Shown here: positions 1 to 64,000 of the stretch, piece by piece
How the letters are laid out: every line of letters starts with the position of its first letter
How positions within the stretch are numbered: position 1 is the first letter of the stretch
Assembly (NCBI RefSeq): GCF_019645835.1
Contig: NZ_CP080998.1
Span: 1,798,001 to 1,862,000 of the forward strand
Reading direction: 5' to 3'
Origin: Mycolicibacterium holsaticum DSM 44478 = JCM 12374
Lineage (GTDB): Bacteria; Actinomycetota; Actinomycetes; Mycobacteriales; Mycobacteriaceae
DNA length: 64,000 nt
The notes under the pieces: generated by a model
What the model saw: only the letters and a program-made list of their open reading frames with translations
Databases searched by the model: none
What the model was told of the DNA's origin: nothing
Made by a program: the position numbers and the translations under genes

Positions 1-1300
1 GGGCCGCGGCGCGGACGCCGTGACCTACCACGTGCAGGTCGCGAATGTCGCCACGCTGGAGTCGAACTCACCGGTGATGATCGACGATGTCGTCGTCGGA
101 AGCGTCGGCAAGATGACGGTCGACAACTGGCATGCCGACGTGGAGATCTCGGTGAAACCCGACGTCGCCATACCGGCCAATGCGGTGGCCACCGTCGGGC
201 AGACCAGCCTGCTGGGCTCGATGCACCTGGCGCTCAACCCGGCACTGGGCGAAGAACCCAGCGGTCGGCTGCAACCCGGCGCCACCATTCCGCTCAGCGA
301 ATCGTCGACCTATCCGTCCACCGAACGCACGCTGTCGTCGTTGTCGATGGTGGTCAACGGCGGGGGACTGGGCCAGATCGGTGACGTCATCCACAATTTC
401 AGCGCCGCGGTGTCCGGGCGCGAACCCGAGATCCGCGAACTGCTCACCCGACTGGACAACTTCATCGGAGTTCTGGACACCCAGCGGGACGACATCATCG
501 CCACCATCCAACAGCTGAACCGTGTCGCGGGCACCTTCGCCGGACAGCGCGAGGTGATCGACCGTGCGCTCAAGGAGATTCCGCCGGCCATCGACGTGCT
601 GATCAAGGAGCGGCCGAACCTGACCACCGCCCTGGAGAAGCTCGGCACGTTCGGTGACACCGCGACCACGCTGGTCAACGAGGCGGGTGACGATCTGGTG
701 AAAGACCTGGAGAACCTGGGTCCGGCGCTCGGCGCGATCGCCGACATCGGACCCGATCTGAACCTTGCGCTGTTGTGGGCCACCGCCTTTCCCTACGGCC
801 CGACATTCGCCGACCGGATCACCCGGGGCGACTACATTAACCTGTTCGCGACGTTCGACCTGACCTATCCGCGGTTGAAGAAGACGCTGTTGCTCGGTAC
901 CCGGTGGGGTGACGAGAACGCCAAGCTCATCCCCGCGCCAGGCGACCCGTACTGGGCGAACTACTCGTACAACCCGATGTCGCTCGGTGTGGCGCCACCG
1001 CCGACCGAAGGGCTTGCGCCCGCGGCCGGTGCGCCGCCGGGGGAGACCACGCCGAAGGTGAACGGACCGCTGCTGCCGGTGGTGCCGCCGCCGCCCGCCG
1101 CTCCGTGGTTGCCCTCGGCGCCGGTCACCACGTCGTCGCAGATCTTCGCGGGCCCGTACGGAGCAGAAGCGCCGGCTCAGGCAGAATTGCCGGCTCCGCC
1201 GGCTCAAGCCGAATTGCCGGCTCCGCCGGCTCAAGCCGAATTGCCGGCTCCGCCGGCTCAAGCCGAATTGCCGGCTCCGCCGGCGGGAGGCGGTGGCTGA
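1..1300 (+). CDS. mceE: Mce family protein MceE (5' end outside window)
   Basis: This is the penultimate subunit of an Mce lipid/sterol import system, an envelope substrate-binding chain feeding YrbE permeases. The frame is open from base 2, so the N-terminus and expected lipoprotein signal lie upstream of the window; the GTG at 20 is an internal Val codon. About 432 codons are visible. An MCE domain comes first (NSPVMIDDVVVGSVG, then VGQTSLLGSMHL), followed by a helical region and the conserved RGDYINLFATFDLTYPRL block seen in LprN/LprK-type MceE proteins. The tail is Pro/Ala-rich and ends in a perfect nonapeptide repeat. The stop lies 2 bp before the mceF start, so the two are one operon. 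Which mce operon this is cannot be told from the visible part. Confidence 0.9.
   Translation, partial: GRGADAVTYHVQVANVATLESNSPVMIDDVVVGSVGKMTVDNWHADVEISVKPDVAIPANAVATVGQTSLLGSMHLALNPALGEEPSGRLQPGATIPLSESSTYPSTERTLSSLSMVVNGGGLGQIGDVIHNFSAAVSGREPEIRELLTRLDNFIGVLDTQRDDIIATIQQLNRVAGTFAGQREVIDRALKEIPPAIDVLIKERPNLTTALEKLGTFGDTATTLVNEAGDDLVKDLENLGPALGAIADIGPDLNLALLWATAFPYGPTFADRITRGDYINLFATFDLTYPRLKKTLLLGTRWGDENAKLIPAPGDPYWANYSYNPMSLGVAPPPTEGLAPAAGAPPGETTPKVNGPLLPVVPPPPAAPWLPSAPVTTSSQIFAGPYGAEAPAQAELPAPPAQAELPAPPAQAELPAPPAQAELPAPPAGGGG
1172..1279 (+). repeat. Four tandem 27-bp repeats in mceE
   Basis: Four in-frame copies of a 27-bp unit encode PAQAELPAP. Copies 2-4 (1199-1225, 1226-1252, 1253-1279) are identical at the DNA level. 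Copy 1 (1172-1198) differs at two synonymous positions in the QA codons. The repeat lies in the Pro-rich extracytoplasmic tail just before the stop. Identity of third-codon positions indicates recent expansion. Confidence 0.95.
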
Positions 1301-1302
1301 CC

Positions 1303-2952
1303 ATGCTGACCCGTTTCGTCCGAAATCAGCTGATCATCTTCACGATTGCGTCCATCGTCGGCGTCACCGTGATGGTGTTCGCCTACATGCAGGTGCCGAC
1401 CTTGCTCGGTATCGGCCGGTTGACCGTGAAGCTGGAACTGCCGGCCGCCGGCGGTCTGTATCGCTTCGGCAACGTGACGTACCGAGGCGTCCAGATCGGC
1501 AAGGTCACGTCGGTGACGTTGACCGAAACCGGTGCGGAAGCGACGCTGTCGCTTGATACTTCGCCGAGAATCCCCGCGGATCTGCAGGCCGAGGTCCGTA
1601 GCGTTTCGGCGGTCGGCGAGCAGTATGTGGACCTGCGCCCCCGCACCGACTCCGGCCCGTACCTGCAAAGCGGTTCGGTGATCACCGTGGAGAACACGAC
1701 GATCCCCCAACAAGTGGGGCCGATGCTCGACCAGGTGAGCAACCTGGTCGACAGCATCCCCGGAGATCGCATCTCCGACCTGCTCGACGAGTCGTTCAAG
1801 GCGTTCAACGGGGCCGGACCGGATCTGCAGTCGCTGCTCGATTCGGCCGCCACCGTCACGGGTGACGCCAACAGCGTCTCCGACCAGACCCGAGCGCTGA
1901 TCGATGACAGTGGTCCGCTCCTGGATTCACAGGTCGAGACCGCCGACTCGATCCGCACATGGGCGCGCAGCCTGTCCGGGGTGACAAAGCAGCTCGAACA
2001 GAACGATCCGGAAATTCGCGCGCTACTGCAGCGCGGACCCGGCTTCGCACAGGAAGTTTCGCAGCTGCTCACCGACGTGAAGCCGACGCTGCCGATACTC
2101 CTGGCGAATCTCACCACGGTGGGCCAGATCCTGGTCACCTACAACCCGTCACTGGAACAGCTGATCGTCATCTTCCCGGGGATCATCGCGGCCCAGCAGT
2201 CGTTCGGGCTTCCGACGAAGAACCCCACCGGGCTCCCGTCGGGCGACTTCGCGTTGACCATCGGCGACCCGCCGGCGTGCACGGTCGGCTTCCTTCCGCC
2301 GTCACAGTGGCGCAACCCCGAGGACCTGACCTCCATCGACACCCCCGACGGGTTGTACTGCAAACTGCCGCAAGACTCTCCGATCAGCGTGCGCGGCGCA
2401 CGCAACTATCCATGCATGGAGCATCCCGGAAAGCGGGCGCCCACGGTGCAGCTCTGCGACGACCCCAAGGGCTATCAGCCGTTGGCTCTGCGGCAGCACT
2501 ACACCGGCCCGTATCCGATCGACCCCAACCTCATCTCGCAGGGCATCCCCGTCGATGACCGGGTGGACTTCCAGGAGCGGATCTACGCACCGATCGAGGG
2601 CACGCCGCTGCCGCCGGGTGCGGTTCCGCAAGGAAAGCCGCCCGTGTCACTGCCCGGCACGCCCTCGACACCGGTGGGGCAGCCTGCCCCGATCGCTCCG
2701 CCGCCGCCACCTCCGCCCGGCAATTCGGTGAACGGGACGCCGATTCCGGCGCCACCGGCCCCAGCCGGGGCGGTACCTGCGACGCCAAGTGCGTACGGGG
2801 ACAATGGTTCCGCGGCGGGACCGTCGGTTGCTGTGGCCACCTACAACCCGGAGACGGGTGATTACCTGACACCCGACGGTCGGGTGGAGCAGCTGAAGAA
2901 CGTGGCGGCCGGACAGCAGCCTAAGTCGTGGAAAGACCTGCTGCCGACCTGA
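1303..2952 (+). CDS. mceF: Mce family protein MceF
   Basis: Last core subunit of the Mce importer (549 aa). The ATG at 1303 follows the mceE stop by 2 bp, with GGGAGG-like RBS sequence about 12 nt upstream inside mceE. It opens with MLTRFVRNQLIIFTIASIVG, a signal-anchor helix typical of MceF. An MCE domain follows (GGLYRFGNVTYRGVQIGKV, then VRSVSAVGEQYVDL), then a long helical region, the conserved C-terminal motifs FLPPSQWRNPED and SVRGARNYPC, and a Pro-rich tail. The family acts in the envelope with YrbE permeases and the MceG ATPase. The usual following genes, encoding Mce-associated membrane proteins, are not adjacent; a pair lies about 11.6 kb away (14536 and 15354). Confidence 0.92.
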   Translation: MLTRFVRNQLIIFTIASIVGVTVMVFAYMQVPTLLGIGRLTVKLELPAAGGLYRFGNVTYRGVQIGKVTSVTLTETGAEATLSLDTSPRIPADLQAEVRSVSAVGEQYVDLRPRTDSGPYLQSGSVITVENTTIPQQVGPMLDQVSNLVDSIPGDRISDLLDESFKAFNGAGPDLQSLLDSAATVTGDANSVSDQTRALIDDSGPLLDSQVETADSIRTWARSLSGVTKQLEQNDPEIRALLQRGPGFAQEVSQLLTDVKPTLPILLANLTTVGQILVTYNPSLEQLIVIFPGIIAAQQSFGLPTKNPTGLPSGDFALTIGDPPACTVGFLPPSQWRNPEDLTSIDTPDGLYCKLPQDSPISVRGARNYPCMEHPGKRAPTVQLCDDPKGYQPLALRQHYTGPYPIDPNLISQGIPVDDRVDFQERIYAPIEGTPLPPGAVPQGKPPVSLPGTPSTPVGQPAPIAPPPPPPPGNSVNGTPIPAPPAPAGAVPATPSAYGDNGSAAGPSVAVATYNPETGDYLTPDGRVEQLKNVAAGQQPKSWKDLLPT

Positions 2953-3480
2953 TCAGGAGATCTTCTCCATCCGCACCGGCAGCTCGATGACGACGGGTTT
3001 GTTGACCCCGCACGCACCGCTCGCGCCCTTCGTCACGTTGCGGCCCCCGAAGGTCTTCATGTCCTTGGTCAGCCGGGTGTTGGTGGTGGGGTCGACCCCC
3101 CACAGGATGAACTTCTGATGGCCCAGTGCGAAGGTGCCGTCCGGACACGGGATCCAGTTCGGGATGTCGTGGTCGACGTACCAGAAGTCGTCGAGCCGGG
3201 CCGTGCCGGTCCAACCCCGATCACTCGTCACGGTGCCGACGCATTCGATCGGGCTCACACAATCGCTGGAGACCGTCCAGGTCTCGATCACCGTCTCCTG
3301 GTCGATCAACACCTCGTTGGTCCTGGCCCACTCGCCGTCTGACATCACCCGGTAGGTGCCGTTGAGTTCGACGCCGAAGTTCGACGCGTACGCCGGCGTT
3401 GCCGCGCTTACACTTCCGATCACGACGCCGCTCGCGACAACCGCCGCTGACACCAGGCCCAATGCACCGACTTCACGCAT
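2953..3480 (-). CDS. Exported protein, function unknown
   Basis: A 175-aa protein with an N-terminal signal sequence (hydrophobic residues about 8-30, AYA-like cleavage motif near residue 31). The mature part contains five Cys (including SSDCVSP, IECVGT, WIPCPDG and SGACGVN) and several conserved-looking Trp. It resembles secreted mycobacterial proteins of unknown function. The gene is tail to tail with mceF with no gap: the stops TGA and, on the other strand, TCA abut at 2952/2953. Its promoter is shared head to head with the exported-protein gene at 3559 and contains the operator at 3502-3538, so it is probably co-regulated with the lipid catabolic genes. No enzyme motif is visible. Confidence 0.8.
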   Translation of the reverse strand: MREVGALGLVSAAVVASGVVIGSVSAATPAYASNFGVELNGTYRVMSDGEWARTNEVLIDQETVIETWTVSSDCVSPIECVGTVTSDRGWTGTARLDDFWYVDHDIPNWIPCPDGTFALGHQKFILWGVDPTTNTRLTKDMKTFGGRNVTKGASGACGVNKPVVIELPVRMEKIS

Positions 3481-3501
3481 ACCTCAGCCTAACGTGGCAC
3501 C

Positions 3502-3538
3502 GGTATTTGTCTTCTCTGAAAGCGAGAATTTCGTTGCC
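3502..3538. promoter_or_regulatory. Operator 1 of the GAGAAT regulon (divergent promoter)
   Basis: Reads GGTATT, 3 nt, CTTCTC, 7 nt, GAGAAT, 3 nt, GTTGCC. The layout matches the site at 10017-10053 half-site for half-site, including both outer blocks. It sits between two divergent exported-protein genes whose starts are at 3480 and 3559. Confidence 0.7.
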
Positions 3539-3558
3539 GGGCATGTGAAAATGGCGTC

Positions 3559-3960
3559 GTGCGATCAATCGGCGCAGTGCTCGCTGCCTTGGCAACGCTT
3601 GGCACCGTCATCGCTGCACCGTCAGCGTCGGCTCAGCCACCCCCACCGCCGCCGGCGGCTGAATGCAACGAACCGTCCTGCACGCCCGGCATCGCGCCGA
3701 ACATCGTGCTCGGGTCGTACTGCAGCAACACCACCCACTACGTGTTCGGGGTGACGTCGTGGGGACGGTTGGTGTTCTGCGGGTCACCGCGGCGATACGA
3801 ACCTCGCTGGTTCCGCTCACCGGAGATGCACGGGATCAAGAACGACGGCCAACTGTGTCCGGGGCTCGACGGTGACGTCGCCCAGGCGCCCGACGGCCTG
3901 TTCCTCAGCTGTGTCGGGCGGGACGGCAGATCCGCATGGGAGTACGGCGGCAACGCCTAG
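3559..3960 (+). CDS. Small exported protein, function unknown
   Basis: A 133-aa protein starting at GTG. It has a clear signal peptide (MRSIGAVLAALATLGTVIAA, cleavage near ASAQ), then a Pro run and a compact Cys-containing domain (CNEPSC, SYCSNTTHY, VFCGSP, GQLCPGLDG, FLSCVGRDG). Six or more Cys suggest disulfides outside the cytoplasm. No catalytic motif is recognised. The gene is divergent from the exported protein at 2953-3480 across operator 1, so both are likely switched together with the mce-linked catabolic genes. It converges on the P450 gene with a hairpin between. Confidence 0.75.
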   Translation: MRSIGAVLAALATLGTVIAAPSASAQPPPPPPAAECNEPSCTPGIAPNIVLGSYCSNTTHYVFGVTSWGRLVFCGSPRRYEPRWFRSPEMHGIKNDGQLCPGLDGDVAQAPDGLFLSCVGRDGRSAWEYGGNA

Positions 3961-3971
3961 TTCTCGTCGCC

Positions 3972-4025
3972 GACTCTGCGCACCGATCGCAACTCCCGCG
4001 ATTTGGGTGATCTGTGCGCAGAGTC
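3972..4025. terminator. Long hairpin between convergent genes
   Basis: Perfect 12-bp arms GACTCTGCGCAC (3972-3983) and GTGCGCAGAGTC (4014-4025), with a further inner pairing (CCCGCGATTTGGG region). No T tract. Lies between convergent stops at 3960 and 4040, so it is probably a bidirectional terminator. Confidence 0.65.
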
Positions 4026-4039
4026 AACCAAGGGCCGGT

Positions 4040-5320
4040 TCAGCCCGCGGGCGTGAACTCGATGTTCAATTCGGTGAGACCACGCAGGATGAACGTCGGC
4101 TCGTAGACGTACCGCCGCGCGTCGATCGGCCCGTGCTTGTCCTCGCTGATCGTGATGTCGGCCATCCGGTCCAGGATCCGCTCGATCGAAACCCGGCCCT
4201 CCACCCGCGCCAGCGGGGCTCCGGGGCACGAGTGGATGCCGCGGCTGAACGCGATGTGCTCACGCACGTTGCGCCGATCCAGCTTGAACTCGTGCGGGTC
4301 GTCGAACCGCTGCGGATCACGGTTGGCAGCGCCGGGGCTGACCATCACCGTCGTCCCGGCGGGCACGGGCGTGTCACCGAGAGCCGTTGTCTTGCGGGCC
4401 AATCGGAACACACTTTTCACCGGGCTGTCCATCCGCAGGCATTCCTCGATGAACACCGGAATCAGGCTGCGGTCCTGGCGGAGTTGCTGCTGGATGTCGG
4501 GGCGGTCGCCGAGGATCCGCAGCGCGGCACCGAGCAGTTTGGCGGTGGTCTCCTGGCCGGCGGCGAACAGGAACGTCGCGGTGCGAACGACGTCGTCCAC
4601 CTCCGGAGTGGAGCCGTCGGGGTACTTCGCGGTCGCGATCGAGGTGAGCACGTCGTCGCGGGGTGCTTCCCGCCGCTCCTCGATGTAGGACACGAACTTC
4701 TCGTCGGCCCACGCCAGCGGGTTGGTGGCGATCACCTCGTGATCGAGGTTGCCGACGGCGGTCCCTGGCCGCTCGGCCCCGAACGCCTCGCGGAACTCTT
4801 CGTGGTCGGATTCGGGAACACCAAGCAGGTCGGCAACCACCAGAAGCGAAAACGGCTTGGCGTATGCGGCCAGAAACTCACACTTGCCGTCGGCGATGAA
4901 CTCGTCGATGTGGCGGTCGGCCAGCCGCCACATGAAGTCCTCGTTCTCCTTGAGCCGCTTGGGCGTAAGCAGCCGCGAAAGGATCGAGCGCGCGTCGGTG
5001 TGCAGCGGCGGGTCCATCGTGACCATGTGCTCGAACATCGGGATCTCGGTGCGGTGCTTTTCGATCAGCGGGCCGATGTCGTCGCCCTCGGGAACGAACG
5101 GGATCGGGGTGAACGGGCCCATCACCGCCACGCACGACGAGTAGTTCTCGCTGTCCTTGTAGACGGCGTTGGCCGCCTCCCAGCCGGTGACCGCCAGCAC
5201 GCCGTTGTTGATCGGACAGCACACCGGGTCCTTCGCGCGCACGTGGTCGTAGTACGGGTGCGGGTCGGGCACCAGCGAGGGATCGGTGAAGTAGTCGACG
5301 GAGTCGAAATCGGTGGTCAT
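4040..5320 (-). CDS. Cytochrome P450
   Basis: Soluble bacterial class P450 monooxygenase (426 aa). Visible motifs are the I-helix AAGQETT (about residues 252-258; most P450s have acidic Asp or Glu before TT), ExxR as EECLR (about 291), and the heme loop FSRGIHSCPGAPLAR with Cys365 as the axial ligand. The ATG at 5320 was chosen over the longer in-frame start at 5392 because GGGAGGAA lies 8-9 nt upstream. It is divergent from a TetR regulator across a perfect-spaced 20-bp palindrome (5383-5402). No ferredoxin gene is adjacent. Its place in an mce/CoA-ligase cluster suggests hydroxylation of a lipid or steroid-like substrate; the CYP family cannot be assigned here. Confidence 0.93.
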   Translation of the reverse strand: MTTDFDSVDYFTDPSLVPDPHPYYDHVRAKDPVCCPINNGVLAVTGWEAANAVYKDSENYSSCVAVMGPFTPIPFVPEGDDIGPLIEKHRTEIPMFEHMVTMDPPLHTDARSILSRLLTPKRLKENEDFMWRLADRHIDEFIADGKCEFLAAYAKPFSLLVVADLLGVPESDHEEFREAFGAERPGTAVGNLDHEVIATNPLAWADEKFVSYIEERREAPRDDVLTSIATAKYPDGSTPEVDDVVRTATFLFAAGQETTAKLLGAALRILGDRPDIQQQLRQDRSLIPVFIEECLRMDSPVKSVFRLARKTTALGDTPVPAGTTVMVSPGAANRDPQRFDDPHEFKLDRRNVREHIAFSRGIHSCPGAPLARVEGRVSIERILDRMADITISEDKHGPIDARRYVYEPTFILRGLTELNIEFTPAG

Positions 5321-5382
5321 GTGAAGCGTTTCCTCCCGGAACCCAAGGTTTGTCGCGGTGCACGCGTGTGAGAAACCAAATA

Positions 5383-5402
5383 TGCTGAGCAACTGCTTAG
5401 CA
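5383..5402. promoter_or_regulatory. 20-bp palindromic operator between P450 and TetR genes
   Basis: TGCTGAGCAACTGCTTAGCA is a dyad of TGCTnAGCA half-sites. It lies 63 bp upstream of the P450 start and 90 bp upstream of the tetR start. The position and symmetry fit the autoregulatory site of the adjacent TetR protein. It is unrelated to the GAGAAT operators nearby. Confidence 0.65.
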
Positions 5403-5491
5403 TGGCGGTAGAGTCGTGGTCAAGGGAACAGGGCTCTGCGGCGTCTAACATCTGCGTGTCGGGGCCCGAATGAACTGAGCGGGGGAGTGAT

Positions 5492-6178
5492 ATGGCATCG
5501 GCGCGAAGGATCGGAGCGCCGGAGGCGAAGAACCGGGGCGTGCTGATCGACGCTGCCGAGCAGCTGCTGCTCGAAGAGGGATACGCCGCGGTCACGTCCC
5601 GCCGGGTCGCCGAAAGAGCGGGTCTGAAACCGCAACTCGTGCACTATTACTTCCGCACCATGGAGGATCTGTTCCTCGCGGTGTTCCGCCGCATGGCCGA
5701 GGCGGGGCTGGCCGTGCTGTCGAGCGCCCTGGCGTCGCCGAAACCACTGTGGGCGCTGTGGCGCTTCAGCACCCGGCCGGAGGCGACCCGGCTGACGATG
5801 GAGTTCATGGGGCTCGCCAATCACCGAAAGGCGCTGCGCGCAGAGATCGTCTACTTTGCCGAACGGTTCCGCGAAGAGCAGAACAAGGCGATCGCCGCCG
5901 CGCTGGCCCGCTACGGCGTCGAGTCCAACGACGTACCGCCGGTGGTCTGGACGATGTTCGCGACGAGCGTGTCGCAGGCGTTGGTGGTAGAACAAGCGCT
6001 CGGCATGACCACCGGGCACGCCGAGATTCTGCAGTTCTGTGAGGAGTGGCTACGTCGCCTCGAGGGCGAACCGCCCGATGTCGACGGTGCCGATCACCAG
6101 TTACGGATCGAGCAGAGCGCGCCCTTTGGTCCCGCGTCGGTGGCGACGACGACGCCGTCCACCGCGAGCACGCAGTGA
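5492..6178 (+). CDS. TetR family transcriptional regulator
   Basis: A 228-aa regulator. The N-terminal TetR helix-turn-helix (about residues 16-62) shows AAEQLLLEEGYAAVTSRRVA and GLKPQLVHYYFRTMEDLF. The rest is a helical ligand-binding domain. The ATG follows GGGGGAG at 6-8 nt. It probably represses itself and the divergent P450 gene through the palindrome at 5383-5402. The last 85 bp overlap, tail to tail, the 3' end of the exported-protein gene at 6094-6555; the low-complexity Thr/Ser C-terminus (about residues 202-228) is encoded there and may be a recent extension. Confidence 0.88.
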   Translation: MASARRIGAPEAKNRGVLIDAAEQLLLEEGYAAVTSRRVAERAGLKPQLVHYYFRTMEDLFLAVFRRMAEAGLAVLSSALASPKPLWALWRFSTRPEATRLTMEFMGLANHRKALRAEIVYFAERFREEQNKAIAAALARYGVESNDVPPVVWTMFATSVSQALVVEQALGMTTGHAEILQFCEEWLRRLEGEPPDVDGADHQLRIEQSAPFGPASVATTTPSTASTQ

Positions 6179-6555
6179 ATGTTGGGCGTCTGAGTTGACT
6201 GGCCGCTGGTCGCGGTGACCATGGCCCACTCGTCGGGGTTCGCCAGCACGACGTCGAGCACCCACTGTTGGTCCGGGCCGACACGGGCCTTGGCTTTGGG
6301 GCTGTAGACGTACGGATTGTGGCTGTAGTCCGCCCAATTCGGCGGATCGGTGTCGCGGTAGTAGATCGCGACGTCGAACGGTTGCTCGGCGAACACCGTG
6401 TACTTGACGTTGTGCACCGCGGGCGGCGGTGGTGGCGGCTGCCCGTGCGCGGTCGCGGAGGCAGCCACGACACCGGCACCGGCCATCACCACTGCCGACA
6501 ACAGCGACAGCAGACGGCGTCGGGCGCGGGCGAGACGTACCGGCGGCAACATCAT
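6094..6555 (-). CDS. Exported protein, MmpS-like fold possible
   Basis: A 153-aa protein with an Arg-rich N-terminus, a hydrophobic signal helix (about residues 14-33) and AHGQ before a run of six Pro. The mature domain has VKYTVFAEQPFDVAIYYRDT, NWADYSHNPY and CVLAVDGVVV, with two Cys. The pattern (beta-rich, late Cys-x-hydrophobic-x-VDG) resembles MmpS-type extracytoplasmic domains and widespread mycobacterial secreted proteins, but I do not assign a function. Two Met codons are in tandem at the start (6555, 6552). It overlaps the TetR gene end by 85 bp on the opposite strand, an unusually long convergent overlap. Confidence 0.78.
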   Translation of the reverse strand: MMLPPVRLARARRRLLSLLSAVVMAGAGVVAASATAHGQPPPPPPAVHNVKYTVFAEQPFDVAIYYRDTDPPNWADYSHNPYVYSPKAKARVGPDQQWVLDVVLANPDEWAMVTATSGQSTQTPNIHCVLAVDGVVVATDAGPKGALCSIRNW

Positions 6556-6607
6556 GTCCGAATCCTAGATCGATAGTTTCGCCGAAAGGGCCGAATCGCC
6601 TTGTGCA

Positions 6608-7762
6608 TCAGATGGACAGGATCGTCGCCGATGCGGTACCGGGTGCGCCGTAGACCTGTGCCAACCCCACCCGCGGTGTACCCGGCACCTGACGCTCGCC
6701 GGCCTCCCCGCGCAACTGACGCACCAGTTCGTGCACCTGCCGCAGCCCCGAGGCGCCGATCGGCTCCCCGTTGGCGATCAGCCCGCCGTCGGTGTTGACC
6801 GGCATCGTGCCATCGATTTCGGTGGCGCCGTCGGCCAACAGCTTCTCCTGTTCGCCGTCGGCGCACAGGCCGGTCTCGGCCATGTGGATCACCTCTGCGC
6901 CGGCATCGGTGTCCTGCAGCTGTGCGATGTCGACATCCTCGGGTCCGATGCCCGCCGCCTCGTAGGCGGCCCTAGCCGCATACACCGTCGGCGACGGATC
7001 CTCGTCGAGCGGAGCCGACGTCGCGTGCACCTCATAGGCACCGAACGTGCGTGTCCGAATCTCGCTGGCGCGCACATACACCGGTTTGTCGGTGAACTTG
7101 TGCGCGATGTCGCCGCGGCACATGATCACCGCCGCCGCTCCTTCGTCGGGCGCGCAGAACATGTACTGCGTGAGCGGATAGTTCAGCACCGCCGAGTTGA
7201 GGATCTCCTCTTCGGAGATCGGCTTGCGGCGGAACGCATTCGGGTTGCGCTCCCCGTTGCGGAAGTTCTTGGCGGCCACCTTGGCCAGCGTCACCTGGCT
7301 GATGTTGTGGTCGTGGATGTACTTGTTGGCTTTCATGCCGAAGAACTTGGTGGTGACGAACTGCCCGTTCTCGGCGTACCACTGCGGCAACGCGAGCTTG
7401 GCCGGATCGTCGGTGAACGCGCCGCGCGGATGCTTGTCCAGGCCGATCGCGATGCCGATGTCGTACTTGCCCAGCCGGATGGTGTCGGCGGTCTGCTGGA
7501 TCGCGCTGGCGGCCGTCGCGCACGCGTTGAACACGTTGGTGAACGTGATACCGGTCAGCCCGACCAGGCGGGTGACGGCGTCGGGGTTGGACACCTCGTA
7601 GCTGCCGCCGAAGCCGAACTGGATGTCCTTCCATTCCACGCCGGCGTCGGTGAGCGCGGACTGGATGGCCTCCGCGCCCATCTCCATCGCCGTCTTGTCG
7701 AACCGGCCGAACGGGTGCAGGCCCACGCCGATGATCGCGACTGTGTCTGTTTCGGTCCTCAT
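6608..7762 (-). CDS. Thiolase-fold lipid-transfer (Ltp) protein, probable aldolase subunit
   Basis: A 384-aa thiolase-superfamily protein of the SCP-x/Ltp branch. The first thiolase Cys is present (FNACATAAS, Cys81), but the usual GHPxGASG His is replaced by Glu (NGEPIGASG, Glu333), and the second catalytic Cys region reads QVYGAPGTAS with Tyr371. In this family such substitutions, together with a DUF35 partner, mark retro-aldol lyases like Ltp2, which cleaves 3-hydroxyacyl-CoA side chains in sterol catabolism, rather than true thiolases. The DUF35 gene ends 16 bp upstream, so they form one operon under operator 2. The substrate is unknown; a degenerate thiolase is the alternative. Confidence 0.85.
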   Translation of the reverse strand: MRTETDTVAIIGVGLHPFGRFDKTAMEMGAEAIQSALTDAGVEWKDIQFGFGGSYEVSNPDAVTRLVGLTGITFTNVFNACATAASAIQQTADTIRLGKYDIGIAIGLDKHPRGAFTDDPAKLALPQWYAENGQFVTTKFFGMKANKYIHDHNISQVTLAKVAAKNFRNGERNPNAFRRKPISEEEILNSAVLNYPLTQYMFCAPDEGAAAVIMCRGDIAHKFTDKPVYVRASEIRTRTFGAYEVHATSAPLDEDPSPTVYAARAAYEAAGIGPEDVDIAQLQDTDAGAEVIHMAETGLCADGEQEKLLADGATEIDGTMPVNTDGGLIANGEPIGASGLRQVHELVRQLRGEAGERQVPGTPRVGLAQVYGAPGTASATILSI

Positions 7763-7778
7763 GCGGTCGGGGTCCTTT

Positions 7779-8210
7779 CTAGACCGGCTTGAATGCGAAG
7801 GTGACGACCTCGTTGCCGTCGTCGTCGGTGGTGAACGGCACCATGGTCAGCTCGACGGCCATCCCGAACTCCAGCTTGTCCGGGTCGTTCTCGGTGAGCC
7901 GACCCTCGACGCGAATAACGTCGTCGAGTTGCACCAGGCCCACCCCGAACGGAACGAAGTCCTTGCCGGTGGGGCCTTTATAGGGCGGTCCGGGCGGGAA
8001 GCCCTGCGTCGTCCACGCCACCAGCGTGCCGCGCCGGGGCAACTTGACCTGCGACATCTGGGCGGCGCTGCACTTGGGGCACCGCTGCTGCACCGGGAAG
8101 GCCGTGGCACCGCATGTACCGCAGCTACTACCGATCAGTTGGGGGTTCTCGTCGGGCCACGTCGAGATCTCGGGCGCGAGCGCAATCTGGGTCGACACGT
8201 CGTTGACCAT
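7779..8210 (-). CDS. DUF35 OB-fold / Zn-ribbon protein, partner of the Ltp protein
   Basis: A 143-aa protein with an N-terminal rubredoxin-like Zn ribbon (Cys30, Cys33, Cys44, Cys47; SSCGTCG and RCPKCSA) followed by an OB-fold domain (about residues 58-140). DUF35 proteins bind acyl-CoA and form obligate complexes with Ltp-type thiolase-fold proteins; in sterol side-chain cleavage the DUF35 part of ChsH2 activates Ltp2. It is first gene of the pair and 16 bp upstream of the Ltp gene. The ATG at 8210 has no RBS and operator 2 starts only 4 bp upstream, so the mRNA may be leaderless. Confidence 0.88.
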   Translation of the reverse strand: MVNDVSTQIALAPEISTWPDENPQLIGSSCGTCGATAFPVQQRCPKCSAAQMSQVKLPRRGTLVAWTTQGFPPGPPYKGPTGKDFVPFGVGLVQLDDVIRVEGRLTENDPDKLEFGMAVELTMVPFTTDDDGNEVVTFAFKPV

Positions 8211-8214
8211 AATT

Positions 8215-8251
8215 GGAAATGACGTTCTCGTCCAGAGAGAACAGGTGCTAG
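8215..8251. promoter_or_regulatory. Operator 2 of the GAGAAT regulon (divergent promoter)
   Basis: Reads GGAAAT, 3 nt, GTTCTC, 7 nt, GAGAAC, 3 nt, TGCTAG. It occupies almost all of the 50-bp gap between the DUF35 start (8210) and the SnoaL-like start (8261). A TAnnnT -10-like box (TAGCCT, 8249-8254) ends 6 nt before the GTG at 8261, which suits a leaderless transcript on that side too. Confidence 0.75.
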
Positions 8252-8260
8252 CCTTCCGCC

Positions 8261-8680
8261 GTGTACGCCGACAAAGCTGAGATCGCCGAGGTGCTGGTCC
8301 GCTACGCCACCGGCATCGACTTCAAAGATTGGAAGCTGTTCCGTACCTGCTGGACCGGCGAGGTCGACATCGACTACGGGGACCTCGGCAAGTTCACCGA
8401 CGCGGATGCGTTCACCGAGCTGATGAAGCAGATCCATGACGGCATGGGCCAGACCTACCACCGCATCTCCAACATCGTCGTCGACCTCGACGGCGACCGG
8501 GCCACGGCGAGGTCCTATGTGCGCGCGGTGCTCATGGCCGTGCCCGGTGATTCGAACAGCTGGATCGACGCGCTTGGCCATTACGACGACGAGCTCACCC
8601 GGACCCCCGACGGCTGGCGAATCCACAAGCGGACCACCAACATCGCGCGCGTGATGAGCGCTGCCGGTATCACGTCGTGA
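8261..8680 (+). CDS. SnoaL-like (NTF2-fold) protein
   Basis: A 139-aa single-domain protein with the cone-shaped NTF2/SnoaL-like pattern: an N-terminal helix (KAEIAEVLVRYATGIDFKDW), a central TYHRISNIVVDLDGDRATAR strand region and GHYDDELTRTPDGWRIHKR at the end. Members act as small isomerases, dehydratases or cyclases; many in mycobacterial sterol and lipid clusters are uncharacterised. It starts at GTG with little or no leader, and overlaps the VOC gene by 4 bp (GTGA), so the two are translationally coupled. Regulated through operator 2. Confidence 0.82.
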   Translation: MYADKAEIAEVLVRYATGIDFKDWKLFRTCWTGEVDIDYGDLGKFTDADAFTELMKQIHDGMGQTYHRISNIVVDLDGDRATARSYVRAVLMAVPGDSNSWIDALGHYDDELTRTPDGWRIHKRTTNIARVMSAAGITS

Positions 8681-9198
8681 CCGTGCTGCCAGGGCCGGTC
8701 CGCCAGATCGGCTACGTCGTCACCGATCTCGACAGGGCGCTGGCCAGCTGGCTCGAGCTCGGCGTCGGGCCGTGGTTCGTGATGCGCGGCCTGACGCTCA
8801 CCGCGAGCTACCGCGGCGAACCGTGTCAGATCACGCAGTCGTTGGCGATGGCCAACAGCGGCGACCTGCAGGTCGAACTCATCCAGCAGGAGGACCAGAC
8901 GCCGAGTGTCTTCACCGAGTTCCTGGCGGCCCGCGGTGAGGGGTTTCACCAGATCGCGTACTGGGCAGAAGATTTCGACGCCACCATGCAGGCGGTGTCG
9001 GCCGCGGGCTGGCCGGTGGTGTGGTCAGGCGGTGAGGACGTCGGCACCCGGTTCGCCTACGTCGAGCCGCCGAACTGCCCGGCGAGCGTCGTCGAGATCA
9101 TGGAGCTGACCGAGATCACCGCGGGCATGGCCGAGTTCGTCCGCGACGCCGCCACCGACTGGGACGGCAGCGACCCGATCCGCGCCCTCGGCGGCTGA
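8677..9198 (+). CDS. VOC (glyoxalase/bleomycin-resistance fold) protein
   Basis: A 173-aa vicinal-oxygen-chelate protein with two beta-alpha-beta modules (about residues 5-65 and 85-145). Candidate metal ligands are His in GEGFHQIAYWAED and Glu in ASVVEIMEL; the first-module ligand position, usually His before the first strand, reads RQIGYVVTDL and lacks His. It could be a methylmalonyl-CoA epimerase-like, dioxygenase-like or lyase protein. It is coupled to the SnoaL-like gene by a GTGA overlap, so both probably act on one intermediate. It converges on the enoyl-CoA hydratase gene. Confidence 0.82.
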   Translation: MTVLPGPVRQIGYVVTDLDRALASWLELGVGPWFVMRGLTLTASYRGEPCQITQSLAMANSGDLQVELIQQEDQTPSVFTEFLAARGEGFHQIAYWAEDFDATMQAVSAAGWPVVWSGGEDVGTRFAYVEPPNCPASVVEIMELTEITAGMAEFVRDAATDWDGSDPIRALGG

Positions 9199-9205
9199 CG
9201 CGCAT

Positions 9206-9268
9206 CGCCGAGATAGCAGCCGGGGTCGCGGAATCGCTCGAGTAGCGACCCGGAATGCTATTTCGCGG
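9206..9268. repeat. Long intergenic palindrome, family A copy 1 (probable bidirectional terminator)
   Basis: Imperfect 24-nt arms at 9206-9229 and 9245-9268, containing GACCCGGAATGCTATTTCGC on the right side. The arm shares GGAATGCTATTTCGCGG with the hairpin at 42332-42393, another convergent gap. Lies between stops at 9198 and 9282. Confidence 0.8.
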
Positions 9269-9281
9269 AAAGTGGCGGTGT

Positions 9282-9998
9282 TTACTTGCCGCGGTTCATC
9301 GCCTTGTCGGCGGCGGCCCAGTGTTCGTCGGCGACCCACAGCCGCGCGAACGCGGTGACGGCCTCGCTGGTCGACACGCCGCGCATCACCCGCTTGACCT
9401 CCCCGGCGGGCCGGGTGGCGAGTTGGCGGGCGATGGTGCGCCACGCATCGTCGAACGATTCGCGAGGCAGCACGCGATCGACAAGGCCGACGCGTTCGGC
9501 CTCGGCGGCCTGCAGGATGGTGCCGGTGCCCGCCAACAGCAGCGCCTTGCTGTAGCCGACCAGCGCGGTCAGCCGCTCGGCGCCGCCCCACGCGGGCATG
9601 ATCGCCAGCGTCACCTGGTTGAAGCCGATCTTGATGTCGTCGGCGGCCAACCGGATGTCGGCGGCCACCGCGAACTCCGCGCCGCCGCCGAGCGCGTGCC
9701 CGTTCAGCACGGCGATCGTGGGCGCGGGGAAGTCGGCGATCCGGTCGCAGACCGAGCGCATCCGCCAGGCCATCGCGGCGGCGTCTTCCTCGGTGCGGAT
9801 GGCGGCGAGCTGTTTGAGGTCACCGCCGGAGACGAACGCGCGATCGCCGGCGCCCTTGAGGACCAGCGCGCCCGCCCCCTCGGCGCCGTCGAGTGCCTTG
9901 TCCAATTGCTCCATGGTCTCCGGGGCGATCGCGTTGCGAGCCTCCGGCCGGTCGATGGTGATGACCGCCAACGCGCCGTCCCATTCGAGCTCGACCAT
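9282..9998 (-). CDS. Enoyl-CoA hydratase/isomerase (crotonase family)
   Basis: A 238-aa crotonase-fold enzyme of acyl-CoA metabolism. Seen: ITIDRPEARNAIAPETM, the first oxyanion-hole segment FVSGGDLKQLA, the second NGHALGGGAEFAVAADIR, then the ALLLAGTGTILQAAEAERVG helix region. The ATG at 9998 was chosen: GGAGA lies 8 nt upstream. The longer in-frame ATG at 10049 falls inside operator 3. The catalytic Glu after the second GGG region is not obvious (IMPAWGGAERL), so hydratase versus isomerase or lyase activity is open. It is divergent from an acyl-CoA ligase gene and shares operator 3 with it. Confidence 0.88.
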   Translation of the reverse strand: MVELEWDGALAVITIDRPEARNAIAPETMEQLDKALDGAEGAGALVLKGAGDRAFVSGGDLKQLAAIRTEEDAAAMAWRMRSVCDRIADFPAPTIAVLNGHALGGGAEFAVAADIRLAADDIKIGFNQVTLAIMPAWGGAERLTALVGYSKALLLAGTGTILQAAEAERVGLVDRVLPRESFDDAWRTIARQLATRPAGEVKRVMRGVSTSEAVTAFARLWVADEHWAAADKAMNRGK

Positions 9999-10016
9999 CA
10001 AGCATTCTCCATGTGC

Positions 10017-10053
10017 GGTATTGGCATTCTCAGAATTGGAGAATAGCATCGCC
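10017..10053. promoter_or_regulatory. Operator 3 of the GAGAAT regulon (divergent promoter)
   Basis: Reads GGTATT, 3 nt, ATTCTC, 7 nt, GAGAAT, 3 nt, ATCGCC, an overall 37-bp dyad. It lies between the enoyl-CoA hydratase start (9998) and the acyl-CoA ligase (10116). TAGCAT at 10044-10049 fits a TAnnnT -10 box for the ligase, so binding would occlude the promoter. Confidence 0.75.
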
Positions 10054-10115
10054 TCCGAGTCGCAGGCCGCTGCCCGGGGCCGGCGATGAGCCGCTGGCGC
10101 GAAGAACAGAGGTCG

Positions 10116-11666
10116 ATGCGAAACATCCCCGTCGAGCTGACCAAACGCTACGAGCAAGAGGGGTGGTGGACCCGCGATACGCTCGGCGATCTGCTGGCGC
10201 GCAACCTGGCTGACCATCCCGACACCGGCTTCTGGGTGCACTCCGACATCCGGCCGTTCGCAGGCACTTTCGCCGATGTGGAGCTCAGCGCCCGCCGCAT
10301 GGCCGCCGGCCTGCGCGCCAGGGGCGTCGAACCCGGCGATGTGGTCGCCATGCAACTGCCGAACTGGATGGAAGCCGCCGTCACCTTCTGGGCGGCGACG
10401 TTGGTGGGTGCGGTCGTGGTGCCGATCGTGCACTTCTACGGCCGCAAGGAGTTGGGCCACATCCTGTCGGCCTCACAACCCAAGGTGTTCATCACCGCCG
10501 AGGAGTTCGGCCGGATGAGGTTCGCGCCCGACCTGTGCGCCGACATCCCGGTCGTCGGCCTGGTCGGCGACAACTTCGACGATTTGCTGGCTGACGAACC
10601 GATGGCAGGCACCGTGCCGACCGATCCGGCCAGCCCGGCGCTGATCGCGTTCACCTCGGGCACGACGAGCAAACCCAAAGGCGTCATCCACAGCCACCAG
10701 ACCCTGGGCTTCGAGACGCGTCAGCTGCTGGCGAACTATCCGGAAGACCGCGGCAGGCAGCTGACCGCGACGCCGATCGGCCATTTCATCGGCATGCTGG
10801 GGGCGTTCCTGATCCCGGTCCTCGAAGGTGCGCCGATCGACCTGTGCGACGTGTGGGATCCGGGCAAGGTGCTCAAACTCATGGAGAGCGAAGGGATGTC
10901 GATCGGCGGGGGCCCACCGTATTTCGTCACCAGCCTGCTCGACCACCCGGACTGCACCGACGCGCACCGCGCGCGGTTCACCACCGTCGGGCTCGGCGGG
11001 TCGACCGTGCCTGCGGCGGTGACGCGCAGGCTCGCCGACATGGGCATGTTCGTGTTCCGGTCCTACGGCAGCACCGAGCATCCGTCGATCACCGGATCGC
11101 GGCCGTCGGCGCCGGAGGACAAACGGCTCTACACCGACGGGGATCCCCGCCCCGGTGTGGAGATCCGGCTCACCGAGGAAGGCGAAATCTTGTCCCGTGG
11201 ACCGGATCTGTGCCTGGGTTACACCGACGACGAACTCACCAGACGCGCGTTCGACGACGACGGCTGGTACCACACCGGCGACATCGGCGTGCTCGACGAA
11301 GACGGTTATCTGACCATCACCGACCGCAAAGCCGACGTCATTATCCGCGGCGGCGAGAACATCTCGGCCCTCGAGGTCGAGGAGGTGCTGCTGGGCATGC
11401 CGAGCGTGGCCGAAGCCGTGGTGGTGGCCGCGTCCGATGCGCGGTTGGGCGAGCGGACCGCCGCCGTGTTGCGGATCCGTGAGGGCCATCAGATGCCCAC
11501 GCTCGACGACGTCCGCGCGCATTTTCGGCACACAGGCGTCGCGATCCAGAAGTGGCCCGAAGAACTGCACCGCGTCCCCGAGGGGGAGGACTTTCCGCGC
11601 ACCGCCAGCGGCAAGGTGCAGAAGTTCCGGGTCCGTGAGCACGTGCAGCAGGCGGCCGGCCGCTAG
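10116..11666 (+). CDS. Acyl-CoA synthetase (AMP-forming, FadD type)
   Basis: A 516-aa ANL-superfamily enzyme that adenylates a carboxylic acid and transfers it to CoA. Core motifs: TSGTTSKPKG (A3 P-loop), RSYGSTEHPS (A5), HTGDIGVLDEDGYL (A7) and the C-terminal TASGKVQK with the catalytic Lys. The start at 10116 follows AGAGG at 5 nt; an in-frame ATG at 10086 lacks an RBS. The N-terminus (MRNIPVELTKRYEQEGWWT) resembles cyclohexanecarboxylate-CoA-ligase-like FadDs. Transcribed from operator 3. A hairpin follows the stop. Substrate unknown; a ring carboxylate or side-chain acid fits the setting. Confidence 0.9.
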   Translation: MRNIPVELTKRYEQEGWWTRDTLGDLLARNLADHPDTGFWVHSDIRPFAGTFADVELSARRMAAGLRARGVEPGDVVAMQLPNWMEAAVTFWAATLVGAVVVPIVHFYGRKELGHILSASQPKVFITAEEFGRMRFAPDLCADIPVVGLVGDNFDDLLADEPMAGTVPTDPASPALIAFTSGTTSKPKGVIHSHQTLGFETRQLLANYPEDRGRQLTATPIGHFIGMLGAFLIPVLEGAPIDLCDVWDPGKVLKLMESEGMSIGGGPPYFVTSLLDHPDCTDAHRARFTTVGLGGSTVPAAVTRRLADMGMFVFRSYGSTEHPSITGSRPSAPEDKRLYTDGDPRPGVEIRLTEEGEILSRGPDLCLGYTDDELTRRAFDDDGWYHTGDIGVLDEDGYLTITDRKADVIIRGGENISALEVEEVLLGMPSVAEAVVVAASDARLGERTAAVLRIREGHQMPTLDDVRAHFRHTGVAIQKWPEELHRVPEGEDFPRTASGKVQKFRVREHVQQAAGR

Positions 11667-11668
11667 GG

Positions 11669-11690
11669 ACGTCCGTTGCAAACCGGACGT
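11669..11690. terminator. Short hairpin after the acyl-CoA ligase gene
   Basis: Perfect 7-bp arms ACGTCCG (11669-11675) and CGGACGT (11684-11690) with an 8-nt loop, directly after the stop at 11666 and 4 bp before operator 4. Could be a terminator or an extra regulatory dyad. Confidence 0.45.
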
Positions 11691-11694
11691 TGAT

Positions 11695-11709
11695 GAGAAT
11701 AGGATTCTC
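11695..11709. promoter_or_regulatory. Operator 4 of the GAGAAT regulon
   Basis: GAGAATAGGATTCTC is a perfect 6-3-6 inverted repeat of the regulon half-site, 23 bp before the amidohydrolase start. The second pair of half-sites (from 11717) is poor. TAGGAT at 11700-11705 fits a TAnnnT -10 box inside the dyad. Confidence 0.75.
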
Positions 11710-11731
11710 CCAAGAAGAAAAGGAGTGTTCC

Positions 11732-12922
11732 ATGGGACAACTTTCGCACCGGGTCGACATCCCGTTTCCGCTGTTCGATGCGGACAACCACCTCTACGAG
11801 CCGCCGGAGGCGATGACCAAGTACCTGCCGAAGGATTACAAGGACGTCGTCCAGTACGTCGAGATCAACGGCCGCACCAAGATCGCCATCCGTGGGCAGA
11901 TCAGCAACTACATCCCCAACCCCACCTTCTCGGTGGTCGCCAAGCCGGGGGCGTGGGAGGAGTACTTCAAGTTCGGCAACCCCGACGGCAAGAGCAAGCG
12001 CGAGCTGTTCGGCGAGCCGATGCGGTCCATTCCGGCCTTCTTTGAGCCCGGTCCGCGCCTGGAGTTGATGGACGAACTCGGCCTGGACCGCACGCTGATG
12101 TTCCCCACCTTGGCCAGCCTGATCGAGGAGCGGTTGCGCGACGATCCGGTCGCCATCCACGTCATCATCCACTCGCTGAACCAGTGGCTCGACGAGGTGT
12201 GGGGCTTCAACTACAAGAACCGCATCTTCACCACGCCGGTCATCACCCTGCCGATCGTCGAGAAGGCGATCGAGGAGCTGGACTGGTGCGTCAAGCGCGG
12301 TGCGCGCGCCATCCTGGTCCGGCCCGCGCCGGTGCCCGGCTTCCGCGGACCGCGCTCGTTCGCGCTGCCCGAGTTCGACCCGTTCTGGGAGAAGTGCGTC
12401 GAGTACGACGTGTTCGTCGGCATGCACTCGTCTGACAGCGGCTACTCGCGCTACACCTCCGAGTGGGACGGCGTCGCCCAGGAGATGCTGCCGTTCCAGA
12501 CCAACGCCATGAACATCCTCAACGAGTGGCGTCCGATCCAGGACGCGGTGGCCTCCTGGGTGATCCACGGCGCGCTGTTCCGGCATCCCAAGCTCAAGGT
12601 CGGGATCGTCGAGGCCGGGTCGAAGTGGATGTTCCCGCTGCTGGATTCGATGGCCGAGGTCTACAAGAAGGCGCCAGAGGCCTTCCCCGGCAACCCCATC
12701 GAGGAGATCAAGAACCGCATCCACGTCAGCCCCTTCTACGAGGAGGGCATCGACGACCTGATCAACCTGATCGGCGTGGACCAGGTGCTGTACGGCTCCG
12801 ACTGGCCACACCCGGAGGGCCTGGCCGAACCCACGCACTACGTGACCGCGCTCGAGCACCTGTCGGTCGAGGATCAGGCGAAGATCATGGGCGGTAACCT
12901 GGGCCGCCTCGTCACCGTGTGA
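11732..12922 (+). CDS. Amidohydrolase-2 family protein
   Basis: A 396-aa metal-dependent hydrolase of the amidohydrolase-2 (ACMSD-like) family. The N-terminal metal motif is FDADNHLYEPPE, where the usual HxH reads N-H. The C-terminal part has LYGSDWPHPEG with the conserved Asp. A middle VGMHSSDSGY segment supplies a further His. Such proteins hydrolyse or decarboxylate small molecules; many actinobacterial members with the DNH variant are uncharacterised and sit in lipid or steroid clusters. ATG at 11732 is supported by AAAGGAG 6 nt upstream. It overlaps the next acyl-CoA ligase gene by 4 bp (GTGA), so the pair is one operon under operator 4. Confidence 0.87.
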   Translation: MGQLSHRVDIPFPLFDADNHLYEPPEAMTKYLPKDYKDVVQYVEINGRTKIAIRGQISNYIPNPTFSVVAKPGAWEEYFKFGNPDGKSKRELFGEPMRSIPAFFEPGPRLELMDELGLDRTLMFPTLASLIEERLRDDPVAIHVIIHSLNQWLDEVWGFNYKNRIFTTPVITLPIVEKAIEELDWCVKRGARAILVRPAPVPGFRGPRSFALPEFDPFWEKCVEYDVFVGMHSSDSGYSRYTSEWDGVAQEMLPFQTNAMNILNEWRPIQDAVASWVIHGALFRHPKLKVGIVEAGSKWMFPLLDSMAEVYKKAPEAFPGNPIEEIKNRIHVSPFYEEGIDDLINLIGVDQVLYGSDWPHPEGLAEPTHYVTALEHLSVEDQAKIMGGNLGRLVTV

Positions 12923-14394
12923 CACAACAGCACTGGGAGACCATCGGTGAGATGGTCTTGAGCGCAGCGGACCGCTTCGGCGACGCGGAAGCGGTCGTCG
13001 ACGGTTCGCTGCGCTTGACCTACGTCGAGCTGGCACACCGAATCCGTTGTGCGGCAGGAGCGTTCGCTAAGGCAGGGATCGGCAAGGGCGAGCGGGCGGC
13101 GATCTGGGCGCCGAACTCCGCGGAGTGGATCGTCGCGGCGTTCGGACTGTTGGCCGCGGGCGGCGTGCTGGTCCCGGTCAACACCCGGTTCAAATCCGAG
13201 GAAGCCGCCGACATCATCGGCCGCAGCGGCGCCAAGCTGGTGCTGGTGCAGAAGGATTTCCTCGGCCTGGACTACTCGGTGCCGTTCGCCGAGCCGGGCC
13301 GGCGTCCGCAGGTGATCGACCTGAAATCCGACTTCCTCTCCAGCGGTTCACCGTTCGTATGCGAGGGCATCGACGGCACCGACGTCTCCGACATCATCTT
13401 CACCTCCGGCACGACGGGGCGGCCCAAGGGCGCCAGGATGAACCACCGTCAGACGTTGCGGATGTATGAGGAGTGGGCGACGCTCGCCGATCTGCGCGAG
13501 GGCGACCGCTACCTGATGATCAACCCGTACTTCCACACGTTCGGGCTCAAGGCCGGCCTGGTCGCGTCGTTCCTGCGAGGTGCGACGATGGTGCCCGTTG
13601 CGGCGTTCGACATCGACCGGGTCGTCGACCTCATCGAGCGCGAGCGGATCACCATGCTGCCCGGCCCGCCGACGCTGTATCACTCGCTGCTCGCCGTCGA
13701 GGACAAGGACCGGCTCGCGACGTTGCGGGCCGCCGTGACGGGGGCGGCCGACATTCCGGTGGAGTTGGTGCGCAGGATCCACGACGAGCTTCCGTTCCAG
13801 ACGTTGATGACGGGTTACGGCCTGACCGAGGCCGGAAACGTCACCCTGTCGCGTCCCGGCGATTCGTTCGAAGACGTCGCCACCACCGCCGGGCTTCCGT
13901 GCGAGGGCATCGAGGTGCGCGTCGCCGACGACGGCGAGGTGCTGGTCCGCGGCTACGGCGTCATGGAGGGCTACCTCGACGACCCGGTCGCCACCGCGGA
14001 GGCGATCGACGCCGACGGCTTTCTGCACACCGGCGATCTCGGCGAGTTCACCGAGTCGGGGCGGCTGCGGGTGGTGGGCCGCAAGAAGGACATGTTCATC
14101 GTCGGCGGGTTCAACGCCTATCCCGCCGAGATCGAAGGCTTTCTGCTCGAGCACCCCGGCGTCGCCCAGGCCGCGGTGATCGGAGTTCCCGATGAGCGGT
14201 TGGGTCAGGTGGGCAAGGCGTTCGTGGTGCACAAGGATGGCACCGGCGCGGTAAGCGCCGAGGACCTCATCGCTTGGAGCCGGCAAAGAATGGCGGGCTT
14301 CAAGGTGCCGCGGTATGTAGAGTTCCTCGACGAACTGCCGTTGAACGCCACCGGCAAGGTCATGAAGGACCGCCTTCAGGCCAAAAATGGCTGA
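12919..14394 (+). CDS. Acyl-CoA synthetase (FadD3-like)
   Basis: A 491-aa AMP-forming CoA ligase starting at GTG within the amidohydrolase stop (GTGA overlap). Motifs: FTSGTTGRPKG (P-loop), MTGYGLTEAGN, HTGDLGEFTESGRL and PLNATGKVMK with the catalytic Lys. The length and segments such as INPYFHTFGLKAGL and GGFNAYPAEIE resemble FadD3, which activates the HIP propanoate side chain in sterol ring degradation. Orthology cannot be claimed from this alone. Its coupling to the amidohydrolase suggests consecutive steps: hydrolysis to a free acid, then CoA activation. Confidence 0.9.
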   Translation: MTQQHWETIGEMVLSAADRFGDAEAVVDGSLRLTYVELAHRIRCAAGAFAKAGIGKGERAAIWAPNSAEWIVAAFGLLAAGGVLVPVNTRFKSEEAADIIGRSGAKLVLVQKDFLGLDYSVPFAEPGRRPQVIDLKSDFLSSGSPFVCEGIDGTDVSDIIFTSGTTGRPKGARMNHRQTLRMYEEWATLADLREGDRYLMINPYFHTFGLKAGLVASFLRGATMVPVAAFDIDRVVDLIERERITMLPGPPTLYHSLLAVEDKDRLATLRAAVTGAADIPVELVRRIHDELPFQTLMTGYGLTEAGNVTLSRPGDSFEDVATTAGLPCEGIEVRVADDGEVLVRGYGVMEGYLDDPVATAEAIDADGFLHTGDLGEFTESGRLRVVGRKKDMFIVGGFNAYPAEIEGFLLEHPGVAQAAVIGVPDERLGQVGKAFVVHKDGTGAVSAEDLIAWSRQRMAGFKVPRYVEFLDELPLNATGKVMKDRLQAKNG

Positions 14395-14466
14395 GCACAA
14401 GCACAGCCCGTAAACAGCATTTCCGCAGGACACCCGGCCTGGTCGGGAGCCCCGGAGGCGGGTATC

Positions 14467-14503
14467 GTCGCGGCGATACTCAAAAATTGATAATCGCATT
14501 CTC
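14467..14503 (+). promoter_or_regulatory. Operator 5 of the GAGAAT regulon
   Basis: ATACTC (14476-14481), 7 nt, GATAAT (14489-14494), 3 nt, ATTCTC (14498-14503). The order and spacing equal those of operators 1-3. GATAAT resembles a -10 hexamer, and the site ends 32 bp before the Mce-associated gene start at 14536. Confidence 0.68.
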
Positions 14504-14535
14504 AGAGTAGTGCACGTAGGAACGAGGAGGTCGCC

Positions 14536-15357
14536 GTGCCGTCATTCAGGCGCCGGGCATCGGCGGGCGACACAGATCGCGTCGAGCAGGCACCGAACCA
14601 GCCGTCCGTCGAAGCGACCACAGCGCTGACCCTCGCCGAGCAGGCCGAGGCGCAGGCCGCCGAGGCCGAGGCCGTCGCCGAGGCGGCGCGCGCCCGGGCC
14701 CGCGCAATCCGGCTGCGCCAAGAAGCCGAGCAGGCCGCGGCGCAGGCCCGCGAGCACGAGGCCGACGGCGAGCCCGGTCCGAGCGAGGACGTCGAAATGG
14801 CCGAGGAGGTGGCCGGCGACGAGACCGGGGATGAGCCGCAACCGCCGCCCGCCGGCTCCGGTCGGCGCTGGGGCCGCATTCTCAAAGCGGTCGCGATGTC
14901 GTTGGCCATCCTGTGCACGGGTGCACTGCTGGCCGCCAGCGGCTACATGGTTCATCAGCAGCGCAAGGCGGCCGACCAGCAGAAGCTGCAGGCCGAATAT
15001 GCCGCGGCGGGCCGGCAGAGCGTGGTGACGTTGATGTCATTGGATTTCAACAACGCCGAAGCGGACGTACAGCGCATCATCGAGAACTCGACCGGCCAGT
15101 TCAAAACGGACTTCGAGGACCAGGCCAAGGACTTCGTCCAGGTCGCCAAGGATTCGAAGGTGGTCACCGATGTCACGGTGAACTCCACCGCCGTGGAGAA
15201 GATGAGCCAGGACTCTGCGGTGGTGTTGGTGGCGGCCACGTCGCGGGTGACCAACGCCGCAGGCGCTCAGCAAGAGCCGCGCGCGTGGCGGTTGGCCGTC
15301 GACCTGCAAAGAGACGGCGACCAGATCAAGATGTCGAAAGTCGAGTTCGTACCGTGA
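14536..15357 (+). CDS. Mce-associated membrane protein
   Basis: A 273-aa protein. An Ala/Glu-rich, probably coiled-coil N-terminus (about residues 30-75) and an acidic linker precede one transmembrane helix (LKAVAMSLAILCTGALLAAS, about 116-135) and an extracytoplasmic NTF2-like domain with the VVTLMSLDFNNAEADVQRI segment typical of Mce-associated (Mas) proteins. These accompany mce operons and help stabilise the importer. GTG start with GAGGAGG 5 nt upstream. Overlaps the next Mas gene by 4 bp. Unusually, it is not behind mceF but 11.6 kb away, under operator 5. Confidence 0.88.
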   Translation: MPSFRRRASAGDTDRVEQAPNQPSVEATTALTLAEQAEAQAAEAEAVAEAARARARAIRLRQEAEQAAAQAREHEADGEPGPSEDVEMAEEVAGDETGDEPQPPPAGSGRRWGRILKAVAMSLAILCTGALLAASGYMVHQQRKAADQQKLQAEYAAAGRQSVVTLMSLDFNNAEADVQRIIENSTGQFKTDFEDQAKDFVQVAKDSKVVTDVTVNSTAVEKMSQDSAVVLVAATSRVTNAAGAQQEPRAWRLAVDLQRDGDQIKMSKVEFVP

Positions 15358-16010
15358 CCGTTGATGAGGACGCAGACGTGACGGCCGCCGAGCCCGACAC
15401 CGCCGAGGCCACCGACACCGCCGAGGTCGCCGAGCCCACGGAGGCGGTGGAGCCCACGGAGGCGGTGGAGGCCACCGACGAAAAGCCCGCCGAACCCGGT
15501 GCCGTCCGGCGGTCGTGGCGCGCTGTGCGCCGCCATCTGGGCGTCATCCTCGTCACCGTGGCGCTCGTCGCGTCGGCCGGCGCGGCCGTCGGGATTTACT
15601 TCACCTTGTACCGGCCCACCCAGCAGACCGACGCGGCCGCGACCAACACCGTGTTGGAGGCCGCCAAGAACGGCACCGTCGCGATGCTGTCGTACTCGCC
15701 GGACACGCTCGACGAGGATTTCGCGGCGGCGAAGTCGAACCTCACCGGCGACTTCCTGTCGTACTACGACCAGTTCACCAGCCAGATCGTCCGGCCGGCC
15801 GCGACGCAGAAGAACGTCAAGACGTCGGCGGCGGTGGTTCGGGCCGCGGTAGCCGAGATGCACCCGGACTCCGCCGAAGTGCTGGTGTTCGTCAACCAGG
15901 TGACGACCAGCAAGGAGAACCCGGACGGCGCGTTCGCCGCCAGCAGCGTCAAGGTCGGCATGCAGAAGATCGACGGCCGCTGGCTGATCGCTCAATTCGA
16001 TCCGATCTAA
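15354..16010 (+). CDS. Mce-associated membrane protein, second copy
   Basis: A 218-aa protein starting at GTG inside the stop of the preceding Mas gene (GTGA). An acidic N-terminal stretch contains repeated PTEAVE and TAEV/TAEA motifs, followed by a basic patch, one transmembrane helix (LGVILVTVALVASAGAAVGI, about residues 61-80) and an extracytoplasmic domain (VAMLSYSPDTLDEDFAAAKS and a C-terminal RWLIAQFDPI) typical of Mas proteins. Paired Mas proteins of this kind usually follow mceF. Here the pair forms a separate transcription unit, probably serving the mce operon at the window start. Confidence 0.87.
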   Translation: MTVDEDADVTAAEPDTAEATDTAEVAEPTEAVEPTEAVEATDEKPAEPGAVRRSWRAVRRHLGVILVTVALVASAGAAVGIYFTLYRPTQQTDAAATNTVLEAAKNGTVAMLSYSPDTLDEDFAAAKSNLTGDFLSYYDQFTSQIVRPAATQKNVKTSAAVVRAAVAEMHPDSAEVLVFVNQVTTSKENPDGAFAASSVKVGMQKIDGRWLIAQFDPI

Positions 16011-16023
16011 GGGCACAGCCTCG

Positions 16024-16716
16024 GTGGAGCTCTCGGCGATTGTGCCGCTGCCGGTTTCGGTCGCGCAGAACCCGGCGTCGGCGTTCCTTGCGCTGGCGGG
16101 GCAGGCGCCGCTGGAACGGATCGTGCGCGCGATGCTCGACGCGGTGGCCGGGGCCGGTCGGGTGGTCGTGGCAGCGGCGGAGCCACTTCTCGCCGACGTG
16201 GGCGCAGCCCTTGCCGACAGCGGATTGGCGGCGGTCGCGGTCACCGCTGCCGACGGTTCCGGTGAACGGGCTGCGTGCCTGAGTTCGGGGTTGAAATACC
16301 TTGAGCAACAAAATTTTTCGACGACGCACGTGTTGATCGGTGATATCCGGCAACCGCTGGTCGGCGCCGAGCTGCGCGACCGGGTGATCGCTGGTTTGTC
16401 CGATGCCGTCGTGGTGCCGGCACTTCCGGTCACCGACAGCGTCAAGGCCGTCGACGAGAGCGGTTCGGTGATCGCCACCGTGGATCGGTCCACGCTGGCC
16501 GCCGCGCAATATCCGCGCGGCGTCGCCGCCGGTCAACTGGCGTCGTTGTTGTCCGGGCGCACCTCCGAGGACTTCGACGAGGTCGAGGAGGCCGTCCGGG
16601 CGGGGGTGGAGATCACCGTCGTCGCCGGGGACCCCGACGGGTTCCGCGCCGTGCTGCCCGCGGATGCGCCGTTCTTCGAGGCGGTCATCGCGAGCCGGCA
16701 GCAGGATCGGAACTGA
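16024..16716 (+). CDS. IspD-like nucleotidyltransferase paralogue, degenerate
   Basis: A 230-aa protein starting at GTG, 13 bp after the Mas pair, so likely in that transcript. It aligns by eye with IspD-type cytidylyltransferases: LIGDIRQPLV matches the HDAARP block, PVTDSVKAVDESGSVIATVD the PVxDTIK block, and AAAQYPRGVAAGQL the QTPQxF block. The N-terminal nucleotide-binding loop (AAGxGxRxG...K) is absent; it begins LSAIVPLPVSVAQNP. It is therefore probably not a working IspD on its own. It overlaps by 32 bp, tail to tail, a second IspD-family gene that keeps the loop. A regulatory or heterodimer role is conceivable but unproven. Confidence 0.72.
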   Translation: MELSAIVPLPVSVAQNPASAFLALAGQAPLERIVRAMLDAVAGAGRVVVAAAEPLLADVGAALADSGLAAVAVTAADGSGERAACLSSGLKYLEQQNFSTTHVLIGDIRQPLVGAELRDRVIAGLSDAVVVPALPVTDSVKAVDESGSVIATVDRSTLAAAQYPRGVAAGQLASLLSGRTSEDFDEVEEAVRAGVEITVVAGDPDGFRAVLPADAPFFEAVIASRQQDRN

Positions 16717-17413
16717 CCGCGTCGGTGAGCAGGTGTTCGGCGACGGCGATGTCGTGGGCGTAGGTCACCTTGATGTTGCGTTGTTCACCGGCGAAGGTGC
16801 GGATCTGCAGATCGGTGAACGCTTCGACGCACGACGACGTGTCGGTGCCCTCGAAGCGCTGGCCGTCGGCGGTCCGGTAGGCCTGCAGCAGGGGGGCGGC
16901 CCGAAATGCCTGCGGTGTCTGGACCCGGACCAACCTCGCGGTGGATCTCGACGGCTCGGTGCTCACCACTTCGGGTAGCGGCAGCGCCGGGATCGCGCCA
17001 CCGAACTCGCGGGCCACTGCCACCGCGGTGACGAACAGGTGCCGACCGGCCACCGGTCGGGCGGCATCGTGGATCAGCACCACGTCGATCGCCCCGGCGT
17101 CGATGTCTGCGGCCAGGTAGCGCAGCACGTTGAACTCCGATGCGTGTCGGCTGTCCCCGCCCTCGACGAACTCGACGGCGGCGGTGGGCAGTTCACGCGC
17201 CACGGTGTGCTGGGCCAGCGTGCGCTCACCTTGCCGGTGAACCAGCACCACCCGCGCGATGTCGGCCAGTTGCGTCAGGGTCTCCAACGACCACGTCACC
17301 ATGGCGCGATCGGCCACCTGAAGGTAGGCCTTGTTGCCGTCGGCACCCACGCGCGAACCCAGGCCCGCGGCGAGCACCACCCCGACGGCGGAGGGCTCCG
17401 GGGACGCGCGCAT
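16685..17413 (-). CDS. IspD-family cytidylyltransferase paralogue
   Basis: A 242-aa nucleotidyltransferase resembling 2-C-methyl-D-erythritol 4-phosphate cytidylyltransferase. It keeps the binding loop (VVLAAGLGSRVGADGNKAYL), VLIHDAARPVAGRHL, VQTPQAF and a final YAHDIAVAEHLL block. In M. tuberculosis the MEP-pathway ispD (Rv3582c) sits with ispF; here no ispF is nearby, so this may be a paralogue of another role. ATG 17413 was preferred to the longer in-frame start because the conserved loop begins soon after. The 3' end overlaps the degenerate IspD-like gene by 32 bp. The 38-aa peptide gene ends 25 bp upstream, so the gene could be the tail of the SARP operon. Confidence 0.75.
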   Translation of the reverse strand: MRASPEPSAVGVVLAAGLGSRVGADGNKAYLQVADRAMVTWSLETLTQLADIARVVLVHRQGERTLAQHTVARELPTAAVEFVEGGDSRHASEFNVLRYLAADIDAGAIDVVLIHDAARPVAGRHLFVTAVAVAREFGGAIPALPLPEVVSTEPSRSTARLVRVQTPQAFRAAPLLQAYRTADGQRFEGTDTSSCVEAFTDLQIRTFAGEQRNIKVTYAHDIAVAEHLLTDAVSSDPAAGSR

Positions 17414-17438
17414 GGTCGTATCTTGGCATTGCCTCGCG

Positions 17439-17555
17439 TCAGTCGTCGGCGTGGCGGTCGTGGTCCCACTGTTCCAAGCGGGTCTGCAGGTCGTACAGCC
17501 CGATCGCGACAAGAGCCACGCCCAGCCCGATGGTGATCATCACTACGGTGTTCAC
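17439..17555 (-). CDS. 38-aa small membrane protein, coupled to the SARP gene
   Basis: GTG start at 17555 overlaps the regulator stop as GTGA. The 38 residues begin MNTVVMITIGLGVALVAIGL, one hydrophobic helix, and end in a charged DLQTRLEQWDHDRHADD tail. GGGGGAG lies just upstream of the start. The overlap implies translational coupling to the SARP-like regulator. No family recognised; single-pass membrane topology with the charged end in the cytoplasm or outside is a guess. Confidence 0.6.
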   Translation of the reverse strand: MNTVVMITIGLGVALVAIGLYDLQTRLEQWDHDRHADD

Positions 17556-18169
17556 GGCTCCCCCGAATCGCCGAAATCGATGTGCCGCCGGGCGACAGGG
17601 CGACCGGCGTGCACCGAGCGGATCGCGCCAAGAGGTTGGTGCGGTACCGGTTTGTCAACGCCGTGGGCGAGTGCTTCGACGGCGCTGATCCGCATCGCGT
17701 GGTAGCTGCTGCGCTCGGGCCCGACCCACTGCTCGCTCCATGTGTCGAGCAGTTCGCCGGCCCGAAGAAGCGGCAGCAGGTCGGCCACGAGTTGCGGTTC
17801 GACGATGCTGCCGGGCAGCCGGTCCATCAGGTCGACCGCGTGGTGCCAGTCGACCCACACCTCGGGGGCGAGCGCGAGGTACTGGCAATCCTGCGTGACG
17901 AGCCGGTCGGCGCCCAGCGGGCGAAGCCGCCAGGTGGCAGAGCGCAGGCTCGCGACGGCCGTGCGGGTCTGGGTGGTGGGCCACAGCGTCGCGCACACCC
18001 ACAGCCGGTGCATCGGTCTGCGCTTCAAGGCGAGCAGCGCGACGAGTCGTTGACACGCCGGCGGCAGGTCGATCTCGCGGTCGCCGATGTGGGCGGCGAA
18101 TCCGCCAAGCAGGTGCAGCGAGTACTGGTCCACGTGTGGATCGTCGAACGGGTGGGGTGGCGGGCACAC
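17552..18169 (-). CDS. SARP/AfsR-like transcriptional regulator
   Basis: About 205 aa. The N-terminal winged-helix domain reads YSLHLLGGFAAHIGDREIDL, then ACQRLVALLALKRRP and RTAVASLRSATWRLRPLG, which is the SARP DNA-binding pattern. A short bacterial-transcriptional-activator-like helical part follows (about residues 110-190). No ATPase or sensor domain is present, so it is a minimal SARP. The start is uncertain: GTG at 18169 is used, GTG at 18133 is possible, and a longer open frame runs to 18427. It overlaps the 38-aa membrane peptide gene by 4 bp and is divergent from the ChaB gene. Targets unknown. Confidence 0.7.
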   Translation of the reverse strand: MCPPPHPFDDPHVDQYSLHLLGGFAAHIGDREIDLPPACQRLVALLALKRRPMHRLWVCATLWPTTQTRTAVASLRSATWRLRPLGADRLVTQDCQYLALAPEVWVDWHHAVDLMDRLPGSIVEPQLVADLLPLLRAGELLDTWSEQWVGPERSSYHAMRISAVEALAHGVDKPVPHQPLGAIRSVHAGRPVARRHIDFGDSGEP

Positions 18170-18311
18170 GCGTAGTCGGCTACTCGTCTTCAGGCGTGCG
18201 CCCCCCGCGCGCTCGCGCTGGTTGGCACGTTTAGTGGTCGGTCGGCCGGGAACCCCATAGCCGGCCGTTCGATGTGACAGCAGGTCAAGTAGTGCAACGA
18301 GGAGTTTTACG

Positions 18312-18731
18312 ATGCCGAAGACGACGAAGAGCGGAAGTGCTCGCAAGAGCGAGCTTCCGAGCACACTGCAGAAGTCGGATGCCAAGGCGCAGCGCACGTT
18401 CGCCAAGGCGCACGACGCAGCGGTCAAGGAGTACGGCGAAGGTCAACGCGCCCACCGCGTCGCCTACAGCGCGCTCAAGCACAGCTATGAGAAGGTGGGC
18501 GACCATTGGGAACCCAAGTCCAAGAGGGGCCCGTCGGACCAGCGGGCCCGCAGTGGTGGACCGAACGCCAAGGGTAAGACCGCTGAGGGTGTGGACGCCA
18601 ACGCGTCGAAGAAACATCTCGTGGATGTCGCACGGCGCCTGGACATCTCGGGTCGTTCGAAGATGGACAAGAGCGAATTGGTTTCGGCGATCAAGAAAGC
18701 CAACCGCCGGGCGACCTCGCGCAGTCGCTAG
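18312..18731 (+). CDS. ChaB-family protein with C-terminal Rho-N-like domain
   Basis: A basic 139-aa protein. The ChaB-like domain (about residues 13-62) shows LPSTLQKSDAKAQRTFAKAH and AHRVAYSALKHSYEKVGDHW. A Lys/Arg/Gly-rich linker is followed by a Rho-N/SAP-like helix pair (KKHLVDVARRLDISGRSKMD, then LVSAIKKANRR) that usually binds nucleic acid. ATG with GAGG upstream. Such proteins are small, often stress-linked, and not proven transport regulators despite the family name. Its stop shares the CTAG at 18728-18731 with the convergent MFS gene, whose stop reads TAG on the other strand. Confidence 0.82.
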   Translation: MPKTTKSGSARKSELPSTLQKSDAKAQRTFAKAHDAAVKEYGEGQRAHRVAYSALKHSYEKVGDHWEPKSKRGPSDQRARSGGPNAKGKTAEGVDANASKKHLVDVARRLDISGRSKMDKSELVSAIKKANRRATSRSR

Positions 18732-20116
18732 TCGCCGCCAGGCGGCTTGACGTCCAGCGTCTCGAGCAACAGCCGTTCACGCACCACCCGGGGCGCGGCG
18801 CCTTCAAGACCCATGAGCCGACGCGTCTTGCGGCGGGTGATGAGGATGCCGCCGACGGCCAGTGCCCAGATCGCGTACTGAACGGTCCACGCCAGCCGGA
18901 ACGAGTCGAACGAGAAGCCACCGGCGGCGTCGAGGATGACGCCCATCGTCTGCATCACCAGCAGGGATGCGGCGAACCCGCCCATGTTGACCATCCCCTG
19001 GGCGGTGCCCAGGGTGGCGCTGGTGTTGAACGTTCGCGCGAAGTCGAACCCGACCATCGAGCCGGGACCGCCGACCGAGATCACCACCACCAGGACGATC
19101 AGCAGCCACAGCGGGGCACGACCGGGCAGCGCCAGGACAATGGACCAGATCAACGCGTTGCTGGCGATGATGACCAGCACAAGGCGTGAGCGGCGATGCG
19201 GATGTCTGCCGGTGAAGATGCCGATGATGATGCCCGCCCAAATGGCTGCGGCCACCGAGATCGTCAACAACGCGCCCGCTGTTCCGGCTGAAACGCCTTG
19301 CGCCACCGTCAGGTAGGGCACTCCCCACATCAGCGCGAAAACGGTGACGGAGAACTGCGTGCCCATGTGGGTGAAAAAGCCCAGTCGGGTTCCGGGCCGT
19401 AACCACACGGTTTTCACGCTCGACAGCGTTTCGGTGATCGACGTGGTCTGGATCTCCAGAACGTTGCCCTGCGGAGTGTTTTTCACCAAAAGCAGCGTCA
19501 AGACGATCGACAGCACGCCCAGCGCCGCCACGGAGGCGTAGGCCGTGGTCCAGCCGTGCGCGTTGAGCAGCGCGAAAAACGGTATCGCGGAAAGGACTTG
19601 GCCGAGCTGTCCGCAGATGCCGGTCAGCTGCGTCACCAGCGGCACCTGCCGCGGTTTGAACCAGTGCGGTACCAGGCGCAGCACCGAGATGAACGTGACG
19701 GCGTCACCGAGACCGAGCACTGCCCGTGCGGCGATGGCGGTCGGCAGCGACTCGGTGAACGCGAGCGCGAATTGGCCCGCCGACATCAGCGTGGCGCCGG
19801 CGATGATCAGGGTCTTGGAGCCGAACCGGTCCAGCAGTACGCCGGCGGGCACCTGGGCGCTGGCGTAGACAACCACCTGCAGCACGACGAACGTGGACAG
19901 CACGCTGGGGCTGGCGTTGAAGCGGTTGGCCGCGTCCAGACCGGAGACACCCAGCGTCGTGCGGTCGAGCACGGCGACGATATAGGCGAACAGTCCGGTG
20001 GTCCAGACGATCCAGGGACGCACAACGAACCTCGCTGACCCATTGTTGTGATGCCTGCCGGGACCATCGTCGCGTAACGCCGACTCCCGGCGCCAATTGT
20101 GCCGTGGTGAGCTCAC
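18728..20116 (-). CDS. MFS transporter
   Basis: A 462-aa major-facilitator protein with twelve predicted hydrophobic helices. The loop 2-3 motif is AGVLLDRFGSKTLIIAG (GxxxDRFGxK/R type). The protein starts with a charged N-terminus of about 30 residues before the first helix (WIVWTTGLFAYIVAVLDRTT). Substrate unknown; the overall look is of the anion/hexuronate-like or general metabolite transporter families. GTG at 20116 is the longest start, and a later one is possible. It is divergent from the MerR regulator across strong dyads at 20178-20214, which suggests MerR-controlled export or uptake. Confidence 0.85.
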   Translation of the reverse strand: MSSPRHNWRRESALRDDGPGRHHNNGSARFVVRPWIVWTTGLFAYIVAVLDRTTLGVSGLDAANRFNASPSVLSTFVVLQVVVYASAQVPAGVLLDRFGSKTLIIAGATLMSAGQFALAFTESLPTAIAARAVLGLGDAVTFISVLRLVPHWFKPRQVPLVTQLTGICGQLGQVLSAIPFFALLNAHGWTTAYASVAALGVLSIVLTLLLVKNTPQGNVLEIQTTSITETLSSVKTVWLRPGTRLGFFTHMGTQFSVTVFALMWGVPYLTVAQGVSAGTAGALLTISVAAAIWAGIIIGIFTGRHPHRRSRLVLVIIASNALIWSIVLALPGRAPLWLLIVLVVVISVGGPGSMVGFDFARTFNTSATLGTAQGMVNMGGFAASLLVMQTMGVILDAAGGFSFDSFRLAWTVQYAIWALAVGGILITRRKTRRLMGLEGAAPRVVRERLLLETLDVKPPGGD

Positions 20117-20177
20117 TCACCGGACCCATATCGAGTTGGCTGAAAGTTGTGCATGTGCACAGCGCGCAACGAGCGAT

Positions 20178-20214
20178 TAGCATTGCTAGCTGGTCTGCAA
20201 GCCATAGCTAGCAA
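20178..20214. promoter_or_regulatory. Nested dyads between MFS and MerR genes
   Basis: Perfect arms TTGCTAGCT (20183-20191) and AGCTAGCAA (20206-20214), 14-nt spacer, overlapped on the left by TAGCATTGCTA (20178-20188). Located in the 216-bp divergent gap; likely operator for the MerR protein or another regulator of the transporter. Confidence 0.6.
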
Positions 20215-20332
20215 ATATCCGGGTTTGTGGGAATGATTCGCTCGCGGGTGGCTGATCGCGGTTAAAGTGGTCGCATGACTCGAGGCAGCGCCGAGGCGGT
20301 GTGCATTTCGCACCCCGCGGGGAGGGCTCGGT

Positions 20333-21022
20333 TTGGCTGAGTACCGACTCGATGAACTCGCGCGGATCTCCGGTGTCAGCGCCCGCAACATCCGTGCCTA
20401 TCGCGAAAGAGGGCTGCTCGACCCGCCGCGCAGGGTGGGGAGGTCGGCGTTTTACGACGACTACCACCTGTCGCAACTGCGCACCATCAACCAGTTGCAT
20501 CGGCGCGGCTTCAACTCGGCGCACATCGCCGAGTTCTTCGCCAGCATGCGTCAGGGCGCCGACCTGGCCGACATCCTGGGAATACAGCGCGCCGTACTCG
20601 GTCCGCCCGATGAGGAAGGCGAGCCAAGTGCGACGCCGACGCCGGAGAGCGGCATCGACGTCGACCCCGGCGGCGACGAGGTGCGCCGGCTGATCGAATA
20701 CGGGCTGGCCGAGCTCGTCGAGGGCGCTGTCGTGCTCGTCGACCCGGTCATCGGTGACGTCGTCGCTCGGGCGGCGGACCAAACGGCCTACCTTCGCGCC
20801 CTGCTGCGCATCTACGAAACGACGCGACCCGCGATCGCGAACATGGCCAGCGGATTCGTCGAGGTGATCGACGACTGTGTGACCGACACGTTCGGCCCGC
20901 AGGCCCCTGAGCCCGAAAAGATCGGCCAAGTGGCCCAGGATTACCGCGACATGTGGCGCCGGGTGGTGGCCGGCGAGCTGGACAAGGCGTCGCGACGACC
21001 CCAAAACCCGACGGCCCACTAG
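20333..21022 (+). CDS. MerR family transcriptional regulator
   Basis: A 229-aa regulator starting at TTG, supported by GGAGG 7 nt upstream. The MerR winged helix begins at once (YRLDELARISGVSARNIRAY, then RERGLLDPPRRVGRSAFYDDYH), followed by the dimer helix region (about residues 45-75). The C-terminal part is helical with no Cys cluster, so it is not a metal or redox sensor of the MerR/SoxR type; ligand binding is likely. It lies upstream of fas but is separated from it by 674 bp, and is divergent from the MFS gene with shared dyads. Confidence 0.85.
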   Translation: MAEYRLDELARISGVSARNIRAYRERGLLDPPRRVGRSAFYDDYHLSQLRTINQLHRRGFNSAHIAEFFASMRQGADLADILGIQRAVLGPPDEEGEPSATPTPESGIDVDPGGDEVRRLIEYGLAELVEGAVVLVDPVIGDVVARAADQTAYLRALLRIYETTRPAIANMASGFVEVIDDCVTDTFGPQAPEPEKIGQVAQDYRDMWRRVVAGELDKASRRPQNPTAH

Positions 21023-21192
21023 GGGCCGGGCGGTTCGCTGGGCAACCCCGGCGCCGTCGCGCTGTCGGCCCGCCGACTCCACTGAACCCGTGTCACCGCG
21101 GTGACCAGTGGCGCACCAGCGGTCGGTCGGGGGAGTCGGCGTGGGGATCAACCACATCCTCACCGCCCCGCATGGGGCGATGGGACTAAAAC

Positions 21193-21208
21193 CTTACCGA
21201 GTAGTAAG
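21193..21208. promoter_or_regulatory. Dyad in fas upstream region (CTTAC...GTAAG)
   Basis: CTTACCGAGTAGTAAG, arms CTTAC and GTAAG with a 6-nt spacer. Candidate FasR-type or other regulator site, 490 bp before the fas start. Confidence 0.4.
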
Positions 21209-21448
21209 TAACTTCAGCAAACAATCCGCCGTGGCTGGGTTACGGAGTCGGCAATTTTCGGCGGATTGTCACCTTTTCGACGTGCGATCCCGCTGGTAGG
21301 GCGAGCCGCCAAAATTCTAGATAACGATTGCATAACAATACTGCCTTGATCAGGGAAATTACCCCTACTCCACCGTAACCACCTGCATGCAGGACATTTG
21401 TCCCGGAAGCCTTCGGCGCGCGTCGAACCGCGCGTTACCGAACTCACG

Positions 21449-21478
21449 GTTACTAAAGCGTAGAACTCGCTAGTAACC
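21449..21478. promoter_or_regulatory. Dyad in fas upstream region (GGTTACTA...TAGTAACC)
   Basis: Perfect 8-bp arms GGTTACTA (21449-21456) and TAGTAACC (21471-21478), 15-nt spacer, with a further GTTACC just upstream (21434-21439). Lies about 220 bp before fas in the AT-richer segment; candidate operator. Confidence 0.5.
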
Positions 21479-21696
21479 ATTTCGGCGGTCAAAATGGCCA
21501 AGTTCTTATGACACTCTTAGTACGGCTGGCGAGTCCGCGAGACGGTCGTGAGACCCGTCTGGGCGGACACACCTGAACCAGTCGGATTCGACGCCGAATC
21601 GACCGCGCCCCGCGCACGCGCGCGCGAGCCGCCAGCGCATCAGGCCGACAGCCACAGACGACGAGCAGTAATGCGGGACCGAGGAGATAACACGAC

Positions 21697-24600
21697 GTGA
21701 CGATCAACGAGCAGCACCGGGCGCCCGCCGACCGCAAGACGCCGGACGCGGCCACCATCGCAGGTACGCACGCCCTCGTTGATCGGCTCAACGCGGGCGA
21801 ACCCTATGCCGTGGCGTTCGGCGGCCAGGGCGGCTCCTGGCTGGAGAACCTCGAAGAGCTCGTCAGCTCGGCCGGCATCGAGTCTGAGCTCAGCGAGGTG
21901 GTCGGAGAGGCCGAGCTGCTGCTCGAGCCGGTGGCCCGCGAGCTGGTCGTGGTCCGGCCCATCGGTTTCGAGCCGATGAAGTGGGTGCGGGCATTGGCCG
22001 CCGAGGAGCCGCTGCCCACCAACAAGCAGCTGATCACCGCCGCGATCTCGGGCCCGGGCATCCTGCTGACGCAGATGGCCGCCATCCGCGCGTTGACCCG
22101 CCAGGGCCTGGATCTACAGGGCAGCCCGCCGGTGGCCATGGCCGGGCACTCCCAGGGTTTGATGGCCTGCGAGTCGCTGCGCGCCAACGGTGCCAGGGAC
22201 GCCGAGCTGCTGGCCCTGCTGCAGCTGATCGGCGCGGCCGGTTCCCTGATCTCGCGGCGTCGCGGCATGGTCGGTCGCGGGGACAAGTCGCCGATGGTGT
22301 CGGTGACCAACGTCGATCCCGACCGCATCGCCGACCTTCTCGAGGAGTTCTCCCAGGACGTCCGCACGGTGTTGCCACCGGTGCTGTCGATCCGCAACGG
22401 CAGGCGGTCGGTCGTCATCACCGGCACCCCGGAACAACTCGGTCGCTTCGAGCTGTACTGCGCGAAGATCACCGAGAAGGAGGAAGCCGAGCGCAAGAGC
22501 AAGCTGCGCGGCGGCGCGGTCTTCTCACCGGTGTTCCACGGCGTGCAGGTCGAGGTGGGCTTCCACACGCCACGGCTGGCCGACGGGGTCGAGCTGGTCG
22601 ACCGGTGGGCCGCTAAGTGCGGCATCGACGCCGAGTTGGCGCACGAGATGACCGAGTCGATCTTCGTGCGACCCATCGACTGGGTGGCCGAGGTCGAGCG
22701 GCTGCACGACGCGGGCGCCAAGTGGATCGTCGACCTCGGCCCGAGCGACACCGCGACCCGGGTGACCGCGCCGATTGTCCGCGGCCTCGGCATCGGCCTG
22801 GTGCCCGCCGCGACCCGGGTCGGTCAGCGCAACCTGTTCACCGTCGGCGCCGAACCCGACGTGCCGCCCGCCTGGTCGAGTTTCGCACCGACCACCGTGG
22901 CGCTGCCCGACGGCTCGGTGAAACTGTCCACCAAGTTCACCCGGCTGACCGGGCGCTCACCGATCCTGCTCGCGGGCATGACGCCGACGACCGTCGACGC
23001 CAAGATCGTCGCCGCGGCCGCCAACGCCGGGCACTGGGCGGAGCTGGCCGGTGGTGGTCAGGTCACCGAGGAGATCTTCGAGAACCGCATCGCCGAGCTG
23101 ACCGGGCTGCTCGAGCCCGGCCGCGCCGTGCAGTTCAACTCCCTGTTCCTCGATCCGTATTTGTGGAAACTGCAACTCGGTGGAAAACGGTTGGTGCAGC
23201 GGGCGCGTCAGTCCGGTGCGCCGATCGACGGTGTCGTCGTGAGCGCGGGCATCCCGGAACTCGACGAAGCCGTGGACCTCATCGACGAGCTCAACACCGT
23301 GGGCATCAGCCACGTGGTGTTCAAGCCCGGCACCGTCGACCAGATCAAATCGGTGATCAACATCGCCGCCGAGGTGCCCGGCAAGGACGTCATCGTGCAC
23401 ATCGAGGGTGGTCGCGCGGGCGGGCACCACTCCTGGGAAGACCTCGACGACCTGCTGCTGGACACCTACGCCGACCTGCGCAAGCTGTCCAACATCACGG
23501 TCTGCGTCGGCGGTGGCATCGGCACCCCGGAGCGCGCCGCCGAATACCTGTCCGGCGACTGGGCCAAGGCCTACAACTACCCGCCCATGCCCGTCGACGG
23601 AATCCTGGTCGGCACCGCGGCGATGGCGACGCTGGAGGCCACCACCTCACCGGCCGTCAAGCAGATGCTCGTCGACACGACCGGCACCGACCATTGGATC
23701 AGCGCCGGAAAAGCCCAGGGCGGCATGGCATCCTCGCGCAGCCAGCTCGGCGCCGACATCCACGAGATCGACAACGCCGCGTCACGGTGCGGCCGGCTGC
23801 TCGACGAGGTCGCCGGTGACGCCGACGCCGTCGCGGCCCGCCGCGACGAACTGATCGCGGCGATGGCCAACACCTGTAAGCCCTACTTCGGCGACGTCGG
23901 CGAGATGACCTACCTGCAGTGGTTGCAGCGCTATGTCGAGTTGTCGGTCGGCGACGGCGACAGCACCGCCGATACGGCGGCGCCGGGCAGCCCCTGGCTG
24001 GCCGACACCTGGCGTGAGCGGTTCGCCGACATGCTGCAGCGGGCCGAGGCCCGGTTGCATCCGCAGGACTCCGGCACCATCGAGACGCTGTTCGACGATG
24101 CTGCGCTGCTGGAGAACCCGCAGCAGGCGATCGCCGCGCTGCTGGCGCGCTACCCCGACGCCGAGACGCTCAAGCTGCATCCCGCGGACGTGCCGTTCTT
24201 CGTAACGCTGTGCAAGACGCCGGGTAAGCCGGTGAACTTCGTGCCGGTCATCGACAAGGACGTGCGCCGCTGGTGGCGCAGCGACTCGCTGTGGCAGGCC
24301 CATGACGCGCGGTACTCGGCCGACCAGGTCTGCATCATTCCGGGCACCCAGGCGGTCGCGGGCATCACCCGCGTCGACGAACCGGTGGGTGACCTGCTGG
24401 ACCGCTTCGAGCAGGCCGCGATCGACCAGGTGCTGGCGACGGACGGCCGACCCGTACCTGTGGTGTCGCGGCGCTATGCGCGCGCCGAGACCACGGGGCC
24501 GCTCTCGGTCGTGCTGGACTCCCCGGACGTGTTGTGGGCGGGGCGCACCGCGATCAACCCGGTGCACCGCATCGGGGCGCCCGAGGAGTGGCAGGTCAAC

Positions 24601-27600
24601 GATGTACCCGGAAAGCCCAGCGCCACACACGCTTCCACCGGTGCCCGCCTCGAACTGGGCCCCACCGGCGTCACGTTGAGCGTCCCGCTCTCCGACATCT
24701 GGATCAACATTCCGTTCACCCTTCCGCCCTGCACCGTCAACGGCGGCATGCCGGTCGTCACCGTCGAGGACGCGTCGGCGGCGATGCGCTCGGTCCTCGC
24801 GATCGCCGCGGGCGCCCAGACACCCGACGCGCTGCCGCCCGTGCACGGCGACACCGCGACGGTGACCGTCGAGTGGGATCCCGAGCAGGTCGCCGACCAC
24901 ACCGGGGTCACCGCGACGTTCGGCGCGCCGCTGGCGCCGGGGCTCACGCTGGTGCCCGACGCGTTGGTGGGGCACTGCTGGCCGGCGGTGTTCTCCGTCA
25001 TCGGTTCGGCCGCCACCGAGGCCGGCTTCCCCGTCGTCGAAGGCCTGCTGAGCCTTGTGCACCTGGACCACGCCGCGCACCTGCTCGAGCCGATGCCCAA
25101 GAGCAAGGCCGAATTGACCGTCACCGCAAAGGTTTCGACGGCTGTCGACACCGAGTACGGGCGCGTCATCCCGGTCCAGGTCGGCATCGCCGACAGCAAC
25201 GGCACCGTGCTGGCCCGGCTGGAGGAACGGTTCGCGATCCGCGGGCGCACCGGCGCGGCCGAACTCGCCGATCCGCCGCGTGCGGGCGGCGCGATGACCG
25301 ACAACGCCACCGACACCCCGAGGCGCCGTCGCCGCGACGTCACCGTCACCGCGCCCACCGACATGAGCGCGTTCGCGGTCGTCTCCGGTGACCACAACCC
25401 GATCCACACCGACCGGGCGGCCGCACTGCTGGCAGGGCTGAAAACGCCCATCGTGCACGGGATGTGGCTCTCGGCGGCGGCCCAGCACGTGGTCACCGCG
25501 ACCGATGGCAGGGCCACTCCGCCGGCCCGCCTGGTGGGCTGGACCTCACGCTTCTTGGGCATGGTGCTGCCCGGCGACGAGATCGAGTTCCGGGTCGACC
25601 GCGTCGGTATCGACCGCGGCGCCGAGGTGATCGAGGTGGCCGCACGGGTCGGCAACGAGCTGGTGATGTCGGCGACGGCGCAACTGGCCGCCCCGAAGAC
25701 GGTCTACGCCTTCCCCGGCCAGGGCATCCAGTCCAAGGGCATGGGCATGGAGGTGCGGGCGCGGTCCAAGGCCGCACGCAAGATCTGGGACACCGCCGAC
25801 AGGTTCACCCGCGACGTGCTGGGTTTCTCGGTGCTGCACGTGGTGCGTGACAACCCGACCAGCCTGATCGCCTCCGGTGTGCACTATCACCATCCCGAGG
25901 GTGTGCTCTACCTGACGCAGTTCACCCAGGTCGCGATGGCCACGGTCGCCGCGGCCCAGGTCGCCGAGATGCGTGAGCAGGGCGCGTTCGTCGAGGGCGC
26001 GATCGCCTGCGGCCACTCGGTCGGCGAATACACGGCGCTCGCCTGCGTCATCGGTGTCTACCGACTCGAAGGCTTGCTGGAAGCGGTCTTCCACCGCGGC
26101 TCCAAGATGCACGACATCGTCCCGCGTGACGCGCACGGCCGCTCGAACTACCGGATGGCCGCGATCCGACCGTCCCAGATCGATCTCGAAGATGTCGACG
26201 TGCCGGCCTTCATCGACGAGATCTCGCAGCGCACAGGCGAATTCCTACAGATCGTGAACTACAACCTGCGCGGCTCGCAGTACGCGATCGCCGGAACGGT
26301 CGCCGGGTTGGAGGCCTTGGAGGAAGAGGTCGAGAAGCGCCGCGAGATCACCGGCGGCAAGCGCTCGTTCATTCTCGTGCCCGGTATCGACGTGCCGTTC
26401 CACTCCTCGGTGCTGCGTATCGGGGTGAACGACTTCCGCCGGGCGCTGGAACGCGTGATGCCCGACGCGACACCTCCCGAACTCGTTGTCGGACGCTACA
26501 TCCCGAACCTGGTGCCGCGCCCGTTCACCTTGGACCGCGACTTCATCGAAGAGATCCGTGAACTGGTTCCCGCCGAGCCGCTCGACGAGATCCTGGCCGA
26601 CTACGACACCTGGCGTAACGAGCGGCCCGCCGAGTTGTGCCGCAAGGTCGTCATCGAGCTGCTGGCCTGGCAGTTCGCCAGCCCGGTGCGCTGGATCGAG
26701 ACCCAGGATCTGCTGTTCATCGAGGAGGCCGCGGGCGGCCTGGGGGTGGAGCGCTTCGTGGAGATCGGCGTGAAATCCGCTCCGACCGTCGCGGGTCTGG
26801 CGGAGAACACGCTGAAACTGCCGGAGTACTCGCACAACACCACCGAGGTGCTCAACGCCGAACGTGACGCGGCGGTGCTGTTCGCCACCGACACCGACCC
26901 CGAACCCGAGGCGGATTTCGACGACGCACCTGAACCGCAGGCCGGCGCCGTCGAGCAGGCGCCGCCCGCAGCGGTCCCCGCGGCGCCCGCGGCTCCTGCT
27001 GCGCCGTCGGGCGGCCCCCGTCCAGACGACCTCTCCTACGACGCCGCCGACGCCACCATGGCGCTGATCGCGCTGTCGGCCAAGATGCGTATCGACCAGA
27101 TCGAGCCGCTGGACTCCATCGAGTCGATCACCGACGGCGCGTCGTCGCGACGCAACCAGCTGCTGGTGGATTTGGGGTCGGAGCTGAACCTCGGCGCCAT
27201 CGACGGTGCGGCGGAGGCCGACCTGGCCGGGCTGAAGGGTCAGGTGACCAAGCTGGCCCGCACCTACAAGCCGTTCGGCCCAGTGCTTTCCGATGCGATC
27301 AACGACCAGTTGCGCACCGCGCTCGGCCCGTCCGGGAAACGTCCGGCCTACATCGCCGAACGGGTCAAGAAGACCTGGGAACTCGGCGACGGCTGGGTCA
27401 GGCACGTCACCGTCGAGGTGGCGTTGGGCACCCGCGAGGGCGCCAGCGTGCGCGGTGGTGACCTCGGCGTGCTGCACGACGGTGCGCTCGCGGATGCGGC
27501 GACCGTCGACAAGGTGATCGACGCCGCCGTCGCCGCCGTCGGTGCGCGGCAGGGTGTTGCGGTTTCGCTGCCCGCGGCCGCCGCAGGCAGCGGAGGCGGT

Positions 27601-30600
27601 GTGGTCGATTCGGCCGCACTCGGCGAGTTCGCCGCACAGGTGACGGGCCCCACCGGGGTGCTCGCCTCGGCGGCCCGCCTGATCTTGGGTGAGCTCGGCC
27701 TCGACGCGCCGGTGAGCATTCCGGACAAGACGGACGCCGAGCTGATCGATCTGGTCACCGCCGAATTAGGTTCGGACTGGCCGCGTTTGGTGGCGCCGGT
27801 GTTCGACGGCCGCAAGGCGGTGCTGTTCGACGACCGGTGGGCCAGCGCGCGCGAGGACCTGGCCAGGCTGTGGCTGGTCGACGAGGGCGAGATCGACGCC
27901 GACTGGGCGCGGCTGTCCGAACGGTTCGAGGGTGCAGGCCACATCGTCGGCAAGCAGGCCACCTGGTGGCAGGGCAAGGCGCTGGCGGCGGGCCGCAATA
28001 TCCACGCCTCGCTGTACGGCCGCGCCGCCGCGGGCGCCGAGAATCCCGGCCGGGGCCGCTACAGCGACGAGGTCGCGGTCATCACGGGTGCGTCGAAGGG
28101 GTCCATCGCCGCGTCGGTGGTGTCCAAACTCCTCGACGGTGGCGCGACGGTGATCGCGACGACGTCGAAGCTCGACGACGACCGGTTGGCGTTCTATCGC
28201 GCGCTTTACCGCGACCACGCGCGGTTCGACGCCAAGCTGTGGGTGGTGCCGGCCAACATGGCCTCCTACACGGACATCGACGCGCTGGTCTCCTGGGTTG
28301 GCAGTGAACAGACTGAAAGCCTTGGCCCGCAATCGATCCACCTCAAGGATGCGCTGACGCCGACGTTGCTGTTCCCGTTCGCTGCGCCGCGGGTGGCCGG
28401 TGATCTGTCGGACGCCGGATCGCGCGCCGAGATGGAGATGAAGGTGCTGCTGTGGGCCGTTCAGCGGCTGATCGGTGGGCTGTCGCATGTGGGTGCCGAA
28501 CGGGACGTCGCCGCGCGGCTGCACGTCGTGCTGCCGGGCTCCCCGAACCGCGGCATGTTCGGTGGTGACGGCGCGTACGGCGAGTCCAAGTCCGCGCTCG
28601 ACGCGCTGGTCGCCCGGTGGAAGGCCGAGTCGTCCTGGGCGCACCGAGTCTCCTTGGCGCACGCGCTGATCGGCTGGACCAAGGGCACCGGGTTGATGGG
28701 CCACAACGACGCGATCGTCGACGCCGTCGAACAAGCGGGGGTGACCACCTACACCACCGACGAGATGGCGACCATGCTGATCGGATTGTGCGACATCGAC
28801 GCGAAGGTGGCCGCGGCACGTGAACCGCTGCAGGCCGATTTCACCGGTGGGCTCGCCGACGTGGATCTGGATCTCGCCGAACTGGCCGCCAAGGCTCGCG
28901 AGGAGATGACGTCGGAGCCGACCGATGATGAGGACGATGAGCACGGAATGATCCGCGCGCTGCCCTCGCCGCCGCGCGGTCACCGCGCGGCACCGCCGCC
29001 GGCGTGGGACGACCTGGACGTCGATCCGGCCGATCTGGTGGTCATCGTCGGCGGTGCCGAGCTGGGCCCGTACGGTTCGTCGCGGACCCGCTTCGAGATG
29101 GAGGTCGACAACGAGTTGTCGGCGGCCGGGGTGCTGGAGTTGGCGTGGACCACCGGATTGGTCAAGTGGGAGGACGACCCGACCCCCGGCTGGTACGACA
29201 CCGAGTCCGGTGATCTCGTCGACGAAGGCGAACTGGTGGAGCGCTACCACGACGCCGTCGTCGAACGGGTGGGTATCCGCGAGTTCGTCGGGGACGGCGC
29301 GATTGACGCTGATCACACTGCGCCGCTGCTGGTTTCGGTGTTCCTCGACAAGGACTTCACGTTCGTGGTGTCCAATGAGGAAGAGGCCAGGGCGTTTCAC
29401 CGGGCCGACCCGGAGCACACCGTCATCGCGCCCGTCCCGGACAGCGGTGACTGGCAGGTCACCCGTAAGGCGGGCACCGAGATCCGGGTGCCGCGTAAGA
29501 CGAAGCTGTCCCGCACGGTCGGCGCGCAGATCCCCACCGGGTTCGACCCGATGGTCTACGGCGTCAGCCAGGAGATGATGAACTCCATTGACCGGCTGGC
29601 GATCTGGAACCTCGTCACCACCGTGGACGCGTTCCTGTCCGCAGGGTTCACACCGACCGAACTGATGCGCTGGGTGCATCCCAGCCTGGTGGCCAGCACG
29701 CAGGGCACCGGCATGGGCGGTATGACGTCGATGCAGACGATGTACCACGGCAACCTGCTGGGCAGGAACAAGCCGAACGACATCCTGCAGGAAGTCCTGC
29801 CCAACGTGTACGCCGGACACGTCGTGCAGTCCTACATCGGCAGCTACGGTGCGATGATCCACCCGGTCGGCGCGTGCGCCACCGCGGCCGTTTCGGTCGA
29901 GGAGGGCGTCGACAAGATCCGGTTGGGCAAGGCCGAATTCGTCGTCGCCGGGGGATACGACGACCTGACGCTGGAAGCCATCATCGGCTTCGGCGACATG
30001 GCGGCCACCGCGGACACCGAGGCGATGCGGGCCAAGGGCATCAGCGACGCGCGGTTCTCCCGGGCCAACGACCGGCGCAGGCTCGGGTTCGTCGAGGGGC
30101 AGGGTGGTGGCACCCTGCTGCTGGCCCGCGGCGACCTCGCGCTCAAGATGGGCCTGCCGGTGATGGCGGTGGTGGCCTACGTGTCGTCGTTCGCCGACGG
30201 CGTGCACACGTCGATTCCGGCCCCGGGTATGGGCGCGCTCAGCGCGGGCCGCGGCGGGCGGCAGTCGGAGTTGGCGCGTTCGCTCGCCAAACTCGGCGTC
30301 GGCCCCGACGACATCGCCGTGGTGAGCAAGCACGACACGTCGACGCTGGCCAACGACCCCAACGAGACCGAGTTGCACGAACGGCTGGCCGACTCGTTGG
30401 GCCGGTCCGAAGGCGCGCCGCTGTTCGTGGTGTCGCAGAAGAGCCTGACCGGACACTCCAAGGGCGGCGCAGCGGCCTTCCAGATCATGGGCCTGTGCCA
30501 GATCCTGCGCGACGGCGTCATCCCGCCCAACCGCAGCCTGGACTGCGTCGACGACGAGCTCGCTAACGCCGCGCACCTCGTTTGGCTGCGCGACACCCTG

Positions 30601-30936
30601 CGGTTCGGCGAACAGTTCCCGCTCAAGGCCGGTTTGGTGACCAGCCTGGGCTTCGGGCACGTATCCGGTCTGGTCGCGCTGGTGCATCCGCAGGCGTTCA
30701 TCGCCGCGCTGAGCCCGCAGCAGCGTGCGGACTACCTCGAGCGCGCCAACGCCCGGGTGCTGGCGGGTCAGCTGCGGCTGGCGTCGGCGATCGCGGGCGG
30801 CCCGCCGATGTACGAGAAGCCGGCGGACCGCAGGTTCGCCGGGGATGCATCGGAGAAGCGGCAGGAGGCTCAGATGCTGCTGGACCCGACGTCGCGGCTT
30901 GGCGATGGCGACGTGTATGTGGCGTCGACACAGTGA
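21697..30936 (+). CDS. fas: Type I fatty acid synthase (multifunctional)
   Basis: A single 3079-aa chain performing all steps of de novo fatty acid synthesis and giving the C16-C18 and C24-C26 acyl-CoAs used for phospholipids and mycolic acids. Order seen: acetyltransferase (GHSQG, Ser152), enoyl reductase (GGRAGGHHSWED, about 571-582), dehydratase hot-dog (GDHNPIHTD, about 1231), malonyl/palmitoyl transferase (GHSVGEY, Ser1441), ACP (DGASSRRNQ, phosphopantetheine Ser about 1816), ketoreductase (VITGASKGS, about 2128), ketosynthase (GACATA, Cys2727; KHDTSTLANDPNE; TGHSKGG). An Ala/Pro linker precedes ACP. Near-collinear with M. tuberculosis Fas (3069 aa). GTG start, RBS GAGGAGA 9 nt upstream. 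acpS follows at 15 bp. Codon use is normal. Confidence 0.99.
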   Translation: MTINEQHRAPADRKTPDAATIAGTHALVDRLNAGEPYAVAFGGQGGSWLENLEELVSSAGIESELSEVVGEAELLLEPVARELVVVRPIGFEPMKWVRALAAEEPLPTNKQLITAAISGPGILLTQMAAIRALTRQGLDLQGSPPVAMAGHSQGLMACESLRANGARDAELLALLQLIGAAGSLISRRRGMVGRGDKSPMVSVTNVDPDRIADLLEEFSQDVRTVLPPVLSIRNGRRSVVITGTPEQLGRFELYCAKITEKEEAERKSKLRGGAVFSPVFHGVQVEVGFHTPRLADGVELVDRWAAKCGIDAELAHEMTESIFVRPIDWVAEVERLHDAGAKWIVDLGPSDTATRVTAPIVRGLGIGLVPAATRVGQRNLFTVGAEPDVPPAWSSFAPTTVALPDGSVKLSTKFTRLTGRSPILLAGMTPTTVDAKIVAAAANAGHWAELAGGGQVTEEIFENRIAELTGLLEPGRAVQFNSLFLDPYLWKLQLGGKRLVQRARQSGAPIDGVVVSAGIPELDEAVDLIDELNTVGISHVVFKPGTVDQIKSVINIAAEVPGKDVIVHIEGGRAGGHHSWEDLDDLLLDTYADLRKLSNITVCVGGGIGTPERAAEYLSGDWAKAYNYPPMPVDGILVGTAAMATLEATTSPAVKQMLVDTTGTDHWISAGKAQGGMASSRSQLGADIHEIDNAASRCGRLLDEVAGDADAVAARRDELIAAMANTCKPYFGDVGEMTYLQWLQRYVELSVGDGDSTADTAAPGSPWLADTWRERFADMLQRAEARLHPQDSGTIETLFDDAALLENPQQAIAALLARYPDAETLKLHPADVPFFVTLCKTPGKPVNFVPVIDKDVRRWWRSDSLWQAHDARYSADQVCIIPGTQAVAGITRVDEPVGDLLDRFEQAAIDQVLATDGRPVPVVSRRYARAETTGPLSVVLDSPDVLWAGRTAINPVHRIGAPEEWQVNDVPGKPSATHASTGARLELGPTGVTLSVPLSDIWINIPFTLPPCTVNGGMPVVTVEDASAAMRSVLAIAAGAQTPDALPPVHGDTATVTVEWDPEQVADHTGVTATFGAPLAPGLTLVPDALVGHCWPAVFSVIGSAATEAGFPVVEGLLSLVHLDHAAHLLEPMPKSKAELTVTAKVSTAVDTEYGRVIPVQVGIADSNGTVLARLEERFAIRGRTGAAELADPPRAGGAMTDNATDTPRRRRRDVTVTAPTDMSAFAVVSGDHNPIHTDRAAALLAGLKTPIVHGMWLSAAAQHVVTATDGRATPPARLVGWTSRFLGMVLPGDEIEFRVDRVGIDRGAEVIEVAARVGNELVMSATAQLAAPKTVYAFPGQGIQSKGMGMEVRARSKAARKIWDTADRFTRDVLGFSVLHVVRDNPTSLIASGVHYHHPEGVLYLTQFTQVAMATVAAAQVAEMREQGAFVEGAIACGHSVGEYTALACVIGVYRLEGLLEAVFHRGSKMHDIVPRDAHGRSNYRMAAIRPSQIDLEDVDVPAFIDEISQRTGEFLQIVNYNLRGSQYAIAGTVAGLEALEEEVEKRREITGGKRSFILVPGIDVPFHSSVLRIGVNDFRRALERVMPDATPPELVVGRYIPNLVPRPFTLDRDFIEEIRELVPAEPLDEILADYDTWRNERPAELCRKVVIELLAWQFASPVRWIETQDLLFIEEAAGGLGVERFVEIGVKSAPTVAGLAENTLKLPEYSHNTTEVLNAERDAAVLFATDTDPEPEADFDDAPEPQAGAVEQAPPAAVPAAPAAPAAPSGGPRPDDLSYDAADATMALIALSAKMRIDQIEPLDSIESITDGASSRRNQLLVDLGSELNLGAIDGAAEADLAGLKGQVTKLARTYKPFGPVLSDAINDQLRTALGPSGKRPAYIAERVKKTWELGDGWVRHVTVEVALGTREGASVRGGDLGVLHDGALADAATVDKVIDAAVAAVGARQGVAVSLPAAAAGSGGGVVDSAALGEFAAQVTGPTGVLASAARLILGELGLDAPVSIPDKTDAELIDLVTAELGSDWPRLVAPVFDGRKAVLFDDRWASAREDLARLWLVDEGEIDADWARLSERFEGAGHIVGKQATWWQGKALAAGRNIHASLYGRAAAGAENPGRGRYSDEVAVITGASKGSIAASVVSKLLDGGATVIATTSKLDDDRLAFYRALYRDHARFDAKLWVVPANMASYTDIDALVSWVGSEQTESLGPQSIHLKDALTPTLLFPFAAPRVAGDLSDAGSRAEMEMKVLLWAVQRLIGGLSHVGAERDVAARLHVVLPGSPNRGMFGGDGAYGESKSALDALVARWKAESSWAHRVSLAHALIGWTKGTGLMGHNDAIVDAVEQAGVTTYTTDEMATMLIGLCDIDAKVAAAREPLQADFTGGLADVDLDLAELAAKAREEMTSEPTDDEDDEHGMIRALPSPPRGHRAAPPPAWDDLDVDPADLVVIVGGAELGPYGSSRTRFEMEVDNELSAAGVLELAWTTGLVKWEDDPTPGWYDTESGDLVDEGELVERYHDAVVERVGIREFVGDGAIDADHTAPLLVSVFLDKDFTFVVSNEEEARAFHRADPEHTVIAPVPDSGDWQVTRKAGTEIRVPRKTKLSRTVGAQIPTGFDPMVYGVSQEMMNSIDRLAIWNLVTTVDAFLSAGFTPTELMRWVHPSLVASTQGTGMGGMTSMQTMYHGNLLGRNKPNDILQEVLPNVYAGHVVQSYIGSYGAMIHPVGACATAAVSVEEGVDKIRLGKAEFVVAGGYDDLTLEAIIGFGDMAATADTEAMRAKGISDARFSRANDRRRLGFVEGQGGGTLLLARGDLALKMGLPVMAVVAYVSSFADGVHTSIPAPGMGALSAGRGGRQSELARSLAKLGVGPDDIAVVSKHDTSTLANDPNETELHERLADSLGRSEGAPLFVVSQKSLTGHSKGGAAAFQIMGLCQILRDGVIPPNRSLDCVDDELANAAHLVWLRDTLRFGEQFPLKAGLVTSLGFGHVSGLVALVHPQAFIAALSPQQRADYLERANARVLAGQLRLASAIAGGPPMYEKPADRRFAGDASEKRQEAQMLLDPTSRLGDGDVYVASTQ

Positions 30937-30951
30937 GATAGCGTCACGGCT

Positions 30952-31344
30952 ATGGCGATAGTCGGGGTGGGGATCGACCTGGTGTCCATCCCGGAGTTCG
31001 CCGAGCAGGTCGACCAGCCGGGCACGGTGTTCGCCGAGACGTTCACCCCCGGTGAGCGCCGCGACGCCGCCGACAAGAGCTCGTCGGCGGCGCGGCATTT
31101 GGCCGCGCGGTGGGCGGCCAAGGAAGCCGTCATCAAGGCGTGGTCGGGTTCGCGGTTCGCCAAACGGCCCGTGCTGCCCGAGGGCATACACCGCGACATC
31201 GAGGTCGTCACCGACATGTGGGGCCGGCCGAAGGTCCGGCTGACCGGTGCGATCGCCGAGCATCTCAAGGATGTGACGATCCATTTGTCGCTGACGCACG
31301 AGGCAGGCACCGCGGCGGCGGTCGCCATCCTCGAGGAACGCTGA
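30952..31344 (+). CDS. acpS: Holo-[acyl-carrier-protein] synthase AcpS
   Basis: A 130-aa phosphopantetheinyl transferase that moves 4'-phosphopantetheine from CoA to the Ser of ACPs, notably the FAS-I ACP domain encoded just upstream. Seen: VGVGIDLVSIPEF (Mg-binding Asp9) and RWAAKEAVIKAW (Glu in the second metal motif), then SLTHEAGTAAAVAIL. Length equals M. tuberculosis AcpS. It lies 15 bp behind fas, so the pair is one operon under the fas promoter. A long imperfect hairpin follows. Confidence 0.97.
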   Translation: MAIVGVGIDLVSIPEFAEQVDQPGTVFAETFTPGERRDAADKSSSAARHLAARWAAKEAVIKAWSGSRFAKRPVLPEGIHRDIEVVTDMWGRPKVRLTGAIAEHLKDVTIHLSLTHEAGTAAAVAILEER

Positions 31345-31352
31345 GCCCACTT

Positions 31353-31416
31353 CCGCGAGGGACCGTGTCTGCACACGACACGCCGCGCTTGGCCGGCAGT
31401 TTGCGGTCTCTCGCGG
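31353..31416. repeat. Long inverted repeat after acpS
   Basis: 13-nt arms at 31353-31365 (CCGCGAGGGACCG) and 31404-31416 (CGGTCTCTCGCGG), one mismatch that still pairs as G-U in RNA. The loop contains TGTCTGCACACGACA, itself partly palindromic. Could end fas-acpS transcripts; resembles intergenic repeats I recall from mycobacterial genomes. Confidence 0.55.
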
Positions 31417-31444
31417 TGAATGCTGACCGGGTAGCGTCGTGGCC

Positions 31445-32779
31445 ATGGGTGATCTGGTGCAGCGAGTGCGTGAGGTGCTGCCCTCGGTGCGGCGCGACCT
31501 CGAGGATCTGGTGCGTATCGAGTCGGTGTGGGCCGACCCCGCCCGCCGACCCGAGGTGCAGCGCAGCGCGGACACCGTGGCAAAACTGCTCTCCGATGCG
31601 GGATTCGGCGATATACAGATCGTCAGCGAAGGTGGTGCACCGGCCGTGATCGCGCGCCATGCGGCCCCGCCGGGCGCCCCGACCGTGCTGCTGTATGCCC
31701 ACCACGACGTTCAACCCGAGGGCGACCACACCCAGTGGAACACGCCACCGTTCGAGCCGACCGAGCGCGACGGCCGACTTTACGGTCGGGGTACCGCCGA
31801 TGACAAGGCCGGTATCGCAACCCATTTGGCGGCGTTTCGGGCGCACGGTGGCAACCCGCCGGTCGGGGTGACGGTGTTCGTCGAGGGCGAGGAGGAATCC
31901 GGCTCACCGTCGCTGTCCAAGCTGCTGGCCGCGCACCGCGAGACGTTGGCCGCCGATGTCATCGTCATCGCCGACTCCGACAACTGGAGCACCGACGTGC
32001 CGTCGCTGACGGTCTCGCTGCGCGGGCTCGCCGACTGCATCGTCGAGGTGGCCACCCTCGATCACGGGCTGCACTCCGGGTTGTGGGGCGGGGTGGTGCC
32101 CGACGCGCTCAGCGCGCTGGTGCGGTTGCTGGCCAGCCTGCACGACGACGACGGCAACGTCGCGGTCGCCGGCCTGCACGAGGCCACCGCGTCCGACGTC
32201 GACTACCCGCCCGAACGGGTACGCGACGAGACCGGGTTACTCGATGGGGTGTCGGAGATCGGTTCGGGTTCTGTCCCACAACGGCTTTGGGCCAAGCCGT
32301 CGATCACGGTCATCGGGATCGACACGACGTCGATCGACAAGTCGTCGAACACCCTGATCCCGCGGGCCAAAGCGAAGATCAGCATGCGGGTTGCGCCTGG
32401 CGGTGACGCCGGCGCGCATCTTGCCGCGCTGACGCGTCACCTCGAAGAGAACGTGCCGTGGGGAGCGCAGGTTACCGTCACCCCCGGCGACCTCGGCCGG
32501 CCGTACGCGATCGACGCCAGCGGCCCCGTCTACGACGCCGCACGGGCGGCGTTTCGGGAAGCGTGGGGCGCCGAACCCGTCGACACCGGTGTGGGCGGCT
32601 CGATCCCGTTCATCGCCGAGTTCGCAGAGGCGTTCCCGTCGGCCAAGATCCTGGTCACCGGGGTGGAAGATCCTGCGACACAGGCGCACAGCGTGAACGA
32701 GAGTCTGCATCTGGGCGTACTGGAACGCGCGGCCACCGCCGAGGCGCTGCTGTTGGCGAAGCTGGGCTCAGACGGATAG
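31445..32779 (+). CDS. M20 family metallopeptidase (dipeptidase-like)
   Basis: A 444-aa zinc peptidase of the ArgE/DapE/CPG2 class. Metal and catalytic motifs: YAHHDVQPEG (His and Asp), YGRGTADDKAGI (bridging Asp) and VFVEGEEESGSPSL (catalytic Glu pair). The dimerisation lid domain lies in the middle (about residues 190-310), then a final His in DPATQAHSVNESL. Corresponds in position to M. tuberculosis Rv2522c, next to acpS and bcp. Start ATG 31445 was preferred to the in-frame GTG 6 bp upstream. Substrate unknown; a di- or short peptide is likely. Its 3' end overlaps bcp by 12 bp, tail to tail. Confidence 0.92.
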   Translation: MGDLVQRVREVLPSVRRDLEDLVRIESVWADPARRPEVQRSADTVAKLLSDAGFGDIQIVSEGGAPAVIARHAAPPGAPTVLLYAHHDVQPEGDHTQWNTPPFEPTERDGRLYGRGTADDKAGIATHLAAFRAHGGNPPVGVTVFVEGEEESGSPSLSKLLAAHRETLAADVIVIADSDNWSTDVPSLTVSLRGLADCIVEVATLDHGLHSGLWGGVVPDALSALVRLLASLHDDDGNVAVAGLHEATASDVDYPPERVRDETGLLDGVSEIGSGSVPQRLWAKPSITVIGIDTTSIDKSSNTLIPRAKAKISMRVAPGGDAGAHLAALTRHLEENVPWGAQVTVTPGDLGRPYAIDASGPVYDAARAAFREAWGAEPVDTGVGGSIPFIAEFAEAFPSAKILVTGVEDPATQAHSVNESLHLGVLERAATAEALLLAKLGSDG

Positions 32780-33241
32780 ATCGCGTCGTAGCTTCGCGAC
32801 GTGGCCGGTGGCGCGAACGTTGTACTGGGCCGCCTCGATGTTGCCCTTCTCGTCGACGAGGAAGGTCGAGCGGATAACCCCTTGAACGGTCTTGCCGTAC
32901 ATGGTTTTCTCGCCGAACGCGCCCCACGCGGTGAGCACCTTGCGTTCGGGATCGGACAGCAGCGGGAAAGTCAGCTTCTGCGCGTCGCGGAACTTGGCCA
33001 GTTTCTCCGGCTTGTCCGGTGAGATACCGATGACGTCGATACCGGCGTCGTTGAGCTCGCTGAGGTTGTCGCGGAAATCGCAGGCCTGTTTGGTGCAGCC
33101 GGGCGTCGACGCGGCGGGGTAGAAGTACACGATGACCTTGCGGCCCTTGTAGTCGGAAAGCTTGACCGTGTTGCCGTCGGCATCCGGCAGGTTGAACGCC
33201 GGGGCTTTGTCGCCAACCTCGAGTCGCGGTGTCTGTGGCAC
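32768..33241 (-). CDS. bcp: Thioredoxin-dependent peroxiredoxin Bcp
   Basis: A 157-aa BCP/PrxQ-type peroxiredoxin that reduces hydroperoxides. The peroxidatic Cys is in PAASTPGCTKQACDFRDN, with the resolving Cys five residues later as in PrxQ. ISPDKPEKLAKFRDAQ and QGVIRSTFLVDEKGNI complete the fold. GTG at 33241 gives the same length as M. tuberculosis Bcp (Rv2521) and has AAGGGA upstream; an ATG 18 bp earlier is possible. Convergent with the M20 peptidase, divergent from the DUF3618 gene, as in M. tuberculosis. Confidence 0.95.
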   Translation of the reverse strand: MPQTPRLEVGDKAPAFNLPDADGNTVKLSDYKGRKVIVYFYPAASTPGCTKQACDFRDNLSELNDAGIDVIGISPDKPEKLAKFRDAQKLTFPLLSDPERKVLTAWGAFGEKTMYGKTVQGVIRSTFLVDEKGNIEAAQYNVRATGHVAKLRRDLSV

Positions 33242-33355
33242 GCCTGGACATCCCTTCATGTCGACCTTTGCGCTCCGGTGAGCGCGGGCTGCTTTAGGGT
33301 AGATCGGCAGGCTCCGAAGTGGAGTTGCGACTTCTCAGGCGGCTTGGAGGCGCAA

Positions 33356-33583
33356 GTGGCAGACCGCGATCCCGACACCATCAAGCGGGAGATCGATCAG
33401 GCGCGTAATCAGCTGGCGTCGACCGTGGACATTCTGGCCGAACGGGCCAACCCCACCAGGCTGGCCGAGGACTTCAAGGCCGGCGCGGTGCGGTTCGTCA
33501 AGAAGCCGGCCGTGGCGGTGACGCTGGCCGGCGTGGGTGCGTTGCTGCTCGTGCTGACGGTGCGCCGAATCAAGCAGCGCTGA
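33356..33583 (+). CDS. DUF3618 small membrane protein
   Basis: A 75-aa protein starting at GTG with TTGGAGG 5 nt upstream. An amphipathic, charged N-terminal helix (PDTIKREIDQARNQLASTVD, then ILAERANPTRLAEDFKAG) precedes one transmembrane helix (PAVAVTLAGVGALLLVLTV) and a basic RRIKQR end. This is the DUF3618 pattern; M. tuberculosis Rv2520c is the positional counterpart. Role unknown; probably a membrane-associated scaffold or stress protein. Divergent from bcp. Confidence 0.85.
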   Translation: MADRDPDTIKREIDQARNQLASTVDILAERANPTRLAEDFKAGAVRFVKKPAVAVTLAGVGALLLVLTVRRIKQR

Positions 33584-33588
33584 GGCCG

Positions 33589-33762
33589 TCAGCCCCGGCG
33601 ACGCGCAGAGCGCAACCAGTCGGCGAACGAAAAGCTCGGGGGATTGGCGACTCGGCCGAGCCGGCTGCAGCTGTACACCGCGACCGGACTGTCCCCAGTT
33701 ACCTCATCGGCAGCGTACGAATCCACGGCGCCTGCCGTAAACGATCCGCTTATCTGCGACAT
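33589..33762 (-). CDS. Possible 57-aa small protein, unknown
   Basis: An open frame from ATG 33762 to TGA 33589 encodes 57 residues, beginning MSQISGSFTAGAVDSYAADE and ending SFADWLRSARRRG. GGGGAA lies 9 nt upstream of the ATG. It is convergent with the DUF3618 gene with only 5 bp between stops. No family is recognised and no transmembrane helix is present. Codon third positions are mostly G/C, as expected of a gene, but the length gives little power, so it remains tentative. Confidence 0.35.
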   Translation of the reverse strand: MSQISGSFTAGAVDSYAADEVTGDSPVAVYSCSRLGRVANPPSFSFADWLRSARRRG

Positions 33763-34096
33763 CAGCTAATTCCCCGTCCGTTTGTGCAACTTGCTGACCT
33801 GCGGGCTGAGAGCCAGCCGTCAGCTAACCGACTGTATCAGAATTATGCGCGTTCTAGCAGCCTAAAACCGGAAAACTCGGTGCCAACGCTGTCTCTTCCG
33901 CAACTATCAGCCGGCATTTGTGACCAAAGCCATAACTTTGCTTATGCTGCCACCAGCACACATCAATCCGGCAGGCCGCCGATCAGGGACGATAATTGAC
34001 GCCTGCGTAATCCGCAACGATTTGGTCGGCATCGGGTGGGAGCGCGGAGCGGGCGCCCGCGGGGGCATGGCGCGTCATCTGCGCGATTGAGAAGAA
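33763..34096. other. Gene-free spacer of lower GC
   Basis: No supportable gene. The part 33815-33985 is clearly poorer in GC than its surroundings and probably contains promoters for the flanking small frame. I see no repeat, tRNA or recognised regulatory site in it. Confidence 0.5.
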
Positions 34097-34124
34097 GTGC
34101 CGCCGGCCCAGAGGACGGCGGCAC
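34097..34124 (-). terminator. Hairpin downstream of tRNA-Lys
   Basis: Perfect 9-bp arms GTGCCGCCG (34097-34105) and CGGCGGCAC (34116-34124), 10-nt loop, 30 bp beyond the tRNA-Lys 3' end on the minus strand. No T tract, as is common for mycobacterial terminators. Confidence 0.6.
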
Positions 34125-34153
34125 AAGGATCGCAGAGATCGACCCCGGGTAAG

Positions 34154-34226
<73 letters not shown>

Positions 34227-34381
34227 GCGTGTGCGACAATAACAGGCCCTCTGGCGCGGCGTGAAATCCCGAGCGCAGGGGGTCGCGCAGAGCCCGTCGA
34301 GGCGCCTTGCATTCGAATTTGCCCATACACTGTTGCAGAGAAGCGTTGCTCTGTTGTTCCTGGTTGCGAGGTGGAAAGAAA

Positions 34382-35602
34382 ATGTGGCAGGTCCAGACAG
34401 TGACCCGTCCGCGTCGGCGTCGTGCATGGCTGACGGCCATTGCCCTTGTCCCCGTGGTCGCGTTGGGGCTGTCCTCCTGCAGCAGCAGTTCCGCACCTCC
34501 CGAGACCCAGGTGATCTCCGACAAGGGCACCCCGTTCGGGGATTTGCTCATCCCCAAGCTCGTGTCGTCGGTCAAGGACGGGGCGGTGGGAGTGAGCGTC
34601 GACGCCCCGGTGACCGTCAGCGCCGAGTCCGGCGTGCTGGGTTCGGTCACGATGGTCAACGAGAACGGCCGCTCCGTGGACGGCAAGCTGAGCCCCGACG
34701 GCCTGACGTGGGCCACCACTGAGCCGCTCGGCTACAACAAGCGCTACACGCTGACCGCGGAGTCGATGGGCCTCGGCGGCGCCACCAGCAGGCAGATGAC
34801 GTTCGAGACGCATTCGCCGGAGAACCTGACGATGCCTTACGTCGTGCCCAGCGACGGCGAGGTGGTGGGCGTGGGTCAGCCGGTCGCGATCCGGTTCGAC
34901 GAGAACATCCCCAACCGGCTGGCCGCCCAGCGGGCGATCACGGTCAAGACGACGCCGCACGTCGACGGCGCGTTCTACTGGCTGAACAACCGCGAAGTGC
35001 GTTGGCGCCCAGCCCATTACTGGAAGCCCGGTACGACGGTTGATGTGTCGGTCAACACCTACGGCGTCGACCTCGGCGACGGCCTGTTCGGGCAGGAGAA
35101 CGTCACCACGCACTTCACCATCGGTGACGAGGTGATCTCCACGATCGACGACACCACCAAGACGCTGACCGTGAAGCGCAACGGCGAAGTCGTCAAGACC
35201 ATGCCGGTGTCCATGGGCAAGAACAGCACCCCGACCAACAACGGCACCTACATCGTCGGTGAGAAGCGCTCGCACATGGTGATGGACTCGTCGACCTACG
35301 GGGTGCCGGTCAACTCACCCAACGGCTATCGCACCGAGGTGGATTGGGCGACCCAGATCTCTTACAGCGGCATCTACGTGCACGCTGCGCCGTGGTCGGT
35401 GGGCAGCCAGGGCTCGAGCAACGTGAGCCACGGCTGCGTCAACGTCAGTACCAGCAACGGGCAGTGGTTCTACAACAACTCGAAGCGCGGTGACGTCGTC
35501 GAGGTCGTCAACACGGTCGGTTCCACGCTGCCGGGCACCGACGGCCTGGGGGACTGGAACATCCCGTGGGAGACGTGGAAGGCCGGCAACGCCAACATCT
35601 GA
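34382..35602 (+). CDS. ldtB: L,D-transpeptidase LdtB (LdtMt2/LppS)
   Basis: A 406-aa lipoprotein that makes 3-3 cross-links in peptidoglycan and is the main carbapenem-sensitive L,D-transpeptidase in mycobacteria. Signal peptide with lipobox LSSC (Cys33), two Ig-like domains (about residues 50-250), then the YkuD catalytic domain with [10 protein letters not shown] and SHGCVNVS (catalytic Cys352), and the C-terminal [11 protein letters not shown] segment. Collinear with M. tuberculosis Rv2518c. The ATG at 34382 was chosen as the start of a normal signal peptide; the frame is open further upstream. Followed by a strong hairpin terminator. The neighbour across tRNA-Lys fits the conserved order. 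Confidence 0.97.
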
Positions 35603-35612
35603 GCCGAAAAAC

Positions 35613-35641
35613 GGTCAGGGAGCGGAATCCGCTCCCTGACC
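35613..35641 (+). terminator. Terminator of ldtB
   Basis: 13-bp perfect stem, GGTCAGGGAGCGG (35613-35625) with CCGCTCCCTGACC (35629-35641), 3-nt loop, starting 10 bp after the ldtB stop. It ends 4 bp before the left att repeat. Confidence 0.85.
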
Positions 35642-35645
35642 GATC

Positions 35646-35668
35646 GGGGTGGCTGACGGGACTCGAAC
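35646..35668 (-). repeat. Left att repeat (tRNA-His 3' end remnant)
   Basis: 23 bp identical to 39907-39929; on the minus strand it reads the GTTCGAGTCCCGTCAGCCAC T-arm/acceptor end plus CCC. Sequence after it (toward 35669) does not continue the tRNA, so it is not a gene. Confidence 0.9.
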
Positions 35669-35749
35669 ACCCATGCGTGGGGTGGATCCTTGCATTGAGA
35701 AGCAAAACTACTCCCTGATCTGCGATGGTCAGGCTTTGCTAACTACCTT

Positions 35750-35805
35750 GTAGGTCCGGTAGATACACCGCCATGCAACGTCGGCGTTGCATGGAATGGA
35801 CCTAC
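35750..35805. repeat. Nested inverted repeats inside the island's left end
   Basis: Inner stem CCATGCAACG (35771-35780) with CGTTGCATGG (35785-35794), 4-nt loop. Outer arms GTAGGTCC (35750-35757) and GGACCTAC (35798-35805). Both are perfect. Possible recombination arm sites or a strong terminator. Confidence 0.6.
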
Positions 35806-36028
35806 GCGGTGGCGGGTGTTGTTTGGAACAACGCGGCTCCAACGCAGATCGGCGTACCGTTTCTCACAGGAATTTTCCAGGCGGTCAATTTCCGGGGGTC
35901 AATATGTCGGAGCCGGGGTGGTATCCGCCGCTTGAGGGTGCACACTGGGGTCGGCCAGCAGAGGAATTCCCCGCACCCGAGCTGGCACCCACGAAGCAGC
36001 GGAGCTGGCTGGTGCCCGCAGCCCTAGC

Positions 36029-37105
36029 TGTAATGACCAGGCAGGTTGTGGACGGCGTGGCGTGAGGAAGTAGGTGAGGACCTCCGGTATCGGTGTGGTT
36101 ACCACACTCACATCGATCACCGAGAGGTCCTCATGTCTCACGCTAATGCCTTGTTGACCCCGAAGGGCCGATTGCGGTTGGCTTGCTGCGTTGTCGATCA
36201 GGGCTGGCCGCTGCGCCGGGCTGCTGAGCGGTTCCAATGCTCGCCGGCGACGGCCAAGAAGTGGGCCGACCGCTACCGTGCCGGTGGTGTCGCGGCGATG
36301 GGTGACCGCTCGAGCCGTCCGCACGCCAGTCCGAACCGGACTCCCAAGAAGACCGAACGGCGGATTATCAACCTGCGCTTCACCCGGCGGTGGGGACCGC
36401 ACCGCATCGCCTATCACCTGCATCTGTCGCGCTCGACGGTGCAGGCTGTACTGGGCCGTTACCGGATGCCGCTGTTGTGCCATCTGGATCAGAACACCGG
36501 CCTGGCGGTGCGCCGGCCCAAACCGCGCCGATATGAACATGCTGCGCCGGGGGATCTGGTGCACGTGGACATCAAGAAGCTTGGTCGTATCCCTGATGGC
36601 GGTGGCCACCGCAAGCTCGGGCGCACGGTCGGCAACCGGAACAACAACAAGCAGGGCCGCGGCTACGCCTTTTTGCACCATGCCGTTGATGACCACTCTC
36701 GGCTGGCTTACTCCGAGATCCTCGACGATGAACGAAAAGAGACCGCCGCCGCTTTCTGGAAACGCGCCAGGCAGCACTTCTCTGATCATGGAATCGTGAT
36801 CAAGCGGGTGCTGACCGATAACGGATCCTGTTATCGGTCAAAGGTTTTCGCCGAGGCCTTGGGCACCCAGGTCCAACACAAGAGGACCCGTCCGTACCGG
36901 CCGCAGACCAACGGCAAAGTCGAGCGGTTCAACCGCACCCTCAACCAGGAATGGGCCTACGCCCAGACCTACCTCACCGACGAAGCCCGCGCCGCGACCT
37001 ACCAGGCATGGATCCATCACTACAATCACCACCGACCCCACACCGGCATCAAGGGAAAGTCACCAATCGAACGCCTCAGCGTTCACAACCTGCCCGCGAA
37101 GAACA
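36029..37105 (+). mobile_element. Complete IS481-family insertion sequence
   Basis: A 1077-bp element flanked by a 6-bp target duplication CCTAGC (36023-36028 and 37106-37111), matching the NCTAGN target known for IS481. The ends are imperfect inverted repeats beginning TGT with a shared GGCAGGTTGTG core (left end from 36029, right end read from 37105). It encodes one intact transposase. Intact ends and exact duplication indicate a recent insertion. Confidence 0.92.
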
Positions 37106-37110
37106 CCTAG
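36133..37110 (+). CDS. IS481-family transposase
   Basis: A 325-aa DDE transposase. N-terminal helix-turn-helix (LRRAAERFQCSPATAKKWAD, about residues 30-50), then the rve integrase core with DDE residues in HVDIKKLG, LTDNGSCYRS and QTNGKVERFNRT. ATG at 36133 was chosen over an upstream in-frame Met because the family begins close to the SHANALLTPKGRLRL segment. The IS ends at 37105, so the last codon is completed, and the TAG stop supplied, by the duplicated CCTAGC target. No frameshift; probably active. Confidence 0.93.
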   Translation: MSHANALLTPKGRLRLACCVVDQGWPLRRAAERFQCSPATAKKWADRYRAGGVAAMGDRSSRPHASPNRTPKKTERRIINLRFTRRWGPHRIAYHLHLSRSTVQAVLGRYRMPLLCHLDQNTGLAVRRPKPRRYEHAAPGDLVHVDIKKLGRIPDGGGHRKLGRTVGNRNNNKQGRGYAFLHHAVDDHSRLAYSEILDDERKETAAAFWKRARQHFSDHGIVIKRVLTDNGSCYRSKVFAEALGTQVQHKRTRPYRPQTNGKVERFNRTLNQEWAYAQTYLTDEARAATYQAWIHHYNHHRPHTGIKGKSPIERLSVHNLPAKNT

Positions 37111-37818
37111 CCGTCGGTGTCGCTGGTATCGCCTCCGCTGTGACATTGGGTGTGGTGTTGTGGCCGCGGCAGCTGACCGCACCAGCCCCGCCGACTGTTG
37201 CGGTGCCCGTCCCCGTCCAACCGCCTGCGCCCACCACGCATGCGCTGCCGTCTATCGAGATGATCTCGAAGTCGGTGCAAGCCTCGATGCAGAAGGATCT
37301 GGACTCCGACCCTGGCTTGTCAGGGTTGCAGGTTATGAAAGTGGAGCTCGTTCACAAGTCGGGCAACGAGTACAAGGGCATCGCCAGGATACGAACTTCG
37401 GATGGAGAGTCGCATGAGGTTCCTGTCGAAGTCACATCCGACGAAAACAACACGCTGTGGGAAACTCCGCCGGGCGCGTTCAACTTTGTCCGTGACACGC
37501 CCCCGCCGCCGGTGGTCAAACCCCCGCCTGCGGCCGCAGGCCCTGTCGAGAATTTCAAGATCTGCCCATCAGGCTTGAGTGGGGTTGCATCCGGCGACAC
37601 TAGTTGCGCCTTCGCCGACAGTGTCCGTTCGTCTTGGTATTCCCATCCAGGCCCCACGGTTGTTGCCTACAGCCCGGTAACGCATCAGTCATACGTGATG
37701 CACTGCATTTCCGCGGTTACGGATGTGTGGCCACAAGCGATGCGTTGTCTGGGCACGAATAACCAAGGCACGATTCTGATCGTTTATATCGGCTAGGGGA
37801 GAGAGCCGATCGAGCTTC

Positions 37819-38090
37819 GTGATGATCCAGGCCGAGCCGCGTTCGTTAACTCACTGGGCTTCGGACCTGCAGCCGGACCGCAAGGAGCTGGGAACCGACG
37901 CGCTGCCGGTGATCACCCTCCACGGTCTCGCCATACGCACGCGGCGGTGCTGCTGGAGGTGCGGGAGAACCCGACGGTGGTCCCGAAACGTTTCGGGCAC
38001 ACGACGTTCACCACGACGATGGACATCTACTCCCATGTCACACCGACGATGCAGCGGTCGCCGGTGGACCGCTTCGCCGCTGGCGGCCGT
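37819..38090 (+). pseudogene. Tyrosine integrase remnant (C-terminal, frameshifted)
   Basis: Two adjacent frames join into the C-terminal catalytic part of a phage/ICE-type tyrosine recombinase. The first frame has DALPVITLHGL up to about 37925. Then, after loss of one base near 37926, the second has RHTHAAVLLEVRENPTVVPK, RFGHTTFTTTMDIYSHVTPT and MQRSPVDRFAA (to about 38090). The RHTH, GH and nucleophile Tyr (IYSHV) are all present but out of one frame, and the N-terminal domains are missing. It lies within the tRNA-His island and was presumably its integrase. Confidence 0.82.
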
Positions 38091-38097
38091 TGTGTCA

Positions 38098-39714
38098 TCA
38101 GTAGCAACTCACAGTTCCCATCGACTCAGCCGGAGGCGTCGGGTTTGGCTCGCTGGAATATTGCAGCGCGGGCATTCCCAAGTATCGGGTGTTGGGGGGC
38201 ATTCTCGCCTCGGCCGGCGGCACGCTCATTGGGAACGCGATGATGATGTCGGTGTAGTACAGCAGGTTCGACGGACATCCAGACGACGCGCTCGCGGGCT
38301 GCGGATTCCAGGCTCGCAGAACTACCTTATTCGAAACACGGTAGCCCTCTGCGCAGCTCGGCTCGCAGACGTTGAAAACAGCGATGCCGCTGCCATCCGC
38401 ACCGTCTCGGCCCCAGGCGGTCCAGGTGATGTCTTGCAGTGAGAGCCCTCCGCTCGCACAGAAGAGTAATTCTGCGGTCGTGGGCCGATCCGTCGGCGGA
38501 TCGTTCGAGTTGAAGCATGCCGTGAGTGCGTAACCGTTCTCCACCGGTGGCTGTGTAGCCGTCGCCGGTACCGGGGCCAATGAAGTGGGCGATGGCGCCG
38601 GTGGCGAGAACGGATCCATAGGACCCCGGGTCGGACTCATTCCCGGCGTGGTCAATGAAGAGGGGGTCGACGGGTCGCCGTCGGAAGTATTGCGGTCGGA
38701 CCAAGGGCGCCACAGCAATAGGGTGCCGGCCAGAAGAATGACCACCGCGGCTGCGATGGTCGGAATCAACCAGCGCCTGATGGCTTGTCGCGCAGCCGTC
38801 GTCGATGTGGGCGCGTCCCGACGCCGGACCAATGCCAGTTGTGTTGGCGCACTAGACCGCCGGGCTGTTGAGTCAACGCTGGTTCTGGCCTCCAGTGCCC
38901 GTGCGAAGTCAACACATCGGATGTACCGGTCTGCTGGCGACTTGGATAGGGCTTTCAAAAGAGCTGGATCCAGTGCAGCGAGATCGGCGCGAGTATCGCT
39001 AAGCGCGGGTGCAGGTGAATTCAAGTGCTTGCTGATCACAACAGCAGGGTTCGAATTCGGGAAAAGGGGAGCGCCGGTCAAGAGGTGGTAAGCGGTGGCC
39101 GCCAAAGCGTACTGATCCGCGCGCCCGTCGATCTGCTCGCCCATCAACTGTTCGGGTGCGGCGTAAGCGACCGTGCCCACTGTCGTGTTCGTAGTCGTCA
39201 GGCCGTTGACGTCGTCGATGTTCCTGGCGATGCCGAAATCGGCAAGCAGTACGCGCTGATCGCCTTCTTCGTCCTCAGTGAGGAGGATGTTGGCCGGCTT
39301 CACGTCGCGGTGAAGCAGCCCGCGCGTGTGCGCATAATCGAGTGCGCTCGCAACGGCGGCGACTATCGGGATCACCTGGTCCGCGGGCAGTCCGGCGGGA
39401 TACCTCTCGGACAGCTGAAGGCTTAGATCCTGACCGTCGACGAAGTCCATCGCGATCCAGAGTTGGCCATCGTGCTCGCCGCGATCATGGACTCCGACGA
39501 TGTTCGGATGCCACAAGGTCGACGCAAGATCCGCCTCACGACTGAACCGGGACCGATACTGCGGGTCTGCCGACCACTCCTTCGGCAGGAGCTTCAGTGC
39601 ATCGTGGCGTGGCAGCCTCGGGTGCTGAGCAAGATAGACCTCGCCCATACCGCCGGACCCAAGCAGCCGGATAATGCGGTAGCCAGCGAAGTCCGCCCCG
39701 TTACTAAGCGGCAT
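38098..39714 (-). CDS. Receptor-type Ser/Thr protein kinase (Pkn family)
   Basis: A 538-aa kinase. Cytoplasmic catalytic domain (about residues 12-275): glycine loop [16 protein letters not shown] Lys41 (HDALKLL), [11 protein letters not shown] (Asp137), DFGIA (159-163), [14 protein letters not shown] juxtamembrane linker, one transmembrane helix ([20 protein letters not shown], about 320-340), a Pro/Ser/Thr-rich stretch and an extracytoplasmic domain with several Cys follow. It resembles PknF-type mycobacterial kinases, but the sensor domain is unfamiliar and not PASTA. Found within the tRNA-His island, it is the only intact non-transposase gene there, so it is accessory signalling cargo. 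The stop lies 7 bp from the end of the integrase remnant. Confidence 0.92.
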
Positions 39715-39864
39715 CCACCGGATGCTACGGCCCGGCGTCTCCGTCGAGAGATCGGCTACACCTTGCCAACGGAGACTGGCTTGTGGTCGCGGCCGGAACG
39801 CGGCCCTACTCGCGGAGCTCGCTCGCTATTGCATATTTCGTTGCATGAACCCCTGAACGACCAC

Positions 39865-39894
39865 CGCCCCACCCGCTAAAGCGCAGGTGGGGCG
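39865..39894 (-). terminator. Hairpin downstream of tRNA-His
   Basis: Perfect 9-bp arms CGCCCCACC (39865-39873) and GGTGGGGCG (39886-39894), 12-nt loop, just outside the tRNA 3' end on the minus strand and inside the island boundary. Confidence 0.6.
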
Positions 39895-39906
39895 ATGTTC
39901 ACAGTT

Positions 39907-39929
39907 GGGGTGGCTGACGGGACTCGAAC
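39907..39929 (-). repeat. Right att repeat (within tRNA-His)
   Basis: 23 bp identical to 35646-35668; forms the 3' part of the intact tRNA-His gene. Confidence 0.9.
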
Positions 39930-39982
39930 CCGCGACAGCCAGGATCACAACCTGGTGCTCTACCAACTGAACTACAGCCACC
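39909..39982 (-). tRNA. tRNA-His (GTG)
   Basis: A 74-nt cloverleaf including the histidine-specific G-1. Acceptor GGTGGCTG pairs with CAGCCACC. D-arm TAGTTCAGTTGGTAGAGCA, anticodon GTG in CAGGTTGTGATCCTG, T-arm CGGGTTCGAGTCCCG. Its 3' 21 bp form part of the att core of the neighbouring island. Confidence 0.97.
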
Positions 39983-40016
39983 ATTGCCGCGGCGTGTTGC
40001 TGCGGCGTCGTCGATA

Positions 40017-40664
40017 CTATCCGCTCGGGCGCTGTCCGGCCGAATCGATAACGTTCGCGTCGGTGCCGTTGGTCCCTAGTTCGGCTGCGATCGCGGCGAT
40101 GTCGCTGGTCGAAGGCCCGGGCGGGGGTACGAACGCGGTACGCCGGTAGTAGCGCAACTCACGGATCGACTCGTGAATGTCGGCCAGGGCGCGGTGCGCG
40201 AGGCCCTTCTCGGGCTGGCCGAAGTAGATCCTGGGGTACCAGCGCCGGCAGAGTTCCTTGATGGAGCTGACGTCGATCATCCGGTAATGCAGGAAATCGT
40301 CGAGCTTGGGCATGTCGCGGGCGATGAAGCCGCGGTCGGTGGCGATCGAGTTGCCGGCCAGCGGCGCGGTCTTGGCCTGTTTGACGTGCGTGCGGATGTA
40401 GTCGAGCACCATCTCCTCCGCCGCGGCGACGTCGACGGTCGAGGTGCGGACCTCCTCGATCAGCCCCGATTTCGTGTGCATCTCGGTGACGACGGGGATC
40501 ATCGACGACAACGCCTGATCATCGGTGTGGATGACGACGTCGAGACCGTCACCGAGGATATTGAGGTCGGCATCGGTCACCAGCACCGCGATCTCGATGA
40601 GCCGGTCTGACGCCAGATCCAGCCCCGTCATCTCGCAGTCGATCCACACCAGTTCGTCCCGCAC
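40017..40664 (-). CDS. orn: Oligoribonuclease Orn
   Basis: A 215-aa DEDDh 3'-5' exoribonuclease that finishes RNA decay by degrading 2-5-mers, and cleaves pGpG-type dinucleotides. Seen: [11 protein letters not shown] (first DE), [29 protein letters not shown] (Asp), [18 protein letters not shown] and [11 protein letters not shown] (His and Asp). GTG 40664 was chosen because AGGAAGA lies 7 nt upstream and the length then equals M. tuberculosis Orn (Rv2511); ATG 40682 is the alternative. The C-terminal 35 residues are a family-specific tail. Divergent from the HerA-like ATPase. Confidence 0.96.
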
Positions 40665-40744
40665 AGCATCTCTTCCTGTCATCCCCCGCCTTTCGGCCGT
40701 GGGCCCATGGCTCGCCTCAGACGATCACAGTACTGTTTTCGACC

Positions 40745-42319
40745 ATGACGACTGAGCCGACGGGCACCTCCGCTCAGCAGATCGCCGCCGGATACGCCAT
40801 CGAAGGCCAGGCGCTTGAGCTGGGCGCGGTCGTCGTGGACGGGGTGTGTGACCCGTCTGCGCAGGTCCGCATTCCGCTGGCGACGATCAACCGGCACGGC
40901 CTGGTCGCAGGCGCCACCGGGACGGGCAAGACCAAATCCCTGCAACTGATCGCCGAACAACTCTCCGCTGCGGGCGTGCCGTGCCTGATGGCCGACGTGA
41001 AGGGCGACCTGTCGGGGCTTTCGCGGCCGGGGCAGGCCGGCGACAAGATCGACCAGCGGGCCGCCGACACCGCCGACAGCTGGACACCCACCGCGTACCC
41101 GGTCGAGTTCCTCACGCTCGGCACCAGCGGCGGCGGGGTGCCGGTACGCGCGACGATCTCCAGCTTCGGCCCGATCCTGCTCTCAAAGGTTTTGGGCCTC
41201 AACAAGACCCAGGAATCCACCCTCGGGCTGATCTTTCACTGGGCCGATCAGCAAGGGTTGCCGCTGCTGGACCTCAAGGACCTGCGGTCGGTCATCTCCT
41301 ACCTCACCAGCGACGAGGGCAAGCCCCTGCTGAAATCGCTCGGTGCGGTGTCGACGACGACGGCCGGGGTGATCCTGCGCGCCCTGGTGAACCTCGAGGC
41401 CGAGGGCGGTGACACGTTCTTCGGCGAACCCGAGCTGGAGCCCACCGACCTGTTGCGCTTCGACGAGCAGGGCCGCGGCGTCATCACCCTGCTCGAACTC
41501 GGCAGCCAGGCCACCCGGCCGGTGCTGTTCTCCACCTTCCTGATGTGGGTGCTGGCCGACCTGTTCACGTCGTTGCCCGAGGTCGGCGACCTCGACAAGC
41601 CCAAGCTGGTGTTCTTCTTCGATGAAGCGCACCTGCTGTTCACCGACGCGTCCAAGGCGTTCCTCGAGCAGGTCGAACAGACCGTCAAGCTGATCCGATC
41701 CAAAGGTGTCGGCGTGTTCTTCTGCACCCAGCTACCCACCGACGTCCCCAACGACGTGCTCTCCCAACTCGGTGCGCGCATCCAGCATGCGTTGCGCGCG
41801 TTCACCCCCGACGACCAGAAGGCGCTGTCGCGAACCGTGCGCACCTACCCGAAAACCAAGGTGTACGACCTGGAGTCGGCGTTGACATCGCTGGGTATCG
41901 GCGAGGCGGTTGTCACCGTCCTCTCAGAGAAGGGCGCGCCGACACCGGTGGCCTGGACCCGGATGCGGGCGCCGCGGTCGCTGATGGACACCATCGGCAA
42001 CGACGCGATCACCGCCGCCGCCAAGGCCAGCCCACTGCAGGCCGAGTACGGGCAGACCGTGGACCGCGACTCGGCCTACGAGCGGCTGGCCGCCAAGCTC
42101 GCACCGCCGCCTGACGTGGCCGCCGCACCCCCGGAAGTGCCGGTACCGGAAATGCCGATGCCCGTGCCGCCGATGCCCGCCCCGCCCGCGGAGCCGGGCA
42201 TGCTGGAGAAGATGATGGACAGCCCCGCGTTCAAGAGCGCGATGCGCTCGGCGGGCACCGTCATCGGCCGCGAGATCACCCGCAGCATCTTCGGCACCGG
42301 GCGCCGTCGCAGGCGCTGA
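40745..42319 (+). CDS. DUF853/HerA-like P-loop ATPase
   Basis: A 524-aa ATPase of the HerA/FtsK-like helicase group, counterpart of M. tuberculosis Rv2510c. Walker A is GATGTGKT (residues 56-63), Walker B LVFFFDEAHLLF (about 286-297), and an Arg-rich sensor region follows (GVFFCTQLPTDVPNDVLSQL). A Pro-rich segment (about 455-485) precedes a C-terminal DUF853 tail with GREITRSIFGTGRRRRR. It may pump or remodel DNA, but no nuclease partner (NurA) is nearby, and the role in mycobacteria is not known. Divergent from orn; convergent with cmrA with a repeat hairpin between. Confidence 0.9.
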   Translation: MTTEPTGTSAQQIAAGYAIEGQALELGAVVVDGVCDPSAQVRIPLATINRHGLVAGATGTGKTKSLQLIAEQLSAAGVPCLMADVKGDLSGLSRPGQAGDKIDQRAADTADSWTPTAYPVEFLTLGTSGGGVPVRATISSFGPILLSKVLGLNKTQESTLGLIFHWADQQGLPLLDLKDLRSVISYLTSDEGKPLLKSLGAVSTTTAGVILRALVNLEAEGGDTFFGEPELEPTDLLRFDEQGRGVITLLELGSQATRPVLFSTFLMWVLADLFTSLPEVGDLDKPKLVFFFDEAHLLFTDASKAFLEQVEQTVKLIRSKGVGVFFCTQLPTDVPNDVLSQLGARIQHALRAFTPDDQKALSRTVRTYPKTKVYDLESALTSLGIGEAVVTVLSEKGAPTPVAWTRMRAPRSLMDTIGNDAITAAAKASPLQAEYGQTVDRDSAYERLAAKLAPPPDVAAAPPEVPVPEMPMPVPPMPAPPAEPGMLEKMMDSPAFKSAMRSAGTVIGREITRSIFGTGRRRRR

Positions 42320-42331
42320 TCGGCAGACCGC

Positions 42332-42393
42332 GCCGAAATAGCATTCCGGGCTGTGATTTCGGTGAATCGACGACCTGGAATGCTATTTCGCGG
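42332..42393. repeat. Long intergenic palindrome, family A copy 2 (probable bidirectional terminator)
   Basis: Arms GCCGAAATAGCATTCCGGG (42332-42350) and CCTGGAATGCTATTTCGCGG (42374-42393). Shares the GGAATGCTATTTCGCGG arm with the copy at 9206-9268. Lies between convergent stops at 42319 and 42403. Confidence 0.8.
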
Positions 42394-42402
42394 CAACAGC
42401 GC

Positions 42403-43209
42403 TCAGCCGCCTGCGAGTTTCTTGTACACCGCGCCCACGATCGGCGTGACGATCGCGCGCGGACTGTAGCCGCTGGCCACCGACATCGCCTTGGACGTCA
42501 CGCCGGGCACCACCCGCATCTTGTTGTGCTCCAAGCCATCCAGCGACAGCTTCGCGGTGTACTCGGTGGAGATCCACAGGAAATCGGGGATCAGCTTCTC
42601 GACGAGCGACTGTTCTTCCTCCGAAGGTAGGGTTTCACGCACCGGGCCGGGCGCCAACAGCGTGACGTGCACGCCGACACGTTTGAGCTCACCGCGCAGC
42701 GACTCGCTGAACGTGTTGACGAACGCCTTGCTGGCCGCGTAGGTGGCGTTGTTCGGAATCGGTGAATTGCCCGCCGCTGAACCGGAAATCAGGATGCCCC
42801 CGGCCCGACGCTGCACCATCCCCGGCACCACGGCGAGCACAAGGTCATGCACGCCAAGGACATTCAGCTGAACCTGGGCTTTTTCCCCGGCCGGATCCAA
42901 TTCGGCGACCGGGCCGAACGTCGCGGTGCCTGCATTGGCGCACAGGATGGAGATGTGGCGCGCGGCCAGCTCGTCACAGAACTCGGCGCGCGCCGCCGGG
43001 TCGGCCAGGTCCACCGCACGCACCTCGACCGTCACGCCGTAGCGTTCGGTGATCCGCTGTGCCAGCGACTTGAGCACGTCCTCGCGGCGAGCCGTGACGA
43101 TGAGGTGGTGCCCGCGGGCGGCGAGCTCGATGGCCAACGCCTCACCGATGTTCTGCGACGCGCCGGTGACAACAGCACGGGCGTCCGCGGTGGGAGCAGG
43201 TACTGGCAT
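42403..43209 (-). CDS. cmrA: Mycolate reductase CmrA (SDR family)
   Basis: A 268-aa short-chain dehydrogenase. Corynebacterineae CmrA (M. tuberculosis Rv2509) reduces the 3-keto group of newly condensed mycolates to the mature beta-hydroxy acid. Seen: VVTGASQNIGEAL (NADPH loop), ILCANAGTATFGPV (NAG), SGSAAGNSPIPNNATYAASKA (Ser, YxxxK) and LLAPGPVRETLP. High similarity along the whole chain, including TEYTAKLSLDGLEHNKMRVV. ATG at 43209; the frame is open further upstream but that part lacks the fold. Only 25 bp separate its start from the divergent MFS gene. Confidence 0.95.
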   Translation of the reverse strand: MPVPAPTADARAVVTGASQNIGEALAIELAARGHHLIVTARREDVLKSLAQRITERYGVTVEVRAVDLADPAARAEFCDELAARHISILCANAGTATFGPVAELDPAGEKAQVQLNVLGVHDLVLAVVPGMVQRRAGGILISGSAAGNSPIPNNATYAASKAFVNTFSESLRGELKRVGVHVTLLAPGPVRETLPSEEEQSLVEKLIPDFLWISTEYTAKLSLDGLEHNKMRVVPGVTSKAMSVASGYSPRAIVTPIVGAVYKKLAGG

Positions 43210-43234
43210 GGGGCGGACTATATCGTGGGCCAGC

Positions 43235-44557
43235 ATGAGCGACACCCGCCCGGCGGCGGCGCCGCAGCTCGCGGCCAAACGGCAGGTGTTCGCGTGGGCC
43301 CTGTGGGACTTCGGCGCGACGGGGTTGAACGCGATCGTCGTGACCTTCGTGTTCTCGGTTTACCTGACCAACGCCGTGGGCGACGACCTACCGGGGGGCG
43401 CCAGCCCCGCGAGCTGGCTGGGCTGGGCGCTGGGGGGCGCCGGCCTGGTGGTCGCTCTGCTGGCCCCGGTGACCGGGGTGTGGGTCGACGCACCGTGGCG
43501 GCGCCGCCGCGTCCTGGGAGTGCTCAGCGGCCTCGCGCTGCTGCTGACCGCGGCGATGAGCCTGATCGGCGACGACTACCAGTACCTGCTGCCCGGGCTG
43601 CTGCTGCTGGCCGGCGCGTCGGCCTGCAACGAGTTGGCGACGGTGCCCTACAACGCGATGCTGCGTCAGCTGTCCACCCCCAAGACATCGGGTCAGATAT
43701 CCGGATTGGGCCTCGGACTTGGCTATTTCGGCAGCGTCGTCTTGCTGCTGATCGTCTACTTCGGTTTCGTCTCCGGCGACGGTGACACCCGTGGCCTTTT
43801 GGGGCTTCCGATCGAGGACGGCCAAAATGTCCGGGCCGCAATGCTGTTGACCGCCGTCTGGTTCGGGTTGTTCGCGCTGCCGGTCGTCATCGCGGTGCGA
43901 AGCCCGGGGCACGGGGCGCAGCCCAGCGTCAGGGCCGGTTTCTTCAGCGGATATCGCACCCTGTGGACCGAGATCAGCGCCGAGTGGCGGCGCGACCACA
44001 ACGTGGTCTACTACCTGATCGCCAGCGCCGTGTTTCGCGACGGGCTCACCGGCATCTTCGCGTTCGGCGCGGTGCTGGGCGTGAACGTGTACGGCGTCTC
44101 GGCGGCCGACGTGCTGCTGTTCGGGGTCAGTGCCAGCGTCGTGGCCGCTGTCGGCGCCGTGGCAGGCGGACTGCTCGACGACAGGTTCGGCGCCAAGGCC
44201 GTCATCGTCACCTCGCTGACGGCGATGATCGCCGTCGGCATCACGCTGATGGTGCTGTCCGGGCCGTTGGCGTTCTGGGTCTGCGGGCTGCTGCTGTGCC
44301 TGTTCATCGGGCCGACGCTGTCGGCGGCGCGGACGCTGATGCTGCGGATATCGGCCGAAGGCAAGGAGGGCATCGCCTTCGGTCTCTACACCACCACCGG
44401 CCGAGCCGTGTCGTACCTGGCGCCGTTTCTGTTCTCGACGTTCATCGCCGTATTCGGTAGCGATCGCGCAGGCATGGGCGGGCTGCTGGTGGTGCTGCTG
44501 GCCGGTCTGCTGGCGATGCTGGCCGTGCGGGTGCCGCAGCGCGCGACGACGGGTTAG
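43235..44557 (+). CDS. MFS transporter, UMF1-like
   Basis: A 440-aa membrane protein with about twelve helices, counterpart of M. tuberculosis Rv2508c. The start ATG 43235 gives MSDTRPAAAPQLAAKRQVFA before the first helix; the frame extends upstream but overlaps the cmrA start. Visible features are the WALWDFGATGLNAIVVTFVF first helix, typical of UMF1/Atg22-like permeases (amino-acid efflux), and a GGLLDDRFGAK loop. Substrate unknown. Its divergent, 25-bp-spaced arrangement with cmrA means the promoters overlap. The stop overlaps the convergent proline-rich gene by 4 bp. Confidence 0.87.
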   Translation: MSDTRPAAAPQLAAKRQVFAWALWDFGATGLNAIVVTFVFSVYLTNAVGDDLPGGASPASWLGWALGGAGLVVALLAPVTGVWVDAPWRRRRVLGVLSGLALLLTAAMSLIGDDYQYLLPGLLLLAGASACNELATVPYNAMLRQLSTPKTSGQISGLGLGLGYFGSVVLLLIVYFGFVSGDGDTRGLLGLPIEDGQNVRAAMLLTAVWFGLFALPVVIAVRSPGHGAQPSVRAGFFSGYRTLWTEISAEWRRDHNVVYYLIASAVFRDGLTGIFAFGAVLGVNVYGVSAADVLLFGVSASVVAAVGAVAGGLLDDRFGAKAVIVTSLTAMIAVGITLMVLSGPLAFWVCGLLLCLFIGPTLSAARTLMLRISAEGKEGIAFGLYTTTGRAVSYLAPFLFSTFIAVFGSDRAGMGGLLVVLLAGLLAMLAVRVPQRATTG

Positions 44558-45321
44558 CCGAGCGCCGTGCAGATGGTCAGCCCGGCGCCGGTGCGCTGCT
44601 CGACGACCGCGCCGTTGACCGTGATCGAGCAGGACACCTCGCGGCCGACGTTGATGATGCTGATACTCGCCGAACCCTCTGCCGGCGCGGCCAATTGAAC
44701 TTGCTTACTCCACGGCAGCATCACGTTGAACTCGGTCTGCAACATCCCGCCGGAATCGACGTAGGTGATGTTGATCGCGCGACCGCTACCGGTGACGTTG
44801 TAGAGCACCGTTTCGGTCGCCCGCGGGCCCGTGGTCCCGGTCGGCGGTGGGGTGCGGGGCACTGTGGGCGCCGGCACCACCGGGACGGTGGGCCGGGGCG
44901 GCGTGGTCGTCGGCGTCCGGGTGGTGAACCTGGGCTCCTGCATCGAGGGCGGTGCGACGACGGTTTCCTGCCGGGATCGGTTCACGTTGACGATCACCAG
45001 GGCGACGACCAGCCCCACGACGGTCACCACCGCGACACCGGCCAGCACCCACAACCACCGCGGCGCCTCGGGCTCCTCTGGCGGTGGTTCGTCGATCGGC
45101 GCGCCGGGCGGCGGATACTGCTGCCCGTACTGTCCGGCGGTGTAGGGGTCATAGCCGTAGGGCGAATACCCCGTCATCTGCTCGGTCGGCGCGGGACCGA
45201 CCGGCGCCTGGTAGGTGGGGCCGTAACCCGCCTGGCTCGCATAAGCCGGATCGACATAGCCGGTGTAACCGCTGCTCTGCGGCTGAGACGGGTCGGGCCC
45301 GTCGCGGCGTGAATCCGTCAT
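44554..45321 (-). CDS. Proline-rich single-pass membrane protein, MmpS-like domain
   Basis: A 255-aa protein, positional counterpart of M. tuberculosis Rv2507. A cytoplasmic Tyr/Pro/Gly-rich N-terminus (repeats of GYTGYVDPAY, GYSPYGYDPY) precedes a transmembrane helix (WLWVLAGVAVVTVVGLVVAL, about residues 93-112), a Thr/Pro linker and an extracytoplasmic beta domain with VLYNVTGSGRAINITYVDSG and CSITVNGAVV (two Cys). The last domain resembles MmpS-type folds. ATG 45321 has GAGGTGGG upstream. Function unknown. Divergent from the S9 peptidase. Confidence 0.87.
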   Translation of the reverse strand: MTDSRRDGPDPSQPQSSGYTGYVDPAYASQAGYGPTYQAPVGPAPTEQMTGYSPYGYDPYTAGQYGQQYPPPGAPIDEPPPEEPEAPRWLWVLAGVAVVTVVGLVVALVIVNVNRSRQETVVAPPSMQEPRFTTRTPTTTPPRPTVPVVPAPTVPRTPPPTGTTGPRATETVLYNVTGSGRAINITYVDSGGMLQTEFNVMLPWSKQVQLAAPAEGSASISIINVGREVSCSITVNGAVVEQRTGAGLTICTALG

Positions 45322-45419
45322 GCCCACCTCATGGCTGCGAGGGTACCTGTGCGAGCGCTCAAACCCCGCCGCCGCGATCTGCAAGCCTCTCATCAGCCCC
45401 GCTGACGCCGACGAGCGAC

Positions 45420-45455
45420 GCTGCGACCTGGCACTTCTACGTGCCGGGTCGCAGC
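45420..45455. repeat. 15-bp inverted repeat in a divergent gap
   Basis: Arms GCTGCGACCTGGCAC (45420-45434) and GTGCCGGGTCGCAGC (45441-45455) with one mismatch and a 6-nt loop, between the divergent genes starting at 45321 and 45520. Position argues for an operator or 5' UTR hairpin rather than a terminator. Confidence 0.6.
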
Positions 45456-45519
45456 CGACGCTGGGCTATGGACAATACGAGGGGTGGGGCAACAGGTTCG
45501 CCGGGTCTACGGAGCGTCG

Positions 45520-47361
45520 ATGTCGCCGGACGCGACCGCGTTCGCGCACCTCGTCGACGACGGCGGCTTTCCCCGCGCGGTGCAGCGCTTCCTGCGCGGC
45601 TGGCGCGCGACGTCCTCGCGTGACGTCGAACTGCCCGTCGAGGGACCCGTCACCCGGGTCATGCACTCCGCCGACGGGCATTGGCTGGCGTGTCAGGTCG
45701 CCCCCGAAGGCAGCACCCGAAGCCAGATCTGGGTCGTGACAACTGATCCCGACGACCGTGACGCGCGGCGCATCGATTCGTGGCCCGAGGGCGCCCAGGA
45801 GGGCACCGCCGAGCTGATCAATTGGGACGGTACCCAGGTGGCGGCGATCCTGACCGGCGATGACGGCGTCGGAAGTTCCTGTCTGATCGACCCCGCCACC
45901 GGCGAGACCACCGTGCTGGACCGACGCTCCAGTGGTCGGCTGGTCGACGCCTGGGCCGGGGTAGCGCTGGTGCGCGTCGGCCCGCGTGGGTACCGGGATC
46001 TGATCATGCTGCGCGCCGGAATCGAGATCATGCTGCTGCCATACGATCCCGGCTCCACCACGGACACCGGGCTCATCCTCGACGACCATTTGCCGCGCCG
46101 GTTACGCTCCGGTCCCGAAGGGGAGTTCACCGAGAGATACCAGCCCGCAACGGAGTTCGAGGATGACAGCACCGAGGGCTATGTGCGTGCCCTTATCCGC
46201 AGTGAGAACGGTGCGGAATACGCGCGTCTGCTCGAAGTCACCGCCACCGCAGACGGGGTGACCTATCAGGTGCTCGCCGAGCGCGCCGAACACGAACTCG
46301 ACGAGTTCACCGTCAGTGACGACCTTTCGACGGTGGCCATGCTGTGGAACATCCATGGTGCCAGCGAATTACAGATCCTCGAACTGGCCGATAACACACT
46401 GCACGACCCGATTCCGTTGCCCGGCATGGTGGCCAGCCAGCTGAGCATCAGCGCGGGCGGGTCGATGCTGGCGATGACGGTCGAGGGGCCGTCATCGCCG
46501 CCGACCGTCGAACTGGTCGATCCGCGCACGGGGGAGTGGGAGCTCGTCGACCGCGAGCCCAGCCTCGGGCCGGTGAGCACCGACCCGACGTTGGAGACCA
46601 TCACCGCTCGCGACGGGCTGAAGTTCAGCGGTTGGTTGTTCCGCCCGCCGGACGGGGTGGACCCGATCGGGGCGATGCTGTTCCTGCATGGTGGACCCGA
46701 GGGCCAGGGCCGGCCCGGCTACAACGAATTCTTTCCGGCGTTGGTGGAAGCCGGGATCACGGTGTTCCTGCCGAACGTGCGGGGCTCCGGCGGGTTCGGG
46801 CGCACCTTCATGCACGCCGACGACAAGGAACGCAGGTTCGCCGCCATCGACGACGTCGCCGACGCCGTCGACTTTCTCGTCGAGCACCACCACGCACCCG
46901 CCGACCGCATCGCATGTTGCGGATGGTCCTACGGTGGCTACCTCACCCAGGCCGCGCTCACCTTTCACCCGAGCCTGTTTGCCGCGGGCATCAGCATCTG
47001 CGGTATGAGCGACTTGAACACGTGGTACCGCAACACCGAACCGTGGATCGCCGCGGCGGCTTATCCCAAGTACGGCCACCCCGTCAGCGACCGGGACCTG
47101 CTGGCGGCGCTGTCTCCGTTGCAACGGGTGCAAGAGCTCGTCGCACCGTTGCTACTCGTGCACGGTGCGAACGACACCAACGTGCCGCCCAGTGAATCTC
47201 AGCAAATGTTTGACGCGTTGCGAGCATTGGGCCGCACCACGGAATACCTGGTTTTCGACGACGACGGTCACGAGATCGATAAACGGGAGAACCGCGCTGT
47301 GCTGCTCAAAGCCATGAGCGAGTGGCTTCTCGCAGCGTTTTCACCTTCCTTGCACCGTTGA
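45520..47361 (+). CDS. S9 family serine peptidase (prolyl oligopeptidase-like)
   Basis: A 613-aa peptidase. An N-terminal beta-propeller-like part (about residues 30-340) is followed by an alpha/beta-hydrolase domain: LHGGPEGQGRPGYN (oxyanion), NVRGSGGFGRTF, CGWSYGGYLT (Ser470), LLVHGANDTNVPP (Asp) and DDDGHEIDKREN (His). The order matches acylaminoacyl-peptidase/DPP4-like enzymes that act on short peptides. No signal peptide, so cytoplasmic. ATG 45520 with GGAG just upstream was preferred to a GTG 36 bp earlier. Confidence 0.92.
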   Translation: MSPDATAFAHLVDDGGFPRAVQRFLRGWRATSSRDVELPVEGPVTRVMHSADGHWLACQVAPEGSTRSQIWVVTTDPDDRDARRIDSWPEGAQEGTAELINWDGTQVAAILTGDDGVGSSCLIDPATGETTVLDRRSSGRLVDAWAGVALVRVGPRGYRDLIMLRAGIEIMLLPYDPGSTTDTGLILDDHLPRRLRSGPEGEFTERYQPATEFEDDSTEGYVRALIRSENGAEYARLLEVTATADGVTYQVLAERAEHELDEFTVSDDLSTVAMLWNIHGASELQILELADNTLHDPIPLPGMVASQLSISAGGSMLAMTVEGPSSPPTVELVDPRTGEWELVDREPSLGPVSTDPTLETITARDGLKFSGWLFRPPDGVDPIGAMLFLHGGPEGQGRPGYNEFFPALVEAGITVFLPNVRGSGGFGRTFMHADDKERRFAAIDDVADAVDFLVEHHHAPADRIACCGWSYGGYLTQAALTFHPSLFAAGISICGMSDLNTWYRNTEPWIAAAAYPKYGHPVSDRDLLAALSPLQRVQELVAPLLLVHGANDTNVPPSESQQMFDALRALGRTTEYLVFDDDGHEIDKRENRAVLLKAMSEWLLAAFSPSLHR

Positions 47362-47454
47362 CGCAGTCGGTGCGCTTCGGAGGTTTACCGCAATTGGCGC
47401 CAGGGTAAATCACAGCTACGCCAATGGCGGTGACCACACGGATGGAGGCGCAGC

Positions 47455-47682
47455 ATGCGAGGAATTATCGGTGTCGTCGTACTCATTTGGTTGCTGATCG
47501 GTGTGTTGGCCGCCTATCAGCGCGGTTATTTTCAGACCGGCGATGCCAACTGCGCCACGGCGGCGCGGACGGCCTTGACGGTTCTGGTCGGGCCGCTCAA
47601 CTACGCGGGTGTGAACCCGAAGGTTGATTGCAACATCCCCGAGCCCAGCGCTTCGGGGCTCTATCCCAAAGCTGTTGCCTGA
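47455..47682 (+). CDS. Small membrane or exported protein (75 aa)
   Basis: Begins MRGIIGVVVLIWLLIGVLAA, one hydrophobic helix that may be a signal anchor, then a short outer part with two Cys (ANCATAART and VDCNIPEP) likely to form a disulfide. ATG preceded by GGAGGCGCAGC. A conserved mycobacterial type of small membrane protein; function unknown. The 50-aa membrane peptide follows 31 bp later and is probably co-transcribed. Confidence 0.75.
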   Translation: MRGIIGVVVLIWLLIGVLAAYQRGYFQTGDANCATAARTALTVLVGPLNYAGVNPKVDCNIPEPSASGLYPKAVA

Positions 47683-47713
47683 CAGCGGCAGCTAATAACG
47701 AAGGAGTGGCGTG

Positions 47714-47866
47714 ATGATTGTGCTCGGAATCGTCCTGGCGGTGTTGGGATATTTCCTGTGGACGCCGTTGATGTATGTCGGCATCGCGTTGATCGTCATC
47801 GGCGCGGTGTTCTGGCTGCTCGGCAGCGTCGGGCGCCCGGTCGCCGGCCGGCGTGCCTGGTATTAA
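47714..47866 (+). CDS. 50-aa membrane peptide (DUF6131-like)
   Basis: Encodes 50 residues starting MIVLGIVLAVLGYFLWTPLM and ending GRPVAGRRAWY. Two short hydrophobic helices joined by a tight turn form a hairpin. AAGGAG lies 8 nt upstream of the ATG. This is the pattern of the small actinobacterial DUF6131 membrane family, of unknown function. Convergent with bkaR across a hairpin. Confidence 0.72.
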   Translation: MIVLGIVLAVLGYFLWTPLMYVGIALIVIGAVFWLLGSVGRPVAGRRAWY

Positions 47867-47880
47867 CCCCGACGTCGGAC

Positions 47881-47911
47881 GCGGCGGTCACCCATCACGG
47901 GTGGCCGCCGC
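47881..47911. terminator. Hairpin between convergent genes
   Basis: 13-nt arms GCGGCGGTCACCC (47881-47893) and GGGTGGCCGCCGC (47899-47911), one non-Watson-Crick pair, 5-nt loop. Sits between stops at 47866 and 47930. Confidence 0.7.
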
Positions 47912-47929
47912 TGTCGTTGCTGGGCACCG

Positions 47930-48529
47930 TTACGTCAGCGCTGCCAACGTCATTGCGCGCAGCACGTCACGGGAGCGTGCCGGTTCGATCCCGTTGGCGC
48001 CGTGCGCCTTGAGCGCATGGGGTGTGGAGTTCATCAAGCCGAACGCCGCATGGGCCATCAGCCGCGCCTCCTTCTCCATGACGCCGCGGTGCCTTAGTTG
48101 CTCCACCCAGATCTCCACATACTGACGCTGAGCCTTGCGCACCTGACGCTTCGCAGGAGCGGGTAGATGCGCCAGATCGCGGTCCTGGATACGGATCAGG
48201 TCCGGTTCCCCGAGCGCGAAGTCGAGATGGAAGTCGACCAGACCGTCCAACGCCTCGTGCGGGTCGCCGGCTTGTTCGACGACCGCTCTGGCGCCGGCCA
48301 GCAGGCGCGTGCTGATGCCCACCAGCAGTTCGACCAGCAGCGCTTCCTTGTTCGGGAAGTGCCGGTAGATGGCCGGTCCGCTGACCCCTGCGGCCGACCC
48401 GATGTCCTCGAGGCGCACGGCAAGGTACCCGCGGTCGGCGATCAACCGCTCAGCGGCCGCGAGCAGCTTCCCGCGACGATCGGACTTGCGTCGGCTGCGG
48501 GGCGTTTCAACGCGAGCGACGGTGGACAT
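47930..48529 (-). CDS. bkaR: TetR repressor BkaR
   Basis: A 199-aa TetR regulator, positional counterpart of M. tuberculosis Rv2506, which represses the adjacent branched-chain keto-acid operon. The helix-turn-helix (about residues 20-66) shows KLLAAAERLIADRGYLAVRL and GVSGPAIYRHFPNKEALL. The C-terminal ligand domain is helical with RIQDRDLAHLPAPAKRQVRK. It is divergent from accD1 and faces two inverted copies of a 16-bp site in the 69-bp gap, so it probably represses both itself and the eight-gene operon until a branched-chain CoA or keto-acid signal appears. Confidence 0.92.
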   Translation of the reverse strand: MSTVARVETPRSRRKSDRRGKLLAAAERLIADRGYLAVRLEDIGSAAGVSGPAIYRHFPNKEALLVELLVGISTRLLAGARAVVEQAGDPHEALDGLVDFHLDFALGEPDLIRIQDRDLAHLPAPAKRQVRKAQRQYVEIWVEQLRHRGVMEKEARLMAHAAFGLMNSTPHALKAHGANGIEPARSRDVLRAMTLAALT

Positions 48530-48533
48530 TTCG

Positions 48534-48575
48534 GTTAATGATAACTAACATCCACTTCGGTTAGTCGCCATTAAC
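48534..48575. promoter_or_regulatory. Twin BkaR operator candidates
   Basis: GTTAATGATAACTAAC (48534-48549) and, on the other strand, GTTAATGGCGACTAAC (48560-48575). They match at 13 of 16 positions, are 26 bp centre to centre, and fill the bkaR-accD1 gap. Confidence 0.72.
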
Positions 48576-48583
48576 TCAACTGA

Positions 48584-50148
<1,565 letters not shown>

Positions 50149-50149
<1 letters not shown>

Positions 50150-52143
50150 TGAACGTGGCTGCTCTTCACACAGTGCTGGTCGCCAACCGCGGCGAGATCG
50201 CGGTGCGGGTCATCCGCACGCTGCGCGCGATGGGAATCCGGTCGGTCGCGGTCTTCAGCGACGCCGATGCCGGCGCGCGCCACGTCACCGAGGCCGACAC
50301 CGCGGTGCACATCGGCCCCGCGCCCGCGCGCGACAGCTACCTCGACATCGACGCCGTCATCGCCGCGGCGAAGCGCACCGGCGCCCAGGCGATCCACCCC
50401 GGTTACGGATTCCTCTCGGAGAACGCACAATTCGCGGCTGCGCTGCAGGACACCGGCATCGTGTTCATCGGGCCGCCCGTCGCCGCGATCCAGACGATGG
50501 GCGACAAGATCGCGGCCAAGGCGGCCGTGTCGGCCTTCGGGGTTCCCGTCGTGCCCGGGATTTCGCGGCCCGGTCTGACCGACGCCGACCTGATCGCCGG
50601 GGCCGAGGACGTCGGATATCCGGTTCTGGTCAAGCCGTCGGCCGGCGGCGGCGGCAAGGGCATGCGCGTCGTGCAGGAGGCCGCGGAGTTGCCCGCCGCG
50701 CTCACCAGCGCACGACGCGAGGCCGGCGCCGCGTTCGGCGACGACACCCTGTTCCTCGAACGCTACGTGCTCAATCCGCGGCACATCGAGGTGCAGGTGC
50801 TCGCCGACGGATACGGCAACGTGGTGCACCTCGGCGAACGCGAATGCAGCCTGCAGCGGCGCCACCAGAAGGTGATCGAAGAAGCACCGTCCCCGCTGCT
50901 CGACGCGGCGACGCGGGCGCGCATCGGCGCGGCGGCCTGCGACACCGCGCGCAGCGTGGACTACACCGGCGCGGGCACGGTGGAGTTCATCGTGTCCGCC
51001 GACCGCCCCGACGAGTTCTTCTTCATGGAGATGAACACCCGCCTGCAGGTCGAACATCCGGTGACCGAGATGGTCACCGGCATCGACCTCGTCGAACAGC
51101 AGGTGCGCATCGCGGCGGGCGAGAAACTGCCGATCACCCAGGACGACGTCATCATCACCGGCCACGCCATCGAGGCGCGGGTGTACGCAGAGGATCCCGG
51201 CCGTGGCTTCCTGCCGACCGGCGGCGACGTGCTGGCGCTTGCCGAACCCCGCGGGCCCGGCGTCCGGGTCGATTCGGGTCTGATCCGCGGTTCGGTCATC
51301 GGCAGCGACTACGACCCGATGCTGTCCAAGGTGATCGCACACGCCGCCGACCGGCCCGACGCCATCCGGGCGCTCGACGCGGCGCTGGCCGACACCGCGG
51401 TGCTCGGGGTGATCACCAACATCGAGTTCCTCCGTTTTCTGCTCGCCGACGCCGACGTCGTCGCGGGCCGTCTGGACACCGGGTTGCTCGACCGCCGCGC
51501 GCCGCACTTCCAACCCGCGCCCGCAGGCGACGAGGCGTTGATCGCCGCGGCGGCCTACAACTGGCTGCGCGGCTGGACCAATCCGGCGGCCGATCTGTGG
51601 GCGGTGCCGTCAGGTTGGCGGGTCGGCGAGCGGGCGCCGACAACGTTCCGGCTGAGCTCCGGTGCGCGCACCGACCACGTATACCTCACCGGCAGCCCTT
51701 CGGCGGCCAGCGCCGCCGTCGAACACGGTGAATCCCACTCGCTGACCGCGTCATTGGACGGTGAGCGGCTTGCGGTCACGCTGGACGGGCTGCGCACCGA
51801 CTACCTTGTCACCACCACCGACGGCCAGATCTGGTTGGCCGGCGCCGGGCGCACCGCCATGGTCGAAGAGCTGCGTGAGGCGCCGGTCCGCGCTGACGAC
51901 GAACTGTCCGGCGATGCCGAGCTGACCAGCCCGATGCCCGGTTCAGTTGTCGCCGTTGGTGTATCGGACGGTCAGCGGGTCGATGCCGGCACCGTGGTCG
52001 TCACCGTGGAGGCGATGAAGATGGAACACGCGCTGACCGCACCCGTCGACGGTGTGGCCGAACTGCTGGTCGCCGCGGGCGAACAAGTGAAGGTGGGCCA
52101 GGTGCTGGCCCGGATAACGGCAAGCAAGGAGCCGCAGGCATGA
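50149..52143 (+). CDS. accA1: Acyl-CoA carboxylase alpha subunit AccA1 (biotin carboxylase-BCCP)
   Basis: A 664-aa subunit carrying the biotin carboxylase (about residues 1-450: [23 protein letters not shown]-grasp loop [18 protein letters not shown]-type [31 protein letters not shown]), a linker domain, and the C-terminal biotinyl domain with [12 protein letters not shown] (biotin Lys about 624). Partner of AccD1 for 3-methylcrotonyl-CoA. ATG 50149 overlaps the accD1 stop; an in-frame GTG lies 3 bp earlier. Overlaps fadE19 by 4 bp (ATGA), so the operon is tightly coupled. Confidence 0.95.
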
Positions 52144-53363
52144 CCGACTTTCTGTCGACGGGCACGCTGCCCGACCACTACGAGCAACTGGCCAAGACCG
52201 TGCGCGACTTCGCGCAGTCGGTGGTGGCGCCGGTTTCGGCGAAACACGATGAGGAGCACTCGTTTCCGTACGAAGTCGTCGCCGGGATGGCCGACATGGG
52301 GTTGTTCGGCCTTCCGTTCCCCGAGGAGTACGGCGGCATGGGCGGCGACTACTTCGCGCTGTGCCTGGCGCTCGAGGAACTCGGCAAGGTCGACCAGAGC
52401 GTGGCGATCACGCTCGAGGCCGGGGTGTCGCTGGGCGCGATGCCCGTCTACCGGTTCGGCAGCGACGCGCAGAAGCAGGAGTGGCTGCCGCTGCTGGCCA
52501 GCGGCAAGGCGCTCGGCGCGTTCGGCCTGACCGAACCGGGCGGCGGCAGCGACGCCGGCGCGACCAAAACCACCGCCAAGCTGGACGGGTCAACCTGGGT
52601 GATCAACGGCAGCAAGCAGTTCATCACCAACTCGGGCACCGACATCACCAAGCTGGTGACGGTCACCGCGGTCACCGGGGAGACCGGTTCCAGGGGGCAG
52701 GAGCGCTGGGCCCACGCCCGAAGGGCAGGGGACGACTCGGGGGAAGGAGCGAGCAAGAAGGAGATCAGCTCGATCCTGGTGCCCGTCCCGACACCGGGTT
52801 TCACCGCGGAACCGGCCTACAACAAAGTCGGCTGGAACGCCTCGGATACCCATCCGCTGAGCTTCGACGATGTGCGGGTGCCCGAGGAGAACCTGCTCGG
52901 TGAACGCGGCCGCGGCTACGCGAACTTCCTGCGCATCCTCGACGAGGGCCGCATCGCCATCGCGGCGCTGTCGGTGGGAGCCGCGCAGGGCTGCGTGGAC
53001 GAGAGCGTCAAGTACGCCAAGGAGCGTGAGGCGTTCGGCCGCCCCATCGGCGCCAACCAGGCGATCGCGTTCAAGATCGCGCGGATGGAAGCCCGCGCGC
53101 ACACAGCACGCGCCGCCTACTACGACGCGGCGGCGATGATGCTGGCGGGCAAGCCGTTCAAGAAGGCCGCCGCGGTCGCCAAGATGGTGGCCAGCGAGGC
53201 CGCCATGGACAACGCCCGCGACGCCACCCAGATCTTCGGCGGCTACGGGTTCATGAACGAGTACCCGGTGGCCCGCCACTTCCGCGACAGTAAGATCCTC
53301 GAGATCGGAGAGGGCACAACGGAAGTGCAGCTGATGCTGATCGGAAGGGAACTCGGTCTGTGA
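52140..53363 (+). CDS. fadE19: Acyl-CoA dehydrogenase FadE19 (isovaleryl-CoA type)
   Basis: A 407-aa FAD enzyme that oxidises isovaleryl-CoA or 2-methyl-branched acyl-CoAs in this operon. Seen: [68 protein letters not shown] and [10 protein letters not shown]. Between TVTAVTG and [16 protein letters not shown] lies an odd charged stretch, [20 protein letters not shown] plus GEGAS (residues 181-205, about 52680-52754), where the family normally has a short turn. The reading frame is intact. Coupled to accA1 (ATGA) and to the MaoC-like gene (GTGA). Confidence 0.94.
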
Positions 53364-53860
53364 GCGGAGAAGACGCCCCCAAGAAAGTCGTAACCCAGCG
53401 GGGCCTGTGGTACGAGGAGTTCGAGATCGGGGTGGTGTACCAGCACCGGCCTGGCCGCACGCTCACCGAAGCCGACAACGTGCTGTTCACCACGCTGACG
53501 ATGAACACCCAGGCGTTGCACCTCGACGCGGCGTTCTCCGATGCGCTGCCACCGTTCAATCAGCGGCTGATCAACTCGATGTTCACGTTGTCGACGTTGG
53601 TCGGCCTGTCGGTGGCGCAGCTGACCCAGGGCACGATCGTGGGCAACCTCGGGTTCTCCGAGATCGCGTTCCCGAAGCCGCTGTTCCATGGGGACACCCT
53701 CTACGCCGAAACCGAGATCACCGACAAGCGCGAGTCCAAGAGCCGGCCCGGTGAGGGCATCGTCACGTTCGCCCACACCGGACGCAATCAGCACGGCGAC
53801 ATCGTGGCCACCGCGTCGCGCAAGACCATGGTGCGGATGCGCCCGGAGGGCGAATCCTGA
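53360..53860 (+). CDS. MaoC-like dehydratase-fold protein
   Basis: A 166-aa hot-dog-fold protein, counterpart of M. tuberculosis Rv2499c. GTG start overlapping fadE19. Seen: WYEEFEIGVVYQHRPGRTLT, TEADNVLFTTLTMNTQALHL (R-hydratase-type start with Asp and Asn/His region), and GFSEIAFPKPLFHGDTLYAE. The Asp/His catalytic pair of MaoC hydratases is partly recognisable (Asn and His in MNTQALHLD). A hydratase for a methyl-branched enoyl-CoA or methylglutaconyl-type intermediate would suit the operon. Overlaps the citE-like gene by one base (TGATG). Confidence 0.87.
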   Translation: MSGEDAPKKVVTQRGLWYEEFEIGVVYQHRPGRTLTEADNVLFTTLTMNTQALHLDAAFSDALPPFNQRLINSMFTLSTLVGLSVAQLTQGTIVGNLGFSEIAFPKPLFHGDTLYAETEITDKRESKSRPGEGIVTFAHTGRNQHGDIVATASRKTMVRMRPEGES

Positions 53861-54678
53861 TGGCGATCGACAAGGCCGGCCCCGGCTGGCTGTTCTGCCC
53901 GGCCGACCGGCCCGAGCGATTCGAAAAGGCCGCAGCCGCAGCCGATGTCGTGATTCTCGACCTCGAGGACGGGGTGGCGGCCAAAGACCGCGAGGCGGCC
54001 CGTAAGGCGCTGATCGACACCCCGCTTGACCCCGCCCGCACCGTCGTGCGGGTCAACCCGATCGGAACACCTGACCATCAGTTGGACGTAAAGACTTTGG
54101 CGGCAACCGATTACACGACGGTGATGCTGGCCAAGACCGAGGCCGCCGAGCAGGTGGCCGCACTGGCGCCGCTGGATGTGGTGATCCTGGTCGAAACCCC
54201 GATCGGCGCGCTCAACGTGGTTGAATCAGCGCGCGTCGACAACGCGTTCGCGGTGATGTGGGGCGCGGAGGATCTGTTCGCCGTCACCGGCGGCACCACC
54301 AACCGCTGGCCCGACGGCACCTACCGCGACGTCGCCAGGCATGTGCGGTCGCAAAGCCTGCTCGCGGCCAAGGCCTACGGGCGGCTGGCGCTGGACTCGG
54401 TGTATCTGGACATCAGGGATCTCGACGGTTTGCGGGCCGAAGCCGATGACGCCGTCGCGGTCGGGTTCGACGCCAAGGTGGCCATCCATCCCACCCAGGT
54501 GGCGGTGATCCGGGCCGCCTACACGCCCACCGATCAACAGCTCGACTGGGCGCGCCGCGTGCTCGACACGGCCCGCGACCAACGGGGCGTCTTTCAGTTC
54601 GAGGGCATAATGGTGGATGCCCCAGTGCTGCGGCGAGCAGAGCGCATCGTCGCGTCGGCGCCACACCCCGGTAGCTGA
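53860..54678 (+). CDS. citE: CitE-like beta-hydroxyacyl-CoA lyase
   Basis: A 272-aa TIM-barrel enzyme of the HpcH/HpaI-CitE family, counterpart of M. tuberculosis Rv2498c, which has been reported as a stereospecific beta-hydroxyacyl-CoA lyase acting on citramalyl-, malyl- and HMG-CoA-type substrates. Seen: LFCPADRPERFEKA, VVILDLEDGVAAKDR (metal-binding), VRVNPIGTPDH (Arg), VILVETPIGALNV (Glu), WGAEDLFAVTGG (Asp) and FDAKVAIHPTQV. In leucine breakdown it would cleave HMG-CoA to acetoacetate and acetyl-CoA. A 101-bp gap to bkdA follows, the only large gap in the operon. Confidence 0.92.
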   Translation: MAIDKAGPGWLFCPADRPERFEKAAAAADVVILDLEDGVAAKDREAARKALIDTPLDPARTVVRVNPIGTPDHQLDVKTLAATDYTTVMLAKTEAAEQVAALAPLDVVILVETPIGALNVVESARVDNAFAVMWGAEDLFAVTGGTTNRWPDGTYRDVARHVRSQSLLAAKAYGRLALDSVYLDIRDLDGLRAEADDAVAVGFDAKVAIHPTQVAVIRAAYTPTDQQLDWARRVLDTARDQRGVFQFEGIMVDAPVLRRAERIVASAPHPGS

Positions 54679-54779
54679 CGGACGGACCCCCAACCAGGGG
54701 TTTTGCTCTGACCGCCTCCGCACTGAGCACCTCAGTCGCCTGACGGCGCGATCCGCCGCCAGTGACCCTAGGAGGCGGT

Positions 54780-55847
54780 ATGGCTGGATTGTCGGAGTTG
54801 GTGCAACTGGTCGCGCCCGACGGCACAGCGACCGCCGAGACCCGATACCGCCGCGATCTGCCTTCTGAGACGCTGTGCTGGCTCTACGAGTCGATGGTCG
54901 TCACCCGTGAACTCGACGTCGAGTTCGTCAACCTGCAGCGGCAAGGTGAGCTGGCGCTGTTCGCGTCGTGCCGCGGGCAGGAGGCCGCCCAGATCGGCGC
55001 GACGGCATGCCTGCGCAAGACCGACTGGCTGTTCCCGCAGTACCGCGAGATCGGTGCTTTCCTGCTGCGCGGCATCACCCCCGCCCAGATGGCGGCGGTG
55101 TGGCGCGGCAAATGGCACGGCGGGCTGGGTTTCACCGACAAGTGCGTTGCTCCGATTTCGATTCCGATCGGCACCCAGGCACTGCACGCCGTCGGCGCCG
55201 CGATGGCCGCCCAACGGCTGGACGAAGATTCGGTGACGTTGGCGTTCCTGGGCGACGGCGCCACCAGCACGGGCGATGCGCACGAGGCGCTGAACCTCGC
55301 GGCGGTGTTCCAGGCGCCGTGCGTGTTCTTCGTGCAGAACAACCAGTGGGCGATTTCGGTACCGGTCAGCGACCAGATGGCCGCGCCGTCGATCGCGCAC
55401 CGGGCGATCGGCTATGGCATGCCCGGTATCCGCGTTGACGGCAACGACGTTCTGGCGAGTTTCGCGGTGGTGTCCGAGGCCGCCGAGCGGGCCCGTCAAG
55501 GAGGGGGTCCGACGCTGATCGAGGCGGTGACCTACCGGATGGGTCCGCATACCACCTCCGACGACCCCACCCGGTACCGCGATCCCGACGAGGTGGCGCA
55601 CTGGGCCGCAAGGGATCCGATCCAGCGCTACCGCACGTATCTGAGGGACGCCGGGGTGTGGACCGAGCGGCTCGAGGAGCGCGTCGTAGCCAGGTCGAAA
55701 CGGTCGCGTGCCGAACTGCGTGACTCCGTCGTCGGCGCAGACGATTTCGATGTCGCGGAGATGTTCGACACGGTGTATCACGACATCACTCCGGATCTGG
55801 TGAGCCAGCGTCGCGAGCTGCTGGCCGAGTTGGCCAAGGAGGTGTGA
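54780..55847 (+). CDS. bkdA: Branched-chain keto-acid dehydrogenase E1 alpha
   Basis: A 355-aa thiamine-diphosphate subunit (M. tuberculosis Rv2497c, formerly pdhA) that decarboxylates branched-chain 2-oxo acids with BkdB. The ThDP motif is FLGDGATSTGDAHEALNLAA...VQNNQ (about residues 156-188); RGQEAAQIGATACL and MGPHTTSDDPTRYRD (phosphorylation-loop region in eukaryotic homologues) are conserved. ATG 54780 has GGAGG 4 nt upstream; a GTG 18 bp earlier is less likely. One base separates its stop from bkdB. Confidence 0.95.
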   Translation: MAGLSELVQLVAPDGTATAETRYRRDLPSETLCWLYESMVVTRELDVEFVNLQRQGELALFASCRGQEAAQIGATACLRKTDWLFPQYREIGAFLLRGITPAQMAAVWRGKWHGGLGFTDKCVAPISIPIGTQALHAVGAAMAAQRLDEDSVTLAFLGDGATSTGDAHEALNLAAVFQAPCVFFVQNNQWAISVPVSDQMAAPSIAHRAIGYGMPGIRVDGNDVLASFAVVSEAAERARQGGGPTLIEAVTYRMGPHTTSDDPTRYRDPDEVAHWAARDPIQRYRTYLRDAGVWTERLEERVVARSKRSRAELRDSVVGADDFDVAEMFDTVYHDITPDLVSQRRELLAELAKEV

Positions 55848-55848
55848 G

Positions 55849-56907
55849 GTGACACAGATCATCGAGCGCCCCGCCGCGCACGGCGAAGACGAACCCCGCA
55901 GGCCGGTGCTGACCCCGGTGCCGGTGGCCCCGACGCTGACGATGGTGCAGGCGATCAATCGGGCGCTGCACGATGCGATGGCCGCCGACGAGCGGGTGCT
56001 GGTGTTCGGCGAGGACGTCGCGACGCTCGGCGGGGTGTTCCGGGTCACCGAGGGGTTAGCCGAAACCTTCGGCGCGCAGCGGTGCTTCGACACCCCGCTG
56101 GCGGAGTCGGCGATCGTCGGCATCGCGATCGGCATGGCGGTCCGCGGCCTGATCCCTGTTCCGGAGATTCAGTTCGACGGGTTCGCCGCGCCGGCGTTCG
56201 ATCAGATCGTCAGCCACCTGGCGAAGTACCGGATGCGCACCCGCGGTGATATCGCGATGCCGGTGACCATCCGCATCCCGTCGTTCGGCGGGATCGGCGC
56301 CGTCGAACACCATTCCGAGTCGACCGAGACCTACTGGCTGCACACCGCCGGGCTCAAGGTGGTGGTGCCGTCGACCCCGTCAGACGCGTATTGGCTTCTG
56401 CGACAGGCGATCAGCAGCTCCGACCCGGTCGTGTACCTCGAACCCAAGCGGCGGTACTGGGCGCGCGAACCGGTCGACACCGAGGTGGTCGGCCTGCCGA
56501 TCGGGCGGGCAGCGATCCGGCGTGGCGGCGATGACGTCACCGTGGTGACCTACGGCCCGTTGGTCGCGACGGCGTTGAGCGCGGCCGAGATCGCCGCCGA
56601 GCAGCGCGGTTGGCGCATCGAGGTGATCGATCTGCGCTCGCTGAACCCCCTGGACTTCGACACGGTCGCGGATTCGGTACGGCGCACCGGTCGCGCGGTG
56701 GTGATGCACGAAGGTCCGCGCACGCTGGGGTTCGGCGCGGAACTGGCCGCGCGGCTCCAAGAGGAACTGTTCTACGACCTGGAGGCACCGGTGCTGCGCG
56801 CCACCGGTTTTGACACCCCGTACCCGCCTGCCCGGCTGGAGAAGCTGTGGCTGCCCGGCGTCGACCGGTTACTCGACTGCGTCGACCGAACCTTGGGGCA
56901 ACCATGA
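55849..56907 (+). CDS. bkdB: Branched-chain keto-acid dehydrogenase E1 beta
   Basis: A 352-aa E1 beta subunit (M. tuberculosis Rv2496c, formerly pdhB). Seen: [80 protein letters not shown] and VDRTLGQP at the end. It forms an alpha2-beta2 E1 with BkdA; the ThDP site lies at the interface. GTG start. Overlaps bkdC by 4 bp (ATGA). Confidence 0.95.
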
Positions 56908-58052
56908 CGGTGCGGGAGTTTTTGGTCCCCGATCTCGGTGAGGGGCTCGACGACGCGACGATCACCGGATGGGCCGTCGCGGTCGGCGACGACGTCGAAC
57001 TGAACCAGACGCTGTGCACCGTCGAGACCAACAAGGCCGAGGTGGAGATCCCCAGCCCGTACGCGGGCCGCATCGTCGAACTCGGTGGCGCCGAAGGCGA
57101 AACCCTCGACGTCGGCGCGGTGTTGGTGCGCTTCGAAACCGCCGCCGGGGGAAAACGCACACCGGTGCTGGTCGGTTACGGCGCGGACGACGAAATGGAC
57201 AGCAGCAGGCGCGCCGCGCCCAACCGGCCACGGGCCAAACCGGCGGTGCGCAAGCTGGCCGCCGAGTTGAACGTCGACCTGAACGCGTTGACCGGTTCGG
57301 GCGCCGACGGTGTGATCACCCGTGCGGACGTCCTGGCCGCGGCGGGCCGGGTCGCGCCCGTCGCGGACATGGTGGCGGTCAGCGGAGTGCACGCCGCAAT
57401 GGCTCAGCGAATAGCGTTGTCGCGCAGGGAGATACCGGATGCCCACGCCGGGGTAGAGGTTGATGCGACCCGCCTGCTTGCGCTGCGCGACCGGCTGGAC
57501 CGCCACGGCGAGCCGATCAGCCCGTTCGTGTTGACGCTGCGGTTGTTGACGATCGCGCTGCGCCACCACCGCGACCTCAACGCGACCTGGGTCGACACCA
57601 CCGAAGGGCCGCAGATCCATCTGCACTCGGCGGTGCATCTGGGCTTCGGGGTGGCCACACCGCGCGGGCTTCTGGTTCCGGTGGTGCGCGACGCGCAGGA
57701 CAAGACGACGCGCGAACTGGCCGCCGTGGTGGCGGCGTTGATCCGGGACGCTCGCGCGGGCGCGCTTCGGCCGGGGGAGCTGCAGGGGTCGACGTTCACG
57801 GTGTCGAACTTCGGGGCGCTCGGTCTGGACGACGGAGTGCCGGTGATCAACTATCCGGAGGGGGCCATTCTCGGGATGGGGTCGCTGCGACCGCGTCCCG
57901 TCGTCGTCGACGGTGAGGTGCTGGCCCGTCCGACGATGAAACTCACCTGCGCGTTCGACCATCGTGTGGCCGACGGCGCGCAGGTCGCGGCGTTCCTGAC
58001 TGAGCTGCGTGAGCTGATCGAAACGCCGGAGTTGGCGCTGCTGGACGCGTAG
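56904..58052 (+). CDS. bkdC: Branched-chain keto-acid dehydrogenase E2 (lipoyl acyltransferase)
   Basis: A 382-aa E2 (M. tuberculosis Rv2495c, formerly pdhC). One lipoyl domain with [17 protein letters not shown] (lipoyl Lys about 43), a linker, a peripheral-subunit-binding domain ([20 protein letters not shown]), then the catalytic domain ending [16 protein letters not shown] with the HxxxDG motif. Transfers isobutyryl, isovaleryl or 2-methylbutyryl groups to CoA; uses a lipoamide dehydrogenase (Lpd) encoded elsewhere. Last gene of the bkaR-controlled operon. A long hairpin follows, facing echA14. Confidence 0.95.
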
Positions 58053-58062
58053 CCCCACGGAT

Positions 58063-58105
58063 TTGTGGAGCGTGAGCCGCGCTCACCGCGGGTGCGGCTC
58101 CACAA
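58063..58105. terminator. Hairpin between convergent bkdC and echA14
   Basis: Perfect 9-bp arms TTGTGGAGC (58063-58071) and GCTCCACAA (58097-58105), with further pairing inside (CCGC/GCGG). Between stops at 58052 and 58112. Confidence 0.7.
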
Positions 58106-58111
58106 GTCGCG

Positions 58112-58864
58112 TTATTTGCGCTTGGCGGCGGCCAGCCGTTCGGCGAATTCCGGGGACAGGATCGACGTGGCCTGCGGCCCGAGTTCGGTGTCGACCGCGA
58201 TGCGGTGCTGATCGGTGTCGATGACGCCGGGGTTGGCCGTGGCACGCATGGAGGCCTTGGTCGCGAGGACGACGTCGCGCGGTGCACCGGCCGGGTTCGC
58301 CGCCAGTTCGCGGGCGGCCGCGACCGGATCCTCGGCGACGGTGAGTGCCAGGCCGTGGCGTACGGCCGCGTCGGCGTCGAAACGCATGCCGAACAGCAAC
58401 GCCGCGCGCGCCACCTGCGGACCGACCGCGCGCTGCAACATCCAGGTGGCGCCGCCGCCGGGATGGATGCCCAGCTTCAAGAACCGCGAGTCGAACAGGG
58501 CTGCCGGGCCCGCGATCCGCACGTCGGCGGCCAGCGCCAGGTTCAGGCCGGCCCCGACGGCCGCGCCGTTGACCGCGGCGATGGTCGGTAGCGCACAGTT
58601 GGCGATGGCCAGGAAACCGTCGTAGATCTTCAGCAGGCCGTCCTCGGTCGCCTCGCCGAGCGCGCTGAGATCGGCGCCCGCGCAGAAGGCCTTACCGGCG
58701 CCGGTGACGACGAGCGCGTGCACGTCCGGGTCGGCTTCGGCGGCGTCGACAGCGGCGCGAAGCTGCGCGGACATGTCGACCGTCACCGCGTTGCGGCGGT
58801 CGGGATCGTTGACGGTGACGACGGCGACGCGGTCCTCGATGTGGACCAACACAAGATCAGACAC
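58112..58864 (-). CDS. echA14: Enoyl-CoA hydratase/isomerase EchA14
   Basis: A 250-aa crotonase-fold protein, positional counterpart of M. tuberculosis Rv2486. Seen: [35 protein letters not shown] (first oxyanion segment), [20 protein letters not shown] (second) and [18 protein letters not shown]. The Glu expected in the second catalytic position is replaced around HPGGGA, so hydratase activity is not certain. Convergent with the bkd operon; substrate likely a medium- or branched-chain enoyl-CoA. Confidence 0.88.
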
Positions 58865-58895
58865 GATGCACAGCGTAGAGCGGCGGTGCCGACGT

Positions 58896-59303
58896 TCAGT
58901 TGGCGGCCGTCAGCGTGACGTTGTTCAATGCCACCGCGACGTCGCTGGGCAGGATGTCCATGAAGGTCGGGGCGTCTCTGACGGCCGCACCGCTGGCGAT
59001 GATGCTGCCGGGAAAGCTCGGGCTGCACGGGAAGGCATGACACCGGTACCAAAATCCCGGCGCGCTCTGGTAGGGGGCCATGCTCGGCGCCTGGTCGACG
59101 CGGTAACGGCCGGGCTGAATGTAGGCCGTCGCCCACCCGTCGGCGGCGTTGCTGCCCACGCCGAACACCCCATTGCTGCCGTAGCTCGGTGGGCTGGCCT
59201 GTGCGGGAACGGACACCGCACCCGCCAGCAGCGCACCGACCGTCATGGCCGCGGCCCCGCCGCGTCGCGCGAAGTTCACGCCGATGAGTGTATCGATCGG
59301 CAT
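58896..59303 (-). CDS. Exported protein, function unknown
   Basis: A 135-aa protein with a signal peptide (basic start, hydrophobic [18 protein letters not shown], cleavage near AQAS). The mature part has [20 protein letters not shown] and [19 protein letters not shown] (two Cys, aromatic). This is a repeated type of mycobacterial secreted protein of unknown function. Starts at ATG 59303. In line with, and 21 bp downstream of, the PE-PPE gene, so the two may share a transcript. Confidence 0.75.
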
Positions 59304-59324
59304 AGCCGTGCAACGCGAATCGCG

Positions 59325-60842
59325 TCAGGCGGCGGCGCTGGTCGGCTCGGCGCTGTCCTGCTCGGCACCGGCTTCGTCGCCGGTGGTCTGGGCGGCGTCG
59401 GTGTCGTCGGCGGTGGGCTGCGGCGACTCAGCCACGCTTTCGGCGGGCGAATCAGCCTCGGCTGCTGCCGAATCTGTGTCGGCCTCGGTGCCGCCGGTGA
59501 GGCCTGCGCCGCCAGGTTCGGCTTTGACGCTGGTGCGTACGACGTTGGTGCGCGATGCGCGCTTCTCGTCGGTCGGCGCCTGAGACAGGTCGACATCCTG
59601 TGCGTCGGCCTGGGCAGCGGGGTCGGCCTGCGCGTCGGCCTCCGGTGACTGCCGGAACTGCGCCAGCGAGGACAGCGCGCGTTCGACGACGGGAGATTGC
59701 ATGAGCGACGTCTTCTCCGCGCTGTCCTGCTCGGATGCTTGCTCACCGGCGGCGTCCGCGGTGGAGGTGTCCTGCGTGGCAGCGGGCTTCGGCGCCGACT
59801 TCGGCGGTGCCGTCGCAGCATGCCAGCCCTGTGCGATGGCGCCGGGGATGCGGACGATGGTGTCCAACACCCGCATGAGCGAGGGGAACAGGGTCGCCGG
59901 GCGGTAGGCGCTGGGATCGCTGGGAATCGGATTGCCGCCGTAGTAGGCGGCGTCGACGAGCAGGCGCAGCAGCGGGTCGGTGAACGCCGCGATCCGCCGA
60001 CCGAAGATGTCGCCGATGAGCCGGGTCAGCGGAAGCTCGTCGGCGGCGTAGGTGACGTAGGTGGTGTTGTTCCGGGTGGTGATGTACGCGGTGATCCGAT
60101 CGCCGGGAGAACTGCAGCGGGCGTCGGGACAGTCCAGAACGGCGCCGCTGACGGTGATCGCGCACGTGTTGGCGTTGCATGCGACCGCGGGCGTGCCGTC
60201 GGGGTTGACCGGCAGGTCGAGTGAGGCCTGGTCCCGGTGCCGGTACAGGTAACCGACCAGCGAGTTGACGGCCGCCAGCGGGTTGAGCAGAACCGCGGGG
60301 GCGTTGGAGTTGTAGTCGTACTCGTAGCCGATGTTCACCGCCCGCAGCGCGGGCACCTTGCTGGGGGTGGGAAACGGGTTGACGCCGATCAGGGCGAACC
60401 ACGGATACCTGGTGCCGAAGCCGCCGTCGGGCCGAGCGACATCGTTGTCGAGGATCAACACCGTGTCGCTGAGGTCTGGGCGGTTGCTCAACGCCAGCAG
60501 GCTCGCGTTGGCCGCGCCCCAGCCCGACGCGATGATGGCGTTGCGCTCACCGGCGTTGGCGTCGAGGGCCCGTTCGATGCCTTCGGCGCCGGACCAGAAG
60601 TTGACGTAGACGATGTCGTCGCCGTTGGGACCGGTGTACATCGGGTCGTTGAACTTGCCCTGGAAGAAGTTCTCGACGCCTGCCCCGCTGGGGTTGGTGG
60701 AACTGCCGACGACGATGAGCGCGGCCAGATCGACAAGCGGCGCGGTGATGGCGGCCGGTTGCAGCGCGGCGACCCCGGCGACGCTGGTCGCGATACCTGC
60801 CGCCGCAACGCTCAGCGCCAGCTTGCTCGCGCGTGTTCCCAT
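59325..60842 (-). CDS. Exported PE-PPE domain protein, probably catalytically inactive
   Basis: A 505-aa protein. A signal or membrane-anchor helix (about residues 8-40) is followed by a PE-PPE domain, an alpha/beta-hydrolase-like fold (about 45-270): ALIVVGSSTNPSGAGVENFF, YVNFWSGAEGIERALDANAG, and AIIASGWGAANASLLALSN. The nucleophile elbow, normally GxSxG-like (GYSQS), is GWGAA (107-111), so the serine is missing. A long Ala/Asp/Glu-rich C-terminus (about 345-505) is low complexity and probably disordered. There is no PE or PPE N-terminus, so ESX export is unlikely. Probably a surface lipid-binding or structural protein. Confidence 0.82.
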   Translation of the reverse strand: MGTRASKLALSVAAAGIATSVAGVAALQPAAITAPLVDLAALIVVGSSTNPSGAGVENFFQGKFNDPMYTGPNGDDIVYVNFWSGAEGIERALDANAGERNAIIASGWGAANASLLALSNRPDLSDTVLILDNDVARPDGGFGTRYPWFALIGVNPFPTPSKVPALRAVNIGYEYDYNSNAPAVLLNPLAAVNSLVGYLYRHRDQASLDLPVNPDGTPAVACNANTCAITVSGAVLDCPDARCSSPGDRITAYITTRNNTTYVTYAADELPLTRLIGDIFGRRIAAFTDPLLRLLVDAAYYGGNPIPSDPSAYRPATLFPSLMRVLDTIVRIPGAIAQGWHAATAPPKSAPKPAATQDTSTADAAGEQASEQDSAEKTSLMQSPVVERALSSLAQFRQSPEADAQADPAAQADAQDVDLSQAPTDEKRASRTNVVRTSVKAEPGGAGLTGGTEADTDSAAAEADSPAESVAESPQPTADDTDAAQTTGDEAGAEQDSAEPTSAAA

Positions 60843-60882
60843 GCTTGACTTCCGTTCGACGGTGCCCCAGCAATCTATCGCG

Positions 60883-60955
60883 TGCCCCCGGCAGGACTCG
60901 AACCTGCGACCAACCGCTTAGAAGGCGGCTGCTCTTTCCGCTGAGCTACGGAGGC
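60883..60955 (-). tRNA. tRNA-Arg (TCT)
   Basis: A 73-nt cloverleaf. Acceptor GCCTCCG pairs with CGGGGGC (one G-T pair). D-arm TAGCTCAGCGGAAAGAGCA, anticodon loop CTTCTAA with anticodon TCT, T-loop GTTCGAGTC. CCA not encoded. Confidence 0.96.
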
Positions 60956-61082
60956 AATGCGCTCCGAATTCTAACTTCCAGCGCCACGGACCCCGGACAG
61001 CTACTAAAGCCCCTTCCCGCCACCGTGCGGCGGGCTAGCGTGGTGACAGCAGCATTCGCAGTGGAAAGGGGAGCGCCGAGCT

Positions 61083-62567
61083 ATGACGGATCTGCCGGAC
61101 CTCGACGCGGCAGGACTTCCTGAGGAACTCAGTGCCCTCGACCAGATCCTGCACCGCGGGGAGGCCAACCCGCGCACCCGCTCGGGCATCATGACCCTGG
61201 AACTTCTCGACACCACCCCGGATTGGGGGCTGTTCCGCGACAGGTTCGAACACGCCTCCCGCAAGGTGTTGCGGCTGCGGCAGAAGGTGGTCTCGCCGAC
61301 GTTGCCGACGGTCGCGCCGCGGTGGGTGGTCGATCCCGACTTCAACCTCGACTACCACGTCCGCCGGCTCCGCGTCCCCGAACCCGGAACGCTGCGCCAG
61401 GTCTTGGACCTCGCCGAGGTCGCCGCGCAATCGCCACTCGACATCTCCAGGCCGCTGTGGACGGCCACCCTCGTCGAGGGCCTCGCCGACGGCCGCGCCG
61501 CGCTGATGGTCCACCTCAGCCATGCCGTCACCGACGGCGTGGGCGGGGTGGAGATGTTCGCCAACCTCTATGACCTCGAGCGCGAACCGCCGCCGCAGGA
61601 GGTCCCGCCGCTGCCGATACCGCAGGACCTCTCACCCAACGACCTGATGCGCCAAGGGATTAACCGGCTGCCCAGCACGGTGCTCGGCAGGTTTCGCGGC
61701 GTGTTGGCCGGGGCGGCGCACGTCGTCGGCGAAGTGGTCCGCGACCCGGTCTCGCGGATGGGTGACGTCGTCGAATACGCGATGTCGGGTGCCCGTGTGG
61801 TGGGCCCCGTCGCCGAACCGTCGCCGGTGTTGCGCAGGCGCAGCCTGTCCTCGCGCAGCGAGTCGATCGACATCGAGTTCGGCGACATCCACCGCGCCGC
61901 CAAGGCGGCGGGCGGTTCGATCAACGACGCATACCTGGCTGGGCTCTGCGGAGCGCTGCGGCTCTACCATCACGCCAAGGGTGTGCCGATCGACGCGCTG
62001 CCGATGGCGGTGCCGGTGAACCTTCGCTCCGATGCCGACCCGGCCGGCGGAAACCGCTTCGCCGGTGTGAATCTCGCCGCGCCCATCGGCCTGACCGATC
62101 CGCAGGTGCGCATCAAGAACATCCGGTCGCAGATGACCACCAAGCGCGAGGAACGCGCCATCGACATGGTCGGAGCGATCGCTCCGGTGCTCGGCCTGCT
62201 GCCCGACAGCGTGCTCGAGTCGATGGCCGGGTCCATCGTCAATTCCGACGTGCAGGCCAGCAACGTGCCGGTGTATGCCGGCGACACCTTCATCGCGGGC
62301 GCGAAAATCCTGCGCCAGTACGGGCTTGGCCCGCTTCCCGGGGTGGCGATGATGGTCGTGCTGATTTCGCGCAGCGGCTACTGCACGATCACGACGCGGT
62401 ACGACCGCGCCGCGATCACCGAACCGGACCTGTGGGCGCGCTGCCTGCTCAAGGGTTTTGACGAGGTACTCGCTCTCGGCGGTGACGGCCGGGCCGTGCC
62501 CGCCTCGTTCCCGCACTCCGCGATCTCATCCAGTCCGGCCTCACCCAATGGGAGTACGTCGCAATGA
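61083..62567 (+). CDS. Wax ester synthase/diacylglycerol acyltransferase (WS/DGAT)
   Basis: A 494-aa acyltransferase that esterifies diacylglycerol or alcohols with acyl-CoA, forming triacylglycerol or wax; counterpart of M. tuberculosis Rv2484c. The active-site motif HHxxxDG reads SHAVTDG (residues 146-152): the second His and the Asp-Gly are kept, the first His is Ser. Further marks: MTLELLDTTPDWGLFRDRFE, SINDAYLAGLCGALRLYH (structural ND motif) and VPVNLRSDADPAGGNRF. Overlaps the plsC-like gene by 4 bp (ATGA), coupling neutral-lipid and phospholipid acylation. Confidence 0.9.
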   Translation: MTDLPDLDAAGLPEELSALDQILHRGEANPRTRSGIMTLELLDTTPDWGLFRDRFEHASRKVLRLRQKVVSPTLPTVAPRWVVDPDFNLDYHVRRLRVPEPGTLRQVLDLAEVAAQSPLDISRPLWTATLVEGLADGRAALMVHLSHAVTDGVGGVEMFANLYDLEREPPPQEVPPLPIPQDLSPNDLMRQGINRLPSTVLGRFRGVLAGAAHVVGEVVRDPVSRMGDVVEYAMSGARVVGPVAEPSPVLRRRSLSSRSESIDIEFGDIHRAAKAAGGSINDAYLAGLCGALRLYHHAKGVPIDALPMAVPVNLRSDADPAGGNRFAGVNLAAPIGLTDPQVRIKNIRSQMTTKREERAIDMVGAIAPVLGLLPDSVLESMAGSIVNSDVQASNVPVYAGDTFIAGAKILRQYGLGPLPGVAMMVVLISRSGYCTITTRYDRAAITEPDLWARCLLKGFDEVLALGGDGRAVPASFPHSAISSSPASPNGSTSQ

Positions 62568-64000
62568 CTTCGGCAAACGGTCAGCCTATGAGACGCACCA
62601 TGCGGCTGCCGGGTTCGGTCGCCGAAATCCAGGCCAGCCCAGCCGGCCCGGAGGTCGGCGCATTCTTCGATCTCGACGGCACTCTGGTCGCCGGGTTCAC
62701 GGGCGTGATCATGACCCGAGACCGGTTGCGCCACCGGCAGATGTCAGTCGGCGAGTTCATCGGCATGGTGCAGGCCGGGCTGAACCACCAACTCGGGCGC
62801 TCGGAGTTCGAGGACCTGATCGGCAAGGGAGCCCGCATGCTGCGCGGCAACTCGCTGGCCGACATCGACGAGCTGGCCGAGCGGCTCTTCGTGCAGAAGA
62901 TCGTCGGCCGGATCTATCCCGAGATGCGCGAGCTGGTGCGCGCCCACATGGCGCGCGGCCACACCGTCGTGCTCAGTTCCTCGGCGCTGACGGTTCAAGT
63001 CGAGCCGGTGGCGAGGTTCCTCGGCATCGAAAACGTGCTGAGCAACAAATTCGAGATCGACGAGGACGGTCTGCTCACCGGCGAGGTATGCCGGCCGATC
63101 ATCTGGGGCCCCGGAAAGGCCAGGGCCGTACAGGCTTTCGCCGCCAAACACGGTGTGGACCTGTCCAAGAGCTATTTCTACGCCGACGGAGACGAAGACG
63201 TCGCGCTGATGTACCTCGTCGGTAACCCCCGGCCGACCAACCCGGCCGGCAAGCTGGCCGCCGTCGCCGCCAAACGCGGCTGGCCAGTGCTGCGGTTCAG
63301 CAGCCGCAGCGGAAGCAACCCGGTCTCGCAGCTGCGCACCGCCGCAGGCATCGCCTCCATGGTTCCGATCGCGGCGGGCGCCATCAGCCTCGGGATGCTG
63401 ACCCGCAACAAGCGCACGGGAGTCAACTTCTTCACCTCGACGTTCGGCCGTGCGCTGATGACGGCGATCGGCGTCAACCTCAACGTGTTGGGCAAGGAGA
63501 ACCTCACCGCGCAGCGGCCCGCGGTGTTCATCTTCAACCATCGCAACCAGGCCGACCCGCTGATTGCCGGACGGCTGGTCGACACCGACTTCACTTCCGT
63601 GGGAAAGAAAGAGCTAGAAAAGGACCCCGTCGTCGGCACTCTGGGCAAGGTGATGGATGCGGCGTTCATCGACCGCGACGATCCCGAAAAGGCGGTCGAG
63701 GGGCTCAAGAAGGTCGAAGACCTGGCCCGCAGAGGGTTGTCGATCCTGATCGCGCCGGAGGGGACACGGCTGGACACCACCGAGGTCGGCCCGTTCAAGA
63801 AGGGCCCGTTCCGCATCGCGATGTCGGTGGGAATCCCGATCGTGCCCATCGTGATTCGCAACGCCGAGGTCATCGCCGCGCGCGACTCGAGCACGTTCAA
63901 CCCGGGCACCGTCGACGTCGTGGTCTATCCGCCGATCCCCGTCGACGACTGGACACACGACAACCTCTCCGAACGGATCGAGGAGGTCCGTCAGCTCTAC
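62564..64000 (+). CDS. plsC: Bifunctional HAD phosphatase / 1-acylglycerol-3-phosphate acyltransferase (3' end outside window)
   Basis: 479 codons visible, open at the right edge. N-terminal HAD hydrolase domain of the PSP-like type (FFDLDGTLVAGFTGVIM, about residues 33-49; VVLSSSALTVQVEPVA; YFYADGDEDVALMYLVG), followed by a PlsC acyltransferase domain with FNHRNQADPLIAGR (NHxxxxD-type block I), GKKELEKDPVVG, IAPEGTRLDTTEVGPFKKG (EGTR block III) and IPIVPIVIRNA (block IV). Counterpart of M. tuberculosis Rv2483c. Makes phosphatidic acid, and the HAD part may dephosphorylate a lipid or serine-type phosphate. Overlaps the WS/DGAT gene by ATGA. Confidence 0.92.
   Translation, partial: MTSANGQPMRRTMRLPGSVAEIQASPAGPEVGAFFDLDGTLVAGFTGVIMTRDRLRHRQMSVGEFIGMVQAGLNHQLGRSEFEDLIGKGARMLRGNSLADIDELAERLFVQKIVGRIYPEMRELVRAHMARGHTVVLSSSALTVQVEPVARFLGIENVLSNKFEIDEDGLLTGEVCRPIIWGPGKARAVQAFAAKHGVDLSKSYFYADGDEDVALMYLVGNPRPTNPAGKLAAVAAKRGWPVLRFSSRSGSNPVSQLRTAAGIASMVPIAAGAISLGMLTRNKRTGVNFFTSTFGRALMTAIGVNLNVLGKENLTAQRPAVFIFNHRNQADPLIAGRLVDTDFTSVGKKELEKDPVVGTLGKVMDAAFIDRDDPEKAVEGLKKVEDLARRGLSILIAPEGTRLDTTEVGPFKKGPFRIAMSVGIPIVPIVIRNAEVIAARDSSTFNPGTVDVVVYPPIPVDDWTHDNLSERIEEVRQLY

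Follow-up and report, generated by a model that had tools for sequence, protein, structure and literature searches.

The window analysed here is a 64,000-nt stretch of the Mycolicibacterium holsaticum DSM 44478 = JCM 12374 genome (GCF_019645835.1, NZ_CP080998.1, 1,798,001-1,862,000 of the forward strand). Coordinates up to five digits refer to the window and longer ones to the genome. Near the start of the window lie the following genes and predicted operators, with figures such as 8 + 9 giving the matches out of 12 in each of two dyads.

20..2952, plus strand, last two Mce (MlaD/Mce4_CUP1) genes of a yrbE/mce operon, by Pfam
2953..3480, minus strand, small 175-aa protein, no Pfam match, N-terminus resembling a signal peptide by eye
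3502..3538, operator 1, two dyads 22 bp apart (8 + 9), between 2953-3480 (minus) and 3559-3960 (plus)
5492-6178, a TetR gene, called the window TetR
6608..7762, minus strand, thiolase/lipid-transfer-like protein
7779..8210, minus strand, DUF35/ChsH2-like OB-fold partner
8215..8251, operator 2, weak two-dyad site (9 + 5), between the DUF35 (minus) and SnoaL (plus) genes
8261..8680, plus strand, SnoaL-like protein
8677..9198, plus strand, VOC/glyoxalase-like protein
9282..9998, minus strand, enoyl-CoA hydratase
10017..10053, operator 3, two dyads (9 + 9) with a zero-mismatch ATTCTC-N7-GAGAAT, between the hydratase (minus) and CoA ligase (plus) genes
10086..11666, plus strand, acyl-CoA ligase, start at 10086 or 10116
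11695..11709, operator 4, single perfect dyad, centred 30 bp before the amidohydrolase start
11732..12922, plus strand, amidohydrolase (Amidohydro_2)
12919..14394, plus strand, FadD3-family acyl-CoA ligase (NF005801, 745.8 bits, cut-off 657), start at 12919 or 12952
14467..14503, operator 5, two dyads (6 + 11), before the next gene pair
14536..16010, plus strand, gene pair 14536-15357 and 15378-16010

The yrbE/mce operon is probably one unit with an ALDH gene starting at 1786199. An earlier note on this DNA had termed the last gene pair the Mas pair, for which we found no Pfam match. A plus-strand ORF lying over the hydratase gene (9321-10046) was set aside as a wrong gene call after reading by hand. 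The starts of an SDR gene near 1637449, the mutase gene at 1627183, and the DUF35 gene of relative G147 were also read by hand.

The five operators and their basic unit

All five operators described in the earlier note were present and intergenic, with operators 1-3 between divergent genes and operators 4 and 5 between co-directional ones. The half-site proposed there, GAGAAT/ATTCTC, was retained, but the basic unit had to be corrected: it is a 15-bp dyad, GAGAAT-N3-ATTCTC, and the 7-nt spacing is the gap between neighbouring dyads, such that two dyads 22 bp apart yield the ATTCTC-N7-GAGAAT core. Operator 4 is indeed a perfect 6-3-6 dyad (GAGAAT-AGG-ATTCTC). The suggested overlap with -10 boxes was not borne out, as TANNNT elements inside the dyads showed no bias towards the downstream gene (11 towards vs. 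13 away at plus-only sites, 4 vs. 5 at minus-only sites).

ATTCTC-N7-GAGAAT with up to two mismatches occurred five times in the window, once per operator, vs. 0.59 expected from dinucleotide shuffles. We also scored positions for two 15-bp dyads 22 bp apart, using 24 informative positions (12 per dyad). Operators 1-5 scored 17, 14, 18, 18, and 17, respectively. Across the window, five positions scored at least 16 (0.24 expected from 200 shuffles) and two scored 18 (0.0 expected from the same number). Position 63040, which scored 16, is intragenic and is not claimed as an operator.

We then compared each operator with profile R1, built from 45 of 108 collected sites (partly from this genome and including three window sites), and with its counterparts in relatives. 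Operator 1 (E 0.015, site in the training set) scored 15/24 in G052, 14/24 in another register in G147, and only 12 in G085. Operator 3 (E 0.019, in the training set) matched 9 + 9 in G052 and G147, 10 + 10 in G045, and 5 + 10 in G099, and it may include a weak third unit from 9995. Operator 4 (E 0.55, outside the training set) is effectively one dyad, its second unit (6/12) overlapping the ribosome-binding region, and its centre lies 30-33 bp before the start in all five orthologs (G052, G147, G099, G085, and G045). Operator 5 (E 0.15, in the training set) matched 6 + 11 in G052 and G147 and scored 13/24 in G099 and 11/24 in G085. Operator 2 (E 0.24, outside the training set) has strong inner half-sites, GTTCTC-N7-GAGAAC. 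Taken alone, its score of 14/24 is within chance because 14 window positions reach 14 vs. 7.7 expected, and its support therefore comes from conservation of the inner pair in G052, G099, and G147.

Distribution of the motif and the catabolic island

The shared regulon proposed for these promoters was supported, although its extent needed correction to ~185 kb, mostly outside the window. This catabolic island spans 1,627,849-1,812,504, ending within the window, and makes up 3.3% of the genome. A profile of 66 sites gave GAGAAT-N3-ATTCTC, and 21 of the 24 matches in a genome-wide profile scan fell inside the island, as did all six exact dyads in this genome. Of 100,222 intergenic positions, 115 had a two-dyad score of at least 16, as did 3 of 627,321 coding positions (orthologous sites counted several times), a contrast that speaks against equal frequency in coding DNA. 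In promoters, 87 pairs had dyads offset by 22, vs. 2-40 at other offsets from 15 to 59 (orthologous sites again counted several times). Paired dyads thus recur at a fixed helical spacing, with centres 22 bp apart, though some sites, such as operator 4, are single.

The genome-wide search for ATTCTC-N7-GAGAAT suggested in the earlier note was less informative. With up to two mismatches it gave 45 matches, and ~52 were predicted from the window shuffle rate, so the genome-wide claim does not lean on this count; its basis is the exact dyads together with the profile scan and conservation. At the same tolerance, reversing the pattern gave 12 N7 matches and 6 dyads, against 45 and 52 for the original, and in view of the shuffle rate we did not take these counts as evidence.

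The anticipated mce link was found at 1,786,123, where a two-dyad site lies in the promoter of the ALDH/CoA-transferase/DUF35/thiolase unit preceding the operon that ends at 2952. This site is kept in four relatives, all those with an ortholog in the stretches examined; like the operator 4 dyad, it is conserved upstream of orthologous genes. The island encodes two mce operons, oxygenases of the P450, Rieske, and luciferase-like types, thiolases and acyl-CoA dehydrogenases, and a B12 acyl-CoA mutase. Pfam matches bore out the identities of the earlier of its mce operons and of genes for a hydratase, thiolase, ferredoxin, and FAS-I.

A candidate TetR regulator and the alternatives

The earlier note had also advised looking for a linked TetR or Mce3R-type gene. 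The likely regulator lies outside the window and has a single TetR domain:

1,709,349-1,710,005, minus strand, candidate regulator, single-domain TetR of 218 aa, ~88 kb upstream of the window

Its sole TetR_N match covers residues 34-79 (31.2 bits, cut-off 24, Pfam). The protein is 84-94% identical across 80 mycobacterial loci (80 of 411 relatives taken in), with an exact dyad upstream of the gene at 80/80 and a partner dyad of at least 7/12 at 22 bp at no fewer than 78. In five other genera, an exact dyad lies 130-153 bp upstream of the TetR gene in 10/10 genomes. Among the nine TetR genes of the island, only this one has a strong upstream site, and the plasmids gave no TetR match.

Exact dyads closely tracked this gene. 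Among 151 family genomes, they occurred in 32 of 33 carriers vs. 9 of 118 non-carriers, with totals of 159 vs. 9 (Fisher 1.8e-23; such values overstate significance because related genomes are not independent). Among 148 genus genomes, the counts were 120/122 vs. 2/26. The reversed pattern was found in none of the 151 family genomes and once in the genus set (G242). In G098, G200, and G230, the TetR is present and the exact dyad absent. The looser GAGAAY-N3-RTTCTC occurred in 100/151 genomes, up to five times each and including TetR-negative ones, and so discriminates less than the exact dyad. The motif, its spacing, location, and conservation, and its co-occurrence with the TetR gene are direct results here. 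Judging from these sequence patterns, the five sites are likely operators of the TetR-family regulator at 1,709,349-1,710,005, which would repress the ~185-kb island.

It is improbable that another island TetR reads the sites, either the window TetR or that at 1731558-1732175. Each is an island gene whose presence across genomes largely follows that of the island (found at E 1e-40 in 28 and 27 of the 151, respectively). However, genomes with at least two dyads exist without the window TetR (G031, G045, G135, and G082) or without the 1731558 TetR (G031, G121, and G082), whereas none lacks the 1709349 TetR; G108 has the window TetR and no dyads. Moreover, neither alternative has a strong upstream site, with best pairs of 14 and 11 of 24 vs. 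21 for the 1709349 TetR.

We hold it equally improbable that a non-TetR activator or repressor binds the dyads, with the TetR gene merely one target. This gene is flanked by sites, like a target, and our profiling of island regulators covered the three TetR genes above. Still, a second regulator would need the same distribution as the near-perfectly tracking 1709349 TetR, and TetR proteins often control their own genes and adjacent ones (PMC3920632). The 1,709,349 TetR might itself be no more than a target of a different regulator in the island.

The double-TetR reading of the earlier note, in which one protein of the Mce3R type would recognise a dyad pair as a single unit, is very improbable. 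At least five ORFs of this genome have two TetR_N matches in one frame (near 3312142, 3471867, 4258452, 4320467, and 4890101; 150 of 237 candidates scored), yet all lie outside the island and the profile scan placed no site near any. Further, Mycobacterium tuberculosis Mce3R, a double TetR of 406 aa, has 25-bp asymmetric, non-palindromic operators 53 bp apart (PMC11667970), whereas our candidate has one TetR_N in 218 aa and sites that are 15-bp palindromes 22 bp apart; what the two would share is TetR-type control of an mce operon and of genes for lipid metabolism. Finally, the sites could reflect chance, or an AT-rich promoter composition, with no common regulator. Such a reading would accommodate operator 2 and the two-mismatch N7 count, but is contradicted by the island-confined exact dyads, the promoter/coding contrast, the conserved positions, and the co-occurrence counts, leaving it almost no probability.

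Proposed mechanism and related systems

With the 1,709,349 TetR as regulator, a TetR dimer would most likely sit on each 15-bp GAGAAT-N3-ATTCTC dyad, and the protein would be expected to bind a probe carrying GAGAATAGTATTCTC. Where another dyad follows at 22 bp, roughly two helical turns, a second dimer would sit alongside on the same face, perhaps cooperatively, and a good inner ATTCTC-N7-GAGAAT pair would allow weak outer half-sites to be tolerated. In this way, the TetR probably represses promoters across the island, which probably combines Mce uptake with CoA-dependent breakdown of a hydrophobic substrate. We leave the substrate unnamed because family models gave mostly sub-threshold matches. 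An intermediate of the pathway, probably an acyl-CoA, would trigger release of the repressor.

More broadly, we lean slightly towards one conserved TetR repressor, reading paired dyads at a 22-bp pitch, as the master switch of the island and old within Mycobacteriaceae. It would couple Mce-type import to the CoA-dependent degradation of one class of hydrophobic compound, by a route needing a B12 acyl-CoA mutase and Rieske and P450 oxygenases. In other genera, the import partner is perhaps a branched-chain-amino-acid-type ABC importer. The regulator is widespread (122 of 148 sampled genus genomes, 33 of 151 family genomes), and, from its position outside the window, it probably controls the ~185-kb set for import and breakdown of an oily compound. 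This would place one mce operon (perhaps also the second in the island), several families without assigned function, and the B12 mutase in one probably inducible pathway. The inducer, once found, would point to the substrate and thus offer a direct route to the cargo of such extra Mce transporters.

The papers listed in our literature searches included no study of the candidate TetR gene and no description of the GAGAAT-N3-ATTCTC motif. KstR and KstR2, which govern the mycobacterial cholesterol regulons, are TetR proteins whose palindromic operators serve an extensive group of lipid-catabolic genes, an mce operon among them, a likeness to the arrangement here. They differ in gene set and in half-site, and the candidate matches KstR only weakly by sequence (E 0.018-0.026). 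BkaR (MSMEG_4718/Rv2506) is likewise a conserved mycobacterial TetR with two dyads between divergent genes and acyl-CoA enzyme targets, but directly controls 10 genes in M. smegmatis rather than an island-wide set (PMC3920632). The core of its operator is GTTA(N)T(N4)A(N)TAAC, which does not match our 66-site profile. QacR of Staphylococcus aureus is also a TetR protein with at least two dimers sharing a long operator, a 28-bp palindrome bound as a tetramer (PMC4482099), whereas here there are two separate 15-bp dyads, predicted as operators from sequence.

A structure model of the candidate, of modest quality (pLDDT 74.6, pTM 0.60), gave matches at TM 0.4-0.6 and rmsd about 9 Å, led by YvdT of Bacillus subtilis. 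Acyl-CoA-responsive FadR-type TetR repressors from Bacillus and Thermus were among the nearest solved structures, which might weakly hint at a FadR-type repressor. By sequence, the candidate shares about 16-22% identity with these proteins, with E values of 4.4e-7 (5gpa), 0.00028 (3ang), and 0.0035 (3whb).

Operator sites and their basic unit

All five operators that an earlier note had proposed for the window are present, all are intergenic, and the claim that three of them lie between divergent genes was borne out. The window spans genome positions 1,798,001-1,862,000, and within it the sites lie at:

3502-3538, site 1
8215-8251, site 2
10017-10053, site 3
11695-11709, site 4
14467-14503, site 5

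The pattern taken at first as their core, ATTCTC-N7-GAGAAT, does occur here (5 instances with up to two mismatches vs 0.59 in shuffles), but the basic unit is instead the 15-bp dyad GAGAAT-N3-ATTCTC. A profile of 66 sites with no more than one mismatch, drawn from seven genomes, comprised this dyad plus a faint trace of the next half-site 7 bp beyond. Around strong dyads, neighbour matches (out of 12) peaked at an offset of -22 bp (mean 5.5 vs an average of 2.8, z 6.8); the excess at +22 was smaller (3.8). When promoter pairs were counted at offsets of 15 to 59 bp, requiring at least 6 matches in each unit and a sum of at least 16, the seven genomes gave 87 at offset 22 vs 2-40 at the remaining offsets (the next being 40 at 24 and 36 at 21), a count in which orthologous sites appear more than once. 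The M. holsaticum genome alone gave 14 at offset 22 vs 0-4 elsewhere. Given this 22-bp spacing, the N7 stretch is the gap separating two dyads.

The motif is far rarer in coding than in intergenic DNA. With orthologous sites again included more than once, two-dyad scores of at least 16 (out of 24) were found at 115 of 100,222 intergenic vs 3 of 627,321 coding positions, and single-dyad profile scores of at least 8 at 116 vs 1.6 per 100 kb. The exact dyad occurs six times in the 5.62-Mb genome, always within 1,632,397-1,809,709. For a whole-genome scan, 45 of 108 sites were used to train a 43-position model. Of the 24 matches it gave at E ≤10, 21 fall within 1,627,849-1,812,504, a catabolic gene island of ~185 kb that ends inside the window. 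All five window sites were recovered, including two kept out of training (site 2, E 0.24; site 4, E 0.55). Outside the island, two matches fell on a single two-dyad site at 3,394,889-3,394,927, between divergent luciferase-like monooxygenase genes, which is probably an extra regulon member, and one weak match lay at 5,137,787 (E 7.3).

Most sites are also conserved upstream of orthologous genes. Among relatives in which the ortholog was found, a site was kept at the TetR promoter (130 bp, 6/6), Fer2 gene (6/6), window amidohydrolase (site 4, 30-33 bp, 5/5), ligase (5/5), ligase at window 10116 (4/4), mutase (4/4), aldehyde dehydrogenase (4/4), and thiolase-MeaB pair (5/6, missing in G045). Site 2 is present in G147, sites 1 and 5 are missing in G085, and the dehydrogenase divergent to the TetR gene had a site in range in only 2/6. 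In other genera, a further dehydrogenase gene often lies between these two. Judged from sequence, this is a real, large, and conserved regulon with a predicted TetR-type regulator.

Genes adjoining the sites

The following island genes are site-adjacent, as are the window genes around sites 1-5:

genome 1627183-1629887 (L016:7183-9468 and 9468-9887 in the fetched stretch), B12 acyl-CoA mutase (TIGR00641), large and small subunits
Fer2 ferredoxin with a divergent AMP-ligase/dehydrogenase/hydratase unit
thiolase, then the chaperone gene MeaB (1639444-1640325)
acyltransferase with an epimerase-like gene
TesB-like thioesterase
1,709,349-1,710,005 (-), the 218-aa TetR, with its divergent acyl-CoA dehydrogenase/hydratase
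CMD/Rieske-oxygenase/amidohydrolase/SnoaL/dehydrogenase unit with a divergent amidohydrolase
P450 with ferredoxin
another amidohydrolase with a divergent dehydrogenase
aldehyde dehydrogenase/CoA-transferase/DUF35/thiolase unit, continuing into the yrbE/mce operon whose last gene stops at window 2952

The mutase and MeaB beside regulon sites suggest that the pathway includes a carbon-skeleton rearrangement. A site ahead of the yrbE/mce operon had been sought, and one stands before the upstream aldehyde-dehydrogenase unit; gene order and gaps suggest that unit and operon form a single transcript. No site was found ahead of a second island mce operon (about 1,679,029-1,686,559), in which all four genes tested contain MlaD/Mce4_CUP1. 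The regulon is of interest for its breadth, a predicted regulator that is not known to have been described, and the question of its substrate.

Several further features were observed. The Mce gene at 20-1300 carries a 27-bp tandem repeat at its 3′ end (window 1170-1284, 4.3 copies, 97% matches), and directly downstream of the island is a type I fatty acid synthase of 3079 aa (21697-30936), recognised by its Pfam FAS domains. The CMD/Rieske unit of other genera has a branched-chain-amino-acid-type ABC importer as its neighbour (L162:11205-16366, a stretch of G022), with a binding protein, fused permease, and two ATPases by Pfam on G022 only, and ORF lengths resembling it in G031, G095, G096, G109, and G119. 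The transporter type was possibly swapped there.

The predicted regulator

The search for a linked regulator yielded the 218-aa TetR gene with its own upstream dyad, although the suggested double-TetR form was not borne out. Taking one genome per species and the best 80 of 411 relatives (84-94% identity, with every record title giving Mycobacterium, Mycolicibacterium, or Mycobacteriaceae), we found the exact dyad 90-170 bp upstream of TetR in 80/80 loci and a dyad of at least 10/12 right behind the gene in 67/80. These 80 loci held 96 exact dyads vs 0 for the reversed pattern. In five other genera (ten genomes), the exact dyad lay 130-153 bp upstream in 10/10, and 8/10 had a 9/12 partner 22 bp away.

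Dyads and TetR also co-occurred. In the family set (151 genomes, carriers called at E 1e-30), exact dyads were found in 32/33 carriers (159 total) vs 9/118 non-carriers (9 total), and no genome had two or more dyads yet lacked the TetR. In the genus set (148 genomes, E 1e-50), the figures were 120/122 vs 2/26. Carriers without an exact dyad were G098, G200, and G230; the reversed pattern occurred 0 times in the family set and once in the genus set (G242). Second TetR copies were seen at 58-62% identity in G022, G096, G109, and G121, and closer ones in G146, G164, G169, G210, G214, G227, G242, and G271; the regulon may be split in such genomes.

Another island TetR could instead be the regulator, as those at window 5492-6178 and genome 1731558 are island members whose distribution follows the island. 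However, each is absent from genomes keeping 2-6 dyads, and among nine island TetR genes only the 218-aa TetR has a strong upstream site (21/24; others 10-14). A Mce3R-type double TetR fares worse: with 150 of 237 candidates scored, the genome has at least 140 TetR_N matches at E 0.01 and at least five double-TetR_N frames of this architecture (near 3312142, 3471867, 4258452, 4320467, and 4890101), yet 0/5 lie inside the island, and Mce3R sites are described as non-palindromic in PMC11667970, unlike the palindromic dyads here.

TetR proteins are usually repressors released by a ligand (PMC4482099). Many sites lie some 20-80 bp ahead of start codons, a position that fits repression; the claimed overlap with -10 boxes was unsupported in a directional test. 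At a 22-bp pitch, two dimers would sit on about the same DNA face, which would explain strong inner and weak outer half-sites, and they may bind cooperatively. Searches by motif strings and topic words, with subscription journals largely outside their reach, gave no paper on this TetR or dyad motif among the titles listed, which for one motif-string search were 15 of 64. In PMC4482099, the motifs of 30 M. tuberculosis TetRs are shown as logo images, so an orthologous motif may be among them. The structure model was modest (pLDDT 74.6) and its matches include acyl-CoA-binding FadR proteins, which together with the island's enzyme content suggests an acyl-CoA inducer.
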